Under the pieces are notes generated by a model. That model made no database searches. It saw only the letters and a list, made by a program, of their open reading frames with translations, and was not told the DNA's origin. Below are positions 1 through 64,000 of a DNA stretch of 64,000 nucleotides, one piece after another. The position numbers were made by a program, and so were the translations under genes. Within the stretch, counting starts at the first letter, position 1. Every line of letters begins with the position of its first letter. Source of the DNA: Apostichopus japonicus (Eukaryota > Echinodermata > Holothuroidea > Aspidochirotida > Stichopodidae); contig NC_092580.1 of the NCBI RefSeq assembly GCF_037975245.1, positions 7,784,501 through 7,848,500 on the forward strand, given 5' to 3'.

Positions 1-3000
1 TACGGAGCAGACAAGATAGTATGAATTATGAATATAATATAAAAGTTATTAAGTTAAAGTATTCCAATGCATGCTAGAAATGTTATGTGTTCATGTGTAT
101 TAACCTTTGGACTTCCCAACTGTCTATTTAACTTGTCTATTTCTGGGTGACGAAAATCCTACTAAATGGTATCGAAATATCAGGCGTTCTAATATCATAC
201 ATTAACCTTCACATGCGTTATATTAATTAATAAAACAGTATTTGACTTTATCCAATTGTTTTTATATCTCTCTCGTTCTATATGAAATTCGTATTTACAA
301 TACCGCTGCAATCTACTTTAGTGAAGTCATTCGGTGTATCAGCCCTAATTGAACGTGTTAAGTTAAAACACTTTCATGCCAAATTTACTAAGGCATATAC
401 ACCTTCCACTCTTCCTAAATAGCCCCGGTCGGAAATTCTTTATCGTTGTTAAGCGATTAGGCTAAATAGAGTTAATGACATCTCGAGGATCAATTCATAA
501 TCGTTAATTGATAGACAATGGCCGCTAATCTGATGAGGATTGGTTCTCCAGTGCTCATTTCACGATTCCAGCTGTTCATATTTGTGAGAGTGACGTCATA
601 CACCACGTGACGAGTGGGAGGATTTCTTTTAGAATATAAATTTACTGGATCGGCATGACGTAAACATCGCAACTTGATGAAAGTATCCGATTTCAGGGGC
701 TTTTAATAGCTTTTTATAAGATTTCAAAATATACACAAATCGCTATCAATGCAAGGGGTATAGGTGTATTGTTGTTTATACCCTCTGACGAAAAAGCTCA
801 CTGCTTCCGGCGCAGCCGATAGTTAATATACATTTAGGCCTATGCCGGTATAACTAAATGAAGTATTGGACATTATTTGAATAAAAAACTTTATTTATAT
901 CATGGTTACACTATTTACTCAACGGTTCTGGGCAAAACTGGAAATTTATTGGGGTGCGTCGGGGCCTTGACTTAAACCAGATGTCCGTTAAAATGGATTT
1001 TACGTTATCTGCAATGATTTGTTTTTCAATCAACTAACTGTAGCAGCAGTGCCCTGGATGTTAGAAAGTCTTTTTCTCGAGGTCGAAAGATACAAAACAG
1101 GTGATAATTAAGTTACCTTATGACTGGATGGCAATACCATCGTCCGTACAAAAGTTTACCTACATTTTAAAATATGAATAATTATAGGTACCTCTGCTCT
1201 ATATATTGATATAAGTTTATTGGCTACGTTTATATTGGTGCTATGTTGTTAAAATATTACGGATACTTTAGGGATCCACACTCTGTAACAATACCTATGC
1301 AAATAAAAGCAACCCAAAATAATTTACATATTTGAGTGCATGATTTTGCTCATGTTTACGCGTAAAACAGCACCACTTCCTCGCCGTTTGAAAGTTGTTA
1401 TTTTGACTTACCTCTGGTGTTTCAGTTGACTCCATGATTGATTCATAGAACCCAGAACCCTGAAAGAAAAATAAGATACAGTCTCGTATAACAATTGAAC
1501 CAAAATAAGTTAAAGAAAACAAAATGATATCTGAGTTAAAACAATTAACATAGGGTTGTCTATTAACAGGACATGATGTAATCAAACACATCACTCTTGT
1601 TGGGGGTGAAGCTAGGGAGGGGTATAGGGGAGGGGTAGGGGAGGGGTATAGGGGAGGGGAAAGACTTCAAGAGCAACATCGGGCCCAGGGTTAAATTATA
1701 TCGTAGGCCCTACCTTTTGCACTCTTCATATATCCTATGGTTTTCCCAACCCCTCCAAATTTTCCGGGCCCCCAAATTGACTTCAGGTCCTAGAAATGTA
1801 CCCCCACCCCCCTCACTCTTTCTCTGTCGTCATGGCACGAGGGAGATGGTGTGGTGGAGTTGGTGTCATTTAATCTGATCATAAAAAGAAATTTTGTTGG
1901 ATGAAAAAGATAAATGACGCAACACCAGCATTGTGCATGTTTATCATCAGGTTGTTTAGATCATAAAACGTTTTTTTTTGTTCAACCGGAAACAACAACA
2001 CAGAGTACTTCAATTCATAGAATTGATAATTAAATAATGTAGTCCTTATCTGAAAACAAGTATCGAAGAGATATCCATTAGAAGAACATTAATTAAGAGG
2101 AAATGTATAGCTTATATGCTGATATGTCTTAAGATCTTGATTTCATAATAGGTGGATGGATATTAAATTGAGCTCAGACAATGAGAAAACCATTATAATG
2201 TACTAATGGTTATTTTGCAGGTTTATTTTTAGGCTTCATTCCAGTGTAACGTATATGAAGAATTAACTACTTAATACTTATCAACTGGTGCGGAACTATA
2301 TAAGCGGTAGAAATGATAATAATAACATAACTAATTTAATATCTTTTAATCTCATACCTCAAAGGGATCCTCCTCCCAAACGAGGGATGAATACGACGAC
2401 GACGAAAGTCCATCTTCTGCAAGGACACACCAAACGGCGGCACCAACGTGTAGGATCATACGGTATACGAATGAGAGATCCATTTGATCACTTGATACTA
2501 ACAAACGAAGATCGCACGAATAAGTCCATATTTATATACTGCAGCTGCCCGGTCTGTCAGAACCAAGTATGGAAGCCGATAAGTTCCATACCTTTGATAA
2601 CATTTGGAAAGGTTTGTGTGTAAAAGGGGTTACAAGATTGAAGGAAATGTAGCTTAAGAAACCAAAGTGACTTAAACGTTCTGGAAAGAAGAGAGGTCAA
2701 TTCTACGTCCCAAATTAATCCCCTCCCATCGTGGCTCCCCCTTCCCCTCCCACAAAGAAAAGTTCTGATTGCGTCACTGAATTGAAAAGAAACAAGAAGA
2801 ATCGTGGTTTGAAATGTTGTCGCTAACTATAATAGAAATAGGATGGACCGGGATACCTAAATACATACTACAATTGATTTTTATGGGTTTCTCTGGATTC
2901 CATCAGCTCAAATGCATCAGTGAAGGTAAATGTCTTCTTATATTTTCATCCGAAAGAAGAAAAAAAGGAAGAATAATTAAATCATTGTAAGTTTTAAAAA

Positions 3001-6000
3001 GTATCACAATCAAGTGTTGTGACTGAAAAAGCAAGATATTATACCAATGCATATGATGTTCAGTTACCAGTATGTGTTTTATTTGTCATTTGACTGGACT
3101 ATTTAACGTATATTCTATCAGTTTTATGAAGTTTTTCCCAGGATTTCATCAGGAAGTAATAAAAAGGCCTTTTCACAGCCAGACTACTTTCATAGGGCAG
3201 CCGGTGGAACGCGTACAATTTCCGAAGTCCGGTCATTTCTTGTTTTGTGTTACACTATAAATTGTCACGCTTGGTTGCAATTTTTGTATTGCTTTTGGTA
3301 CCTGAAGATAATTTTGACTTGTTAATTGAAAGGAAATGACTGCGATTTTAGAAATAATCAGAAAAAAACATTTGGGATAAATATATATATATATAACCTT
3401 AGATAGATTAACAAGGGAAACACGTTAACATTAACAGTTGCTATTCTAGTTATAATTTTGGCTATTTTCTTGTTATTTTTATACACAGTGAATGTACAAG
3501 TTTCCACAGTTATGTTCAAGCAGGGTTAAGTCATAATAAAATGGGTTAACGTTCGTCATTTTTCTGAAGCTGACAAGCTAAATGAAGTTTTATCAATGAG
3601 TTTAATTCGTAAACGTGTTAAGCCAGAATAAAACTTCTCGAAGCAGGTGGAAAGGTGAGCGGACGGTATACGGGATGGGGTGATGGAGGGGTGTGTGGGT
3701 AATGGAGGGGTATGTGGGGTGATTAAGGGGTGTGTGGGGTGATGGAGGAGTGTGGTGTGATGGAAGGTGTGGTGTGATGTAGGGGTGTGAGGTGATGGAC
3801 AGGTGTGGGATGATGGAGGGGTGTGTGGGGTAATGGAGGGGTGTATGGGTGATAGATGGGTGTGTGGGTTGATTGAGGGGTGTGTGATGTAGGGGTGTGA
3901 GGTGATGGACGGTTGTGGTATGATGGAGGGGTGTGTGGGGTAATGGAGGGGTGCGTCGGGTGATGGAGGGGTGTGGGATAAGGATAAACAGTGATCGGGT
4001 GTGTCACTATAAGGATCTACAAAGGTTCCATATGAGAAGAGAACATTCACATCTTGCAAAGTGTTTGTCTTATGAATCCTTTCAAAATTTTGTTTCCATC
4101 GCAAGGATGGTTTAGGGACGAAAATACAATCAAATCGTTCGTAATTTGTGATGAATCTAGCAATAACAAACGGTCACAGGCTCCTCATTACGGCGGGGTC
4201 CCACTTACATTAGTTACAAAGAAAGATGTGAAATATCAATTCAAATGTTAATGCCTATTACACCCGACCTATGAACGGATGATGGGGAGGGGGGGGGGGG
4301 TGCTGGGCCGGAGAGGAACACTTTATATCCCACAAGGCGTCAAAAACTTGTCCATATCTGCTGTAGTTATGAGATTGCGCATAAAATTAGCTTTGAATTA
4401 CAATATTACGTTTATGTACATTATACTTGAAAAAGCATCCTCTCGCTACGCGCTTAACGCATTGTTTGTATGTATGTAGTCATCGGCTTCACGCGTAGGA
4501 TGTATCGTTTGAATAGTAATTAACGCATACTGCTATAGGGTATATACATGCCACAAAACTATAAGTTGATGCTTTCGTATATATAAGTCATACAAAATTA
4601 CAGTGTGATACAGAATAGTTTGCTCAAGACACTGGCTGGCAAAAACCAAACTCGGCGAAAAGACAAAACTAATATCCGCCTAAGTTTACCGTTGTCGGTT
4701 TTGTCATAACACGAACGGTTCCTCGCAAGAGTCACGTAGCCTTTTAAAGTTTATATATTCGAGTTTATAATAAGAAATATTTAAAGAAAACAATCAAATT
4801 GAATGAGTAATACATAACAATTGGACAATTTTCCAGGCCTGTACCCGGGCCGGGGAAACGGGTGGGAGAGGGAGGGGGGGTGGATTGAAGCGTGCGCACG
4901 GTGAAAACTACTGTCCTTCATGGATCTTGGCCACCATTATGGATACACTAAGTTTGCACTCTACAGGACATGGATTTTTGCCCCTTCTCATAAATTTTGA
5001 TGCCCCTTTTGTAAGCTGTTGGTGCCCTCTATTTAAGCTCTTGGTGCCCGTCTAATTCCTGGCTACGGGTTTGCACGTGATAGGACTATCTTCATTAAAT
5101 TTCGTCATACCTATATAAATTAATCAAGAATGAACCAAAACTTGACCCGATTATGTTCATGTATTCTCAACCTCATAAAATGATTTGATTTGATGAAAGT
5201 CCTTTGCAGACAAACCACAAAAAAAGTGTTTGCAGCCTACAGTATAGGTCAAATGCATCATGTAGCTAATTTTCATGTGATTAATATATCTCGTTTCCAT
5301 TAATAATGTCAGTAACAAGAAAAGACGACCATAATGATTTCCTATCTGGCAACACAAACGTTACAGCGATTCAAATATGTTTCTCAATTAGACATTGCCT
5401 ACTTCTAAATGAAATTTCCTTGTACTAAACTCCGACAAGTTATATTATTGGAACCAGCCATAGGAACTTAATGTAATCGTTTTTCATTGACTGAAACAAT
5501 TTTTCTTTTGTAATATTATATTTGCAGCAAAGAATGGTTTTCTTGAAGGCTTTTACAGTATATATAATTATATTTTCCTTAGCAAAATAATGAATTTGTA
5601 ATCATTTTGGTCCGGTTAACGGCCCTTCGGTAAGAGGGCAAGGTTTGAAACCCACTAAAAACAAAGGATTACCCACATATCAAGCCTTTAATCGCAATAG
5701 CTACACAAACTTAAACTACTAGATTAACTAAGGGCAACTGACCTTATACACTGCAGAATGAAATATGTAAAAGGTTTGATTGAGAATTCCTGCAGGGGGA
5801 TACCAACAGTATAGTTAACCTGTACGTGATATCGATAAAGTGATCAGAATATTTTATTAATACTAGAAAATTGATCACGATATCCCGGGTTATTGATCAA
5901 CCATTAATTTAATAATTCAAGACGGTTAATTACAACATATTGTTTTTAACTGAGCACTGACATGGCAGTCACCAACACGTTTTCGTCAAAGCGTTACCAG

Positions 6001-7940
6001 GGCTATAAATCCAGGCAGGAAAACTAAACGATGTTAAGCAATGCAAAAGGAAACCAGGTAGTACTCGAAACGTTCTCGTTACTCGAATTGTACTCGGTAT
6101 TCGAGCAGTACCCGTGGTGCACCGAGTCTGCAAGGACTTAAATTCATCATACTCGTCATTCAGAAATCGTACTCAGATGCTCAACATATACTCAGTATTT
6201 AGTACTCGTTACTCGAGTACTCTGCGGACGAACGTTAAACATTAAACTCATTCATTACAGTGTTACGATGTCTATAGAGCACTGCATGCTATAAAGCAGG
6301 GTTGCTATAGCAATCCCGCCAATTTCTCATTCCAATTTCTGATAATATTGAGGCATTTTGAAATCAGACTGCATGGACATTGCCGTCTTCATATTCAAGT
6401 ACTATAGCATTTATACTTCCAATGGCTACCAGGGAGTATATATATTAACTTTAATAAGTTTATTATTAAGTTATATACTACCTGTATTTATGAATACATT
6501 GTTATTAATATAGTAAACTAAAGAGCAATAGCGATCTTCAATTGTTTCTGGCAGGAAAAAACTGGAAATATCGGCAGATATGGCGATTTAACATGGTATG
6601 CTAATTTTATGTTGTCAAGTATATACTATACGTTCAGACCTTATGGTGTTGGTATTTTCTTTATATATATATATACACTTTCTTGCCTTATTCATAAATC
6701 TCATACTTTGTACGTCTTCATTCTCCTTTTCGTTTATTTCTATATATGGGTAAGATGTAACCGTGTGCGTTAATATCAGTTTACATTTTATAAGGCATAG
6801 ACGTCTATAATCGTCTGTGCCTTATAAAAAACTAGTGGCGTTTACAGTACAGTGAAAAACAGCATTTTGTTTCTTCATAAATTAGACCTAACATCCATCT
6901 ACTGACTAATAATCGTGTCATTATAATGTTCTTGACAAATCTTCTGTGTCTCCCAAAATGACTCTTATAATAAGTACAGAAATTAATTCAACTTTCAGTT
7001 TTCTAAACTATTTTTAAAGAAGGTAGACGACTGCCCAATATTTTGCTTTTAAAACAGACCAAGAACGAATTGCATTAATCTTCCGGATGAGCGATTAATG
7101 ATAAATATTTTCACAATTTAACACTTGACATCACTAAAAGGTTTTTAAACTTGCAATTCTATTTCCATTTTGAAGTTTGCAACCTTCGCACAAAACAACA
7201 TTTCTTTATCCTTCACAGCCCACGTTTAATCCACACCTAATCCATTTACATACTTGCGAAAGGGTTTACCACTTGTTAACACAAATCGAGGAAGCGAAGC
7301 AGGCCGAAAGGTAAAATGATGGTTTGGTTAAGGTCACGATCTTCTTGCGTACGTAATGCATTTACATCATGACACATATTGAACTAGTAGTACCGGTAGC
7401 CTTCGCGGAATGGTGACCTTTCGCTGACACATTTTAGTTTTATAGCAACGATTCAGGTTACTTTGGAGTGATTCCTGTTGCTATGGCCTGCCTTGGTGTT
7501 GCTATGGCGACGACTTATAACTAGAAATGTAGTTACGGTGACTCGTAACTACCCTGTCTATATGAGGTTATATTGTGTATTGGTTGTGGTGGATGTTACT
7601 GTCAGTTGAGAGTTTGCTTCGAAAAAAGCTGTTTGCCCGACTAATTGAAATGATTCTCGTAGCAATAGTCTGATTGAGGAAATCACACTTTGTATATAGG
7701 GGGAGGTTCCATTTGATCCAAACATCCAAAATCATCAATTAATAAAAACGTTGAGGCGAATATCGGCTATATAATTCAACAATTGGATATTTAGATAATC
7801 AAATATTTTTTCGATGATATTAATTGATGAATAACTTGCAACAAAGAATGCGAATACTCACAGATTGAGGGAAAGGTTTCTACCTATCACATAATAGAAT
7901 GTCTCATAGCGACCACTTTTCACAAACATATTTTTTGAAA
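1..7940. other. Region without recognised gene
   Basis: AT-rich DNA with scattered short open frames but no recognisable domain and no repeated exon structure. It holds G-rich tracts near 1610-1660, a G/T minisatellite at 3676-3990, and a cluster of actcg words at 6060-6220. A 111-codon plus-strand frame at 2288-2623 has no recognisable motif. Confidence 0.5.
3676..3990. repeat. G/T-rich minisatellite
   Basis: Imperfect tandem units of about 17-36 bases built from gatggaggggtgtgtggggt. Long frames on the minus strand (Pro/His/Thr-rich) come from the repeat alone. Confidence 0.85.
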
Positions 7941-7944
7941 CTTT

Positions 7945-8412
7945 ATCTTATTTATTTATTTATTTATTTGTTTTGCCACAAAAGTACAAAGTGGAGGGAA
8001 GTCTTCCATAAAGCTTAAAAGCTTAACAATGTGGAAGACTCCCTGAAGAAAGAAAAGAAATATATATATATATATATATGTATAAATACAAATACATAAA
8101 TATAAATACAAATTAAATGCTCAATATGACTTTTTACTCTTTAAATCGTTCGTTAGAAGATTCCACTGTTTTTGTTGCACGGTTTTGTAGGCTTACAGTT
8201 CCAATAGTGGTATTGTAGAGATTATAGTGGGCATGATTAGCATGCCTCGTGTTATGATTATGTACATCTCTGTTACTGGTTAAAAAATAGTCAAAGGCAG
8301 CTGGTAGTAATCCATTCCAGGTCTTGTAGGCAAATATTAAGAATATTTTATCATATTTTGATACATCGTCATGATAATAGGACGTTCTCGTGTCCTCTAA
8401 AATAGGAACCAA
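7945..8412 (-). mobile_element. LINE 3' end (reverse transcriptase C-terminus and tail)
   Basis: Minus-strand frame 8134-8412 contains NGLLPAAFDYFLTSNRDVHN followed by HNTRHANH, typical of the C-terminal end of CR1/Jockey-like reverse transcriptases. Downstream come a strong hairpin (7998-8045) and an AAATAAAT-type tail at 7950-7970, typical for a LINE 3' end. 5' truncated. Confidence 0.7.
7998..8045. repeat. Hairpin in LINE 3' region
   Basis: ggagggaagtcttccat pairs with atgtggaagactccct, with aagcttaaaagctt at the centre. Likely part of the LINE 3' UTR. Confidence 0.7.
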
Positions 8413-9454
8413 TCTCTATAAACTGTGGCTCTGAAAACAAAACCAATTTCGTGGAAAAACTCGGCGAAAGAATGTTGATGACGTCACTGTAATTTTGCAA
8501 GCAACGCTAAGCTTACGAGTATATCCTCATAGACTAATAACGCTAGGGAAGACCGTGACTTAACACTGAGAAGCGACTTACAGCTGCGACTTCCATGCCT
8601 CTTGTTGTGAAGTGTCCCATTACCATGGCAACTTCATTAGGACGTGGGATGATGTGTTAAATGAGAAATACAAGCACTAATAAAACAAAGTATAACTAAA
8701 AAAAAAAAAAACATGTGGAAGTAACACGAACTTCGCACTGCTCTAAATACAAAACTGAAATTGCTAACGATATTTTCACTTGCTTTTAAGGACACCATTA
8801 ATCTTCCTGTCTGGCATCCGTGGCCAAACAAATGACTATTCACTAATAATAAGCATTGTTGAACGGAACAATACCTTCAATCCTCCCAGGAATTTGTTAG
8901 CTGAAATGATCTGAGGGCACCCTTGGTCAAGTAAGGCAACTGATTTAGGCTACTGTTGATTCCTATATAAGAAAACATCAGTTTACACATCACCTACACA
9001 AATAGGGCCTACAGTAATATAGTCTATGTATTAGGCGTAGCTTTTGGCCTATGGTTAAAAAACCCACTTACCTTCGGGCAGTTGTGCGAGTTTACACAGT
9101 TACACTGTAAACAGGGGAGGTGTTTGTAATGGAGAAACAACGCTCCCTCTCTCTATAGCTAAAACTCCATCTCAGGAGTTGGTTGATGTTTGTCCATTTT
9201 TAGGTCGTGATAGAGAGGCATGTGAAGTTTCCCTTCCAAAGGATTGCTGAAGATTTCACAATGCAGAAAGTCCATGCAGACAATGACAAAGTATAAACAA
9301 TAGTTTGAAGTGATGTGCATATCAGACAACGTTGTAACTGACTTGGTTTTTAGATTTTAATTAAAACGGCGCCGGGAAAAGCAGATCAAGAGCAAATAAA
9401 AACCAATAATATATTTAGTTGAATTTAAATCAAATGGTTGTTAATTTAATGAGT

Positions 9455-9542
9455 TTATTTATATATATATATATGCAGCATATATATATATATGCAGCAT
9501 ATATATATATATATATATATATATGCAGCATATATATATGCA

Positions 9543-9627
<85 letters not shown>
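9455..9627. repeat. TA microsatellite with interspersed gcagca
   Basis: Long (ta)n runs broken at intervals by atgcagcat. Open frames here (Tyr-Ile runs) are artefacts of the repeat. Confidence 0.95.
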
Positions 9628-9629
<2 letters not shown>

Positions 9630-9715
9630 CGTGTGTGTGGGTAGAGGGGTATATACACGAGCGGCCCGGGTTCGATTCCCGGTGGAGGCTGGAAGTTTTT
9701 CCCTGTTATATTTCA
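9630..9715 (+). mobile_element. tRNA-derived SINE fragment
   Basis: Contains a B-box-like gggttcgattccc and the tail ggtggaggctggaagttttt, shared with copies near 34.7 and 35.0 kb. The A-box end is degraded. Abuts a TA microsatellite, as those copies do. Confidence 0.6.
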
Positions 9716-10405
9716 TATCTATCTACAGTCTCTGATTGCAGCTCATAACAGTAAACCGTGAGTTGACAGCTATTAGTAAATAGATAATATCATTCGTAAT
9801 TGTTGAAGAATTGATGTTTTGAAACATATTTTCGAACTTTAATGTCTCACTACATTTGCTCAAGTATACCCTAAACCCTTTTCTCTTTCGGCCTTACTGC
9901 ACAAGCCTGAGTGGAACCTTGAACTTGTCAATCACACACTGTGACTTGATGCAAGTCCTATAGCCTATAGTTGATGGGATTAAGAATAAAACGATTTCCT
10001 CATACTGAAGATATATGGAGCACCTAATATCTAAAAACCTGAATGGAAGTACGACAAGTACAAAAATGAGATGCGTGACAACTTATCTGTTTTAACAATA
10101 ATCCGTACATTGGTTTTAAACGCAAACGTGAATTGCTTATAAGTATTCTATAAAACACCCAAAGCAGATAAAATCATAAGACTATGACCATGGAAGGTTT
10201 TTACATGACAATCTTTAAGATTTCTGCTTTCTAAAGACATCCATGCAGATATAGAAGAAATGAGAAATAAACTAATGGTCTAACGATTCACAATAGTATG
10301 GCTCAGCTTAGAAACTTTTTATGTCTCGTTAAAATTATGGTATATGATATTCGTGGATAGACTGTTTCAATGGAAACGTAGTGCTATTTCAGTATAGTTG
10401 GCAAT

Positions 10406-10626
10406 TTAAAGCAATGAATCCGTCTTGAAAAGTGCTGGATCCAGATTTCCGTGTCCACCCTTTCCTGCATGCCAGCAAGCACGGTGACTCTGTTCATGCC
10501 ACACCACCGGTATCTTCGTTCCTTCGGCGACCAAATGAGCTACTTTTGTAGAGGTTTGGTCGGGCATATCATCGGCTTGAGCTACTGGTACAATGTCGAA
10601 CTCATGCATTGGTGAGTAGAACTGAC
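10406..10626 (-). CDS. Gene 1 last exon with stop codon
   Basis: Codes residues 1167-1239 and the TAA stop. It contains IPVVWHEQSHRACWHAGKGG and HGNLDPALFKTD, the conserved C-terminal end of the domain (a Trp-His run with one Cys). Acceptor TGTCACAG. The gene 2 last exon has the same length, 221 nt. No clear minus-strand AATAAA was seen close downstream. Confidence 0.9.
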
Positions 10627-13600
10627 CTGTGACAGATAAGATATATTATACTATTAGTTGTTATAAATTTAACCGATAGGTATCTGGAAGTGGCTGGACT
10701 AAATACCTAACGATGGCATGGCACAGTTGACATGAAGAATGACGTGTCATAACGTTATTTTTGGTTTATGTAACGACGATAAACTCAGAAGAGCGTACAT
10801 TAATAACGTGAATCAGAATATTGGCGTATCGTTAGCTGGGAAGGAAGGATCGGCAATACTCTGTGTAAGAAATGGAAAGGTAACTTATAGGTTCAAACAA
10901 TGAATGGTGTTTAATTTTACAATTTATGACACTCTTAAAGAGGGCATTTACTCACCAAGAATTCCACCTATGCTCTCCGTAAATCCACTCGTTTCCTGAA
11001 TGTAAAGACCAAGATGTTCTTCACGTTTCTGTTTTCGAGATCCAACCCTTCTTTTGGTTCTTATGTCACTGTGTCTTCTTACGTACATCGATACACCTTT
11101 CATGTTATTAATCTCCAGAACCTTCTCGGCTGGGTCCACCCTGAGGATGAAACCATCAAATGCCATTCTCGATTTGATCTTCCAGTCCATTGTTAACCCC
11201 CCTTCGACCTCAATACTCCTGGGGGTTACAATTAGGGCGTGCCTTCCCAGATTTAATCCAAATGCCGTGAAGAAACTCTTTGAAGTACCTCCCGATGTCT
11301 CAGAAAGGGAACCGATGACGGCGTTGATATTAATACCTAAAAATAACAGTACAAAATGAATGCTATACTTCTTAATTAATCACGGTTAATTAATCACTTT
11401 ATAACCATTACATATAGCTATATATATATGCATGTATGTATGTATAAATAAATAAATATATATATATATATATATATATTTATACATATGAGTGTGTGAA
11501 AGTGCTTACCAATTGTCTCATCACTTATTAAATTTATCATCGTTCCGTCTTCTCCTTCTACTTCAAAACAAACCGAAATGTTTTTCTTTGGAATAGTTAA
11601 AAAAACACGTGGATCACCGTCGGCTGTAGGATAGAGCAAAGAGGTAGCAACAATCATATATATATATATATATATATATTTAAGTAAGTGTACGACAGGT
11701 GTTCATTGAGAACTGTGAATCGTTTGCAGTTTTCTATCAAAGAAAACAAATGTATACTGAATATTCAGTAGATCAAATTTTACCACTTCATATCAGCGAA
11801 TGTTGAAATACAAAATCGAGCAAGCAGTATACTCCATTTCTCCTATTGGCATACCCACTCCTCTCCTTACCTCCCGTCCCATCTTTCCCCTTGCACTTTC
11901 ACTCAGTTTGCATTATCTTTCTAAACAGACTCCAGTCGTGTCCATCAGAAATGCTCTCCACAATTACATTAGCTGCTTCTGCTCCATGATTGATGATATC
12001 ATAGAAAATAGACTCAAATCTCGTACCTCGTAAAATTGTCTGCACAGCGATCGGTGACGTGGTCGGTGGAGTGGTCGGTGGAGTGGTCGGTGCAGTGGTC
12101 GGTGCAGTGGTCGGTGGAGTGGTCGGAGGAGTGGTCGGTGCAGTGATCGGTGCAGTGGTCGGTGGAGTGGTCGGTGGAGTGGTCGGTGGAGTGGTCGGTG
12201 GAGTGGTCGGTGGAGTGGTCGGTGCGGTGGTCGGTGGAGTGGTCGGTGCAGTGGTCGGTGCAGTGGTCGGTGCAGTAGTTGGTGCAGTGGTCGGTGCAGT
12301 GGTCGGTGCAGTGGTCGGTGCAGTGGTCGGTGCAGTGGTCTGTGCAGTGGTCGGTGCAGTGGTCGGTGGAGTGGTCGGTACAGTGGTCGGTGCGGTGGTC
12401 GGTGCAGTGGTCGGTGCAGTGGTCGGTGCAGTGGTCGGTGCAGTTGTCGGTGGAGTCTTCGGTACCGTGGTCGGTGCAGCGGCCGGTACAGTTGTTGGGA
12501 ATATTGACGGACCAATATTATAAAAATCTGGAAAAACAAAAAACAATACATTTATTGCAGATATCAAATTTCAGATGTAAGATACCTATCATTAAATATG
12601 ATAATGTAAAGATTCTCTCAAGAATTATTGTTTAATATGTCAAAGTATTTAGCCATTGTTAATTTAGACTCACCATAATCATAACTGGTAGGATGACTTA
12701 GCCGAAAATCTGATGTGCGAAGAATGGAATATGGAAGAAACAAAAAACAGTACATTTATTAACTAAATTGGAGATATCAAATTTCAGATGTCAGAAACAG
12801 ATACCTATCATTAAATATGATAATGTAAAGATTCCCTCAAGAATGATTGTTTAATATGTTAAAGTATTTAGCCATTGTTAATATTGGAACTCACCATAAT
12901 CATAACTGGTAGGATGACTTAGCCCAAAATCTGATGTGCCAAAAATGCAACCCCAGGCAGATCTCCGTAATCCAGCAGATCCAAACCATGGGCGGATTTG
13001 ACGGGAGTATAGTTGTGAGCCTGTATGGTAGATAACAAATAATAATGAACATGATATCGTTACTGATGTCAAATGTAAGATACCTATCATTAAATATGAT
13101 AATGTAAAGATTCTCTCAAGAATTATTGTTTATTGTTTAATATGTCAAAGTAATTTTTTTTAAATACTTTGACATATTAAACAATAATTCTTGAGAGAAT
13201 CTTTACATTATCATATTTAATGATAGGTATCTTACATTTGACATATATTATAAAAATCTGGAAAAACAAAAAACAATACATTTATTGCAGATATCAAATT
13301 TCAGATGTAAGATACCTATCATTAAATATGATAATGTAAAGATTCTCTCAAGAATTATTGTTTAATATGTCAAAGTATTTAGCCATTGTTAATTTAGACT
13401 CACCATAATCATAACTGGTAGGATGACTTAGCCGAAAATCTGATGTGCGAAGAATGGAATATGGAAGAAACAAAAAACAGTACATTTATTAACTAAATTG
13501 GAGATATCAAATTTCAGATGTCAGAAACAGATACCTATCATTAAATATGATAATGTAAAGATTCCCTCAAGAATGATTGTTTAATATGTTAAAGTATTTA

Positions 13601-16600
13601 GCCATTGTTAATATTGGAACTCACCATAATCATAACTGGTAGGATGACTTAGCCCAAAATCTGATGTGCCAAAAATGCAACCCCAGGCAGATCTCCGTAA
13701 TCCAGCAGATCCAAACCATGGGCGGATTTGACGGGAGTATAGTTGTGAGCCTGTATGGTAGATAACAAATAATAATGAACATGATATCGTTACTGATGTC
13801 AAATGTAAGATACCTATCATTAAATATGATAATGTAAAGATTCTCTCAAGAATTATTGTTTATTGTTTAATATGTCAAAGTAATTTTTTTTAAATACTTT
13901 GACATATTAAACAATAATTCTTGAGAGAATCTTTACATTATCATATTTAATGATAGGTATCTTACATTTGACATATATTATAAAAATCTGGAAAAACAAA
14001 AAACAATACATTTATTGCAGATATCAAATTTCAGATGTAAGATACCTATCATTAAATATGATAATGTAAAGATTCTCTCAAGAATTATTGTTTAATATGT
14101 CAAAGTATTTAGCCATTGTTAATTTGGAACTCACTATAATCATAACTGGTAGGATGACTTAGCCCAAAATCTTGTGTGAGAAGAATGGAACCCCCAGCAG
14201 ATCTCCCTAATCCAGCAGCTCCAGGAGACCATGAGCCGCTTTGACGGGAGTTTAGTTGTTGGCCTGTATGGTAGATAACAAATAATAATGAACATGATAT
14301 CATTACTGATGAGTATTAATAGTTGCAAAAAGAAAGAAAATGATACTGGCGCATATTAACTGATAAATCGTTCGCAGCTGTATTCTCAAATAAACAGTAA
14401 AAATGACAATGGAACGGTAGAATATGGACGAACTTACAGATACAGAAATAGAAGGAAGTTATTAAAAGTGATTCATTCACTGAAATCATTGTCGATGTCA
14501 TTGTTAAGTAAAGAAATCGGTTCTCAACGGAATGAAACGCGTCAGCCGTAGACAGTTCTCATGTGACGGTTTAAAACAAGAATAAATACACAAAGAGAAA
14601 CAACAGTTTATTACAATATAATTGTGATCACAATGTTGTGCCATCTCCATATAGTCTTTGTATCATCCGTTTGGTCACCATGCTAGATTTACAATCCACA
14701 TATAAAATAATTTGAAATATTTTGGGAAATAGGCCATGCAGGAAGAGCACATTAACGTATCCTGGACTAACCGTATAACATAAGCGTATTGAAGAGGAAC
14801 CATGTACTATACCCTCGAATTTCCAAAGAGTGGGAACTCATTCTTTGAGAGTGTTTAGGGGGATTTTTAGATCGTCGGAAGAAGGAAATCAATAGTCTCG
14901 TCAGTGAGAATTCTTGCAAGGTTATCTCTTTCAGAATGAACCCTAACTCTAGGTTTAGAGATAAATTTACATGACGTCACAGTTTAATGAGAGTGTCATT
15001 CTTCTCGTCCATTACGTCACACTCATAAACACATACCGAAGAAATGAATTCTCACACTTTGGAAGTGTATATACCGTTTAATTGTCACTTATAGTGTTAC
15101 GATTTTATATAATTTTTATTCCTGATATATTATACCTAATGAGCCGTAGGACTCTTCCTGGTTCTCAGTTTCTAGGATATCGTCATAGTTCTCCACATCA
15201 TCTGGTTTGATGACTATTAGTGACGTCAGAGGGGTAACAAATTTATACTTTAGAGCAATGCCTGTTGCTTTGTCTCGAATAGAATTCTCCTCCTCTTCGG
15301 ATAGAGCTATCTCGAGCTGTGCTAGAAGTTCTTTGATCGTGACGTAAGCCCACAGTCGTTGAGCAAAGTCATCCACCTGATGCGGTTTCAATACAGTGTC
15401 ATTCCCACCTTTATTAAGGCGACTCTGTGATCAAATAAGAGGTTGTGATGGAATCAAAATCACTCTAGAAAATATCTGACGTTACTTTTACTCAATGAAT
15501 TCATCAGCAAAGTGTATCAATAAACCCAAACATTCTTTGGAATTGACACAATATCGATAACCGATCCGCTTCCCTTGTATTATTTTATTTGTTTGAAGAT
15601 TCATAACTAATCGGTATCGATTTTCCTATTGCAGCAAAATAATAAGATCAGATGATTGATCAGAATGAGTCGCCTTTGGGCAATGAACTAAAGAAATACT
15701 ATATGAACATTTCATCCAATGAGAATAAAGAAAAGAAATACTATAAGAAAATTTTATCCAATGATAATAAAGAAAAGAAATACTATATGAACATTTCATC
15801 CAATGAGAATAAAGAAAAGAAATACTATATATATGAACATTTCATCCAATGAGAATAAAGAAAAGAAATACTATAAGAAAATTTTATCCAATGATAATAA
15901 AGAAAAGAAATACTATATGAACATTGCATCCAATGAGAATGAAGAAAGCAAAAGAAAATATTTCCAAATTTTATGTTCAAATTCACCCTTAGAATGAGAA
16001 CGTGCCGACAGTCTGAGAAAAATAGTAAACATAGTTGACCATTCAAAAGATTAACAATTGCAGATAATACCAATGATTCTTCTAATTTGCTACATTCCAT
16101 TCGCTTGAAATGATATCTACTTAAACTTAAAGATGTTTTGTACCTCTATGGTCTTGGTCAAGCCCCACTCTAACTGGACGTCGAAGGAATTTCCCACAAC
16201 GAAGGCAGAGAGTTCATTACCTTCGTAGTCATCCTTAAGTTTACCGGCGATCACAATTTCTGTTCCTTCGAAATAACTAATAAAGTTTGTTTTTGTCAAA
16301 GTGTCCATCTCTACAGCATTCTCCGGGTACTGTACATCTACATTATGGAGGATGGGAGTTGCAACTTCTTTATAGAATCCATCTAATTGCAAGCTTGGGC
16401 TCGAGTCGGAATATATTTTCCTTGCTAATCCTTGGTTGTGGCCGGAAAGCTTTTGCAAAAGCTTGTAGTCTGCTGTGGCACCAAAGGCCAATGAAAGGAG
16501 AGCTATTTTGCCATCAATCGCTTTTGTGATACTTTCGACGATTTCTGAAGTTCCGGTAATGCCAGATGTTGGTTCGCCATCAGTGAGGAGAATAATCATG

Positions 16601-19600
16601 GACAAAGCATTTCTAGCGTTTTGATCTTCCAATTCCTTGAGCCGGATGATGGCGTCCATTAAGCCACCGTGTATATCAGTGCCTAAGGTGAGGGACGAAA
16701 TTTAAAGAAAAAAGTAGCACATACTAGTATATGCTCTAATCAGACGAAAATCATGTTTTATATGAAAAATCACACATACACAAAACATGCACAACCAATT
16801 CATGATTTCGTGGAACTGATGCACATCCTGTCACTGTCCATTAAAAGCGGAATTTAGACCATGTGATCTTTTGATGTACGGTAATATTGGCTACGAAACT
16901 CACTCAAAATAGCGTACTCTATTGCCCTACACTAGTAATAATAAAACCACCACATATATCGAAATAACCATATCTGTCCCAGTTTTCTGATTTTTCGATT
17001 TCAATTTTTTTGCAGGGATCATGTAGTTAAACTTTTTCCCATACATGGTATGATCTTTGTTTTTCAGTTAGAAGAGTATAGGATTCATTCTATTAATAGC
17101 TGTCAAATAGTTCCGATGAATATTAACATTATGTAGCTTTCATTCATCCGTTTATATCATAACAATTTTATGAAACGAAAGTGAAAATTGATCAAATATT
17201 ATATGTGTTTACACTTTCATTGTGCCAACTTACACCCCATCAGGACAAAAATGGTAGGATTAGTCACGTGGTCATCATTTTCACCATTTCAGAGAAGATC
17301 ATAACAAACCAAATAAAATACAAAATTAGAAACAAATATTAAAAGAAAAGGGAATATTTTGCTTCCCAATTTATAATTTTGCCCGTTTTTACTTTATGAC
17401 ATAATATGCATCGTCTGTTTGTAACAAAAACGGTATTGTTACAAACGTTGTAAACGTTTTTAGTATATAAGGCCAGGTTGATGTGAGTTATAAGGTATAG
17501 TTACCTCCATATGCTCGTAATCCGTTGACGAATTGCTTGGCGGCCATCTTGTTTCCCGGTGTTGCTTCAACCACGGCAGTATTCCAACGGGTAATGTAAT
17601 CCGAAAAGCAAATAATATTGAAATGATCAAACTCTCTTATTTGATCAATAATAGAAGCCATGGCCAGTTTCGTCTGAGCTAATTTAGACCCGTAATTCCC
17701 TACGTCTTGACTATCCATTGAGCTGCTGATATCAATAACAAAAATGACATTCTTTGGAGTTATTGGGAGACCCTCCGGTGAAATGTGATGCACAAAGTAG
17801 CCATTCACGACCTAGAAAAAAATCACAAATAATGTTGATGTTCTTTCAATTTTTTATTGAATTAATAATAAACAGAAGAAATCAATGTTTGTTCTTAGTA
17901 TGAGTTCTGGATATCAATCGTAGAGGGTCATATAAACTTGATAACTTAAAGAGTTAGTCCAAAAAGTAGAATAACATCATGAAACCACTGAAAGTGTGAA
18001 TTGTAGAAAGTAAAACTGAACCAAGATTATACCTCTATGTGACCGGCACCAGAGTCATGTACTACGTCATATGTGATGACCAGGTCTCCCTGCAATCCCA
18101 TTTCAGATAATCCTTCTTGATCCTCATGAGAGGGATTAAACCACGCATGTACCTCTGTATCGGACTCTCGATTAACAGTGAGGGCGTCATAAAGGAAATC
18201 AGTGGTTAAAGAATCGTCCTGCTCCCAGGAAATGTTGGCAAATGATATCCCTTGAGGCTCAGTGAGGTAGACATCAGCACGCAATCTCTGTACGACCTAT
18301 TCAACAAACAAAACACACACACGCACAAATACGGTAACCAGAGCAACGACAGACAACATGTAGACAATCCACCCAGTCTCAGATCTCATCTCAAAATTTG
18401 GTTATGTGAATATTAGGACGCCATCTTGAGGTACGTCTTCTTACAAACAGACCATGTACACGAGTCTCTGGTTTATTGTTTACGAAAACAACTTTTTGAA
18501 CCATTGAAATTCAGTGATCTCATATGTGAAGTTTGACCTTTTTTCACGATAACTATTACGCTTTAACCATTGCACGTCATTACTTTCTACGTGGGTATGA
18601 GACTCTCTTTTTATACATCCATGCATTGGCCAGTGACATTTCGCAGGAAGAAACTTATTGTTACTATCTTTTTAAAAGCAACAACGAAAGGCTTATCATT
18701 TTCCACACAATGTATGTCCATGGCAACGGTTACTTTGGTAACTGATAGAGCAGTTATAGGCTGCAACAGCCATCTGACTACAATACGGTATCTCATCCCA
18801 AGGTACATTACACGTCTAGCTTTGAGATAATATTTGTACCTAAGCTTCAAATGGTTAGTGTATTGACCTAAAGGAATACTATCAATATATAAATTCAAGC
18901 AGTTCAACTGAGAATGCTTTTGTTCACGTGTGTAGACCAACTGCGCGTGTACCGCGATTCCACATTTACACTTATCCGCTATTTATATTTACAACGGTTG
19001 TTTAACGTTCTTAACGACTTTCCTTATTCCAGTCAGATTCCTTTCAAATATCATTGCGCAATGTTTAGTATAAAGTGTATGAACTGATGTCTCGTTCAAA
19101 AGTTGTTCGTTATTAGAAGCTCTTACATATAGACTAGCTTAGTCTAAGAGTTTCTGTTATATGTAAGTGTTGCAAACATATATATAAACTATGTATAAAG
19201 ATATTATGTGACTGGCAACACGAAACACACCTACGTATCAGATAACAACATGTAAATAAGTTTTAGAACATTACATTATTATTTGGTGAATCTTTGGCGT
19301 TCTGAATGAGCGCCCACCCCCTTCCCCAAATGATCAATCCTTATGATGAAGCTGGAATTCACTTTTTGATTAAGAGCAAAAAATTTATATCCAACTTGAA
19401 AATCAGACACTCCAGTTTACGATATGACCATTTTGTTAGAACTTGGACATATCTTCCAAAACGTCTTTTCCGATAATCCTTTTTGGCGTTCCATATACTA
19501 CTGATCTATGAACATAGTGAAACCACACCTATAAGAAGGCCTATATGCTCTCATAAGTTACCTCTTTTGGGAACAGGTTAATCTTGTGCTGGAAGACCCC

Positions 19601-22600
19601 ATTTTCCCTTCGAAGTAGCTCTTGAAATGAAAGATAAAACGTTGCAGTGGTGTCGGGTGACAGATTCACGTTAGTCTCAAATTTAGTTAAGTCTTCCGCG
19701 CTGTGAAATGAATGGTTGAAAACATATATCTTGAAAAAGAAAGCTCTTATGGCAATCAGTTTTAATTTCTATTCAATATATAATGATATCAATAATTAAT
19801 ATTTTATGATATCAGTAATTGATTGTACTTGATTTGAAATTATTGATGATATCATATAAATTCATATGTTGCTATCATTATTCGAATAGTTGATATCACG
19901 AATTTAAGATTTGATACCTAATACATAGAAAATGGATTTATTGATATTTAATAATTAATATTTAATGATTTCAGTAATTGATTGTACTTGATTTGAAATT
20001 ACTCATATGTCGATATCATTATTCGAATTGTTTTACATCACGAGTTTAAGATTTGATACCTAATACATAGAAACGGATTTATTGATATTTATTAATTAGT
20101 ATTTAATGATATCAGTAATTGATTGTACTTGATTTGAAATTACTCATGATATCATATAATTCATATGTCGATATCATTATTCGAATTGTTTTACATCACG
20201 AATTTAAGATTTGATACCTAATACATAGAAATGGATTTATTGATATTTATTAATTAATATTTAATGATATCAATAATTGATTGTACTTTAGTTGAAATTA
20301 CTGATGATATAATATAAACTCATATGTCGATATCATTATTCGAATTGTTTTACATCACGAATTTAAGGTTTTGATACCTAATACATATAGATGATTTATT
20401 GAAGGTATTATCAATTTGAATAACTCCATAAATATGTGAATAAATTAATGATGTCATGCATCACGTGAACCCGGCTCTACATTCCGACTTCCTTGATTCT
20501 TGATATCATTAAATAGAATTAACTATATATATCGCGATACATGTATGCGAATAAATATAATTGTCGGGATTTCTGATACGTTCGATATGCCTGATGACAT
20601 CATTAAATGGAACTGTAATGATAACAGCTGTTCGAAATCATAATAATAATGATATGATTAAATATGACGGAATTCGTGATATATATGTCATAACTGTTGA
20701 TATCATGAAAAGAAATGAAAGTATACCACAACTCGAAATTAAAGTATCAATGAATGCAACGTATTTCAATATACTTGTAATATACAACAACGACAAAATA
20801 TTCAAAAGAAATATTTATTTGTTATTAAAACTTCCATACTTTGTATAATAACAAATTAAAATTTGATTCGCATGAGTTCGTTTCTTTTTATTCAAGTTGA
20901 AAAGGGGAAGCTGTGATGCAAACGCAAGACTTTGGTTGATGTGTCTTATGATAATTATGTTGATACGTCGATCCGGACTTGTTTTCGTTTTCGTTATCAA
21001 TATCAATTTGTTTTCATATTATAGTATATAGTCAAACTATAATCACTTAATATAAGCTGGAATAATTACGTCTTTGTCGCTTCTCAATAGCACCCCAGAA
21101 GGAAACGAAATTTACAGGAATTTGGATACCTCATTTTCAAGGCTCGTAACTCTGACGTCACTGGTTCGAGTCCCCCTTCAAGCAAGACATTTCTTTGTAA
21201 TTTTTAAATTTGAAAATAAACCGGTTAGCTTGACACATCCCTTTATCGAATAAAGAGGTTATAAATTCCATCTGTGTAATGTTACCAAGGCGTGATAAGC
21301 CCCAAATATCTGTCAGCCCCCTTCCCGTCAAATTGTCCATTAAATGTGATTTTTTTTAATAAATTGCTTCATGTGGTGCATGTCTGCCCCTCTAGAAAGT
21401 ATTGGGCCCCTCTAAACAGAAGTCTAGCTACGTTCCAGGTGGTATTACCTTTGCTTGACTTGACCGGCAGTCAGCCCTTGTCTCATGGCTGCGTTGTATG
21501 CCTTCTGGGCTTCTTCCTTCTCACGAACCTCGGCCTGATAAACCTGACCCTCAATTACCCTAGTGTAGTTGATTGGATATGAAATAGGAAGGAAAATGCA
21601 TTTCGTATAGTAACAAATTCACTACAGGTACTGACAGTACAAAAAATCACTAACAATATGTTTAAATATCCACACAGGATACCTTACATGAATAGCCTAA
21701 GTCACTAATGAATGTTTGCGCAGGGTAATTACATGACGAAATGACTCACATGGACTCAACTGACCTCGTAGGCTACTCACGTTAAGACATCACCGCATGA
21801 TACATTGTATATACACGGCGCAAACATGAAGAAGGTGCACTATTCAGGTGTCCACACATGATACCCACATGGAGAAGTTAGAATGATACGCTAATATGAC
21901 TAAACAGAATATATATATATATATATATATATACAGGGTACTCACATGGTACTCACTTATGATGTGTTTAACTGTACTCACATGGTACCCACATGAAGAA
22001 GTTACTAATGATGTATGCCATTGTCTGTTTTTAGTTAGTCGCGAATGGCAAAAGTCTAGTCACAATGACTCGAGTTAGCTAGTCATACACCAATTCGTTA
22101 GTTGCAGACCAATTTGCATGGTCGTTCGACTAACATAAATTAGTCACATAAATTTGTACTACTTGTTTGACACTCACTATGTAAGCGTGACGAGAATGTT
22201 CTAGTCTTATGTTTGTTAACTTTCTATATTCTTCACCTTTGACCAATGACGTCATTATTTTACCCAATCATCGTACCGTAGAATACCGTCTGCTCAGCTG
22301 ATCAGAGATCAAAAATTCAGACGACGGCCGCCGGCCGGCGATTACATGTGCTGTATGCACATACGTGGTACGTCGTACGTCGTACATTGCGGCCATTGCC
22401 TAACTGCAGATAGAACAGTGCTATCAACAAAATAAGAAGATTCTTAATCATTTACCAAATCGTCAGAATCAGTTTCAAAATGTCGTCAGTTAGGTAAGTT
22501 CAATCACAACTGAAATTCTAATAAATAATAATTGACACAAATGACATAATGTTCAAGGAAGGTTTGAATATCCGCGATATGTTTGGCTGGAAAGTATGGG

Positions 22601-25600
22601 TAAATTAATAACGTTAGGCCTTAGTAAGCATAACTGTTGCCAACGCTAGGCCGAAGCTAGGCTAGGAGTTTAGTCTACCTATAGTGTAGCCCACAGGCGC
22701 TCGTAGAGGTTTAGTACTATAGTAGCAGTAATAAACACTTATATGACATATATTATATAAATGTGTATTATTAGCTAGTATACTATATTCTATAATGTTA
22801 CGAGCGCCTGTGGTGTAGGCTAGCCTACGTCAAGTTTCTAGATACTTCGTCGACACGCCAACCCAGTCTGGATTATTTTCGTGCACTCTGAACTGAAGAT
22901 CTTCTGCTTGGAACTTTCTTTAGGTCTTAATTAGGCCTATAACTTACTTAAAATCTTGACGTACCTTTGGTGTGAGTATAACATGAAATGCAACCTGGAC
23001 GCCAACTATTCCACTACCAACTCGGACTTGTCCACACGCCAACTACTAGTCCACTCTCCCTGTTGGTGTCAGGTCCACTAGCTACCAATTCGATCACTAA
23101 CAACTCGTTCACTACCATTATACCAAGTAGTCCACTCCCCAATTCGTTAACTCGCCAACCCGTGCTCTACTTAGGCATACCTGTTATCAGCAAACTCCAA
23201 CCAATAACACTAAAAAAGCTTCTTGTTTATAAATTGTATGGTAAATTTCAAACCAAACAAGTAAAGAAAAATACTAAATAGTGTAACAAACTATAGCCTA
23301 ATTACTAATTATTTGTGATAAATGCGACATTCACCAGTGGCGAAGTCGTGTTCACGGTATATACGAGACAAATGGAACTCATCGAAATATACACATAGCC
23401 TAGGCTAAATGTGTATAATATCCCAGGTTAAGGCTTAATTAGTTTGTTACATTTTACAATATTTTTTTAATTTTTCATATAATATTTTTTATTATTGTTT
23501 TGAAGGATTAACCTGAAAACAGGTAGTCCGGTATGCACTATATAGTAAGGCCCTAACTCGTCCCCATGTTCGTTTCACTTACCATATATATTTCATCACA
23601 AGGGCAGTTCTGACATATTTTTCCCCCATAGAGGCTAGGAGGCCTATATCATCTTCTTACATTGAAACATTTGCTGTAAAGGGAGGGGAGGGGGGGGGGG
23701 GACAAAACTAACATAGCATACATGTTGTGATCCCTTACCTAAGAACATTTCTTATATCGTTCACCCCACCAAAAGAAAATACCCCCCATCTAAAACATCA
23801 TTAATAACTCAATAATAAAAAATCAATAATAAGCATAGCCAGGACTTTGAACTTTTGGGGCATGACATCCAACTGTGGGCATTAAAATATTGTGGGCCAG
23901 TCGGTAGTAGACAAGTTGGCAAGTTAAGTGACTAGAGACTCTATTGGATGAATTGTAACAATTAAATGCAAAATCATCAGTCATGATTTTTAGAAAACAA
24001 CTGGCCTAGCCTTTGTTACCGATCGGATCTTAAAATTTGGGATCTGGTACATCCCTATTTTCCAGTACCATATTGGTCAGAAAATAATGATTGGCACAGG
24101 TGTAGGCCATAATTGGTATTGATTTAATATTTTCTATAAGGATAATTGAGAAATGTATGAAAGTTCAACCAGACTTGACAAGTTTTCGTTGTTATGGGAT
24201 AATTTACAGTACGGTACATGTGTTCCAAGTCCTTTTTTGCAAGAGGTTTTACAATGAAGTCTGAGATGGTGAGTATTGGTGAACAGCAAATACAGTCATT
24301 GAGTTCACAAAGAATGACCAAAATTAATAGTTAATAAAGATGCTCAAGAGTAACAGTTTTAAAACAATGTTTGTTTAATCAATTTGGGAAACTTAAAGAA
24401 TGATACAGCAAATTTCATGCAGTTTACTTTTTCATGCATTTATGTGTTATTAAAATTTGTTATAGTTATTTTCCATTTGTCTCATGCAGATAATACCATT
24501 TCATTGAACAGGGAGATTGCCATATACCAACTCCTCATTTTCATATTGTGCTAGAGATTATGTTACATGCCTATGTTCATTTTCATTTAACAACAAAATC
24601 TCCTGTTTCATGATATTTTTTTACAAATGAATGTAAAAAAGAAATGAAGGAATTGGTAACATATTTTTGAGCAGAATTTATTGAACATCTAGCTGCCACT
24701 ACCACAATGCTTTATACTACTTCAGTCATCTAGCTAATTACAACCTTTTTTGGGGCGAAATAGTTAATAGCAAATTTGCAAACGTATCGGCAATATAGTT
24801 GACATTTCAATCTTCAACACTATGGTAAACTTCCCATGTTGTCAGTGCCAGTTCACCACACAAAGCTTTTTAAGTTTATTACATTATAGATACATGCATA
24901 AAAGTCCAGACGATTAAAATCACATGTAACATAGACAGTTGTCATTAGTTGCGTAGGAAGGTACTTTTGAGTGGAAGGGTTGAAGACTGATGGCCGGCCT
25001 GGGGGAGGGGTCTTCGTTTGGAATTTTTTTGCATTTCCAGGTGGCCTCAGATGCAATTTGTTGCAAAATATAGCACACTTCAACACCCACTCCATTTTGT
25101 AAATAATTTTGCATTTTCACCTGGCCTTAGATGCAATTTGGTGCTCCAAATGAGATTTTTTTTCTGATTTGGAAATTAAAAAGGGGTTTTCTGACTTGCA
25201 AAGCGTGGGGGGGGAGGAATGATACTTCCGCCCCCCATATTTTTCACTGGGGCGGGGGCTGGCGCCCCCCTAATCTTGTTGCAGTTGAAAGTAGCACAGA
25301 AGAGCAAGTTGCAGCATTTCTTATTGGTTTGCGAGAAAAATTTAAAGTTTGCCATGAAGCTTGTATTTTTGTCACTGGACTAAGCTTTGGTCGATAGAGG
25401 CATAGTAGTAGGACTCGATTTAATTAGTCACAAAACTAATGTTATATTGTCAAATGATTAGAAGAAACTGGTCGATAGAGACATCGTTGTGACTAATTTG
25501 TTTGTAGTTATAATGACTAACTATTGTTTACAGTACACACATGGTACTTACATGAAGAAATCACTGATGAAAGCTCCTTTTGATAATCTGAACCGAAAGT

Positions 25601-28117
25601 CTGAGTCTTGAGACACATTTGCTTGGTTTTCTATTTCTGTTATCACAGTTGTACTGACATATCTAGCTGTGATGGTTGTCTCCACGTTAAGGCTGCGGAT
25701 CCGTGGTGCAGGGTAAGATGTTAACTATAACATGAAATGAACATGGTTGGGTTGTTGGCTAATTGGAAAACAATGTAGAATGTTTTCAAAAAGTGATGCA
25801 TCCTGATATCGCATTATATTGATCAACTTACCGTAACGAATCCATTTTACCTTGACAGAACTTAACTCACCCAATTGCAGCTATAGCCACTGAAGATACC
25901 CATCCACCCATAATCTGAAAATTGGGGTGTAATAATTGTGACTATGGTGTGTTACATCTTGAATATAGTAAAATGATCAAGGATAGACCATGCTGCCCGT
26001 TCATGCACGCTTAATGTTTGTATTTCTTTATAAATATGTTCAGGTTACTGTCATAATTAGCTAATTACTGTTCTCATATTTTGTATATCCCACTATTCAC
26101 ACAGCTTTTTTTCTTCTACTGAGCTACAGTATAATATAATTCATCGCCCAAAGTCAGCTGGCTTAATTTTATTTTAAAGTTTCCAAAGCATACTTTCCTG
26201 TTCTTTCATTAATCAACTTCAAAGTACGCGAACATTTTCTGAAATCCTTCTATTGACTTTCAAGTCAAACGCTCTCCCGGCAATTGAAAAGAATCACACT
26301 GAGTAGACCTAAGAAACGTGTACGCTGATGACACGTATTCCAATGGTGGGGGTGGGGGGGACACGTGTTCCACCAGGGGAGGGGTGGGGGATTGAGGCCA
26401 GTTCTATGACCTCAGGGTAATCAAACACGTAATACAAAATACAGAAAGGACACCAAATCGGTACCACTCTGCATATCGCCTAATTGATGTGACCATGCGG
26501 TATCTTGTATAGGTTTCTGTATAGTTGATTCCTTGTACGCCTACAAATTTTCCGCACGACTTCCACCTTGATGTTATATCGCAAAGACATTTGGTCTTAC
26601 AGAAGACCAGACCAATAAATAAATCCCAACCCATTAGACTATACATTGAGACTAGAATCGATTATATTTGCTGCGCTGTTCTTGGAGTTCAATAAATTCA
26701 TCTATAAGTTTCTACTATTTAAACCAGTATACTTTGGTCATACTATAGCCTTTCTATGTGGTTCATAACAATATAGTTAAATTAGCATAAATTAGTTTAT
26801 GAGATGCAAAGAGTATTCTAAGGAGGGAGATATCAAGTCGGTAAAAGTTCCCCTCTCTGAACCCGGAAAAAAAGGAGAAGGAATCTGAAGATCCAAAGTA
26901 CCACCTTAACATATTAATTAGTCTAATCAATTTTGAGATTTTCACCTTTTTTTCTTACAGGATTTATTTAAAACTACATCTCTCTCCTTGACTCTAGCTA
27001 TTCTTATCGGTCAACACATCAAGTTTTCTCTGAATTTACCCCTGGTTCACCCTTCCTTTTCCCCTCCTCACCCCCCCCCTTATTGTTGACAATGGGGTAA
27101 CCTCACTGGTAGGTTCTTATGTCATTATATTAGAACCCGTATTATAAGCCGGATTGCAGTAGAGTTTTGGTGTCCATGACGTAATCACCATTCAGTGTGT
27201 TTATATCATAGGAATAAATATTTGCAATACTCACAGAGGCGGTTGTTCTTCCATTGCACGGAGGTTCCTCTTCGTCACTACAGGGGCCGACATCGCCACT
27301 TCTGCTTGTAACTGAATCATCTATATTTCGTTGATATCTGTCAACAATCTCAGGATTTTTCTTTCAGGAAAAGAAAATATTCATATTTTATACCAAAAAA
27401 AATTGATGTTGCAACCAAAAGAAAAGGGTCAAAATATAACATTGCGTAGCGGCGTAGAACGGTAAAGCGTCCCGTAAGCTATGAATATGCATTATGGGTC
27501 ATGACCTTTGCCCGTACGGTTTCTCACATAAAAAAGCCCGACATTTCTTGAACAACTGTGATAAGTGGGTAAGTTTTTGGTTCGAATCGCAAATAAAGTT
27601 GAAAACGTCAAGCTGTGTCAAAGCCACTAGTGAACTTATCCGGAACATTTAGACCTCTACCACACACATACATACACACACATATACTGTACATACATGA
27701 TGCTAAACAACTCAAAATGATTTGTGATTCCTAAAGCCGGATCTATATATTTATATATATATATAAAGTTAAATTGATGGAAATGATAGCACCGTTTTGC
27801 ATCTAAGCCCTCTTGCCCAAACAAAAGTTGTTTAGACCCTCCCCAGGAAGGAAAAGCAGTCAACTTTTTTTTGACTCCCTCACCGACTCCCCCCCCCCCC
27901 CCTCCCCTAGAAACGAACCCTCTAGTTATGTGCCTAATAAATGGTTACTCAGTACTGAAATGACTTGTTTACAACCAAAAGTTTGGTTTTCATCTAATTA
28001 TTGCTTTCTTCATACCTCTGCGATTTCTGAGAGTTTTATTTTCCATGATAATGGTGAACAAATCCCAAGCAAAGTTGAAACGGTGAGGAAAATGAAGGAT
28101 GATAATAAAATCTTCAT
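10406..28117 (-). CDS. Gene 1: complete ITIH-like heavy chain (18 coding exons)
   Basis: Secreted protein of the inter-alpha-trypsin inhibitor heavy chain family. I joined 18 exons by their GT/AG sites; they sum to 3,720 nt (1,239 codons plus stop) with no internal stop. Domain order: signal peptide (about 1-22), acidic N-terminal segment (35-76), VIT domain (about 77-217 and into exon 6), vWA (about 325-510) with MIDAS residues D332, S334, S336, T409 and D442, post-vWA segment ending near 684, a variable linker (684-1001) with repeated exons and a Thr-rich mucin-like stretch, the Asp-Pro site at 1005-1006, and the ITIH C-terminal domain to 1239. Vertebrate heavy chains are about 900-950 residues; the excess here is in the linker. 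The Asp-Pro site reads DPR where the family usually has DPH. An A precedes the ATG directly after an acceptor AG, so a noncoding 5' exon probably lies upstream. Exon use in the linker could vary by alternative splicing. Confidence 0.88.
10956..11336 (-). CDS. Gene 1 ITIH C-terminal domain exon
   Basis: Codes residues 1040-1167, phase 1 at both ends, 381 nt as in gene 2. Part of the heavy-chain C-terminal domain, including HALIVTPRSIEVEGGLTMDW and the strand FDGFILRVDPAEKVLEINN. It has a strongly basic cluster, RTKRRVGSRKQKR, which includes an R-x-K-R tetrad. Acceptor TTTTTAG, donor GTGAGT. Confidence 0.9.
11510..11623 (-). CDS. Gene 1 exon with Asp-Pro processing site
   Basis: Codes residues 1002-1040. 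It opens A-D-G-D-P-R-V-F-L-T-I-P and continues KNISVCFEVEGEDG. This is the start of the ITIH C-terminal domain. In vertebrate heavy chains the Asp before Pro becomes the mature C-terminus and is esterified to chondroitin sulfate. Here Asp and Pro are present but the usual His is Arg; gene 2 has His. Phase 1 at both ends, 114 nt as in gene 2. Contains one N-glycosylation sequon. Confidence 0.9.
12027..12527 (-). CDS. Gene 1 Thr-rich mucin-like linker exon
   Basis: Codes residues 835-1002 in one 501-nt phase-1/phase-1 exon. It starts DFYNIGPSIFPTTVPAAAPT and then consists of about 37 tetrapeptides of the type Thr-Thr-Ala/Pro-Pro, ending SPIAVQTILRG. Acceptor TTTTTCCAG, donor GTACGA. Dense Thr/Pro predicts heavy O-glycosylation and an extended rod between the vWA region and the C-terminal domain. 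No comparable exon was found in gene 2. The DNA is a 12-bp minisatellite, so copy number is probably variable. Confidence 0.8.
12056..12496 (-). repeat. 12-bp coding minisatellite (Thr-Thr-Ala/Pro-Pro)
   Basis: About 37 tandem copies of a 12-mer, ggtcggtgcagt or ggtcggtggagt on the plus strand, inside the Thr-rich exon. Most changes preserve the Thr-Thr codons and switch only Ala and Pro. The unit length is a multiple of three, so gain or loss of units keeps the frame. Confidence 0.95.
12674..12709 (-). CDS. Gene 1 short linker exon 10c' (candidate)
   Basis: Second copy of the 36-nt candidate exon, 730 nt from the first, with the same pyrimidine-rich acceptor and GTGAGT donor. Codes DFRLSHPTSYDY in the frame of its neighbours. 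Confidence 0.5.
12895..13020 (-). CDS. Gene 1 linker exon 10c
   Basis: 126-nt phase-1/phase-1 exon, identical in protein to the exon at 13625-13750, exactly 730 nt away. The same acceptor (ACCATACAG) and donor (GTGAGT) are kept. Confidence 0.7.
13066..13244. repeat. Inverted repeat with 80-nt arms (copy 1)
   Basis: Left arm 13066-13152 and right arm 13165-13244 are complementary over about 80 nt, apart from a 7-nt duplication (attgttt) in the left arm. The loop is 12 nt. The arm sequence also recurs in direct orientation between the linker exons. Confidence 0.93.
13404..13439 (-). CDS. Gene 1 short linker exon 10b' (candidate)
   Basis: Candidate 36-nt phase-1/phase-1 exon coding DFRLSHPTSYDY. 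It corresponds to only the last third of the neighbouring linker exons. A pyrimidine-rich stretch ending TTCGCACATCAG just upstream could act as a new acceptor. Donor GTGAGT is intact. Skipping it would leave the frame unchanged, so its use is uncertain. Confidence 0.5.
13625..13750 (-). CDS. Gene 1 linker exon 10b
   Basis: Phase-1/phase-1 exon of 126 nt. It codes GSQLYSRQIRPWFGSAGLRR and then a Trp/Cys-containing stretch ending in DFGLSHPTSYDY. It is a full copy of the exon at 12895-13020, as part of a 730-bp tandem duplication. Contains a single Cys per copy, which could affect disulfide pairing. Confidence 0.7.
13796..13974. repeat. Inverted repeat with 80-nt arms (copy 2)
   Basis: Exact 730-nt-displaced copy of the hairpin at 13066-13244, in the second duplicated unit. 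Confidence 0.93.
14135..14263 (-). CDS. Gene 1 linker exon 10a
   Basis: Phase-1/phase-1 exon of 129 nt, 43 codons, acceptor ACCATACAG, donor GTGAGT. It codes a Gly/Ser-rich sequence ending in DFGLSHPTSYDY. It is the most upstream and most diverged member of a family of linker exons in this gene. I know no named domain for it. Identity as an exon rests on splice sites, phase fit and repetition with an intact frame. Confidence 0.72.
15136..15424 (-). CDS. Gene 1 exon 9: post-vWA helix and LTSL segment
   Basis: Codes residues 588-684. Its core QRLWAYVTIKELLAQ and KYKFVTPLTSLIVIKPDD matches the conserved heavy-chain block (LWAYLTIxxLL ... LKYxFVTPLTSMVVxKP). The remainder is acidic (ILETENQEESYG) and opens the variable linker. 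Acceptor CACAG, donor GTATAA, ends in phase 1, which starts the run of phase-1 linker exons. Confidence 0.92.
15688..15945. repeat. Six-copy 42-bp intronic tandem repeat
   Basis: Alternating variants of a 42-mer (gaaatactatatgaacattt... and gaaatactataagaaaattt...) between gene 1 exons 8 and 9. The alternation gives a partial 84-bp higher-order period. Confidence 0.9.
16144..16682 (-). CDS. Gene 1 exon 8: vWA domain, second half
   Basis: Codes residues 408-587. The first residues Gly-Thr-Asp supply MIDAS T409. LLTDGEPTSG supplies D442. The rest includes LLSLAFGATADYKLLQKLS and the post-vWA strand segment VDVQYPENAV and TNFISYFEGTEIVIAGKL, all typical of heavy chains. Acceptor CCTTAG, donor GTACAA, 539 nt, ends in phase 0. 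Confidence 0.94.
17505..17811 (-). CDS. Gene 1 exon 7: vWA domain, first half with MIDAS DxSxS
   Basis: Codes residues 306-408. It opens VVNGYFVHHISPEGLP, matches the family pre-vWA segment ending in Pro-Lys-Asn-Val-Ile-Phe-Val-Ile-Asp, and carries the MIDAS motif DISSS (D332, S334, S336), which binds a divalent metal. It continues through FDHFNIICFSDYITRW, the second vWA strand. Donor GTAACT, ends in phase 1. Genes 2 and 3 have DISGS at the same site. Confidence 0.94.
18033..18296 (-). CDS. Gene 1 exon 6: VIT to vWA connector
   Basis: Codes residues 218-305, phase 0 at both ends. It has the family hallmark TEPQGISFANISW (vertebrate heavy chains have an I-x-E-P-Q-G-I-S motif here), an N-glycosylation sequon NIS, and ends GDLVITYDVVHDSGAGHIE, matching the strand that leads into vWA (vertebrate GDFxVxYDVxR). 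Length 264 nt in all three paralogues. Confidence 0.92.
19562..19700 (-). CDS. Gene 1 exon 5: VIT domain, second half
   Basis: Codes residues 171-217. It reads KFETNVNLSPDTTATFYLSF and then QELLRRENGVFQHKINLFPKE. In the family this is the beta-sandwich part of the VIT domain (F-x-V-x-V-x-P followed by L-x-Y-x-E-L-L-x-R). Acceptor TTCACAG, donor GTAACT, ends in phase 0. Length 139 nt, the same as the gene 2 exon. Confidence 0.9.
19775..20405. repeat. AT-rich intronic tandem repeat, period about 145-160 bp
   Basis: Four imperfect units marked by gatacctaatacatagaaa (19912, 20055, 20213, 20373) and gatatcattattcgaatt, between gene 1 exons 4 and 5. Confidence 0.85.
21449..21559 (-). CDS. Gene 1 exon 4: VIT domain core
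   Basis: Codes residues 134-171. It contains the VIT signature block: V-I-x-G-x-V-Y, then VREKEEAQKAYNAA and QGLTAGQVKQ. Vertebrate heavy chains have a closely similar VKEKxxAKKQY...QGKTAG run. Acceptor CACTAG, donor GTAATA, length 111 nt as in gene 2. The upstream intron (21560-25551) carries a roughly 3.5 kb insertion absent from gene 2. Confidence 0.92.
22025..25522. mobile_element. 3.5 kb insertion in gene 1 VIT intron
   Basis: The corresponding gene 2 intron reads directly from atgatgtatatatgcca into the sequence just upstream of the VIT exon, whereas gene 1 has about 3.5 kb between these points. The insert ends carry short inverted agttagtc/gactaact and related ttagtcaca words. No transposase is recognised. 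It contains a CpG-rich stretch (22315-22400). Confidence 0.6.
22315..22495 (+). promoter_or_regulatory. CpG-rich segment followed by a possible first exon
   Basis: A locally CpG-dense stretch with gacggccgccggccggcg and tacgtcgtacgtcgtac precedes aaaATGTCGTCAGTTAG followed by a perfect GTAAGT donor. It resembles a promoter and short first coding exon on the plus strand, nested in gene 1. No downstream exon could be identified. Confidence 0.3.
25552..25724 (-). CDS. Gene 1 exon 3: start of VIT domain
   Basis: Codes residues 77-134. The sequence runs from LTSYPAPRIRSLNVETTITARY to AFISDFFM. The pattern of alternating strands, then Phe-Ile-Ser-Asp-Phe, matches the opening of the VIT (vault/inter-alpha-trypsin) domain, where vertebrate proteins have AFISNF. 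It contains an N-glycosylation sequon (NVS). Acceptor TATAG, donor GTAAGT, ends in phase 2. Nearly identical to gene 2 51015-51187. Confidence 0.9.
27235..27360 (-). CDS. Gene 1 exon 2: acidic Cys-flanked N-terminal segment
   Basis: Codes residues 35-76, phase 0 at both ends, donor GTGAGT. It contains the segment GPCSDEEEPPCNGRTT, two Cys flanking an acidic loop, preceded by a Ser-Gly-Asp. The same Cys/acid pattern is kept in gene 2, although the rest of the exon diverges strongly. I do not recognise this segment as a named domain. It sits where the propeptide or N-terminal region of vertebrate heavy chains would be. Confidence 0.8.
28016..28117 (-). CDS. Gene 1 exon 1: start codon and signal peptide
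   Basis: Codes residues 1-34. The start Met is followed by Lys and a hydrophobic core (ILLSSFIFLTVSTLLGICS), a typical secretory signal with cleavage likely near residue 22. The ATG lies one base inside a CAG acceptor (exon edge 28118), so a 5' untranslated exon is expected upstream. Donor is GTATGA, phase 0. The paralogous exon in gene 2 starts in the same way, which supports the start. Confidence 0.85.
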
Positions 28118-28369
28118 TCTGTAACAAGAAATGAGACTCGAAAATTAATCGAAAATGATACAGAACAACAATGAATTTTCCCACAATTAGATCTTGTTTT
28201 CATTATAAGTTACCCTTAAAAAAAAAACGATATTAGGTCAATTTAATAAAAAGTTAGGTAAACTAACCATAACACAAGTATTCACCCTATAGTTTACAAT
28301 CCAACCAAGTAAAATAGGAAAGTAACGTAACTTATATACTACACACACCCATACATGTCCTTATTTGTC

Positions 28370-28374
<5 letters not shown>

Positions 28375-28426
<52 letters not shown>
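28375..28426. repeat. TA microsatellite
   Basis: Uninterrupted (ta)n beside the left end of the Penelope-like element. Confidence 0.95.
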
Positions 28427-28430
<4 letters not shown>

Positions 28431-28459
28431 CAATGTTCTGCGTAGCACCGAGAATTCTA

Positions 28460-29333
28460 GTAGAAAAATAGTAAAGTTTGCTAGTGCTAGTGAAAAAGAA
28501 AAGAAACACGACGTTTCGGGTATAAACCCTTTAAACTTCCTTTCCATCCCTTATTACAACACATTCGCCACACCGTATACATAGGAACTTCAAAACTCTC
28601 ACACGTGACCCCACCACCAAGGAAGTTTTCACGGAGATGCCTATTACAGCTTACAAGCGACTGAACAACCTGGCGGATCATTTGGTGTGGGCATCGCATC
28701 CTCAGCCCATCCCTGTCGACACTCCCGGCACCTACCCTTGTAACCGTAGTAGATGTAATACCTGCAAATATGTCACCTCAAATACTATGCTTCGTATCAC
28801 TGGCCCTAAAAACTCTTTTATAATTAAACATTACTTTTCTTGTATTTCCACTAATGTAATTTATGTTATCATATGTAAACGTTGTAATTTACTTTACATA
28901 GGTGAAACCAAGCGAAGACTGGCAGATCGTATTACCGAACACTTACGCTCCATCAAATCCAAGTTTTCTGGTTACCCTGTTGCCTCTCACTTCAATTCCC
29001 CCTCCCCCTGTAAGATCACTGACTTTTCAGTTACGTGTGCTCTGTCCCCCAGAGGCACTGATATCGATCGTCTTAAATCCGAAAATAGACTAATTTTCCG
29101 ACTTGGAACCTTATCCCCTTATGGTTTAAACTCTAAATTCGATTTGTTGTAAGTCCTTTTACCCTGCTACTGTTCGCTTCTTTCATGTGTGTGCATTGGA
29201 CCATTTTATCTTTCTTCGTTCGCTGTTTACAGTTTTAGTAGTCTTTTTGCTCACCTTGTTAAAGGGTTTATACCCGAAACGTCGTGTTTCTTTTCTTTTT
29301 CACTAGCACTAGCAAACTTTACTATTTTTCTAC
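28460..29333 (+). mobile_element. Penelope-like element fragment (GIY-YIG endonuclease) with inverted repeats
   Basis: Open frame 28535-29152 includes TRDPTTKEVFTEMPITAYKR, a Cys cluster CNRSRCNTCKYV, then NVIYVIICKRCNLLYIGETK and RLADRITEHLRSI. This is the linker, zinc-binding and GIY-YIG endonuclease region of Penelope-like retroelements. The reverse transcriptase domain is missing. It is bracketed by perfect 75-nt inverted repeats (28460-28534 and 29259-29333) and by TA tracts on both sides. Confidence 0.85.
28535..29152 (+). CDS. GIY-YIG endonuclease region of Penelope-like element
   Basis: Plus-strand frame of 206 codons including the stop. It starts directly after the TAA at the inner edge of the left inverted repeat, so no natural start is defined; the first Met is at 28637. 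The endonuclease motifs VIYVI and LYIG, the Arg in KRRLADR and the Glu in TEHL are present, so the nuclease core looks intact. Retroelement protein remnant, unrelated to the ITIH genes. Confidence 0.8.
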   Translation, partial: TSFPSLITTHSPHRIHRNFKTLTRDPTTKEVFTEMPITAYKRLNNLADHLVWASHPQPIPVDTPGTYPCNRSRCNTCKYVTSNTMLRITGPKNSFIIKHYFSCISTNVIYVIICKRCNLLYIGETKRRLADRITEHLRSIKSKFSGYPVASHFNSPSPCKITDFSVTCALSPRGTDIDRLKSENRLIFRLGTLSPYGLNSKFDLL

Positions 29334-32858
<3,525 letters not shown>

Positions 32859-33079
32859 TCAAATCAATGTATCCGTCTTATAAAGTGCTGGATCCAGATT
32901 TCCGTGTCCACCCTTTCCTGCATGCCAGCAAGTATGTTGGTTCTTTTCATGCCACACCACCGGTATCTTCGTGCCATCTGCAATCAAACTCGTTAGGTTT
33001 CCAAAATTTTGGTCTGGGATGCCATCTGGCGGCCCTGCTGGTTCGATTCGGAACTCGTGTCTCGTTGAGTAGAACTGGC
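32859..33079 (-). CDS. Gene 2 last exon with stop codon
   Basis: Codes residues 916-988 and TGA. Contains IPVVWHEKNQHTCWHAGKGG and HGNLDPALYKTD. 221 nt, as in gene 1. The first half differs clearly from gene 1 while the last half is almost identical. Confidence 0.92.
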
Positions 33080-34912
33080 CTGTAGAAAGCAAATTGAGGT
33101 ATGCTGTTATATATTGTTACTAAGCCACTTGTAGCTAAAACCTGGTGAACTAAAACTAGCATCTGTAAATTTGTACAAACCGTCTTTGTCACAAATATCT
33201 AATGTGAAACCTTCATATGTTGGAGTTTCTGCGATCTTTATATTTCAAACATTAGAGACTTCCAAATAGACCTGGCTGGAAAACATAACCTAGCACAAAA
33301 AACCACTATGGCAATACAAGAGCCAATTGGGAAACACAAAATCTTTGGAGATCTGTAAACAGTTCAGATCATGCGCATTTGGACCCAGCCAGAGCCATCA
33401 CCGTATCTAATGCTCTGGAATTGCAGTAATGCTGAAGATCGCCCCTCCCCCCCCCCCCCCCAATTGTTGTTCCTCAAATATTTAAAACATCATAATTGCC
33501 TTTTTGCGATAGTCTATAATTTGTTTTGTGCCTCAGGTCACCCTTCAGCGATGACATCATCACACATTAATTCCAAAATTAACGTTCGCAAACATTATTT
33601 GTAATAATGTAACAACATTAAGAGCCAACATTAGTAACGCAAATTGGAATTTTGGCCTATTACAAAGTGCCCAATGGGAGGATTGCCAACTTTTTTGTAC
33701 ATCACCAAAATACAGTATACAAAAAAATATTCTGTCTAACAAATGAAAAGTTTCAAGAGCTGATATTGATTTTACAATTTATGGAACTCATTAAGAGGGC
33801 ATTTACTCACCAAGAATTCCACCTAGGCTCTCCGTAAATCCACTCGTTTCCTGAATGTAAAGACCAAGATGTTCTTCACGTTTATGTTTTCGAGATCCAA
33901 CCCTTCTTTTGGTTCTTATGTCACTGTGTCTTCTTACGTACATCGATACACCTTTCATGTTATTAATCTCCAGAACCTTCTCGGCTGGGTCCACCCTGAG
34001 GATGAAACCATCAAATGCCATTCTCGATTTGATCTTCCAGTCCATTGTTAATCCCCCTTCTACCTTAATACTCCTGGGGGTTACAATTAGGGCGTGCCTT
34101 CCCAGATTTAATCCAATTGCTGTGAAGAAGCTCTTTATTGTAGTTCCTGTAGCCTCAGACACAGAATGGATGACAGCATTGATATAAATATCTGAAGATA
34201 ACAGTAAAGAAAACCTGGACAGAGTTAGGATTCAAACCTGGAAATGAATGACAGCATTAATACAAATACCTGGAGATAACAGTAAATAATAACTGGAAAG
34301 GGTTAGGATTCAAACCTCTGTCTATTGTCCAACAACAATTGAATGAAAATTAATTTTCTCAATGCTTCTACTCTCAAGACAACTTCAGGTTTATTACTGG
34401 TGACCTCGATCCTGCATTGCTAATCTTAATAATATCATGTAAAGAGTTTTCATTTTATTACATTGACAACTCTCCCACTTTGAAAGATCTATTCCCTAAT
34501 GTGTAGGGGTGGGGTGGGGGATATTATATCTACATGTATATATATTAATATCAATATATATATATATATCAATATAGATATATATATGTTTATCTATATG
34601 TTGATCTATATGTATATCTTTATATATATATATATATATATATAAATGAAAATCGTAATGAGTTGGAAAATCAAGAACAGTGAAAAAACTTTCAGCCTCC
34701 ACCGGGATTCGAACCACGGGCCTCCCGCTCTGTACGCGGACACCCTAACCACTAGGCTATGGACGCTGATTGTATGTCCAGAGGTTCGAAACCGGTAAGG
34801 AAGATCGTAATTCCACTGTAGGCGTTTGTCACCTATATCGAACAATACTAGTTCTGTTTTTGGTGACATATTTTGCCCTACTCTAGAGATCAAACATGAT
34901 GCTATCCAACTC

Positions 34913-34970
<58 letters not shown>

Positions 34971-37900
34971 CACCATGTAAAGTAAACTTCCAGCCTCCGC
35001 CACGATGCGAGACTGGGCCTTCTGTACCAACTAAGCTATTTGGACCCTGATGGTCAGTCCAGAGGTTTGAAACCAGTGAGGAAGGTTGTGATTTTCCTGA
35101 AGGCTTATATTATATACAAGGATGGTAACGAGACTATAGAGATGATATTAGACAGTGCTTACCAAGGCCCTCGTCACTCATTAAGTTAATCATCATTCCG
35201 TCTTCTCCTGTTATTTCAAAACACAGTGAAATGTTTTCCTTGGGGAGAGTAACAAAGACATGAGGATCACCGTCAACTGTAGGATAGGAGAGAACATAGT
35301 ACACCTGGTATGAGTCATAGTTATCATTCACAACACCTAAGACATTGGTTAAATTGTTCATGAACAGTGAAATAAATGTAACATGCATATTAATGAGTTG
35401 ACAATTATCTCTTGTTCTCATTAAATAATTGCAAAAACAATAATACGTGGCCTATATAATTGCAGCCCTGGTGCTTGGGTATTAGTTTCAATAATAATAC
35501 TAATACTAATATATAGTACTAGTAAGTGAACAGTACTCCATTTCAATCTCACTTCGCCCCCCCCCCTCACCACCAACCCCTGTGACCCCTTTCCCCTCTC
35601 GCTCTTCAGTGTCTATAAGTACCAGTGTCTATAAGTACCAGTGTCTATAAGTGCTCCCTAATTACCATAGAACTGTTGATCCTGATGACATTTCTTGGAT
35701 TTCGTTATCGTTTGGCAAATTCAGAATTTTTCAATATTATCACAAATTTTTTTCTGATACAGAACTGACAAAGTGGCAGTATCACCTGCAACTTCCTGAC
35801 ATGTATGATTCGCAGATCATGTGTATGACTAGAAGTAATTCTGGAACCGTCCCAGCTGCAAACACAAAAACGTTTTAAAAACGTTATTAAAACGTTTCGT
35901 CTTTTGTTTTGATAACGTTATTTGTGGTGTGATAAGTATGTCACGAAAACGTTTCTATTATCTCAAAACAGTTTTTCGATAAAACATTAATATAACATTA
36001 AAATCTCATATAAACGTTATGCCGACGTTTTTATAACACCACATTTAACGTAATAAAAACATATTTTAGAGACTCTTTTAAAAATGGCATGATAACGTTT
36101 TGTGTTTGCTGGGGTGTTACTTAATTTCTTGTAGTAGTACGTTAGCAACATACACCTTCAATGATGTATTCAAACATACTACGTTGTTATACGGTAGGCT
36201 ACATGTAATAACATGACACTGCCTGCCGGGGTAATGGTGTATGACTGTGGTATTACTATACAGTAATGCAGTATAGAATGCCACATGGGTCATACTGTAT
36301 ATACTATATTACATGACTCCTTTGTCTTATGTAATTACTCGTTGGGTACATGAAAGTACGTTCATTCCAGTCACATGTTCGAACACCCATCCTACACACA
36401 GAGCAAGCACACAATACCCAATCTGATAAACATCTTGGAATGGTGTAAAGAGGTATACCGCCAACTAGCTAACTGTCAGTTGGGGCTATGTCCTTGACTC
36501 TGATAGAACTGACCAGTGAAAATACCAGTGAATTACAATTTGTAAACGCAGATGAAACGATTGAACTGGCCAATCTGGTACGGAATTCAAATTGGTTAAA
36601 GGTGATATAGTGGTATCGTGTACACAGTCGATATAAATGACAAGCCAACACCGATTTAGGCTGCTACTGTAATGATTAACTTGAATACCAGTATAGCCCG
36701 GCAGCCCAGTGCACTTTGATCAAACGAACGAGGTACCAATATCTGAGTATTGGAACATTTGTGGAAAAACCCAATATATCCAAAAGTGGATGTCTGCCGT
36801 GGTCCCTCTGCTGCATGTGGCCCCTGGGGCCTGTTAAAGGGGCCCCAAAAATGCATCTGATCAAACGAACGAGGTACCACTTGAAACCAATGTCAACTTA
36901 ATGCATGAATGCCACAAAGTACTGAATGGCCCATGCCAGACAAATTTTTCTGCTGCAAAGGGCCCGCCAGACGCCCCCAAATATGGCCAAATGACCATTA
37001 TCGTAGCATTGACCCAGATTAAATATGCAAGGTACCACTCAAAACTGGTTTGGAATGCTCGGGTCGATCTTACAGACTATGGAAATCATCATGCCAGACA
37101 AATTTTCTGCTACAAAGGGGCCAACAGACACACTGAAAAAAGGGCCCCCAAATGGGCTATGATCAATCATAGTTGGTACCACGCAAAACCAATATCAAAT
37201 GCAAAGGTACTTTCCACAGAGTAAAGAACTGCCAATGCAAGACAAATTTTCTTCTGCATAGGTCCCACCAGAAAGAAAGAATAGGTGGTCCAATGTGGCC
37301 CTATATATGGGTCTAAAGAATTGGATATATGTGCCTTGTAACATGACATTTCAAGCTCATGCATGATTATATTATTTCCAGCATAAATTGGAGTTACTGT
37401 ACACAAGACCAGTGTTTTAAGGCCAGTGTTTTATCTTATTTAGCTATTCGCTGCTCTAATCAAAATAAAGATAACACTTTCACCTAAGCCTCTACATATT
37501 TTGGGATTTGCAAGTCTGGGCAAGAATTACATTTCCCCACATTATAATTCTAACGCTCTGAGGAAGAGTCTTGCCTGGCTTGGATCCATAGAGCTACGGA
37601 TGGAAGAGCAAGAATGGGTGCTACAGCCCTGACTAGTTTGAGGGACCGGCTCTCCCAGATCATCTATTCCAAGAGGGGGAACTGAGCGAAGATTTTCAAG
37701 GTAGCCGACCAGACGTGGCTTCCGAGTTTGATGCCGTTGATTCAAGTACTGAACCATCTTGGAGTGATGACCCCGACAATGAAACACAGATTTGAGCTTC
37801 CATTGTCTTTTTAGCATCAAGTTTATGGGAATACTTAATTTTCATAAACTTACTAATTATTCTTTTGAGATCTGTCTGAATGGCAAATGCAGTGTCTTAT

Positions 37901-40900
37901 TACAATGCACACACTCCAGTGTTTAGTCACTGTCAAGAGACATGAAATTCTCAGTTCTTATACTTCGAAGCAATACCTAACATGTGTCATATTCAGAGTA
38001 TTCACACAGTGATCTTTTGTTACTATCTTTGCCAATTATGATTTTAGTACATTTTAAATTAGCAAGTTCTAAAAGACCAAGATGGAGTAATATAGGCCAA
38101 TTACTCATTTTATATTTTGTATCAAGGAATGGAGTCATACGTGGTGATATCAGTATCTGTTTGTTCAATCTTAGCATTATAAGTCCTTTAAAGAGTGTAC
38201 CTAGCATAAAGATACATATACATATCTATGCTTCAATTATGTATCTTTAAAAAAACATATTGGACAGTTTCATCCCAAACCTTTATCGTTAAGTACACGT
38301 TATAAAGCATATTCACCATTGTTTGATTTTTGTTTCTTTGTCTGAGCTTAATATACAAAACAATCTCCTTTGTTCGACTACATGTATGTCTTTAGATGAC
38401 ACTTAATCGTTCTTCCTCAAGATTTTAAACTTTGTAGATTTACAATGCTAACGTAAACACAGTGTGTTAAGACACGAAATTATTTTGGGTTTCTTATTTA
38501 CAATACATAAACTGATTTTAATCTGCTCCAGTGTTTCCAGCGAAACAAAGTAACTGCCAAGTTAAACACTGCTCACGATACAAAGTACTGACTGGATAAA
38601 AGAAAAAAGGATAGATACAAGAAAAAAGAATGGATTTGAGAATGCATTATAACTGTCAGGATCTCCCTCAAAGACTGAGTTCGCGTCATTTTAGTTTTGC
38701 TCAATAAAATGTTCAGTAATTGATACACCTACTAGTATACTAATCTCATTATTCTATTGGCCTATGTAGCGGGAAGGAATTTGAATAATTCAGGATGTTC
38801 TTGATTGTTATAGATTGGTTTCTTAAGGTATCTTAAATATTTAAACTGAGTTGGGGGCCCTTTTTTTAGTGTGTCTGTTGGCCCCTTTGTAGCAGAAAAT
38901 TTGTCTGGCATGATGATTTCCATAGTCTGTAAGATCGATCCGAACATTCCAAACCGGTTTTGAGTGGTATCTTGCATATTTGATCTGGGGCAATGCTACG
39001 AAAATGGGCATTTGGGCCATATTTGGGGGCGTCTGGCGGGCCCTCAGCAGCAGAAAATTTGTCTGGCATGGGCCATTCAGTACTTTGTGGCATTCATGCA
39101 TTAAGTTGACATTGGTTTCAAGTGGTACCTCGTTCGTTTGATCAAATGCATTTTTAGGGGCCCTTTTGGGTCGTCTGGCGGGCCCTTTATAGCAGAAAAT
39201 TTGTCTGACATGATGATTTCCATAGCCTGTAAGATCAACCCGAACATTCCAAACCGGTTTTGAGTGGTACCATGCATATTTGATCTGGGTCAATGCTACG
39301 ATAATGGGCATTTGGCCATATTTGGGGGCGTCTGGCGGGCCCTTTGCAGCAGAAAATTTGTCTGGCATGGGCCATTCAGTACTTTGTGGCATTCATGCAT
39401 TAAGTTGACATTGGTTTCAAGTGGTACCTCGTTCGTTTGATCAGATGCATTTTTGGGCCCCCTTTAACCGGCCCCAGGGGCCACATGCAGCAGAGGAACC
39501 ACGGCAGACATCCACTTTTGGATATATTGGGTTTTTCCACAAATGTTCCAATACTCAGATATTGGTACCTCGTTCGTTTGATCAAAGTGCACTGGGCTGC
39601 CGGGCTAGTAGACTAACACATGATGACAAAACAAGAAAATACAAATACCTGACATTGGCTGGGGCAATCTTTGTGGTGCTGTATAACAAAGAAAAATAAG
39701 GATGTATATGTAAACATGATATCATGATTTACTTTTATCGTCTTGATGGTTAACTTCATGGACTAATTAAACATTATTATTAAAACTATATGGTTCATGA
39801 AGTGGTATGTTCAATGGTTTTAACCTTAAGTTCTGCCAGTTTGAAACTTACATGGTTAGACTATATAGCTGGCACTCTGAACTGATAACCCTGTATGGTA
39901 CTTAAGAAATGATATTGAACATTCATTTTACAGCAAAAGTGGGAGATATGGTTTCACTATAGTGGTATGTTCAATGATTTTAACCTTAAGTTCTGCCAGT
40001 TTGAAACTTACATGGCAAGACTATATAGCTGGCACTCTCAACTGATAACCCTGTATGGTACTTAAGAAATGATATTGAACATTCATTTCACAGCAAAATT
40101 GGGAGATATGGTTTCACTGTAGTGGTATGTTCAATGATTTTAACCTTGCGTTCTGCCAATTTGAAACTTACATGGCAAGACTATATAGTTGGCACTCTCA
40201 ACTGATAACCCTGTATGGTACTTAAGAAATGATATTAAACATTCATTTCACAGCAAAAGTGGGAGATATGGGTTCACTATAGTGGTATATTCAATGATTT
40301 TAACCTTGCGTTCTGCCAATTTGAAACTTACACGATAAGACTATATGTCTGGCAATCTAATCATGTAAGGTAAATAAGAAATGATATGATATAGATTCAT
40401 TTCGCAGCAAATGTGCGGGATATGGTTTTACATTATATAGTGGTACCAAGTTTAGTTCTGCCAATTTGAAACTTACCTGAATAGCTGTAACTCCGTGATG
40501 CCACTGCTACTGTATGGTAAATAAATGAGAAATACAATTAAAAGATTCATTTCGAAGCGAACGTGCAGGATTTGGTTTTACTATCGAAGCAATCTTCTTA
40601 TCGGCCTGTTCTCCATCGACGGTATGTTTTTGTTGTACAAAAGCCTCGCAATTATGAAATATTTTGGTATCTAGACAAAACAAGTCCAAAGCAAGCTTGG
40701 TTACTCATCAATTCTTTAGTTAAGGGTAAACAGAAAGTTGGTTTTCCGTGTAAGCTTAATCCGTCATTGCGCAACCTAATTCTAATCATTTTGACATAGC
40801 CAATGCTTTGAATGATTCCTATTCATCAATTGGCCTAGTCATGAGCTAGATTCATCAACCTGCCCATCCAACTTCCTGGGAAATCCTAATACCAACTCAA

Positions 40901-43900
40901 TTTTTGTTACACCTGTGTCGAGAATGGGAGATTCTGAAACTTATTAATGGACTTCAGGATGGCAAAGCGTCGAGAGTATAGATGGTATTTACGCCAAGCT
41001 TGTTAAATCTATCTCTCATGTATTAGCTCCCATACGTGCACATATCTTTAGAAAGGTATTTACTTCCGGTATATATCCTGACGCTCAGCGAAGGATATTC
41101 CACTGTTTAACAAGGGTGACCACTCATTATCTTATCTCAATTTAAACGATAGGCCTATAAGTATAAGTTTACTGTATTGAATAAAATTCTGGAAAAAAAG
41201 GGTGAAAAAACGGATGAGATTGTGTTTCAAGCAATCAGGATATTATTTACAAATTTCATTTGGTTTTAGCTGCGTGAGGGTCACTCAACATGTTATGCTT
41301 TAACAGAAATTGTAAATAACATTTACTCCCAATTGGATAATGGTAACAATGTACTAGGACTTATATTTACACTTGAAGAAAGCATTTAACAGCACTTAAC
41401 AGGATCTTTCATGCGAGTAAATATAATAAACAGATAGGTTCTGAGAGCTTTTCCTTAAAGGTACCAAAATTAGCAGATCTTCTTTCACAAAGAAGTACAT
41501 AGGTTCGACCATTGACGAGAATTTCAGGTGGAAACAGCATGTGAATGAATTACGTAATTCCCTCGTTCAGTATGAGTGACACAATCCAAGTTGATACTGC
41601 AATACAGCTTTATTAATCGTTTATTTATTTCTAGGCTTTTCTTATGCTATTGAAGTTTATGGCACAGCCTGTGCTACTCTCCTCAAACCTCTCTAGATAA
41701 TACAAAAAAGATTACTCAAAAATCTCTACAGAATAGATTACTCAAACCTCCCCAAACTAACCAAAACAGAGTACTAAAACCTCTACAGACTATACAAAAT
41801 AATACTCAAACCTCTCCCGAATATAAAAAATACATAGATTACTCAAACCTCTCCAGACTATACAAAATAGATTACTTAAACCCTCTCTATACTATACAAA
41901 TAGTTTACTTAGATCTCTCCAGACTATACAAATAGTTTACTTAAACCTCTCCAGTCTATACAATTAGATTACTCAAACCTCTCTATACTATACAAATAGT
42001 TTACCTTAGCCTCTCCATACTATACAGAATAGATTACTCAAACCTCTCTATACTATTACTTAAAACTCTCCAGACTATACAAATAGTTTACTTAAACCTC
42101 TCCAGACTAAACAAATAGATTACTCTAACCTCTCCAGACTATACAAATAGATTACTCAAACCTCTCCAGATTATACAAAATAGATTACTTAAACCCTCTC
42201 TATACTATACAAATAGTTTACCTAAATCTCTCCAGACTATACAAATCGTTTACTTAGATCTCTCCAGACTATACAATAGATTACTCTAACCTCTCCAGAC
42301 TATACAAAATAGATTATTCAAACCTCTCCAGACTATACAGAATATATTACTTCATTCTCTCCAGACTATACAGAATAGATTACTCAAACCTCTCCAGACT
42401 ATACAGAATAGATTATTCAAACCTCTCCAGACTATACAAAATAGATTACTCAAACCTCTCCAGACTATACAAAATAGATTACTCAAACCTCTCCAGACTA
42501 TACAGAATAGATTACTCAAACCTCTCCAGACTATACAAAATAGATTACTCAAACCTCTCCAGACTATACAAAATAGATTACTCAAACCTCTCCAGACTAT
42601 ACAGAATATATTACTTCATCCTCTCCAGTCTATACAATTAGATTACTCAAACCTCTCTATACTATACAAATAGTTTACTTAAACCTCTCCATACTATACA
42701 GAATAGATTACTCAAACCTCTCTATACTATACAAATAGTTTCTTTAAATCTCTCCAGACTATACAAATAGTTTACTTAAACCTCTCCAGACTATACAAAT
42801 AGATTACTCTAACCTCTCCTATTGTTTCTTCTAGTGTCCATCATACGTAACATTAAATGTCATTCTTTGTTGCAACTATTTTTGTCAGTGAGTTATTGTA
42901 TATATGAGAAATAAATTAAATTGAATTGAACTATAGTGATATGTTCAAAGATTTTGACCTTTAGTTCTGCCAATCTGAAACTTACCTGGTAGTGGTAGAC
43001 TACTAGCGCCGATACTTTGAGGCTGTGAAATCCCTGTATGGTAAATAAGAAATGAAAAAGATCCTTTTTGCAGCAAAACAAGTGGGAAAATTAGATGATC
43101 AAATATAATTTTGATTCCATCTATTGCTTGGGAAGTCATTTATCATCCGAATCAAACTCTTATTCAACAAAATAGATTACTCAAACCTCTCCAGACTATA
43201 CAAAATAGATTACTCAAACCTCTCCAGACTATACAGAATATATTACTCCATCCTCTCCAGACTATACAGAATAGATTGTTCGAACCTCTCCGGACTGGCT
43301 ATACTGGCACCCTATAGTCTTGCTGAAACTGGATACACCGGCACCCCATTGTCTTGTATCTAGTTGTGAGAGTGGCTTAGGCTGGTCCCTCTTAAGTGAG
43401 GGAACTTAGTCTGTCTTTTATACTTACTTCTGGCAATTTGAGCTACAACACAGCAAACGCACACACTACACCCTCTAGTGGTACAAGCTACAACACCATG
43501 ATTAAAGTGTCGGAATTCACTACTCTTAGAAGAGTGGGTATCATCTGGACCATGCACTTTCAAAGGATGAAGCTTGCACCATAGACCTGTCAACTGTAGT
43601 ATATTGTTTATATTATATTGCACCATAGACCTGTCAACTAGAATGCATTGTTGATATTATATTGAACCAAAGACCTGTCAACTAGAGTGTATTGTTGATA
43701 TTATATTGCACTATACCGTGTGCCTGTGCATTATTTATTGGAACATGCTCTTCCTCCGTCTCAGTTTCTAGGATATCGTCATAGTTCTCCTCATCATCTG
43801 GTTTGATGACTATTAGTGACGTCAGAGGGGTAACAAATTTATACTTTAGAGCAATGCCTGTTGCTTTGTCTCGAATAGAATTCTTCTCATCTGCGGTTAA

Positions 43901-46900
43901 AGCTATCTCGAGCTGTGCTAGAAGTTCTTTGATCGTGACGTAAGCCCACAATCGTTGTGCAAAGTCATCCACCTGATGCGGTTTCAATACAGTGTCATTC
44001 CCACCTTTATCTAGGTGACTCTGTGATAAAAAATACACATTTGCCATTGACAATGATAACTCTTATTGGAATGCATGACATAATCAAAGCTTGTCCAATG
44101 AACATATCAGCCAAAACTATCTATAAATTCAATGAGCATTCTTTAAGACGTGAAACAGATTGAGTATCTTATGAGCTTCTCCCAAAGGAAGAGTATGGAA
44201 TGGTGGGATATGGAAGCGGGTGGCCCAAGGGGGGGGGGGGATAAGGTGAACACAGTTTGTGGCAAAGTACTGAATTCATAAATCAAATTACCTTTTGCAG
44301 AAGTAGAAGATAGATAATTAAGCGGCGGATATGTTCAGTGTCATTACACGTAACATTGAAATGGAAAATTGAAATAGAAGTAGATATATGAAAGGAAGGC
44401 GTTTGATTGCATATTCAAATTCACTGTCAATCACGTTTAAGTAGATGTGAACTTGGAGACAGCTAGAAATCAATATAAATCAGCAGGGGCATCAATCATG
44501 GAGGGGAGGGGGGCAGGGAGACATGTCCCCCACTTTTCTGAAGGGTGGGGACACAAAATCAAATGTCCCCCCCCCCAGGTTTAGTGACCTGACTTGTGTA
44601 GGTACTAGGCCTATCAGGCCCCTATGATTCATGTATCACATCAAAGAAGCTCAAACATTGTGCTTTTAGATTGATAACTATTTTAGTAATATGATGTCAT
44701 GGGTTTGTACCTTATTATTGCATATGTTCACATGTTGCATATTCCAGAGTAATTCGATATATAGTAAATACTATAACAACAAAGTTCTTATTTTTAAATT
44801 TGATATACAGATATTTCCATGTTGAGATTTTACTGATACATCATTGACATATGTGTATATATACATTAATACACATATAGCTGCAGGGAATATGTTCTCG
44901 AGTCACAAGATCTCATCCATCTCATATGAGCTCCAAGATGCATGTCTGCACCATTCTCACATGTTCTTGTGTTGGTCTCGCGAGAGTGCGAGATCTCGGG
45001 TCGACCTCTGTTCATGCTCGTGTGATCTTCGGCTAGTCCCGCGTGGTCTTGTACAATTCTCACAATATCTCGCATAATTCTCACGAGATCTCGTGAGAAT
45101 CTCAAGAGAAATTTTCATATGTATGTATATTAGATCCTCCTGCAAGCAGGAACTCGCGAAGAAGCCTAATTGGCTTATCAAAGCCGCAAGCTGACCGAAG
45201 TCAGTCTCTCACATTCATATTTAACGTCCATGATTATGAATTGTTAATTGTCAACAACTCTGTAACTGGACGACATACATTAATCTGGGAGTGACTCGAA
45301 CCGGGGACCTTATGATTGAAAGGCACCGGTGTTAACCACTGAGCTAATCCTCCACTATGGGACCAATGTTTTATTCCCAGCTGCTCGACCCCCTGATGAA
45401 AAACAGAACTCTTCAACCGGGTTGAAATAAGAGTTATGGATTTCATTTTTAGCAAAAATCTGGGATTTTTGTAAAAGCAAAAATGTATATAAATTTCAGT
45501 GTGTTTTTTTTACAGCACATTTGCAAAATATCATATCACAACATGCTATAAATAGTATAACATTACCTCGATAGTCTTGGTCAAGCCCCACTCTAACTGG
45601 ACGTCGAAGGAATTTCCAACAACTAAGGCAGAGAGTTCATTACCTTCGTAGTCATCCTTAAGTTTACCGGCGATCACAATTTCTGTCCCTTGGAAATAAC
45701 TTATAAAGTTTGTTTTTGTCAAAGTGTCCATCTCCACAGCATTCTCCGGGTACTGTACATCTACATTATAGAGGATGGGAGTTGCAACTTCTTTATAGAA
45801 TCCATCTAATTGCAAGCTTGGGCTGGAGTCGGAATAGATTTTCCTTGCTAATCCTTGGTTGTGGCCGGAAAGCTTTTGCAAAAGCTCGTAGTCTGCTGAG
45901 GCACCAAAGGCCAATGAAAGGAGAGCTATTTTGCCATCAATCGCTTTTGTGATACTTTCGACGATTTCTGAAGGGTTGGTAATGCCAGATGTTGGTTCGC
46001 CATCAGTGAGGAGAATAATCATGGACAAAGCATTTCTAACGTTTTGATCTTCCAATTCCTTGAGCCGAATGATGGCGTCCATTAAGCCACCGTGAATATC
46101 AGTGCCTAAGATGAGGGACGAAATTAAAACAATTATGAATAATGTTGTTCAATTAAAGTAGCATATAATAGCATATGCTCTAATCAGACTGCAAACATGT
46201 TTTAAATGAAAAATCACACATACATAAAATATGCACAACCAATTCATGATTTTGTGGAACTGATGTGATAACAGTAAAATGAAAAAGTTAAAAAATTGTT
46301 GTGTTCGTACAATTACTAGGTGCGTCAATCATGGGGTCACAGGGAGCCACGTCCCCCACTTTCTGAAGGGAGAGGGAAATACAATATCAAATGTCCCCTC
46401 AGGTTCGTGACTGACTCGTGTAGGTACTTGACCTATCAAGCTCATAATGACTCGTGTATCTCATATTGGGAGCGCATGCTTCAAGCTACATCAGATTATT
46501 AGTTACAAATATGCGCGTGAATGGTATTTATGGCGAGCACAAGGTTTTGTTTAACCCGCTCATCACAACTATGCACCATCGCGGATGCGATAACCATCAG
46601 TTTATTTTTGGTTTTCCCGACTTTTGTTAGAATAATTAATATTGAGACACAATCCCCTACACCGCCCACCCACAAAGTCGAAATAAATATTTTCTAATTT
46701 ACCTATTTTTATGTAAGTGTTCCTTACCAAAACATCACATCTCAAAATATAGAATGTTTAGATGACTTACAAGGCAGTGAAGTTTCCAGTAATCTCTGAA
46801 GAAACTTTCTTGCTATGTTAGGCACCAACCGATGGTGGCGCTACCATTAGATAGCGTCATGGTGGTCCCTTTTAGGAAATTGCTCACTTACTAAATAATT

Positions 46901-49900
46901 CTTAAAAAGGGCCCTGGTATATACACACATCAAAAGCATCACTATCCCCACTTGGACGTTACATAATAATACAAAAGGCACTGGTATATAGACACATCAA
47001 AAGCATAATTATCTCCATTTGGACGATACATAATGTTTCTCGATGTTCCTCAACGGCACCTAAGGGAATTCTAACCAGGCTATGTCCCTGAAGTATCTAT
47101 ATAACATAATATTCCTATTCTTGTGTGTAAAGTTTACGAATATTACCCTTTTGGTTTATGTTTCAGCTTTATTAATCATGATAAAGGCCCAAAAGATGCA
47201 CCCGGATATTAAATAGATAAATCTTCAATAATCCAAGTCTAATAACTTGGCAGATGTGACTATTAACATGTAGTTATGACTGACATATCAATTCAGAGAC
47301 CAAACATAGGCAAACTTGAAGAATTCTAGATGTGAGTCCGGCCCCTGGACCCCCACTGGGGCATCTCCCCTGGACCCATTAGGGACCCTAAGGTGGTCCC
47401 TTGGGCCCCATCCAAAAAAGGCTCTCGGTACCAAGGCTCTTGCGGGGTGAGCGCTACATACACACTCCTCCAGTTATATCCATTTATTTTCATTCATTTA
47501 TTTCCCCCTTATTTTACAATGTCCTTCTTTTCAATTGGGATTGAAGCTCCTGAAAGTAACAAACAAGTTTGTCAGCGCTTCAAAGGTTGGTTAAAATATA
47601 TGACAATTACCTCCATTGGCTTGTAAACTGTCAACAAATTGCTTGGCAGCCATCTTGTTTTCTGGTGTTGCTTCAACCACGGCAGTATTCCAACGGGTAA
47701 TGTAATCCGAAAAGCAAATAATATTAAAATGATCAAAATCTCTTATTTGATCAATAATAGAAGTCATAGCCACTTTCGTCTGGTCTATTTTAGAACCGTA
47801 ATTCGCTCCGTCTTGACCATTCATCGAGCCGCTGATATCAATAACAAAAATGACATTCTTAGGAGTTATTGGGAGACCCTCCGGTGAAATGTGATGCACA
47901 AAGTAGCCATTCACGACCTAGATCAAATCAGAAATAATGTTGTTCTTTCATTTGTCATTCTATAGCAGAAGTTTGTTGTTGACTATAAAATGTAAACATT
48001 ACCTCATCCCTGTGAGATGTTAACCAATGCACATTTATGACTGTACCATACGTGTAGTTGTAAATCTTACCTCTAGCCCTCCCAATCTCCTCCCCTCCCC
48101 CTCCCCCACACACAAGACACCAAACTACTGTAAGCAAGCAACCTAAGCATTCAAAGATTCATATGGCTGAAAATAATCTTAATCTTATCCCTTTGTGCCC
48201 TTTTTGAAAACCCAAGATATAGGATAACTACCCACTATTGTCGACCATTGAAAAGATCACTGTTGAACAATGAAAGTAGAATGATAAAACTGAAACTGTG
48301 AAAAGTTCATCATACCTCTATGTGACCGGCACCAGAGTCATGTACTACGTCATAGGTGATGACCAGGTCTCCCTGTAGTCCCATCTCAGATAATCCTTCT
48401 TGATCCCAATGAGAGGGATTGAACCATGCATGTACCTTCGTATCGGACCGTCGATTAACAGTGAGGGCATCATAAAGGAAATCCGTGGTCAAAGAATCGT
48501 CCTGCTCCCAGGAAATGTTAGCAAATGATATCCCTTGAGGCTCAGTGATATAGACATCCGCCCTCAACTTCTTCACGATCTAGCAAAGAAGCAATAAACA
48601 CAAAAATTAATCACAGTAGAAGTGAAAGACTACTAGGAAGAATACTTGCATGAAATTGTGGGGTGATTTCTGGGTTCGTTTCGCTTCTTTCAATTGCAAT
48701 ACAAACACCCATGCATACACAATTATTATACAATACATAATATTGAAAATGAGCAATAAACGTAATGATGAAAACAAAGAAAGAAATTGAAACACACATT
48801 TGATGCTGCTATTATCATATGGAAAGCAATGAGGAGTCAGAAAACTATGAACCATGCTTTGAAAGATGTTTCAATGCTATGAATTGTATGTTCATAATGT
48901 CAACAGATAATATGTAACTGATGTAAGATTGCATAAGTGGCATATTCATAATGGTACGAAACAAATTCCGATGTTTGGGTGTCCAGTTTCTGATGAGTAT
49001 TTTTTTGTAAGTCTGTCACGTACATTTTATTTTAAAGGAGTAACAGATCTGTCAAGTGGCTGGAGCATTTCAGTTTGCAGTTTGCAATTTGCTCATGTTG
49101 AATTTGGACATATATATCCTTCAAAACAGCATCTTTTCTGATGAGTCTTAGGGCTTTCAGGCTACCAATCTACAGAACACCAAAAGTGACATATCGTACA
49201 AAACAATGTCGTGGTTTTACCTCTTTTGGGAAGAGGTTAACCTTGTGCTGGAAGACGCCATTTTTCCTCCGTAGTTGTTCTTGAAACGAAAGATGAAACG
49301 TAGCAGTTGTATTTGGCGACAGATTCACGTTGGTCTCAAATTTAGTTTGGTCATTCGAACTGTGAAAGATATGGTTTGATAACATAGCTTAATTGACATG
49401 GAAAGTTTAAACAGTTTACATTATCACTTGCACTTCTAAACATCTTTTTTTTTTAATTGCTAGCACATTCTGTAACATACATACATAAATGTTACCTTAT
49501 GCATAATGTGCACTGCTAGCACATTCTGTCACATACAGATATATGCTACCTTATCCACAATCTGCAGTAATGTATGGTGATTAGTCACAACACTATGCTT
49601 CAGTCCTAATTTTAATGTGCCAATGACACAAAGCTTAGCACACCTGCTACGAAAACAGTATAACAAGTAATTGCTATGAGACTATATTAAAGTCAGCTTA
49701 AGGCTTTCTTGATGTGCTGAAACGACTCTTGTATCTCCAAGAATAAGTCACAACCATATAAATTGGTTCTGCTAAAATGTGTATTGGAAGGAGAGCAACT
49801 GAACTGCAATGCTACAAGTTACTTGGATTTTCACATTTTGCTGTCAATGCTAACAGTGATATTGGTTTACTACCAATGTTATTAGTTCTTAAGTTGTTCA

Positions 49901-52900
49901 ATACAATCAATCTACTCACTGAAGATTATCTTTGAGAATGAGAATAAATCAATTACAGTATACTATAAATCTACATGATCCATTAACAAGATGACTCAAT
50001 ACAATAATACCTTTGCTTGACTTGACCGGCAGTCAGCCCTTGTCTCCTGGCTTCGTTGTAGGCCTTTTGGGCTTCTTCCTTCTCACGAACGTCGGCCTGA
50101 TAAACCCGACCCTTAATGACCCTGGGGTTCATTGGAATATAAAAGGAAAGATATTTCACAGAGAAACTGATAATTTGGTATTTAACATAAGTAGCAATTA
50201 AGTAAGTAAACACAAACAGGGTAAATGTGACTTGTTTAAAGATATTTTAATAATTAGCAAACGAAGAGGAAAATATGCTATCAAGTTAGCAGTTGACTTG
50301 AAACATCATTAATCTATTAATTCTGGAAAAGGATCGGTGTGCACAAGTTCAGTACATATCCCAAGAGCTGTAAAAGGGTAAAGGGTGGGGTGTAAAAGTA
50401 GATTCTATCGATAAACAACTAACAGCTTAACACTATTTGATGATCGATATGAAATTAATTTGCATATACGAATTAGATACGAGCAATAATTCATACTTTC
50501 AACCATATTAACAAAAGAAAAATATTTGTGTTACAGATAATCATAATGAACAATACCCATACAAATAGTTATGTTGTTTTAAGTTAAGCTCTTTCATATT
50601 CTAGGCTGTATACTCGAGAAAGTCATGATGAAGGAACCACCAAGGATATGTTTAAGTGTCCACATAACGTACTCACATGATGAAAGAACAACCAAGGATA
50701 TGTTTAAGTGTCCACACAAGGTATTCATGATGAAGCAACCACCAAGGATATGTTTAAGTGTCCACACAAGGTACTTACATGATGAAGGAACCACCAAGGA
50801 TATGTTTAAGTGTCCACAGAAGCTACTTAAATGAAGAAGTCACTGATAATGTTCAGCTATACTCATATGGTACCCACATGAAGAAGTTACTAATGAGCCC
50901 TTAGCTGTACTCACATGGTACCCACTTATGATGTGTTCAACTGTACTCACATGGTAGCCACATGAAAAAGTTACTAATGATGTATATATGCCACTGTACA
51001 CAAATGATACTTACATGAAGAAATCACTGATGAAAGCTCCTTTTGATAATCTGAACCGAAAGTCTGAGTCTTGAGACACATTTGCTTGGTTTTCTATTTC
51101 TGTTATCACAGTTGTACTGACATATCTAGCTGTGATGGTCGTCTCCACGTTAAGGCTTCGGATCCGTGGTGCAGGGTAAGATGTTAACTAAAAGATGAAA
51201 TGAACATGGTTGGGTTGTTGGCTTGAAAAACAATGTAGAAGTGTTTTTAACAAGTGATGCATCCTGATATCGCATTATATATTGATCAACTTACCGTAAC
51301 GAATACATTCTACCATGAAAAATTTCAACAAAATATTTCCTTTTGTCTCATTATGAAATAACGACTTTTTTCCATAATTGGGTTTACAGAAACGTGGTTC
51401 AATAAATGAAGTTCCCCCTTTCAATCATAAACAATAATACTCTAGAAAATCACTGTGACGAAAGAAGGGGTGGCGGGGTCTGCTCGTTTGCTTATTTAAT
51501 ATTTTATGTTTTAAGGAACGGCTAGATCTCTCTATTTTTAATATAACTATCGAATCTATATTTATAGAAAATGTTGTTTGGTTGTATTTATAGACCACCC
51601 AGCGGTTCAATAGACGATTTTAACTCCAATATTTAACATATATTCAACATAATAAGTCAAAACAGTTATGATTCATATATAATGGAAGGGTTAAGTATTG
51701 ATCCATCAGATGTAAACAAATCAACTGGTGTTCTTAACTTATTCTCGACCGGATTTTATCCAACAATTACTACACCAACTCGTATCATGGCAACCTCAGC
51801 AACTATACTTGATCATATCGTAACAAATGATCAAATTTAGTGTATATTGGGTATTTTGATTTTTCGTAAAAGGGCCAAACAAGGACTTTTGAAAGGAGTG
51901 GACTTAGCCATGGGATCGTTGAGGTTGAGTCATGTGTAGGGTTATGTGGTTCTTCCCTTAACGTAAAACTGTCATATACCATAAACTCAATGAAGTTCAA
52001 AGGTTTAAAGTTGGTCGGTGTCTGACGACAACCCCGCCCCAGAATGATGATATGCACCATAGTAGTCACATAACCTACTTGAGGAGGGGGGGGGGGCTCC
52101 AGGAATTGCACTCATCTGGCTATCAAATGAAACAACGGAATCATCTGTGGATAATTAGAATGAACACCAAATCGTTACAACGTTTGCATGTCGCTTGCTG
52201 CGACCACGCTATGTTGTAGAAGTTGGATAATTCCCAGTCCTCCAATTTCATAGGCCTATGCTTTCCGGATGGCAGCCGGCAATTCAGATTAAATAACAGG
52301 AAATTAGCACCTTAGAGACATATACTGGGGTTAGATTCAATAGATAAGGCTGAAATATTCAAGCAGTGTTTGGTTTTCTACGATATTGAACAATATACCA
52401 TATTTAGGCTAATCCTTCGGCCTTCCCGTATGAATCATAACGCTGCTTAAGTAAACATACATTTGTATGCCAAAAAAGGTAATGTGCCTTAACCAAGGGA
52501 GTCATCATCTCACGTGACAGATCCATGTATGAAACACGATTCAAGGGAGAAAAGAGCTAAAGATTACAAGAAACAAGCTCATGCATAGTAATTAATCGAA
52601 GCCCTCAGCCTCTTCGAATTTGTAGGTAACTTTTTCACAAATCACTAAATACAACATGATTGGGTGAAACATTCGCATTTGTTGATTTCAACAAGTGATT
52701 TAAGTATATAAGTAGCTGATGTAAATCTGCAGCCTTGCCGTATTAATCAGTTCGTAGGTTAATTTACTAAAACGAACAGTTGTTTGCAGTCGTCCCACTA
52801 CGTGACTGAACTTGGCCCACATAGCCTTATACGTAGTAACATTAGGCATACGTTATAGTATAGGCCGAGTAGGGTTTTATATTGAATACGTAATGAACGG

Positions 52901-54840
52901 GTACCCGGCTGACCGACCGAACCGCGGAGACGGGTCATTCGGTTCGGGGTATTGCGGTAGTGCGGTAATGAAGAACTTAACATGTATAGACTCTGAATGT
53001 GTGACCAGATTAATTTACTTTGGCTTCGGCTGTGAGTACAACGTTTCTGTTTGCTGCTCTGTTGAACGAATCTAACCGTAATAGCAATTACCGACTTTGC
53101 GATCCGCGTTATAGTCATTACCGACTCTGCGGTTCTACTCACAAGTTTGCTAGGTCGGTAAGAGTGACTCCATAGTTTTCCCTTGCGGGAAACCAAAGAG
53201 AACTTAAGGTTTCTATAACAGTGGCTCGGGACAAACAGGCAGAGATGAACATCTAACCATATGCCCATATAGACTGATGTTGACTTTGTTCAAACTATGT
53301 CACCATATTAAAGTCCCTCTAACGCTTACGACCACCAGCACCTCATATCTGCTGCCACCCGCTATCGAAAATTTCAAATCGGATAAATTTGAAAGTACGT
53401 TGAAGAATTGGATAAACAATACCCTGTTTATGACTGACATAACTTCCTGAACAATTTCGGCATGCCCACAACTTCGTCATTCCTGGGCAATTTAAAACTG
53501 TTACCCTGCATATAACACAATTACTGGGCTTCAATGTACTTGCCTGTTAGTTCAATTATGTCTAGCTAGTTTTGTCATTGGTGTTCCTTTAAATATATAT
53601 ATATCTCTGAACAAAAGAATCCATTTAATTTCCTTCGCATATTTCCTAGAGCAAATGGATAATTATTGAGTGATTCTGAAATTTTTATACCTTGTAGGAT
53701 GTATCCCTCGTTTATATTTCCCATCTAGAGCACCCCCCCCCCGTCCACCCCTATTACTCCTGTCAGTGTACCCCTCAAGTTAATTAACCCTATATTACCT
53801 CTCGTTTTACCCATTCTCTTAACCTCACGTGACATTCCACTGGCGGATTCTTAGAATTCTAGCAATAACAGAAACAGGACAACTGAACTATCTGTGCTAC
53901 TTTATACCGTACAATAACAGAGATAGGAAAGCTGAGATATCTGTGTTACTTTATACCGTAATAATTGCGTCATGAATCATGTGACCATACTACAACTGTA
54001 TTTCCACAACTAGGTTTGTATCATAGCAACAAGTATTTACTCACATCCATGGTTGTTCTTCCATTACTGCACGGAGAATCTTCGTCATCACTACATGGTC
54101 CTTCGCCGCTGAGATCACCGCTTCCGCTGCCTTGCACATTTCGTTCATACCGCTCATTAATATCAGGAATTTGCTGGAGGAGAGAGAGAACAAAATTAAC
54201 ATTGCTTCGATCAAATTTAATCTTGCAATCTTACAAAAGAATAAACGAAAGATCGTTTAAGACTATACACTTAACGTAGGCCAGCCAGTGCTATATGTAT
54301 CGACGACAGGCTAGCTACAAGAAGACAACTCTCGTGCAGAAGCACCCTGTAGAAGCACCCTGTACGTCCTGTAGAAAAAACTGTCATAATAGTGTAATTT
54401 CTATATGGCCTGAATCAAACTTTTAAATAGTCACGGCTGAATATGAGGTTTATCGTTACGTATAAATTGTGCCAGACAAGCCATGACGTCATCCTGAAAA
54501 ACTAAAAGATAATGTTGTTTCTTTGTCAAATATATAAAATACCTTTCAAGTCTAGTTCTGTAGCTTCTCTCTTCTTTTTCAGTATGAATATTGAAAACCT
54601 TTTCTATTCCAATTATTTTTGAATATTTTATTTTAACATTTAGATGGAGTTTGCATAATGTATACTCATAAACAGCGCAACGATTGCATTCAATTAATTT
54701 GTATTAAATGCACAAAGATGAATAAAATATTGTTTCTTTCAAACCTCCAAGGCTTGATTTATCTGCCACGTTGATGCTGAACAAATCCCAAGAAAATTTG
54801 AGACGGAGAACAAAATGACGGAAGGAAGAAGGAGCTTCAT
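32859..54840 (-). CDS. Gene 2: complete ITIH-like heavy chain (17 coding exons)
   Basis: Second secreted heavy-chain paralogue, in the same orientation as gene 1 and upstream of it on the coding strand. Seventeen exons sum to 2,967 nt (988 codons plus stop) with no internal stop. Order: signal peptide (1-22), N-terminal segment with SGSGDLSGEG (33-75), VIT (about 76-216), vWA with MIDAS D331, S333, S335, T408 and D441, post-vWA segment (to about 688), a short mini-exon linker (688-750), Asp-Pro-His at 754-756, and ITIH C-terminal domain to 988. Length is close to vertebrate heavy chains. Unlike gene 1, it has no Thr-rich exon and keeps the family His at the Asp-Pro site. This makes it the best candidate of the three for a heavy chain that can be covalently linked to a glycosaminoglycan. 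A minus-strand AATAAA lies at 32350-32355, about 500 bases past the stop. Choice of linker mini-exons is the least certain part. Confidence 0.88.
33811..34191 (-). CDS. Gene 2 ITIH C-terminal domain exon
   Basis: Codes residues 789-916, 381 nt, phase 1 at both ends. Same strand pattern as gene 1, and the basic cluster RTKRRVGSRKHKR is kept almost unchanged. Acceptor CTTCAG, donor GTGAGT. DNA identity to the gene 1 exon is very high from about 33800 to 34130 and lower at its 5' end. Confidence 0.92.
34540..34645. repeat. TA-rich microsatellite
   Basis: (ta)n with interspersed tatc/gata steps, at the 3' side of a tRNA-derived SINE. Confidence 0.9.
34646..34767 (-). mobile_element. tRNA-derived SINE
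   Basis: The minus strand reads a tRNA-like head with A-box tagcctagtggttaggg and B-box ggttcgaatcc (34693-34766), then ggtggaggctgaaag and a short unique tail into (ta)n. It does not fold as a full tRNA with a clean acceptor stem, so a SINE rather than a tRNA gene. Confidence 0.7.
34916..34968. repeat. TA microsatellite
   Basis: Uninterrupted (ta)n directly beside a second SINE copy. Confidence 0.95.
34969..35055 (-). mobile_element. tRNA-derived SINE, diverged copy
   Basis: The minus strand has tagcttagttggtacag (A-box-like) and the shared ggcggaggctggaag tail leading into (ta)n. The B-box is degraded. Same family as the copies at 9.6 and 34.7 kb. Confidence 0.55.
35163..35276 (-). CDS. 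Gene 2 exon with Asp-Pro-His processing site
   Basis: Codes residues 751-789, starting VDGDPHVFVTLPKENISLCF. Asp-Pro-His is the conserved heavy-chain site for propeptide removal and esterification to chondroitin sulfate in vertebrates. 114 nt, phase 1 at both ends, acceptor ATCCTACAG, donor GTAAGC. Contains one N-glycosylation sequon. Confidence 0.92.
35600..35655. repeat. Short 18-bp tandem repeat
   Basis: Three copies of gtgtctataagtaccagt in the gene 2 intron before the Asp-Pro exon. Confidence 0.85.
35851..36114. mobile_element. MITE with aacgtt-rich interior
   Basis: About 264 bp bounded by cccagctgcaaacacaaaaacg and its near complement gataacgttttgtgtttgctgggg. The interior is full of aacgtt words. 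No coding capacity. Target duplication not resolved. Confidence 0.7.
36694..39607. mobile_element. 2.9 kb non-autonomous DNA transposon with long inverted repeats
   Basis: Starts tagcccggcagcccagtgca and ends with its complement at 39607, flanked on both sides by gta. The inverted arms extend roughly 440 bp; the right arm has an extra internal copy of a sub-repeat with ctgctgcaaagggcccgccagacg. No transposase recognised inside. Lies in the gene 2 intron between the last linker mini-exon and the Asp-Pro exon. Frames within the arms come from repeated sequence. Confidence 0.85.
39649..39678 (-). CDS. Gene 2 linker mini-exon 5 (candidate)
   Basis: 30-nt phase-1/phase-1 candidate exon, acceptor GTTATACAG, donor GTATTT, coding SPQRLPQPMS after joining. 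It lies just upstream (coding sense) of the large inverted-repeat transposon. Its phase fits both neighbours. Confidence 0.5.
39852..39890 (-). pseudogene. Gene 2 decayed linker mini-exon (in-frame stop)
   Basis: Fifth intact-looking unit of the array. Splice sites are kept, but in the phase-1 frame it reads LSVQSASYIV and then TAA. Including it would end the protein before the Asp-Pro site, so it is probably skipped. It could alternatively create a truncated isoform. Confidence 0.6.
40012..40050 (-). CDS. Gene 2 linker mini-exon 4
   Basis: 39-nt phase-1/phase-1 exon coding GLSVESASYIVLP, acceptor ACCATACAG, donor GTAAGT. Confidence 0.6.
40172..40210 (-). CDS. Gene 2 linker mini-exon 3
   Basis: 39-nt phase-1/phase-1 exon coding GLSVESANYIVLP, acceptor ACCATACAG, donor GTAAGT. 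One Ser-to-Asn difference from the next copy. Confidence 0.6.
40331..40364 (-). pseudogene. Gene 2 decayed linker mini-exon (lost acceptor)
   Basis: Unit of the same array in which the CATACAG acceptor has become CTTACATG. The exon body is diverged. Edges are approximate. It is unlikely to be spliced. Confidence 0.5.
40477..40509 (-). CDS. Gene 2 linker mini-exon 2
   Basis: 33-nt phase-1/phase-1 exon coding VAVASRSYSYSG, acceptor ACCATACAG, donor GTAAGT. Flanks resemble those of the other units in the array. Confidence 0.6.
40581..42931 (+). mobile_element. Degenerate LINE interrupting the mini-exon array
   Basis: Plus-strand fragments with stops and shifts resemble a Jockey/CR1-type reverse transcriptase: SIDGIYAKLVKSISHVLAPI, FTSGIYPDAQRR, NLNDRPISIS, then KKYIGSTIDENFRWKQHVNE. 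It ends with aaataaattaaattgaattgaa, a typical LINE tail. Unit sequence of the mini-exon array resumes directly after it. Confidence 0.78.
41686..42822 (+). repeat. 33-bp minisatellite derived from LINE coding sequence
   Basis: Over 30 imperfect copies of tactcaaacctctccagactatacaaaatagat, coding LLKPLQTIQNR repeats where open. The first copies join the LINE frame in YGTACATLLKPL, showing the unit arose within the LINE reading frame. Confidence 0.9.
42986..43033 (-). CDS. Gene 2 linker mini-exon 1
   Basis: 48-nt phase-1/phase-1 exon with acceptor ACCATACAG and donor GTAAGT, coding GISQPQSIGASSLPLPG. The acceptor context is the same as that of the gene 1 linker exons. It is separated from the next mini-exon by a LINE and a minisatellite. 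Confidence 0.65.
43164..43290 (+). repeat. Detached patch of the 33-bp minisatellite
   Basis: Four copies of the same 33-bp unit, but outside the LINE, on the far side of linker mini-exon 1. Confidence 0.88.
43565..43715. repeat. 52-bp tandem repeat beside gene 2 exon 9
   Basis: Three copies of tatattgcaccatagacctgtcaac... abutting the donor site of exon 9. Confidence 0.85.
43717..44020 (-). CDS. Gene 2 exon 9: post-vWA segment
   Basis: Codes residues 587-688 with QRLWAYVTIKELLAQLEIAL and KFVTPLTSLIVIKPDDEENY, then an acidic tail (LETETEEEHVPINNAQAHG). Acceptor CACAG, donor GTATAG, ends in phase 1. The 3' edge abuts a 52-bp tandem repeat. Confidence 0.92.
44480..44640. repeat. Dispersed repeat, copy A
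   Basis: gcatcaatcatgg, then cccccacttttctgaaggg and gacttgtgtaggtactaggcctatcagg. The same order of words recurs at 46320-46460. Confidence 0.7.
44890..45110. repeat. Cluster of agatctcg/tctcgcgaga words
   Basis: Degenerate short repeats rich in TCTCG, including tctcgcgaga at about 44977 and a perfect 24-nt palindrome at 45077-45100 (attctcacgaga and its complement). Confidence 0.75.
45284..45351 (-). mobile_element. tRNA-like SINE head, second family
   Basis: The minus strand reads ggattagctcagtggttaa (A-box) and ccccggttcgagtcactccc (B-box) with a cloverleaf-like middle. The acceptor arm pairs poorly and no neat anticodon stem-loop is clear. More likely a SINE than a functional tRNA. Confidence 0.6.
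45567..46105 (-). CDS. Gene 2 exon 8: vWA second half
   Basis: Codes residues 407-586, starting Gly-Thr-Asp-Ile-His (MIDAS T408), with LLTDGEPTSG (D441). 539 nt. It carries GITNPSEI, which it shares with gene 3, where gene 1 has GITGTSEI. Confidence 0.94.
46320..46470. repeat. Dispersed repeat, copy B
   Basis: Diverged copy of the element at 44480-44640, same orientation, both in gene 2 introns. Confidence 0.7.
46912..47035. repeat. Two-copy tandem repeat of about 70 bp
   Basis: ctggtatatacacacatcaaaagcat recurs about 70 bases later with the following ttggacg...acataat words. Confidence 0.75.
47611..47917 (-). CDS. Gene 2 exon 7: vWA first half
   Basis: Codes residues 305-407. MIDAS motif DISGS (D331, S333, S335), then FDHFNIICFSDYITRW. 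307 nt, ends in phase 1, donor GTAATT. Identical length to the gene 1 exon. Confidence 0.94.
48316..48579 (-). CDS. Gene 2 exon 6: VIT to vWA connector
   Basis: Codes residues 217-304, 264 nt, phase 0 at both ends. Contains TEPQGISFANISWEQDD and ends GDLVITYDVVHDSGAGHIE. Same hallmarks as gene 1. Confidence 0.93.
49221..49359 (-). CDS. Gene 2 exon 5: VIT domain, second half
   Basis: Codes residues 170-216 with FETNVNLSPNTTATFHLSF and QEQLRRKNGVFQHKVN. The NTT sequon is specific to this copy; gene 1 has DTT. Acceptor TTTCACAG, donor GTAAAA, 139 nt. Confidence 0.9.
50011..50121 (-). CDS. Gene 2 exon 4: VIT domain core
   Basis: Codes residues 133-170 with VYQADVREKEEAQKAYNEA and QGLTAGQVKQ, the VIT signature. 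Acceptor CCCCAG, donor GTATTA, 111 nt. Confidence 0.93.
50625..50830. repeat. 48-bp intronic tandem repeat in gene 2 VIT intron
   Basis: Four copies of accaccaaggatatgtttaagtgtccacacaaggtac. Related single units (tactcacatggtacccacatg) continue toward the VIT exon and also occur in the gene 1 intron at 21845-22010. Confidence 0.85.
51015..51187 (-). CDS. Gene 2 exon 3: start of VIT domain
   Basis: Codes residues 76-133, nearly identical in DNA and protein to the gene 1 exon at 25552-25724, including the NVS sequon and the Phe-Ile-Ser-Asp-Phe end. Acceptor TTTTAG, donor GTAAGT, 173 nt. The intron upstream contains a degenerate LINE endonuclease region. Confidence 0.92.
51320..51840 (+). mobile_element. 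Degenerate LINE endonuclease region
   Basis: Interrupted plus-strand fragments IIGFTETWFNK, RPPSGSIDDFNSNI and FYPTITTPTRIMATSATILD match the order of motifs in the endonuclease domain of non-LTR elements (ETW; YRPP; PTR...S..LDH). Homology between the gene 1 and gene 2 introns stops at about 51317, marking its left edge. Confidence 0.72.
54045..54173 (-). CDS. Gene 2 exon 2: N-terminal segment with Ser-Gly repeats
   Basis: Codes residues 33-75, phase 0 at both ends. Contains GSGSGDLSGEG followed by PCSDDEDSPCSNGRTT. Ser-Gly dipeptides near acidic residues are the known context for xylose-linked glycosaminoglycan attachment. Gene 1 keeps the Cys-acid-Cys part but only one Ser-Gly. Acceptor CTCCAG, donor GTGAGT. 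Confidence 0.82.
54745..54840 (-). CDS. Gene 2 exon 1: start codon and signal peptide
   Basis: Codes residues 1-32, starting MKLLLPSVILFSVSNFLGIC, a classic signal peptide with cleavage likely after SA near 22. The ATG follows a TTGCAG acceptor by one base, as in gene 1, so a 5' noncoding exon is expected. Donor GTTTGA, phase 0. Confidence 0.85.
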
Positions 54841-54989
54841 TCTGCAAGAAAGACAAGACTCTAAATTTAATCGATTATTTCCGATTGTAAATAGTTCTTC
54901 TTTAACTGTAAACTTCATACATCTTTTATGTTAAATAATGTGTATTACGTAATTACTTTTAGATTGATGCAATACAGTCACAACTCTCC

Positions 54990-55085
54990 ACAAATTACGA
55001 GGGAATTCTTTGCTTGAAGCTATCAATGTTGATGCCAATATTTCAGTTTTCATCGGTGATTTCAACATTCATGTTGACAATAACA
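54990..55085 (+). mobile_element. LINE endonuclease fragment
   Basis: Plus-strand frame INVDANISVFIGDFNIHVDN matches the conserved GDFN(I/L)H motif of non-LTR endonucleases. Short isolated fragment. Confidence 0.65.
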
Positions 55086-58000
55086 ACTCTATATAATGTG
55101 TATTACGTAATTACTTTTAGAAAAGTCATAATTCTCCACAAATTACAAGGTTATTTATTGTGACCTACTCACCGAAGCTTTGTCTAATCGTCTTTAAAGA
55201 CTGTATTATACGCACAATCTATTGAACATTATTCTATGAAACACGGTTAACAATAGTTAAAGGTTATTGTAGTTGCCTCCAAACATTTTCCTGTGAGTGA
55301 CCATTTGTTTCACTTTCTAGCCTATTTTCATCACCTTTCGCGTTAAGAGAGAGAATTCACTAACTTTCACTATGACTTTAACGAACGGAGCAGAAAGCTC
55401 ATTTGGTGTAATCCATTAACTTGCGAGATCAATTTAACTCTAATGAAATGCTCAGTTACGAAACTTATGTAGACCATCGAATTTATGAGTAAGTGTAGAC
55501 AAGAACACATGAGGGATCCCGTTACTTCAGTGCCACCATTCAATGTAAACCATTCAATTACAACTAAATGTTATTTCGTTTAACTATAGTCTTTGCCGTG
55601 AACTACGAATATAGGCTTAGTAGATGTAAAGACCTATTTACATAAATGTTTCTATTAATATGTTAACCTATGATATTAGCTATAAGCCTATATAAACCAG
55701 CACCTTTGGATAAAAGATACAATGCAACTTAAAGCAGGTTTTCTCTTTAATTCTCGAGTTTATCAAATCTATGTTTACATCTCTAAAAATTTATTGATTA
55801 ATTTAGGACATCATCACAGACATTTACACTAAAGGTTGGATAATGAGAACGCAATCCCCAGCCATCTAAAAAATTTGGTTACAGGAGATTTCTAATGAAC
55901 AGCAAGATTATTTTCCAGGCCTACCCTCGTTTTATCATATAAATACTGTAGTTATGTTTGGCTGGCTGTAAATAAATTAAAAATGAAACTGAATCATGGA
56001 TTTCATTCCGAGCTCTCAACATTTCGTCGCCCAAAAACATTCTCGTATAAGTTATAAGCTAATTACCTAATTTTGTTACGGGTATGTAGCGCTGACGAAC
56101 TTATAATTAAAATAACTTATTCAGTTTAATAAGGAAAGAGCTAAATTAAGGTAAAAGAGACTTACCTAGAGACCCTATAGTAGGATCTCTAGACTTACCT
56201 TCAAGTGGCTGCCCTCAATCAATCTTAAGTTACTGCAGGGTTTTTTCTTTTCACTACTTCAGGCTGCAACCAAATCGCATGTGTTCTAACGTCGCATAAA
56301 GAATTGGTTAATATAGCCTTTGCGAAATGAGTTTAGCCTCGGACCTATATACGACATGTCTTATTCTTCAGTGGAAAGAAGCAATTCTCGGCTATTGAAG
56401 CATAAAGAAATATGTTGAGAAACAAGGGAATAAAGAAAACAAAGGATACACGATAGTCGACGTAATAAAACGTAAACGGATATACTCTGTTCCTGCTACT
56501 TCAGGTTATGCCATAGAACGACATTATTATAACGTGGTAATAGGAAGAGTCAATTGGGGCAACTCTACAGTTATCTATGTCACACTTTAACCCTATCGTT
56601 CAGGGCAAGAAACCATACACCAGCCCACGCACTTCCCTTGAAATATACGTCTTTATAGCTGTAATGATGAGGTCAAAAATTGTAAGACGTCAGAATTATT
56701 TTAAAACCGGAATTACTTGAGAAGGCAAAGGAATGGTACTATCTCAGTGAAATATATCGATCGCCGTTATTTGATCAGATACTAAAAGATTGAAAGATAC
56801 TGTAGATGCAAGCGACACGATCAATTTTTCAAACAGCAAATGAAAGGATACAATGTTTATGTCAAACGTTTAAAACTTTAGAAAGGAACATAATTATTGC
56901 AAAATACGACAACATACATACATGTAACGGTCTTTTAACCCAAACACTAAGCCATACTAGTCCCTATATATGGCATACTATGCCACAGACCGGTGTTGTC
57001 AGTTTGGCGTTCAACAAGGACAAACTTGCCTCTTCTTCTTTCCTTTTTTTTAAATATCATTGACCGGAGGAAAATGAAAGGTCCGCATAAACGACATTTT
57101 GGCGTTTTTTAATTCGGTCATTTCTTTGAAGACCTGCCAATTTAAATAGTAGCAGTTCCAATCTGTTAAATTTGTCTCAAAGAACATTGGTTTTAACCAT
57201 TAAATGTTGTTCAGTCCGACTAAAGGTCGCATCATAAGCATCTGTAAAACATTGTGGATTAATGTGAATTTTTTTTCCCTTATCGTTCACTGAATAATGT
57301 GCAGTCATGAGCACCAATTGCAACGGATTTCGAAGCGCACAATTTCTTCCCATGCCTATGTACAGGGTCGATTGTCATACAATAACAGCAAGTTGGTATT
57401 TGGCGTTTTTTTTTCTCTCTCACCAGACTTGGCCGCCAATTTGGCCGTTGGCGTCACCGGACAAACTGGCAACCCTGCTAGTGCTGCATACTACTTTTGT
57501 TCAGTACAGATATATATTGTAAATTCACATCGGTTGGTAGCTTGTCCCTTGGGAATAACGCAAAGTGCACTCTTTCGAACGTCTATTTGATATATATATA
57601 TAATATTGACCAGGATATATCGAACGTGTATTGCTCACTTTATAGTGTAAAGATATATAAATCGATAGTATCGATCACTATCTACTACAGTAACTTAACA
57701 CAACGAACTTTTATATTGATAACCTTAATATATGATTACATGCACGATGCCTGTATATTGAGTCCGTAATACATGTTCTCGCAATCCAGTGTAGTTGCCT
57801 GCACTTTGTACAGGTCTCGCACCACAGTTAATTGTTCCATTGACTTACACACTAAACTCGTCACTTTCAAGATCTGCCAAAGCATAGATAGAAGATTTCA
57901 ACTGGTTTATCCCACCCACCACATGATAGCTGAGATCTTGGCCTATCATAGCACTTGCAAACTTCTATATCATGACCATTTAGATTTTGAGCTAGAAGAG

Positions 58001-58389
58001 GAGAAAGTTTAGCCTACTGAACCCCCACCCTTCCGTCTGCTCGCTCGGGAGTAATAAAAAATATTTAACCAAGGGTTTTCTAAAATGGTTTATATTACCT
58101 TCGATCCTCCCTATTTTCCCACCATCTTTACTTCAAATTATGCTCTTTCACATAAAGGCAGAATTAACGATGATGATAACTGATAACATGCTTAAACAAG
58201 TATTATCTTAGGTACTTTTATCTCTTTTCTCTGACAATGGTTAACCTGTCGAGCGGAGGTACAAGACTCTAATTGTGGTACTTAGTATACTCTGTAGTGC
58301 AAGATAAAGCCACTCACAGTCGCGCCTAAGCTTGTATACTCTCGTACTCATATCATACCTATAGAAGGATTGTCATTTTACTCACACCA

Positions 58390-58665
58390 CAAGCCTCCCT
58401 TACAACAACAAAAATCCCATTGAATTTCCTATAAAAAACCCATAAGAAATTTCCTTAGGGATTTGGCCCACGGGAAAGGGCATTTCCTATATATGGGGTT
58501 TCTCTGGGGAAATATGCCACTAGATATTTGAGTTTGACACACGGGAAAGAGCATTTCCTATGGGGTTTTAACGGGGAAAATAACCCATGGGAAATAACCC
58601 ACAGGAATTTTTTTCCCGGGAATGACAAAATCCCACAGGAAAAATCCTGAAGAAAACGGGGGGGG
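58390..58665. repeat. Cluster of gggaaa / tttccc words with local self-complementarity
   Basis: Repeated atttcctat, ggggttt, cacgggaaa and cccacaggaa words in both orientations. Looks like a foldback or MITE-like relic. The minus-strand frame over it shows no domain. Confidence 0.5.
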
Positions 58666-60402
58666 GGAATTTTTCCCCACTTCACAAATCCCCGTAGCTG
58701 ATTTATATCCATCAGATTATACTTTCCTATTAGCTGGATCCCGAGCATATTGGTGATTTGTCTATTGAATATTCCTGCAAAAATATCCCAGTAGATTTCC
58801 CTTTTGACAGAATCAGACTTGTTCAATATTCCCTAAACCAAGATCATGAAGACGTAGCTATAGATCTGCATTAGAGAACCAAAATCTGGTTGTAAGATAT
58901 TGTCCAACTCCTGCCCCCCCCACCCCACGGTGGCCAATACGATTGTGACACAAGTTCTATACCCATAAGTTTAGAATCCTTGGCCTAGATTAACCCGGGT
59001 GAGCAAACTTCATCGAATAATTATAAGATCAAACGAACCTAGCTAAGCTTTTACTTATTAGTATACCATAATGTAATTCGGCAGGCCAAAATATATATCT
59101 TAAAAAGATTGGGTTTAACAATAGTTTCGTACTTTAAACGATTACTGGTCTTGGACTTACCGAAGTATTATATACTTAACCGCCAACACGTCCCTCGGTT
59201 GCTGCTTGGTGGAGATACTATGTGTTCTTGAAGTTGTTTCCCTATTTACGAACTTCTTACTATACGGGAAAACTAATGCTTCGTCAAAAGGACAAACACC
59301 ATTTAGTGTTCTGGTAATGAAGCATAAAAACGCTCAGACAATAGGCGGATTCTGTAGCTAAAGAAATCTTACAATTTAATAGTATCATATCCATGGTTCC
59401 ACTTTTGTGTATAGTATTTTTCTTCTGAGCAATAAACGTCTCTGTTTCACGGCATGATTTTTTTAAATATTCACAAATGCGTTGTAACGATCATGATCTT
59501 CGATCAAAAGAAGTTAAAGACGGAGTATATAGCTACGATAGAGAACGAACGGAATGATAAAACGTAGAACTCTTGTAACAACTAAATTGCATATCTTACT
59601 ATTTTGTATTCTACTGGTCTGATACTAAAGAAAGCAAAACAACAGAAGACTTATTCTGTGTTGTAAACAAACATGTTTATCTCTCTTCTGGTGTCATTCC
59701 ATATGTTATTTGCTGAGAACTATGAAGAATGAAAACTGCTTACGCCTCTCACCAATGGAAAGACCCACAATTTAACTGCAGTCCTCCCTCAAGGCATTTA
59801 AACAATCCTTCCTGGATAAGTATCTTACTACCAGAAACCTCAGCAGTGCATGAGAAATTTTGAAAATTAAAAAAAAAAAATGATGGATACAACTCACTCA
59901 TTTCGAGGTATTTACAGAAAGGAGACATCTGTTTATTTTCTGGTCCAATGTTATTCAGTTCAGAAGAACTTTACTTTTCTATCTACGGTTAAAGTACACG
60001 AACTGTTTATCTGTAGGGAAAGAGTAACTGTATTCCAGTAATACTATGCATATTTAAACAGAGCGCATGTATAGAGGAAGTTCATGCACCGCCGATGAGA
60101 CCTTGTCTTTTAAAAACATAAAAGCTACACCATGCATCTTACAAACAGTTTACAAGAAAGGGCTTAATCGCTAGACTTTAAAGCCCACAATATATACATC
60201 GTTTGTCTTCGCTCAAGTGAGGAATTTCATGAATTCAAAATTCCTGTTTCAACTTAACATTCGGTAGACTGGGAATTAAAAGTGTTCCCTAAAGCTGTCA
60301 ACTATATGTATTGTAATGAGTTTGTTTGATTTGATACGTCGAACTCGAAGATTTTAATCTTCTTCTTCTTGGGCTTCGACCGCGGTATCTGTATTCTCTG
60401 GT

Positions 60403-60627
60403 TTAACAACAATATAGTGACGTCAGAGGGGTAACAAATTTATACTTCAGAGCAATATCTGTTGCTTTGTCTCGAATAGAATTCTCCTCCTCTTCGGATA
60501 GAGCTATCTCGAGCTGCAGCTGTGCTAGAAGTTCTTTGACTGTGACGTAAGCCCAATATCGTTGTGCAAAGTCATCCACCTGATGCGGTTCCAATAAGAT
60601 GTCAATCCCACCTTTATCAAGGCGACT
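60403..60627 (-). CDS. Gene 3 last exon: post-vWA segment with early stop
   Basis: Opens with the family Leu-Asp-Lys-Gly-Gly and continues PHQVDDFAQRYWAYVTVKEL, with two residues (Gln-Leu) inserted in the helix, then KFVTPLTSLYCC and TAA. Compared with gene 1, the plus strand has one extra base just before tagtgacgtcaga, which breaks the frame. In the alternative frame the reading continues as VVKPENTDT with an acidic end and a stop at 60354-60356. Either way the protein stops before any linker or C-terminal domain. Confidence 0.8.
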   Translation of the reverse strand, partial: SRLDKGGIDILLEPHQVDDFAQRYWAYVTVKELLAQLQLEIALSEEEENSIRDKATDIALKYKFVTPLTSLYCC

Positions 60628-61243
60628 CTGTGATCAAAGAAGAGGTTGCGAGTGAATAAAACATTACTATAAGCACGCGCGTGACATTGCACTCATGCAA
60701 GGAGTTTCTCGGCAATATTTCGTATTCAATTCAAGCGTCATCTTCTTAAAGAAACTTTTGATACGAAATTGTAACTCCGTGTCCCGTTAGAATTAACCTG
60801 ATAACATGTTACACGACTGACACATTAATAATGTAATCGTTGTTTTTGTGTGTGCTTAGAAGAGGTGGGTTGGGGAGGGAGGGGGGGGGTGAACTCGTTT
60901 CGAGACTAATCAACAAACATCTCCTTTTATCGTAATAAAAAACGCAATTATAACCCCATATTGTCCTTGCTATAATTATTGTTACCCTGTCATAAAGAAG
61001 CAATGAAGTCTTAACGGACGTTTGCTCCAATGAGGATGAAAAACATGAAAGGCGTCTCGACTACATATTTAATGTACCACTTCGACCAACAATATGTAAA
61101 TGCGACACTGAAAACAGAATTCGAGCGAAATATAATCACTTTCAAAATCCCTTTGAAATCGTTGCGTCTTCCTTAAATTCAAAACTTTCTTCACGTCATA
61201 TCGCAAGATATTATATTTATATAAATATATAGTATACAATTAC

Positions 61244-61764
61244 CTTTGTGGTCTTGGTCAAGCCCCACTCTAACTGGACGTCGAAGGCAGAGAGTTTATT
61301 ACCTTCGTAGTCATCTTTAAGTTTACCGGCGATCACAATTTCTGTCCCTTCGAAATGACTAAGAAAGTTTGTTTTTGTCAAAGTGTCCATCTCTACAGCA
61401 TTCTCCGGGTACTGTACATCTACATTATAGAGGATGGGAGTTGCGACTTCTTTATAGAATCCATCTAATTGCAAGCTTGGGCTGGAGTCGGAATAGATTT
61501 TTCTTGCTAATCCTTGGTTGTAACCGGATAGCTTTTGCAAAAGCTTGTAGTCTGCTGAGGCACCAAAGGCCAATGAAAGGAGAGCTATTTTGCCATCAAT
61601 CGCTTTTGTGATACTTTCGACGATTTCTGAAGGGTTGGTAATGCCAGATGTTGGTTCGCCATCAGTGAGGAGAATAATCATGGACAAAGCATTTCTAACG
61701 TTTTGATCTTCCAATTCCTTGAGCCGAATGATGGCGTCCATTAAGCCTCCGTGCATATCAGCGT
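61244..61764 (-). CDS. Gene 3 exon: vWA second half with altered MIDAS
   Basis: 521 nt, exactly 18 nt shorter than its paralogues because VVGNSF is missing before DVQLEWGLTKT. Joined to the previous exon the start reads Asp-Ala-Asp-Met-His where genes 1 and 2 have Gly-Thr-Asp-Ile-His, so the MIDAS threonine is lost. LLTDGEPTSG is intact. Acceptor CTTAG, donor GTAATT. Confidence 0.9.
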
Positions 61765-62521
61765 CTAAGATGAGGGACGAAATTTAAAAGATTTATGAAT
61801 AATGTTGTTGAAATAAAGTAACACATACTAGCATATGCTCTAATCAGACGGCAATCATGTTGTATATGAAAAATTACACATACATAAAATATGCACAACC
61901 AATTCATGATTTTGTGGAACTGATGCACCCCCTGTCACTGTCCATTTAAATTTGAATTGAAACCATGTGATCATTTGGAATACGGAAACATTGGCATAAA
62001 GTTAAAAATAAAACCAATGACCACTATCCAACATCTATTGAAATAACCATATATGACCCAGTGTTCTTCTTTATCGATTTCAATTTTTTGGGGGGATCAT
62101 TAAACTTTGCTTTTTCTCATATATGATAGGATCTTTGTTTTTTAGCTAGAAGAGAATAGTATAGGATCAATATTAACATAATTAGCTTTCAGTCTGCCGT
62201 TTATGTGGCAACAGTGATATGAAGAAGGTGAAAATTGATCAAACACTCTGTATTTACACTTTCAATGTGAACTTTCACCCCATCAGGACAAAAATGGTAG
62301 GATTAGTCACGTGGTCATCATTTTCACCATTTCAGAGAAGATATATACCAAACCAAATTAACTACAAATTTAGAAACAAATATAAAAAAGAATTGTTTTC
62401 TTTCCAATTAATAATTTTGCCCGCTTTTTACATTATTACATGATATGAATCGTCTGTTTGTAACAATAACGGTGTTGTTTGTAACTAAAAATTTGTTGTT
62501 ATTTATAAGGTATAGAGTTAC

Positions 62522-62831
62522 CTCCATCGGCTCGTAATCCGTTGACAAATTGCTTGGCGGCCAACTTGTTTCCCGATGTTGCTTCAACCACGGCAGTATT
62601 CCAACGGGTAATGGAATCCGAAAAGCAAATAATATTAAAATGATCAAACTCTCTTATTTGATCAATAATAGAAGCCATGGCCAGTTTCGTCTGAGCTATT
62701 TTAGACCCGTAAATATTCGCTCCGTCTTGATCATTCATTGAGCCGCTGATATCAATAACAAAAATGACATTCTTTGGAGTTATTGGGAGACCCTCCGGTG
62801 AAATGTGATGCACAAAGTAGCCATTCACGAC
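62522..62831 (-). CDS. Gene 3 exon: vWA first half
   Basis: 310 nt, one codon longer than in genes 1 and 2 (NIYGSK for NYGSK). MIDAS DISGS is intact. Donor GTAACT, ends in phase 1 after LRADG. Confidence 0.9.
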
Positions 62832-63288
62832 CTAGTAAAAAGCAAAATAATATTTATAACTGTTCAGTCATTTTTTTTTTTTATAGTTGACCAAAGTAGA
62901 ACCAGTATTTAAGTTATTCACATATAACAATACACATGCATGGTGGTAAATGTAATCCTCTTGCCAAGGAATTCATCTCACCCAACCCCCCCCCCCTCCC
63001 CCCACACACCCTTACCCCCGCTTTGCCCATCCCCGATGTAGAAACTGTCTTAAGCATTAACTAACATTGTCTAGAATTCAAGCTTAACACTGCACAAAGC
63101 AGGTTCCTTGATAATTCCTGGTATTGGTAAGGTATCATATAGTTAATCGGGAAAGCACACATAAAAAATACCTCATAACAAACACAACACATAACAAAAT
63201 ACCTCATGTATAAACAATAAAAGTGGTATAACATGATTGAAACCATCGAAGTATGATTGAAAAGTTTGATATTAGAACAACTTTATAC

Positions 63289-63552
63289 CTCTATGTGACC
63301 AGCACCAGAGTCACGTTCTACGTCATAGGTGATGACCAGGTCTCCCTTTAATCCCATCTCAGATAATCCTTCTTGATCCTCATCAGAGGGATTAAACCAT
63401 GCATGTACCTTTGTATCGGACAGTCGATTAACAGTGAGAGCGTCATAAAGGAAATCCGTGTTTAAAGAATCGTCCTGCTCCCAGGAAATGTTGGCAAATG
63501 ATATCCCTTGAGGCTCAGTGATATAGACATCCGCCCTGAAACTCTGTACGAC
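63289..63552 (-). CDS. Gene 3 exon: VIT to vWA connector
   Basis: 264 nt, phase 0 at both ends, with TEPQGISFANISWEQDD and ending GDLVITYDVERDSGAGHIE. Acceptor GGTAG, donor GTATAA. The preceding VIT exon is not found in 63553-64000. Confidence 0.9.
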
Positions 63553-64000
63553 CTACCAAATAAGCCATATTAAAAAAAAAACACATCAAGTTTGGCTATA
63601 AAAGACAATTTCAATAGTAAAATTTTTAACCTAATAGCGTTTTAAGGCAAATTAAAAAAACAGACAGGAACACAAATCCTAAGTATATACTTTGAGATAA
63701 AGGAAGAGGGTTACATTATGTTAATACAAGCAGCTTATATAGTCGTCCATGTTTATCGAACACCTGTATAACCTACCGTGATCTCACATTGTAACTACAA
63801 CCGGCCTTATTTAATTTGAAAGGCGTATTGCGTTTCTCAACTTAATTATCCTACCCATCGTATTGACTTCTATAACTCTAAATGTACAATTCTTAAAATC
63901 GTGACAAGAAACATCAGCCCGATTCCTCTACGTACAGGGTAAGCAATGGCTAAGAATTCCTGCAGTATGCTACTGTGGTAGGCTAAGACACGCGACCATG
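63553..64000. other. Window end, upstream intron of gene 3
   Basis: No VIT exon of gene 3 is seen here. In genes 1 and 2 the next exon lies about 0.6-1.3 kb upstream of the connector exon, so it should be beyond the window. Confidence 0.6.

What the first reader, a model, noticed from the sequence alone, without database searches (positions are those of the whole stretch)
39649..43033. Linker built from cassettes of small phase-1 exons, different in each paralogue
Between the post-vWA exon and the Asp-Pro exon, every exon in both genes is phase 1 at both ends, so any can be added, lost or skipped without a frame change. Gene 1 has 36, 126 and 129 nt exons plus a Thr-rich exon; gene 2 has 30-48 nt exons. 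The acceptor context ACCATACAG is shared, suggesting a common founding exon followed by separate expansion. This could tune spacing between the vWA domain and the glycosaminoglycan link point, or generate many isoforms.
Basis: partly seen in the sequence, partly recalled or inferred. Interest (0 to 1): 0.75.

Follow-up and report, generated by a model that had tools for sequence, protein, structure and literature searches.

The report
Fast-evolving cassette-exon linker in ITIH genes
Two neighbouring animal genes for an extracellular-matrix protein have, in their flexible linker, different sets of duplicated small exons, and in one pair the coding letters seem to have changed faster than the non-coding DNA around them; whether these exons reach the messenger RNA is untested.

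Summary
The window lies in a minus-strand array of inter-alpha-trypsin-inhibitor heavy chain (ITIH) genes. Between the post-vWA exon and the Asp-Pro exon, gene A (window ~10-26 kb) has candidate 1-1 exons of 129, 126, 36, 126, 36 and 501 nt (Thr-rich); gene B (~33-51 kb) has 48, 33, 39, 39 and 30 nt.

Phase 1 at both ends is forced, because the flanking boundaries are phase 1 wherever I could read them. Two of seven B units look dead: one lost its acceptor and is 31 nt long, one has an in-frame stop. One distant paralogue (Q) has two strong small 1-1 candidates here and another (Z) two weak ones, so mini-exons may be older than A and B.

A B-only acceptor-side profile finds A's acceptors next in 257 kb (E 0.0024); the reverse gives 0.019. 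Donor sides do not cross-match.

New here: in A129 against A126, 16/93 nonsynonymous, 1/30 synonymous and 7/189 intronic changes (p 2.6e-4, post hoc; 1.5e-4 to 0.013 with other flank lengths). Other pairs are mixed. Best reading: birth-and-death of symmetric cassette exons in a flexible tether, perhaps with diversifying selection. No RNA evidence.

The parts
43717..44062 (-). Gene B post-vWA open frame up to its likely phase-1 donor (weak, CACG|GTATAG); 44062 is the end of the open frame, not a splice site
42986..43033 (-). Gene B cassette candidate, 48 nt, 1-1
40477..40509 (-). Gene B cassette candidate, 33 nt, 1-1
40332..40362 (-). Decayed gene B unit: acceptor AG lost, 31 nt between the conserved flanks
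40172..40210 (-). Gene B cassette candidate, 39 nt, 1-1
40012..40050 (-). Gene B cassette candidate, 39 nt, 1-1
39852..39890 (-). Gene B 39-nt copy with an in-frame TAA in phase 1
39649..39678 (-). Gene B cassette candidate, 30 nt, 1-1; flanks not alike to the 160-bp unit
39801..40358 (.). 160-bp tandem array carrying the 39-nt copies (diverged copies run to about 40584)
35163..35276 (-). Gene B Asp-Pro exon (VDGDPHVFVTLP), phase-1 acceptor
15136..15430 (-). Gene A post-vWA open frame up to its phase-1 donor; 15430 is the end of the open frame
14135..14263 (-). Gene A cassette candidate, 129 nt, 1-1
13625..13750 (-). Gene A cassette candidate, 126 nt, 1-1
13404..13439 (-). Gene A cassette candidate, 36 nt, 35 of 36 alike to the tail of the 126-nt exon
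12895..13020 (-). Gene A second 126-nt cassette candidate, identical copy
12674..12709 (-). Gene A second 36-nt cassette candidate, identical copy
12027..12527 (-). Gene A Thr/Pro-rich exon candidate, 501 nt, holding a 12-bp tandem repeat (12051-12492, 36.8 copies, 0% indels)
11510..11623 (-). Gene A Asp-Pro exon (ADGDPRVFLTIP), phase-1 acceptor

Best explanation
The linker between the vWA region and the Asp-Pro attachment site of these two tandem ITIH genes is built from symmetric phase-1 cassette exons that duplicate, decay and diversify by unequal exchange (birth and death), probably starting from an older linker that already held small 1-1 exons. Because the boundaries on both sides are phase 1, any 3n cassette can be gained or lost without harm to the vWA domain or the downstream pro-domain. 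The encoded peptide would be a flexible tether: 63 aa in B and 318 aa in A (about half of it Thr/Pro-rich, probably O-glycosylated) if all intact cassettes are joined. In A the first two thirds of the 126/129-nt exon appear to be under diversifying selection, while splice flanks and the tail motif DFGLSHPTSYDY are kept. Shown: array anatomy, phases, flank conservation and the substitution counts. Inferred: splicing, disorder, glycosylation, selection and tether function.
For: Anatomy and phases. Flank-defined lengths all multiples of 3 except in the unit without an acceptor. B48 against B39a: flanks 82/97 alike, exon 25/39, close to shuffled (mean 21.8, max 28), Fisher p 0.011; P(<=25) 0.0014 at the flank rate. 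A129 against A126: N 16/93, S 1/30, intron 7/189, N against intron p 2.6e-4; neutral simulation of the synonymous count P(<=1 of 17) 0.027, and 0 of 17 changes in the 35-nt tail p 0.004. Conserved exons compared among A, B and C: dN/dS 0 to 1.03 in 24 of 24 comparisons. Small 1-1 candidates in Q (48, 39 nt). [quoted passage not shown]
Against: No transcript evidence. Two of seven B units are dead in phase 1; B39, B30 and A129 are weak by splice score. The selection signal rests on one pair (A129/A126), found post hoc; N against S alone p 0.069; one choice of intron block gives p 0.013; a first comparison that took in non-homologous downstream sequence showed no difference (53/353, p 0.63). Of the ten exon-against-flank comparisons, four had the exon less alike with p < 0.05 (B48/B39a, B48/B39b, decayed/B39a, A129/A126; the two B48 rows are not independent), five showed no difference (B48/B33 p 0.45, B33/B39a 0.61, and the three among the B39 copies), and one went the other way (A126/A36, exon 35/36 more alike than its flanks, p 0.0077). 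The 881-bp identical run could be an assembly artefact.
Confidence: 0.55

Rival explanations
1. The cassettes are mostly pseudo-exons: intronic minisatellite-like repeats that happen to hold splice-like sites and are seldom or never spliced in.
For: Background of open 1-1 candidates is about 1 per kb; two of seven B units are dead and B39/B30 are weak; the introns hold other minisatellites.
Against: High splice sums for B48, B33, A126 and the Thr-rich exon; flank-defined lengths all 3n; 501 nt open in phase 1 with 0% indels in its tandem repeat; divergence between B units begins at the splice sites for B48 and B39.
Confidence: 0.25
2. Gene conversion or unequal exchange keeps the introns alike, so the exon bodies only look fast; they are older or relaxed sequence without positive selection.
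For: A-B dS varies from 0.05 to 0.65 between exons, a mosaic typical of conversion; 881-bp identical run; N against S alone p 0.069; five of ten pairs show no exon-flank difference.
Against: Older neutral divergence should raise synonymous change too, yet S is 1/30 and close to the intron rate; neutral simulation P(<=1 synonymous of 17) 0.027.
Confidence: 0.3
3. The cassettes came in with a mobile element, whose sequence supplies the shared acceptor context.
For: Long inverted repeats lie in the A introns.
Against: Whole-genome searches with 321 bp of the B array and 1021 bp of the A array matched only their own linker; flank profiles found clear matches only at A and B units in 257 kb. The genome search skips very common words and missed the 74%-alike B48 unit, so diverged copies elsewhere are not excluded.
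Confidence: 0.06

Closest known systems
Inter-alpha-trypsin inhibitor heavy chains (ITIH1, ITIH4)
   Same: The A vWA2 exon matches three PDB sequences at E <= 0.001, all ITIH: H1 (6fpy, 6fpz, E 2.6e-33) and H4 (9c4f, E 2.7e-31); VIT, vWA, Asp-Pro and ITI_HC_C parts lie in that order
   Different: HC1 has about 20 C-terminal residues read as a flexible linker (PMC7170535, passages); here the linker would be 63 to 318 aa from cassette arrays. ITIH4's proline-rich region is recalled, not looked up.
Tandem duplication of symmetric 1-1 exons in extracellular proteins (recalled general pattern)
   Same: Units of exon plus flanking intron, phase-neutral, tandem
   Different: Very small (30-48 nt) or repeat-coding exons, separate sets in neighbouring paralogues, and in one pair an exon faster than its introns
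Accelerated exons with conserved introns, as in venom and some immune or reproductive gene families (recalled)
   Same: Nonsynonymous change above synonymous and intron change
   Different: Here within one gene's linker cassettes and shown for one pair only; the two searches near this topic listed no such case by title or abstract start (ten papers) or listed none

Membership tests
ITIH heavy chain | VIT domain | tested here: met
   PF08487 in the window at 25545-25700 and 21439-21570 (A), 51008-51163 and 50010-50117 (B), each over the cut-off of 26.5 bits as a part-domain exon match; three of the four matched stretches read one TAA
ITIH heavy chain | vWA domain of the ITIH type | tested here: met
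   PF00092 over its cut-off for both B vWA exons (27.3 and 27.2 against 23.8); ITIH1/ITIH4 best in the PDB for the A vWA2 exon. Metal-site residues not checked.
ITIH heavy chain | Asp-Pro cleavage and attachment motif | tested here: met
   DGDPRVFLTIP (A) and DGDPHVFVTLP (B), against DPHF in D, E, Y, Z and DPHI in X; the motif's role is recalled
ITIH heavy chain | ITI_HC_C pro-domain | tested here: met
   A 27.6 bits with one TAA in the matched stretch, B 27.1 bits, cut-off 27: both only just over
ITIH heavy chain | Ester link to chondroitin sulfate or hyaluronan | not testable with these tools
   needs biochemistry
Tandem symmetric cassette exons | Equal phase at both ends and length 3n | tested here: met
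   two of seven B units fail (31 nt, in-frame stop)
Tandem symmetric cassette exons | Units homologous to each other | tested here: met
   A units 99% and 78%, B units 73-84%; B30's flanks are not alike to the B unit
Tandem symmetric cassette exons | Included in mRNA | not testable with these tools
   no transcripts held
Positively selected exons | dN above dS and above intron divergence | tested here: inconclusive
   A129/A126: N>intron p 1.5e-4 to 0.013, N>S p 0.069, one pair, post hoc

The most novel reading that the evidence does not exclude
The linker is a diversity-generating module: tandem 1-1 cassettes with conserved splice flanks and hypervariable bodies vary in number and sequence between individuals and by splicing, giving each animal a repertoire of ITIH tethers under conflict-driven (immune or reproductive) selection.
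Probability: 0.13. Interest if true: 0.75.

Novelty: new variant of a known kind. Interest (0 to 1): 0.45.

Why it matters
If the cassettes are spliced, the ITIH tether would be a fast-evolving, exon-modular part of a matrix protein, with living and dead cassettes side by side in two neighbouring genes. That makes exon birth, decay and selection directly measurable with long-read cDNA and resequencing, and would ask what in the matrix or immune setting drives change in a linker thought of as mere spacing.

Tried and rejected
Mobile-element origin: whole-genome DNA searches with both unit types matched only this locus, within the limits told above. Uniform phase 1 as independent evidence: rejected, the flanking phases force it. 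Non-alignable A/B linkers as something special: rejected, since blastn (E 1e-8) between genes A and B aligned little beyond exons elsewhere too. First N-against-intron test with the whole aligned downstream stretch (53/353, p 0.63): set aside because the copies stop being homologous after a T-run; I tell it as a result against. Donor-side homology between A and B: pairwise z up to 4.8, but not found by profiles from one gene alone. Common acceptor ancestry: an early profile made from both genes was biased, so I repeated it from each gene alone.

Other open 1-1 candidates in the two linkers at sum >= 11 were not taken up: nested or longer variants of the named exons, and in B 43428-43442, 43428-43487, 43428-43586, 38577-38591 and 35571-35612, which had no cassette-like repeat partner that I saw. 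Splice score tables are approximate human-like values recalled by me. In the dN/dS table open frames were aligned locally and not trimmed to splice sites.

Papers: nine searches were answered; three of them listed nothing. No listed title or abstract start was about cassettes in an ITIH linker. Only PMC7170535 was opened, and only passages of it.

Full report
Place. The window is C20:7784501-7848500 of an unnamed animal genome of 671.6 Mb. It lies in an ITIH array on the minus strand. By exon homology I named genes E, D, C, B, A, Y, Z, X from high to low coordinates, with further relatives at 4.01-4.05 Mb (P) and 18.54 Mb (Q) on the same contig. Genes A and B lie in the window and gene C only partly. 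From genome size I suspect a sea cucumber, but that is recollection and the search for it found nothing.

Observation. ACCATACAG is enriched on the coding strand: 10 against 0.94 expected, and 1 on the other strand; 8 of the 10 are at these units, the copy with a stop included. A single open 1-1 candidate is common in background, about 1 per kb at my threshold, so the case rests on the repeats, the high splice sums and the flank-defined lengths.

Phase. I read the donor after the post-vWA exon as phase 1 in six of the seven paralogues printed (E, D, B, A, Y, Z; none assigned for C), and the Asp-Pro acceptor as phase 1 in seven of seven printed (E, D, B, A, Y, Z, X). Any in-frame insert must therefore be 1-1. 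The flank-fixed lengths are a fairer test: 129, 126, 48, 33 and 39 are all multiples of 3, while the unit with a lost acceptor is 31. Treating them as independent, chance is 1/243, or 1/81 if one is the reference (my arithmetic); 129 and 126 are related.

Dead copies. Of seven B units, five are open with both splice sites, one lost its acceptor and one has an in-frame TAA. That fits birth and death, and it weakens the claim that every exon is usable.

Common origin. A profile of the 50 nt before B acceptors finds, after the B units (the decayed unit, not in the profile, included), the three A acceptors at E 0.0024-0.0029, with the next hit at 0.083. The reverse profile finds B acceptors at 0.019, 0.028 and 0.22, and B48 at 2. 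Donor-side profiles do not cross over. Of 21 A-B body comparisons none is clear (best z 2.2, reached by 10 of 300 shuffles). So a shared acceptor segment is likely; a shared exon is not shown.

Older linker. Q has 48- and 39-nt candidates with sums 19.4 and 17.0, where background was 0 per kb at >= 19 and 0.025 per kb at >= 17. Z has 57 and 39 nt with sums 15.9 and 14.4; at 0.08 and 0.17 per kb in 3.5 kb these could be chance. Y has 51 and 90 nt (11.5 and 14.5), D and E none in a gap under 0.8 kb, X only candidates that overlap its post-vWA exon, and the 9 kb below gene C had six; P's third gene had 21 and 18 nt with sums near 11.6. Small 1-1 exons may thus predate A and B, with Q the main support.

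Rates. Between A129 and A126 the exon differs by 18 of 126 plus one 3-nt gap. By codon the counts are N 16/93.2 and S 1/29.8. The homologous intron block gives 7/189; N against intron p 2.6e-4, N against S plus intron p 1.1e-4. With six downstream lengths p ran from 1.5e-4 to 0.013. N against S alone gives 0.069. None of the 17 inner changes falls in the 35-nt tail (p 0.004), and the 36-nt cassette is that tail apart from one base. Conserved exons have dN/dS from 0 to 1.03 in 24 of 24 A-B, A-C and B-C comparisons. Over the ten exon-against-flank comparisons the picture is mixed: four with the exon less alike (p 0.0047 to 0.029), five without difference, and one, A126/A36, the other way. For B48 against B33 and B33 against B39a (p 0.45 and 0.61) the optimum gapped alignment, with 18 or 19 gap columns, matches no more than shuffled sequence, so it cannot tell fast change from replacement.

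Tether. Joined on paper, A would carry 954 nt (318 aa) and B 189 nt (63 aa) of cassettes. HC1 ends in about 20 residues read as a flexible linker (PMC7170535, passages). The A Thr-rich exon holds a 12-bp repeat with 0% indels and would be mucin-like (inference).

Verdict. The anatomy is real, the phase argument is forced, the founder is partly supported, and the fast exon in A is new and worth testing. Without RNA I hold the main reading at 0.55.

Noticed in passing
window 51400-60420: Gene C has VIT, vWA and post exons but no Asp-Pro or ITI_HC_C match was found before gene B; two ITIH-like genes at C20:4.010-4.030 Mb look alike in this.
   Followed up: partly
window 13245-14125 against 12515-13395: 881-bp 100% identical run at offset 730 bp: very recent duplication or assembly artefact.
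   Followed up: partly
window 12515-14111: Inverted repeats (up to about 220 bp at 83%) inside the A linker introns; the genome search with the A array matched only this locus.
   Followed up: partly
window 41727-42819 and 43167-43296: 33-bp minisatellite in B linker introns, 33.8 copies with 4% indels in the first stretch and 3.9 in the second.
   Followed up: no
window 36694-37272 and 39032-39607: Inverted repeat of about 585 bp at 89% in the B linker intron.
   Followed up: no
genes A and B: dS between A and B varies from 0.05 to 0.65 between exons, a mosaic that suggests gene conversion.
   Followed up: partly
G000:C20:7857330 and 7916639 regions (genes D and E): Genes D and E are nearly identical in the two exons printed, which suggests a recent duplication.
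   Followed up: no
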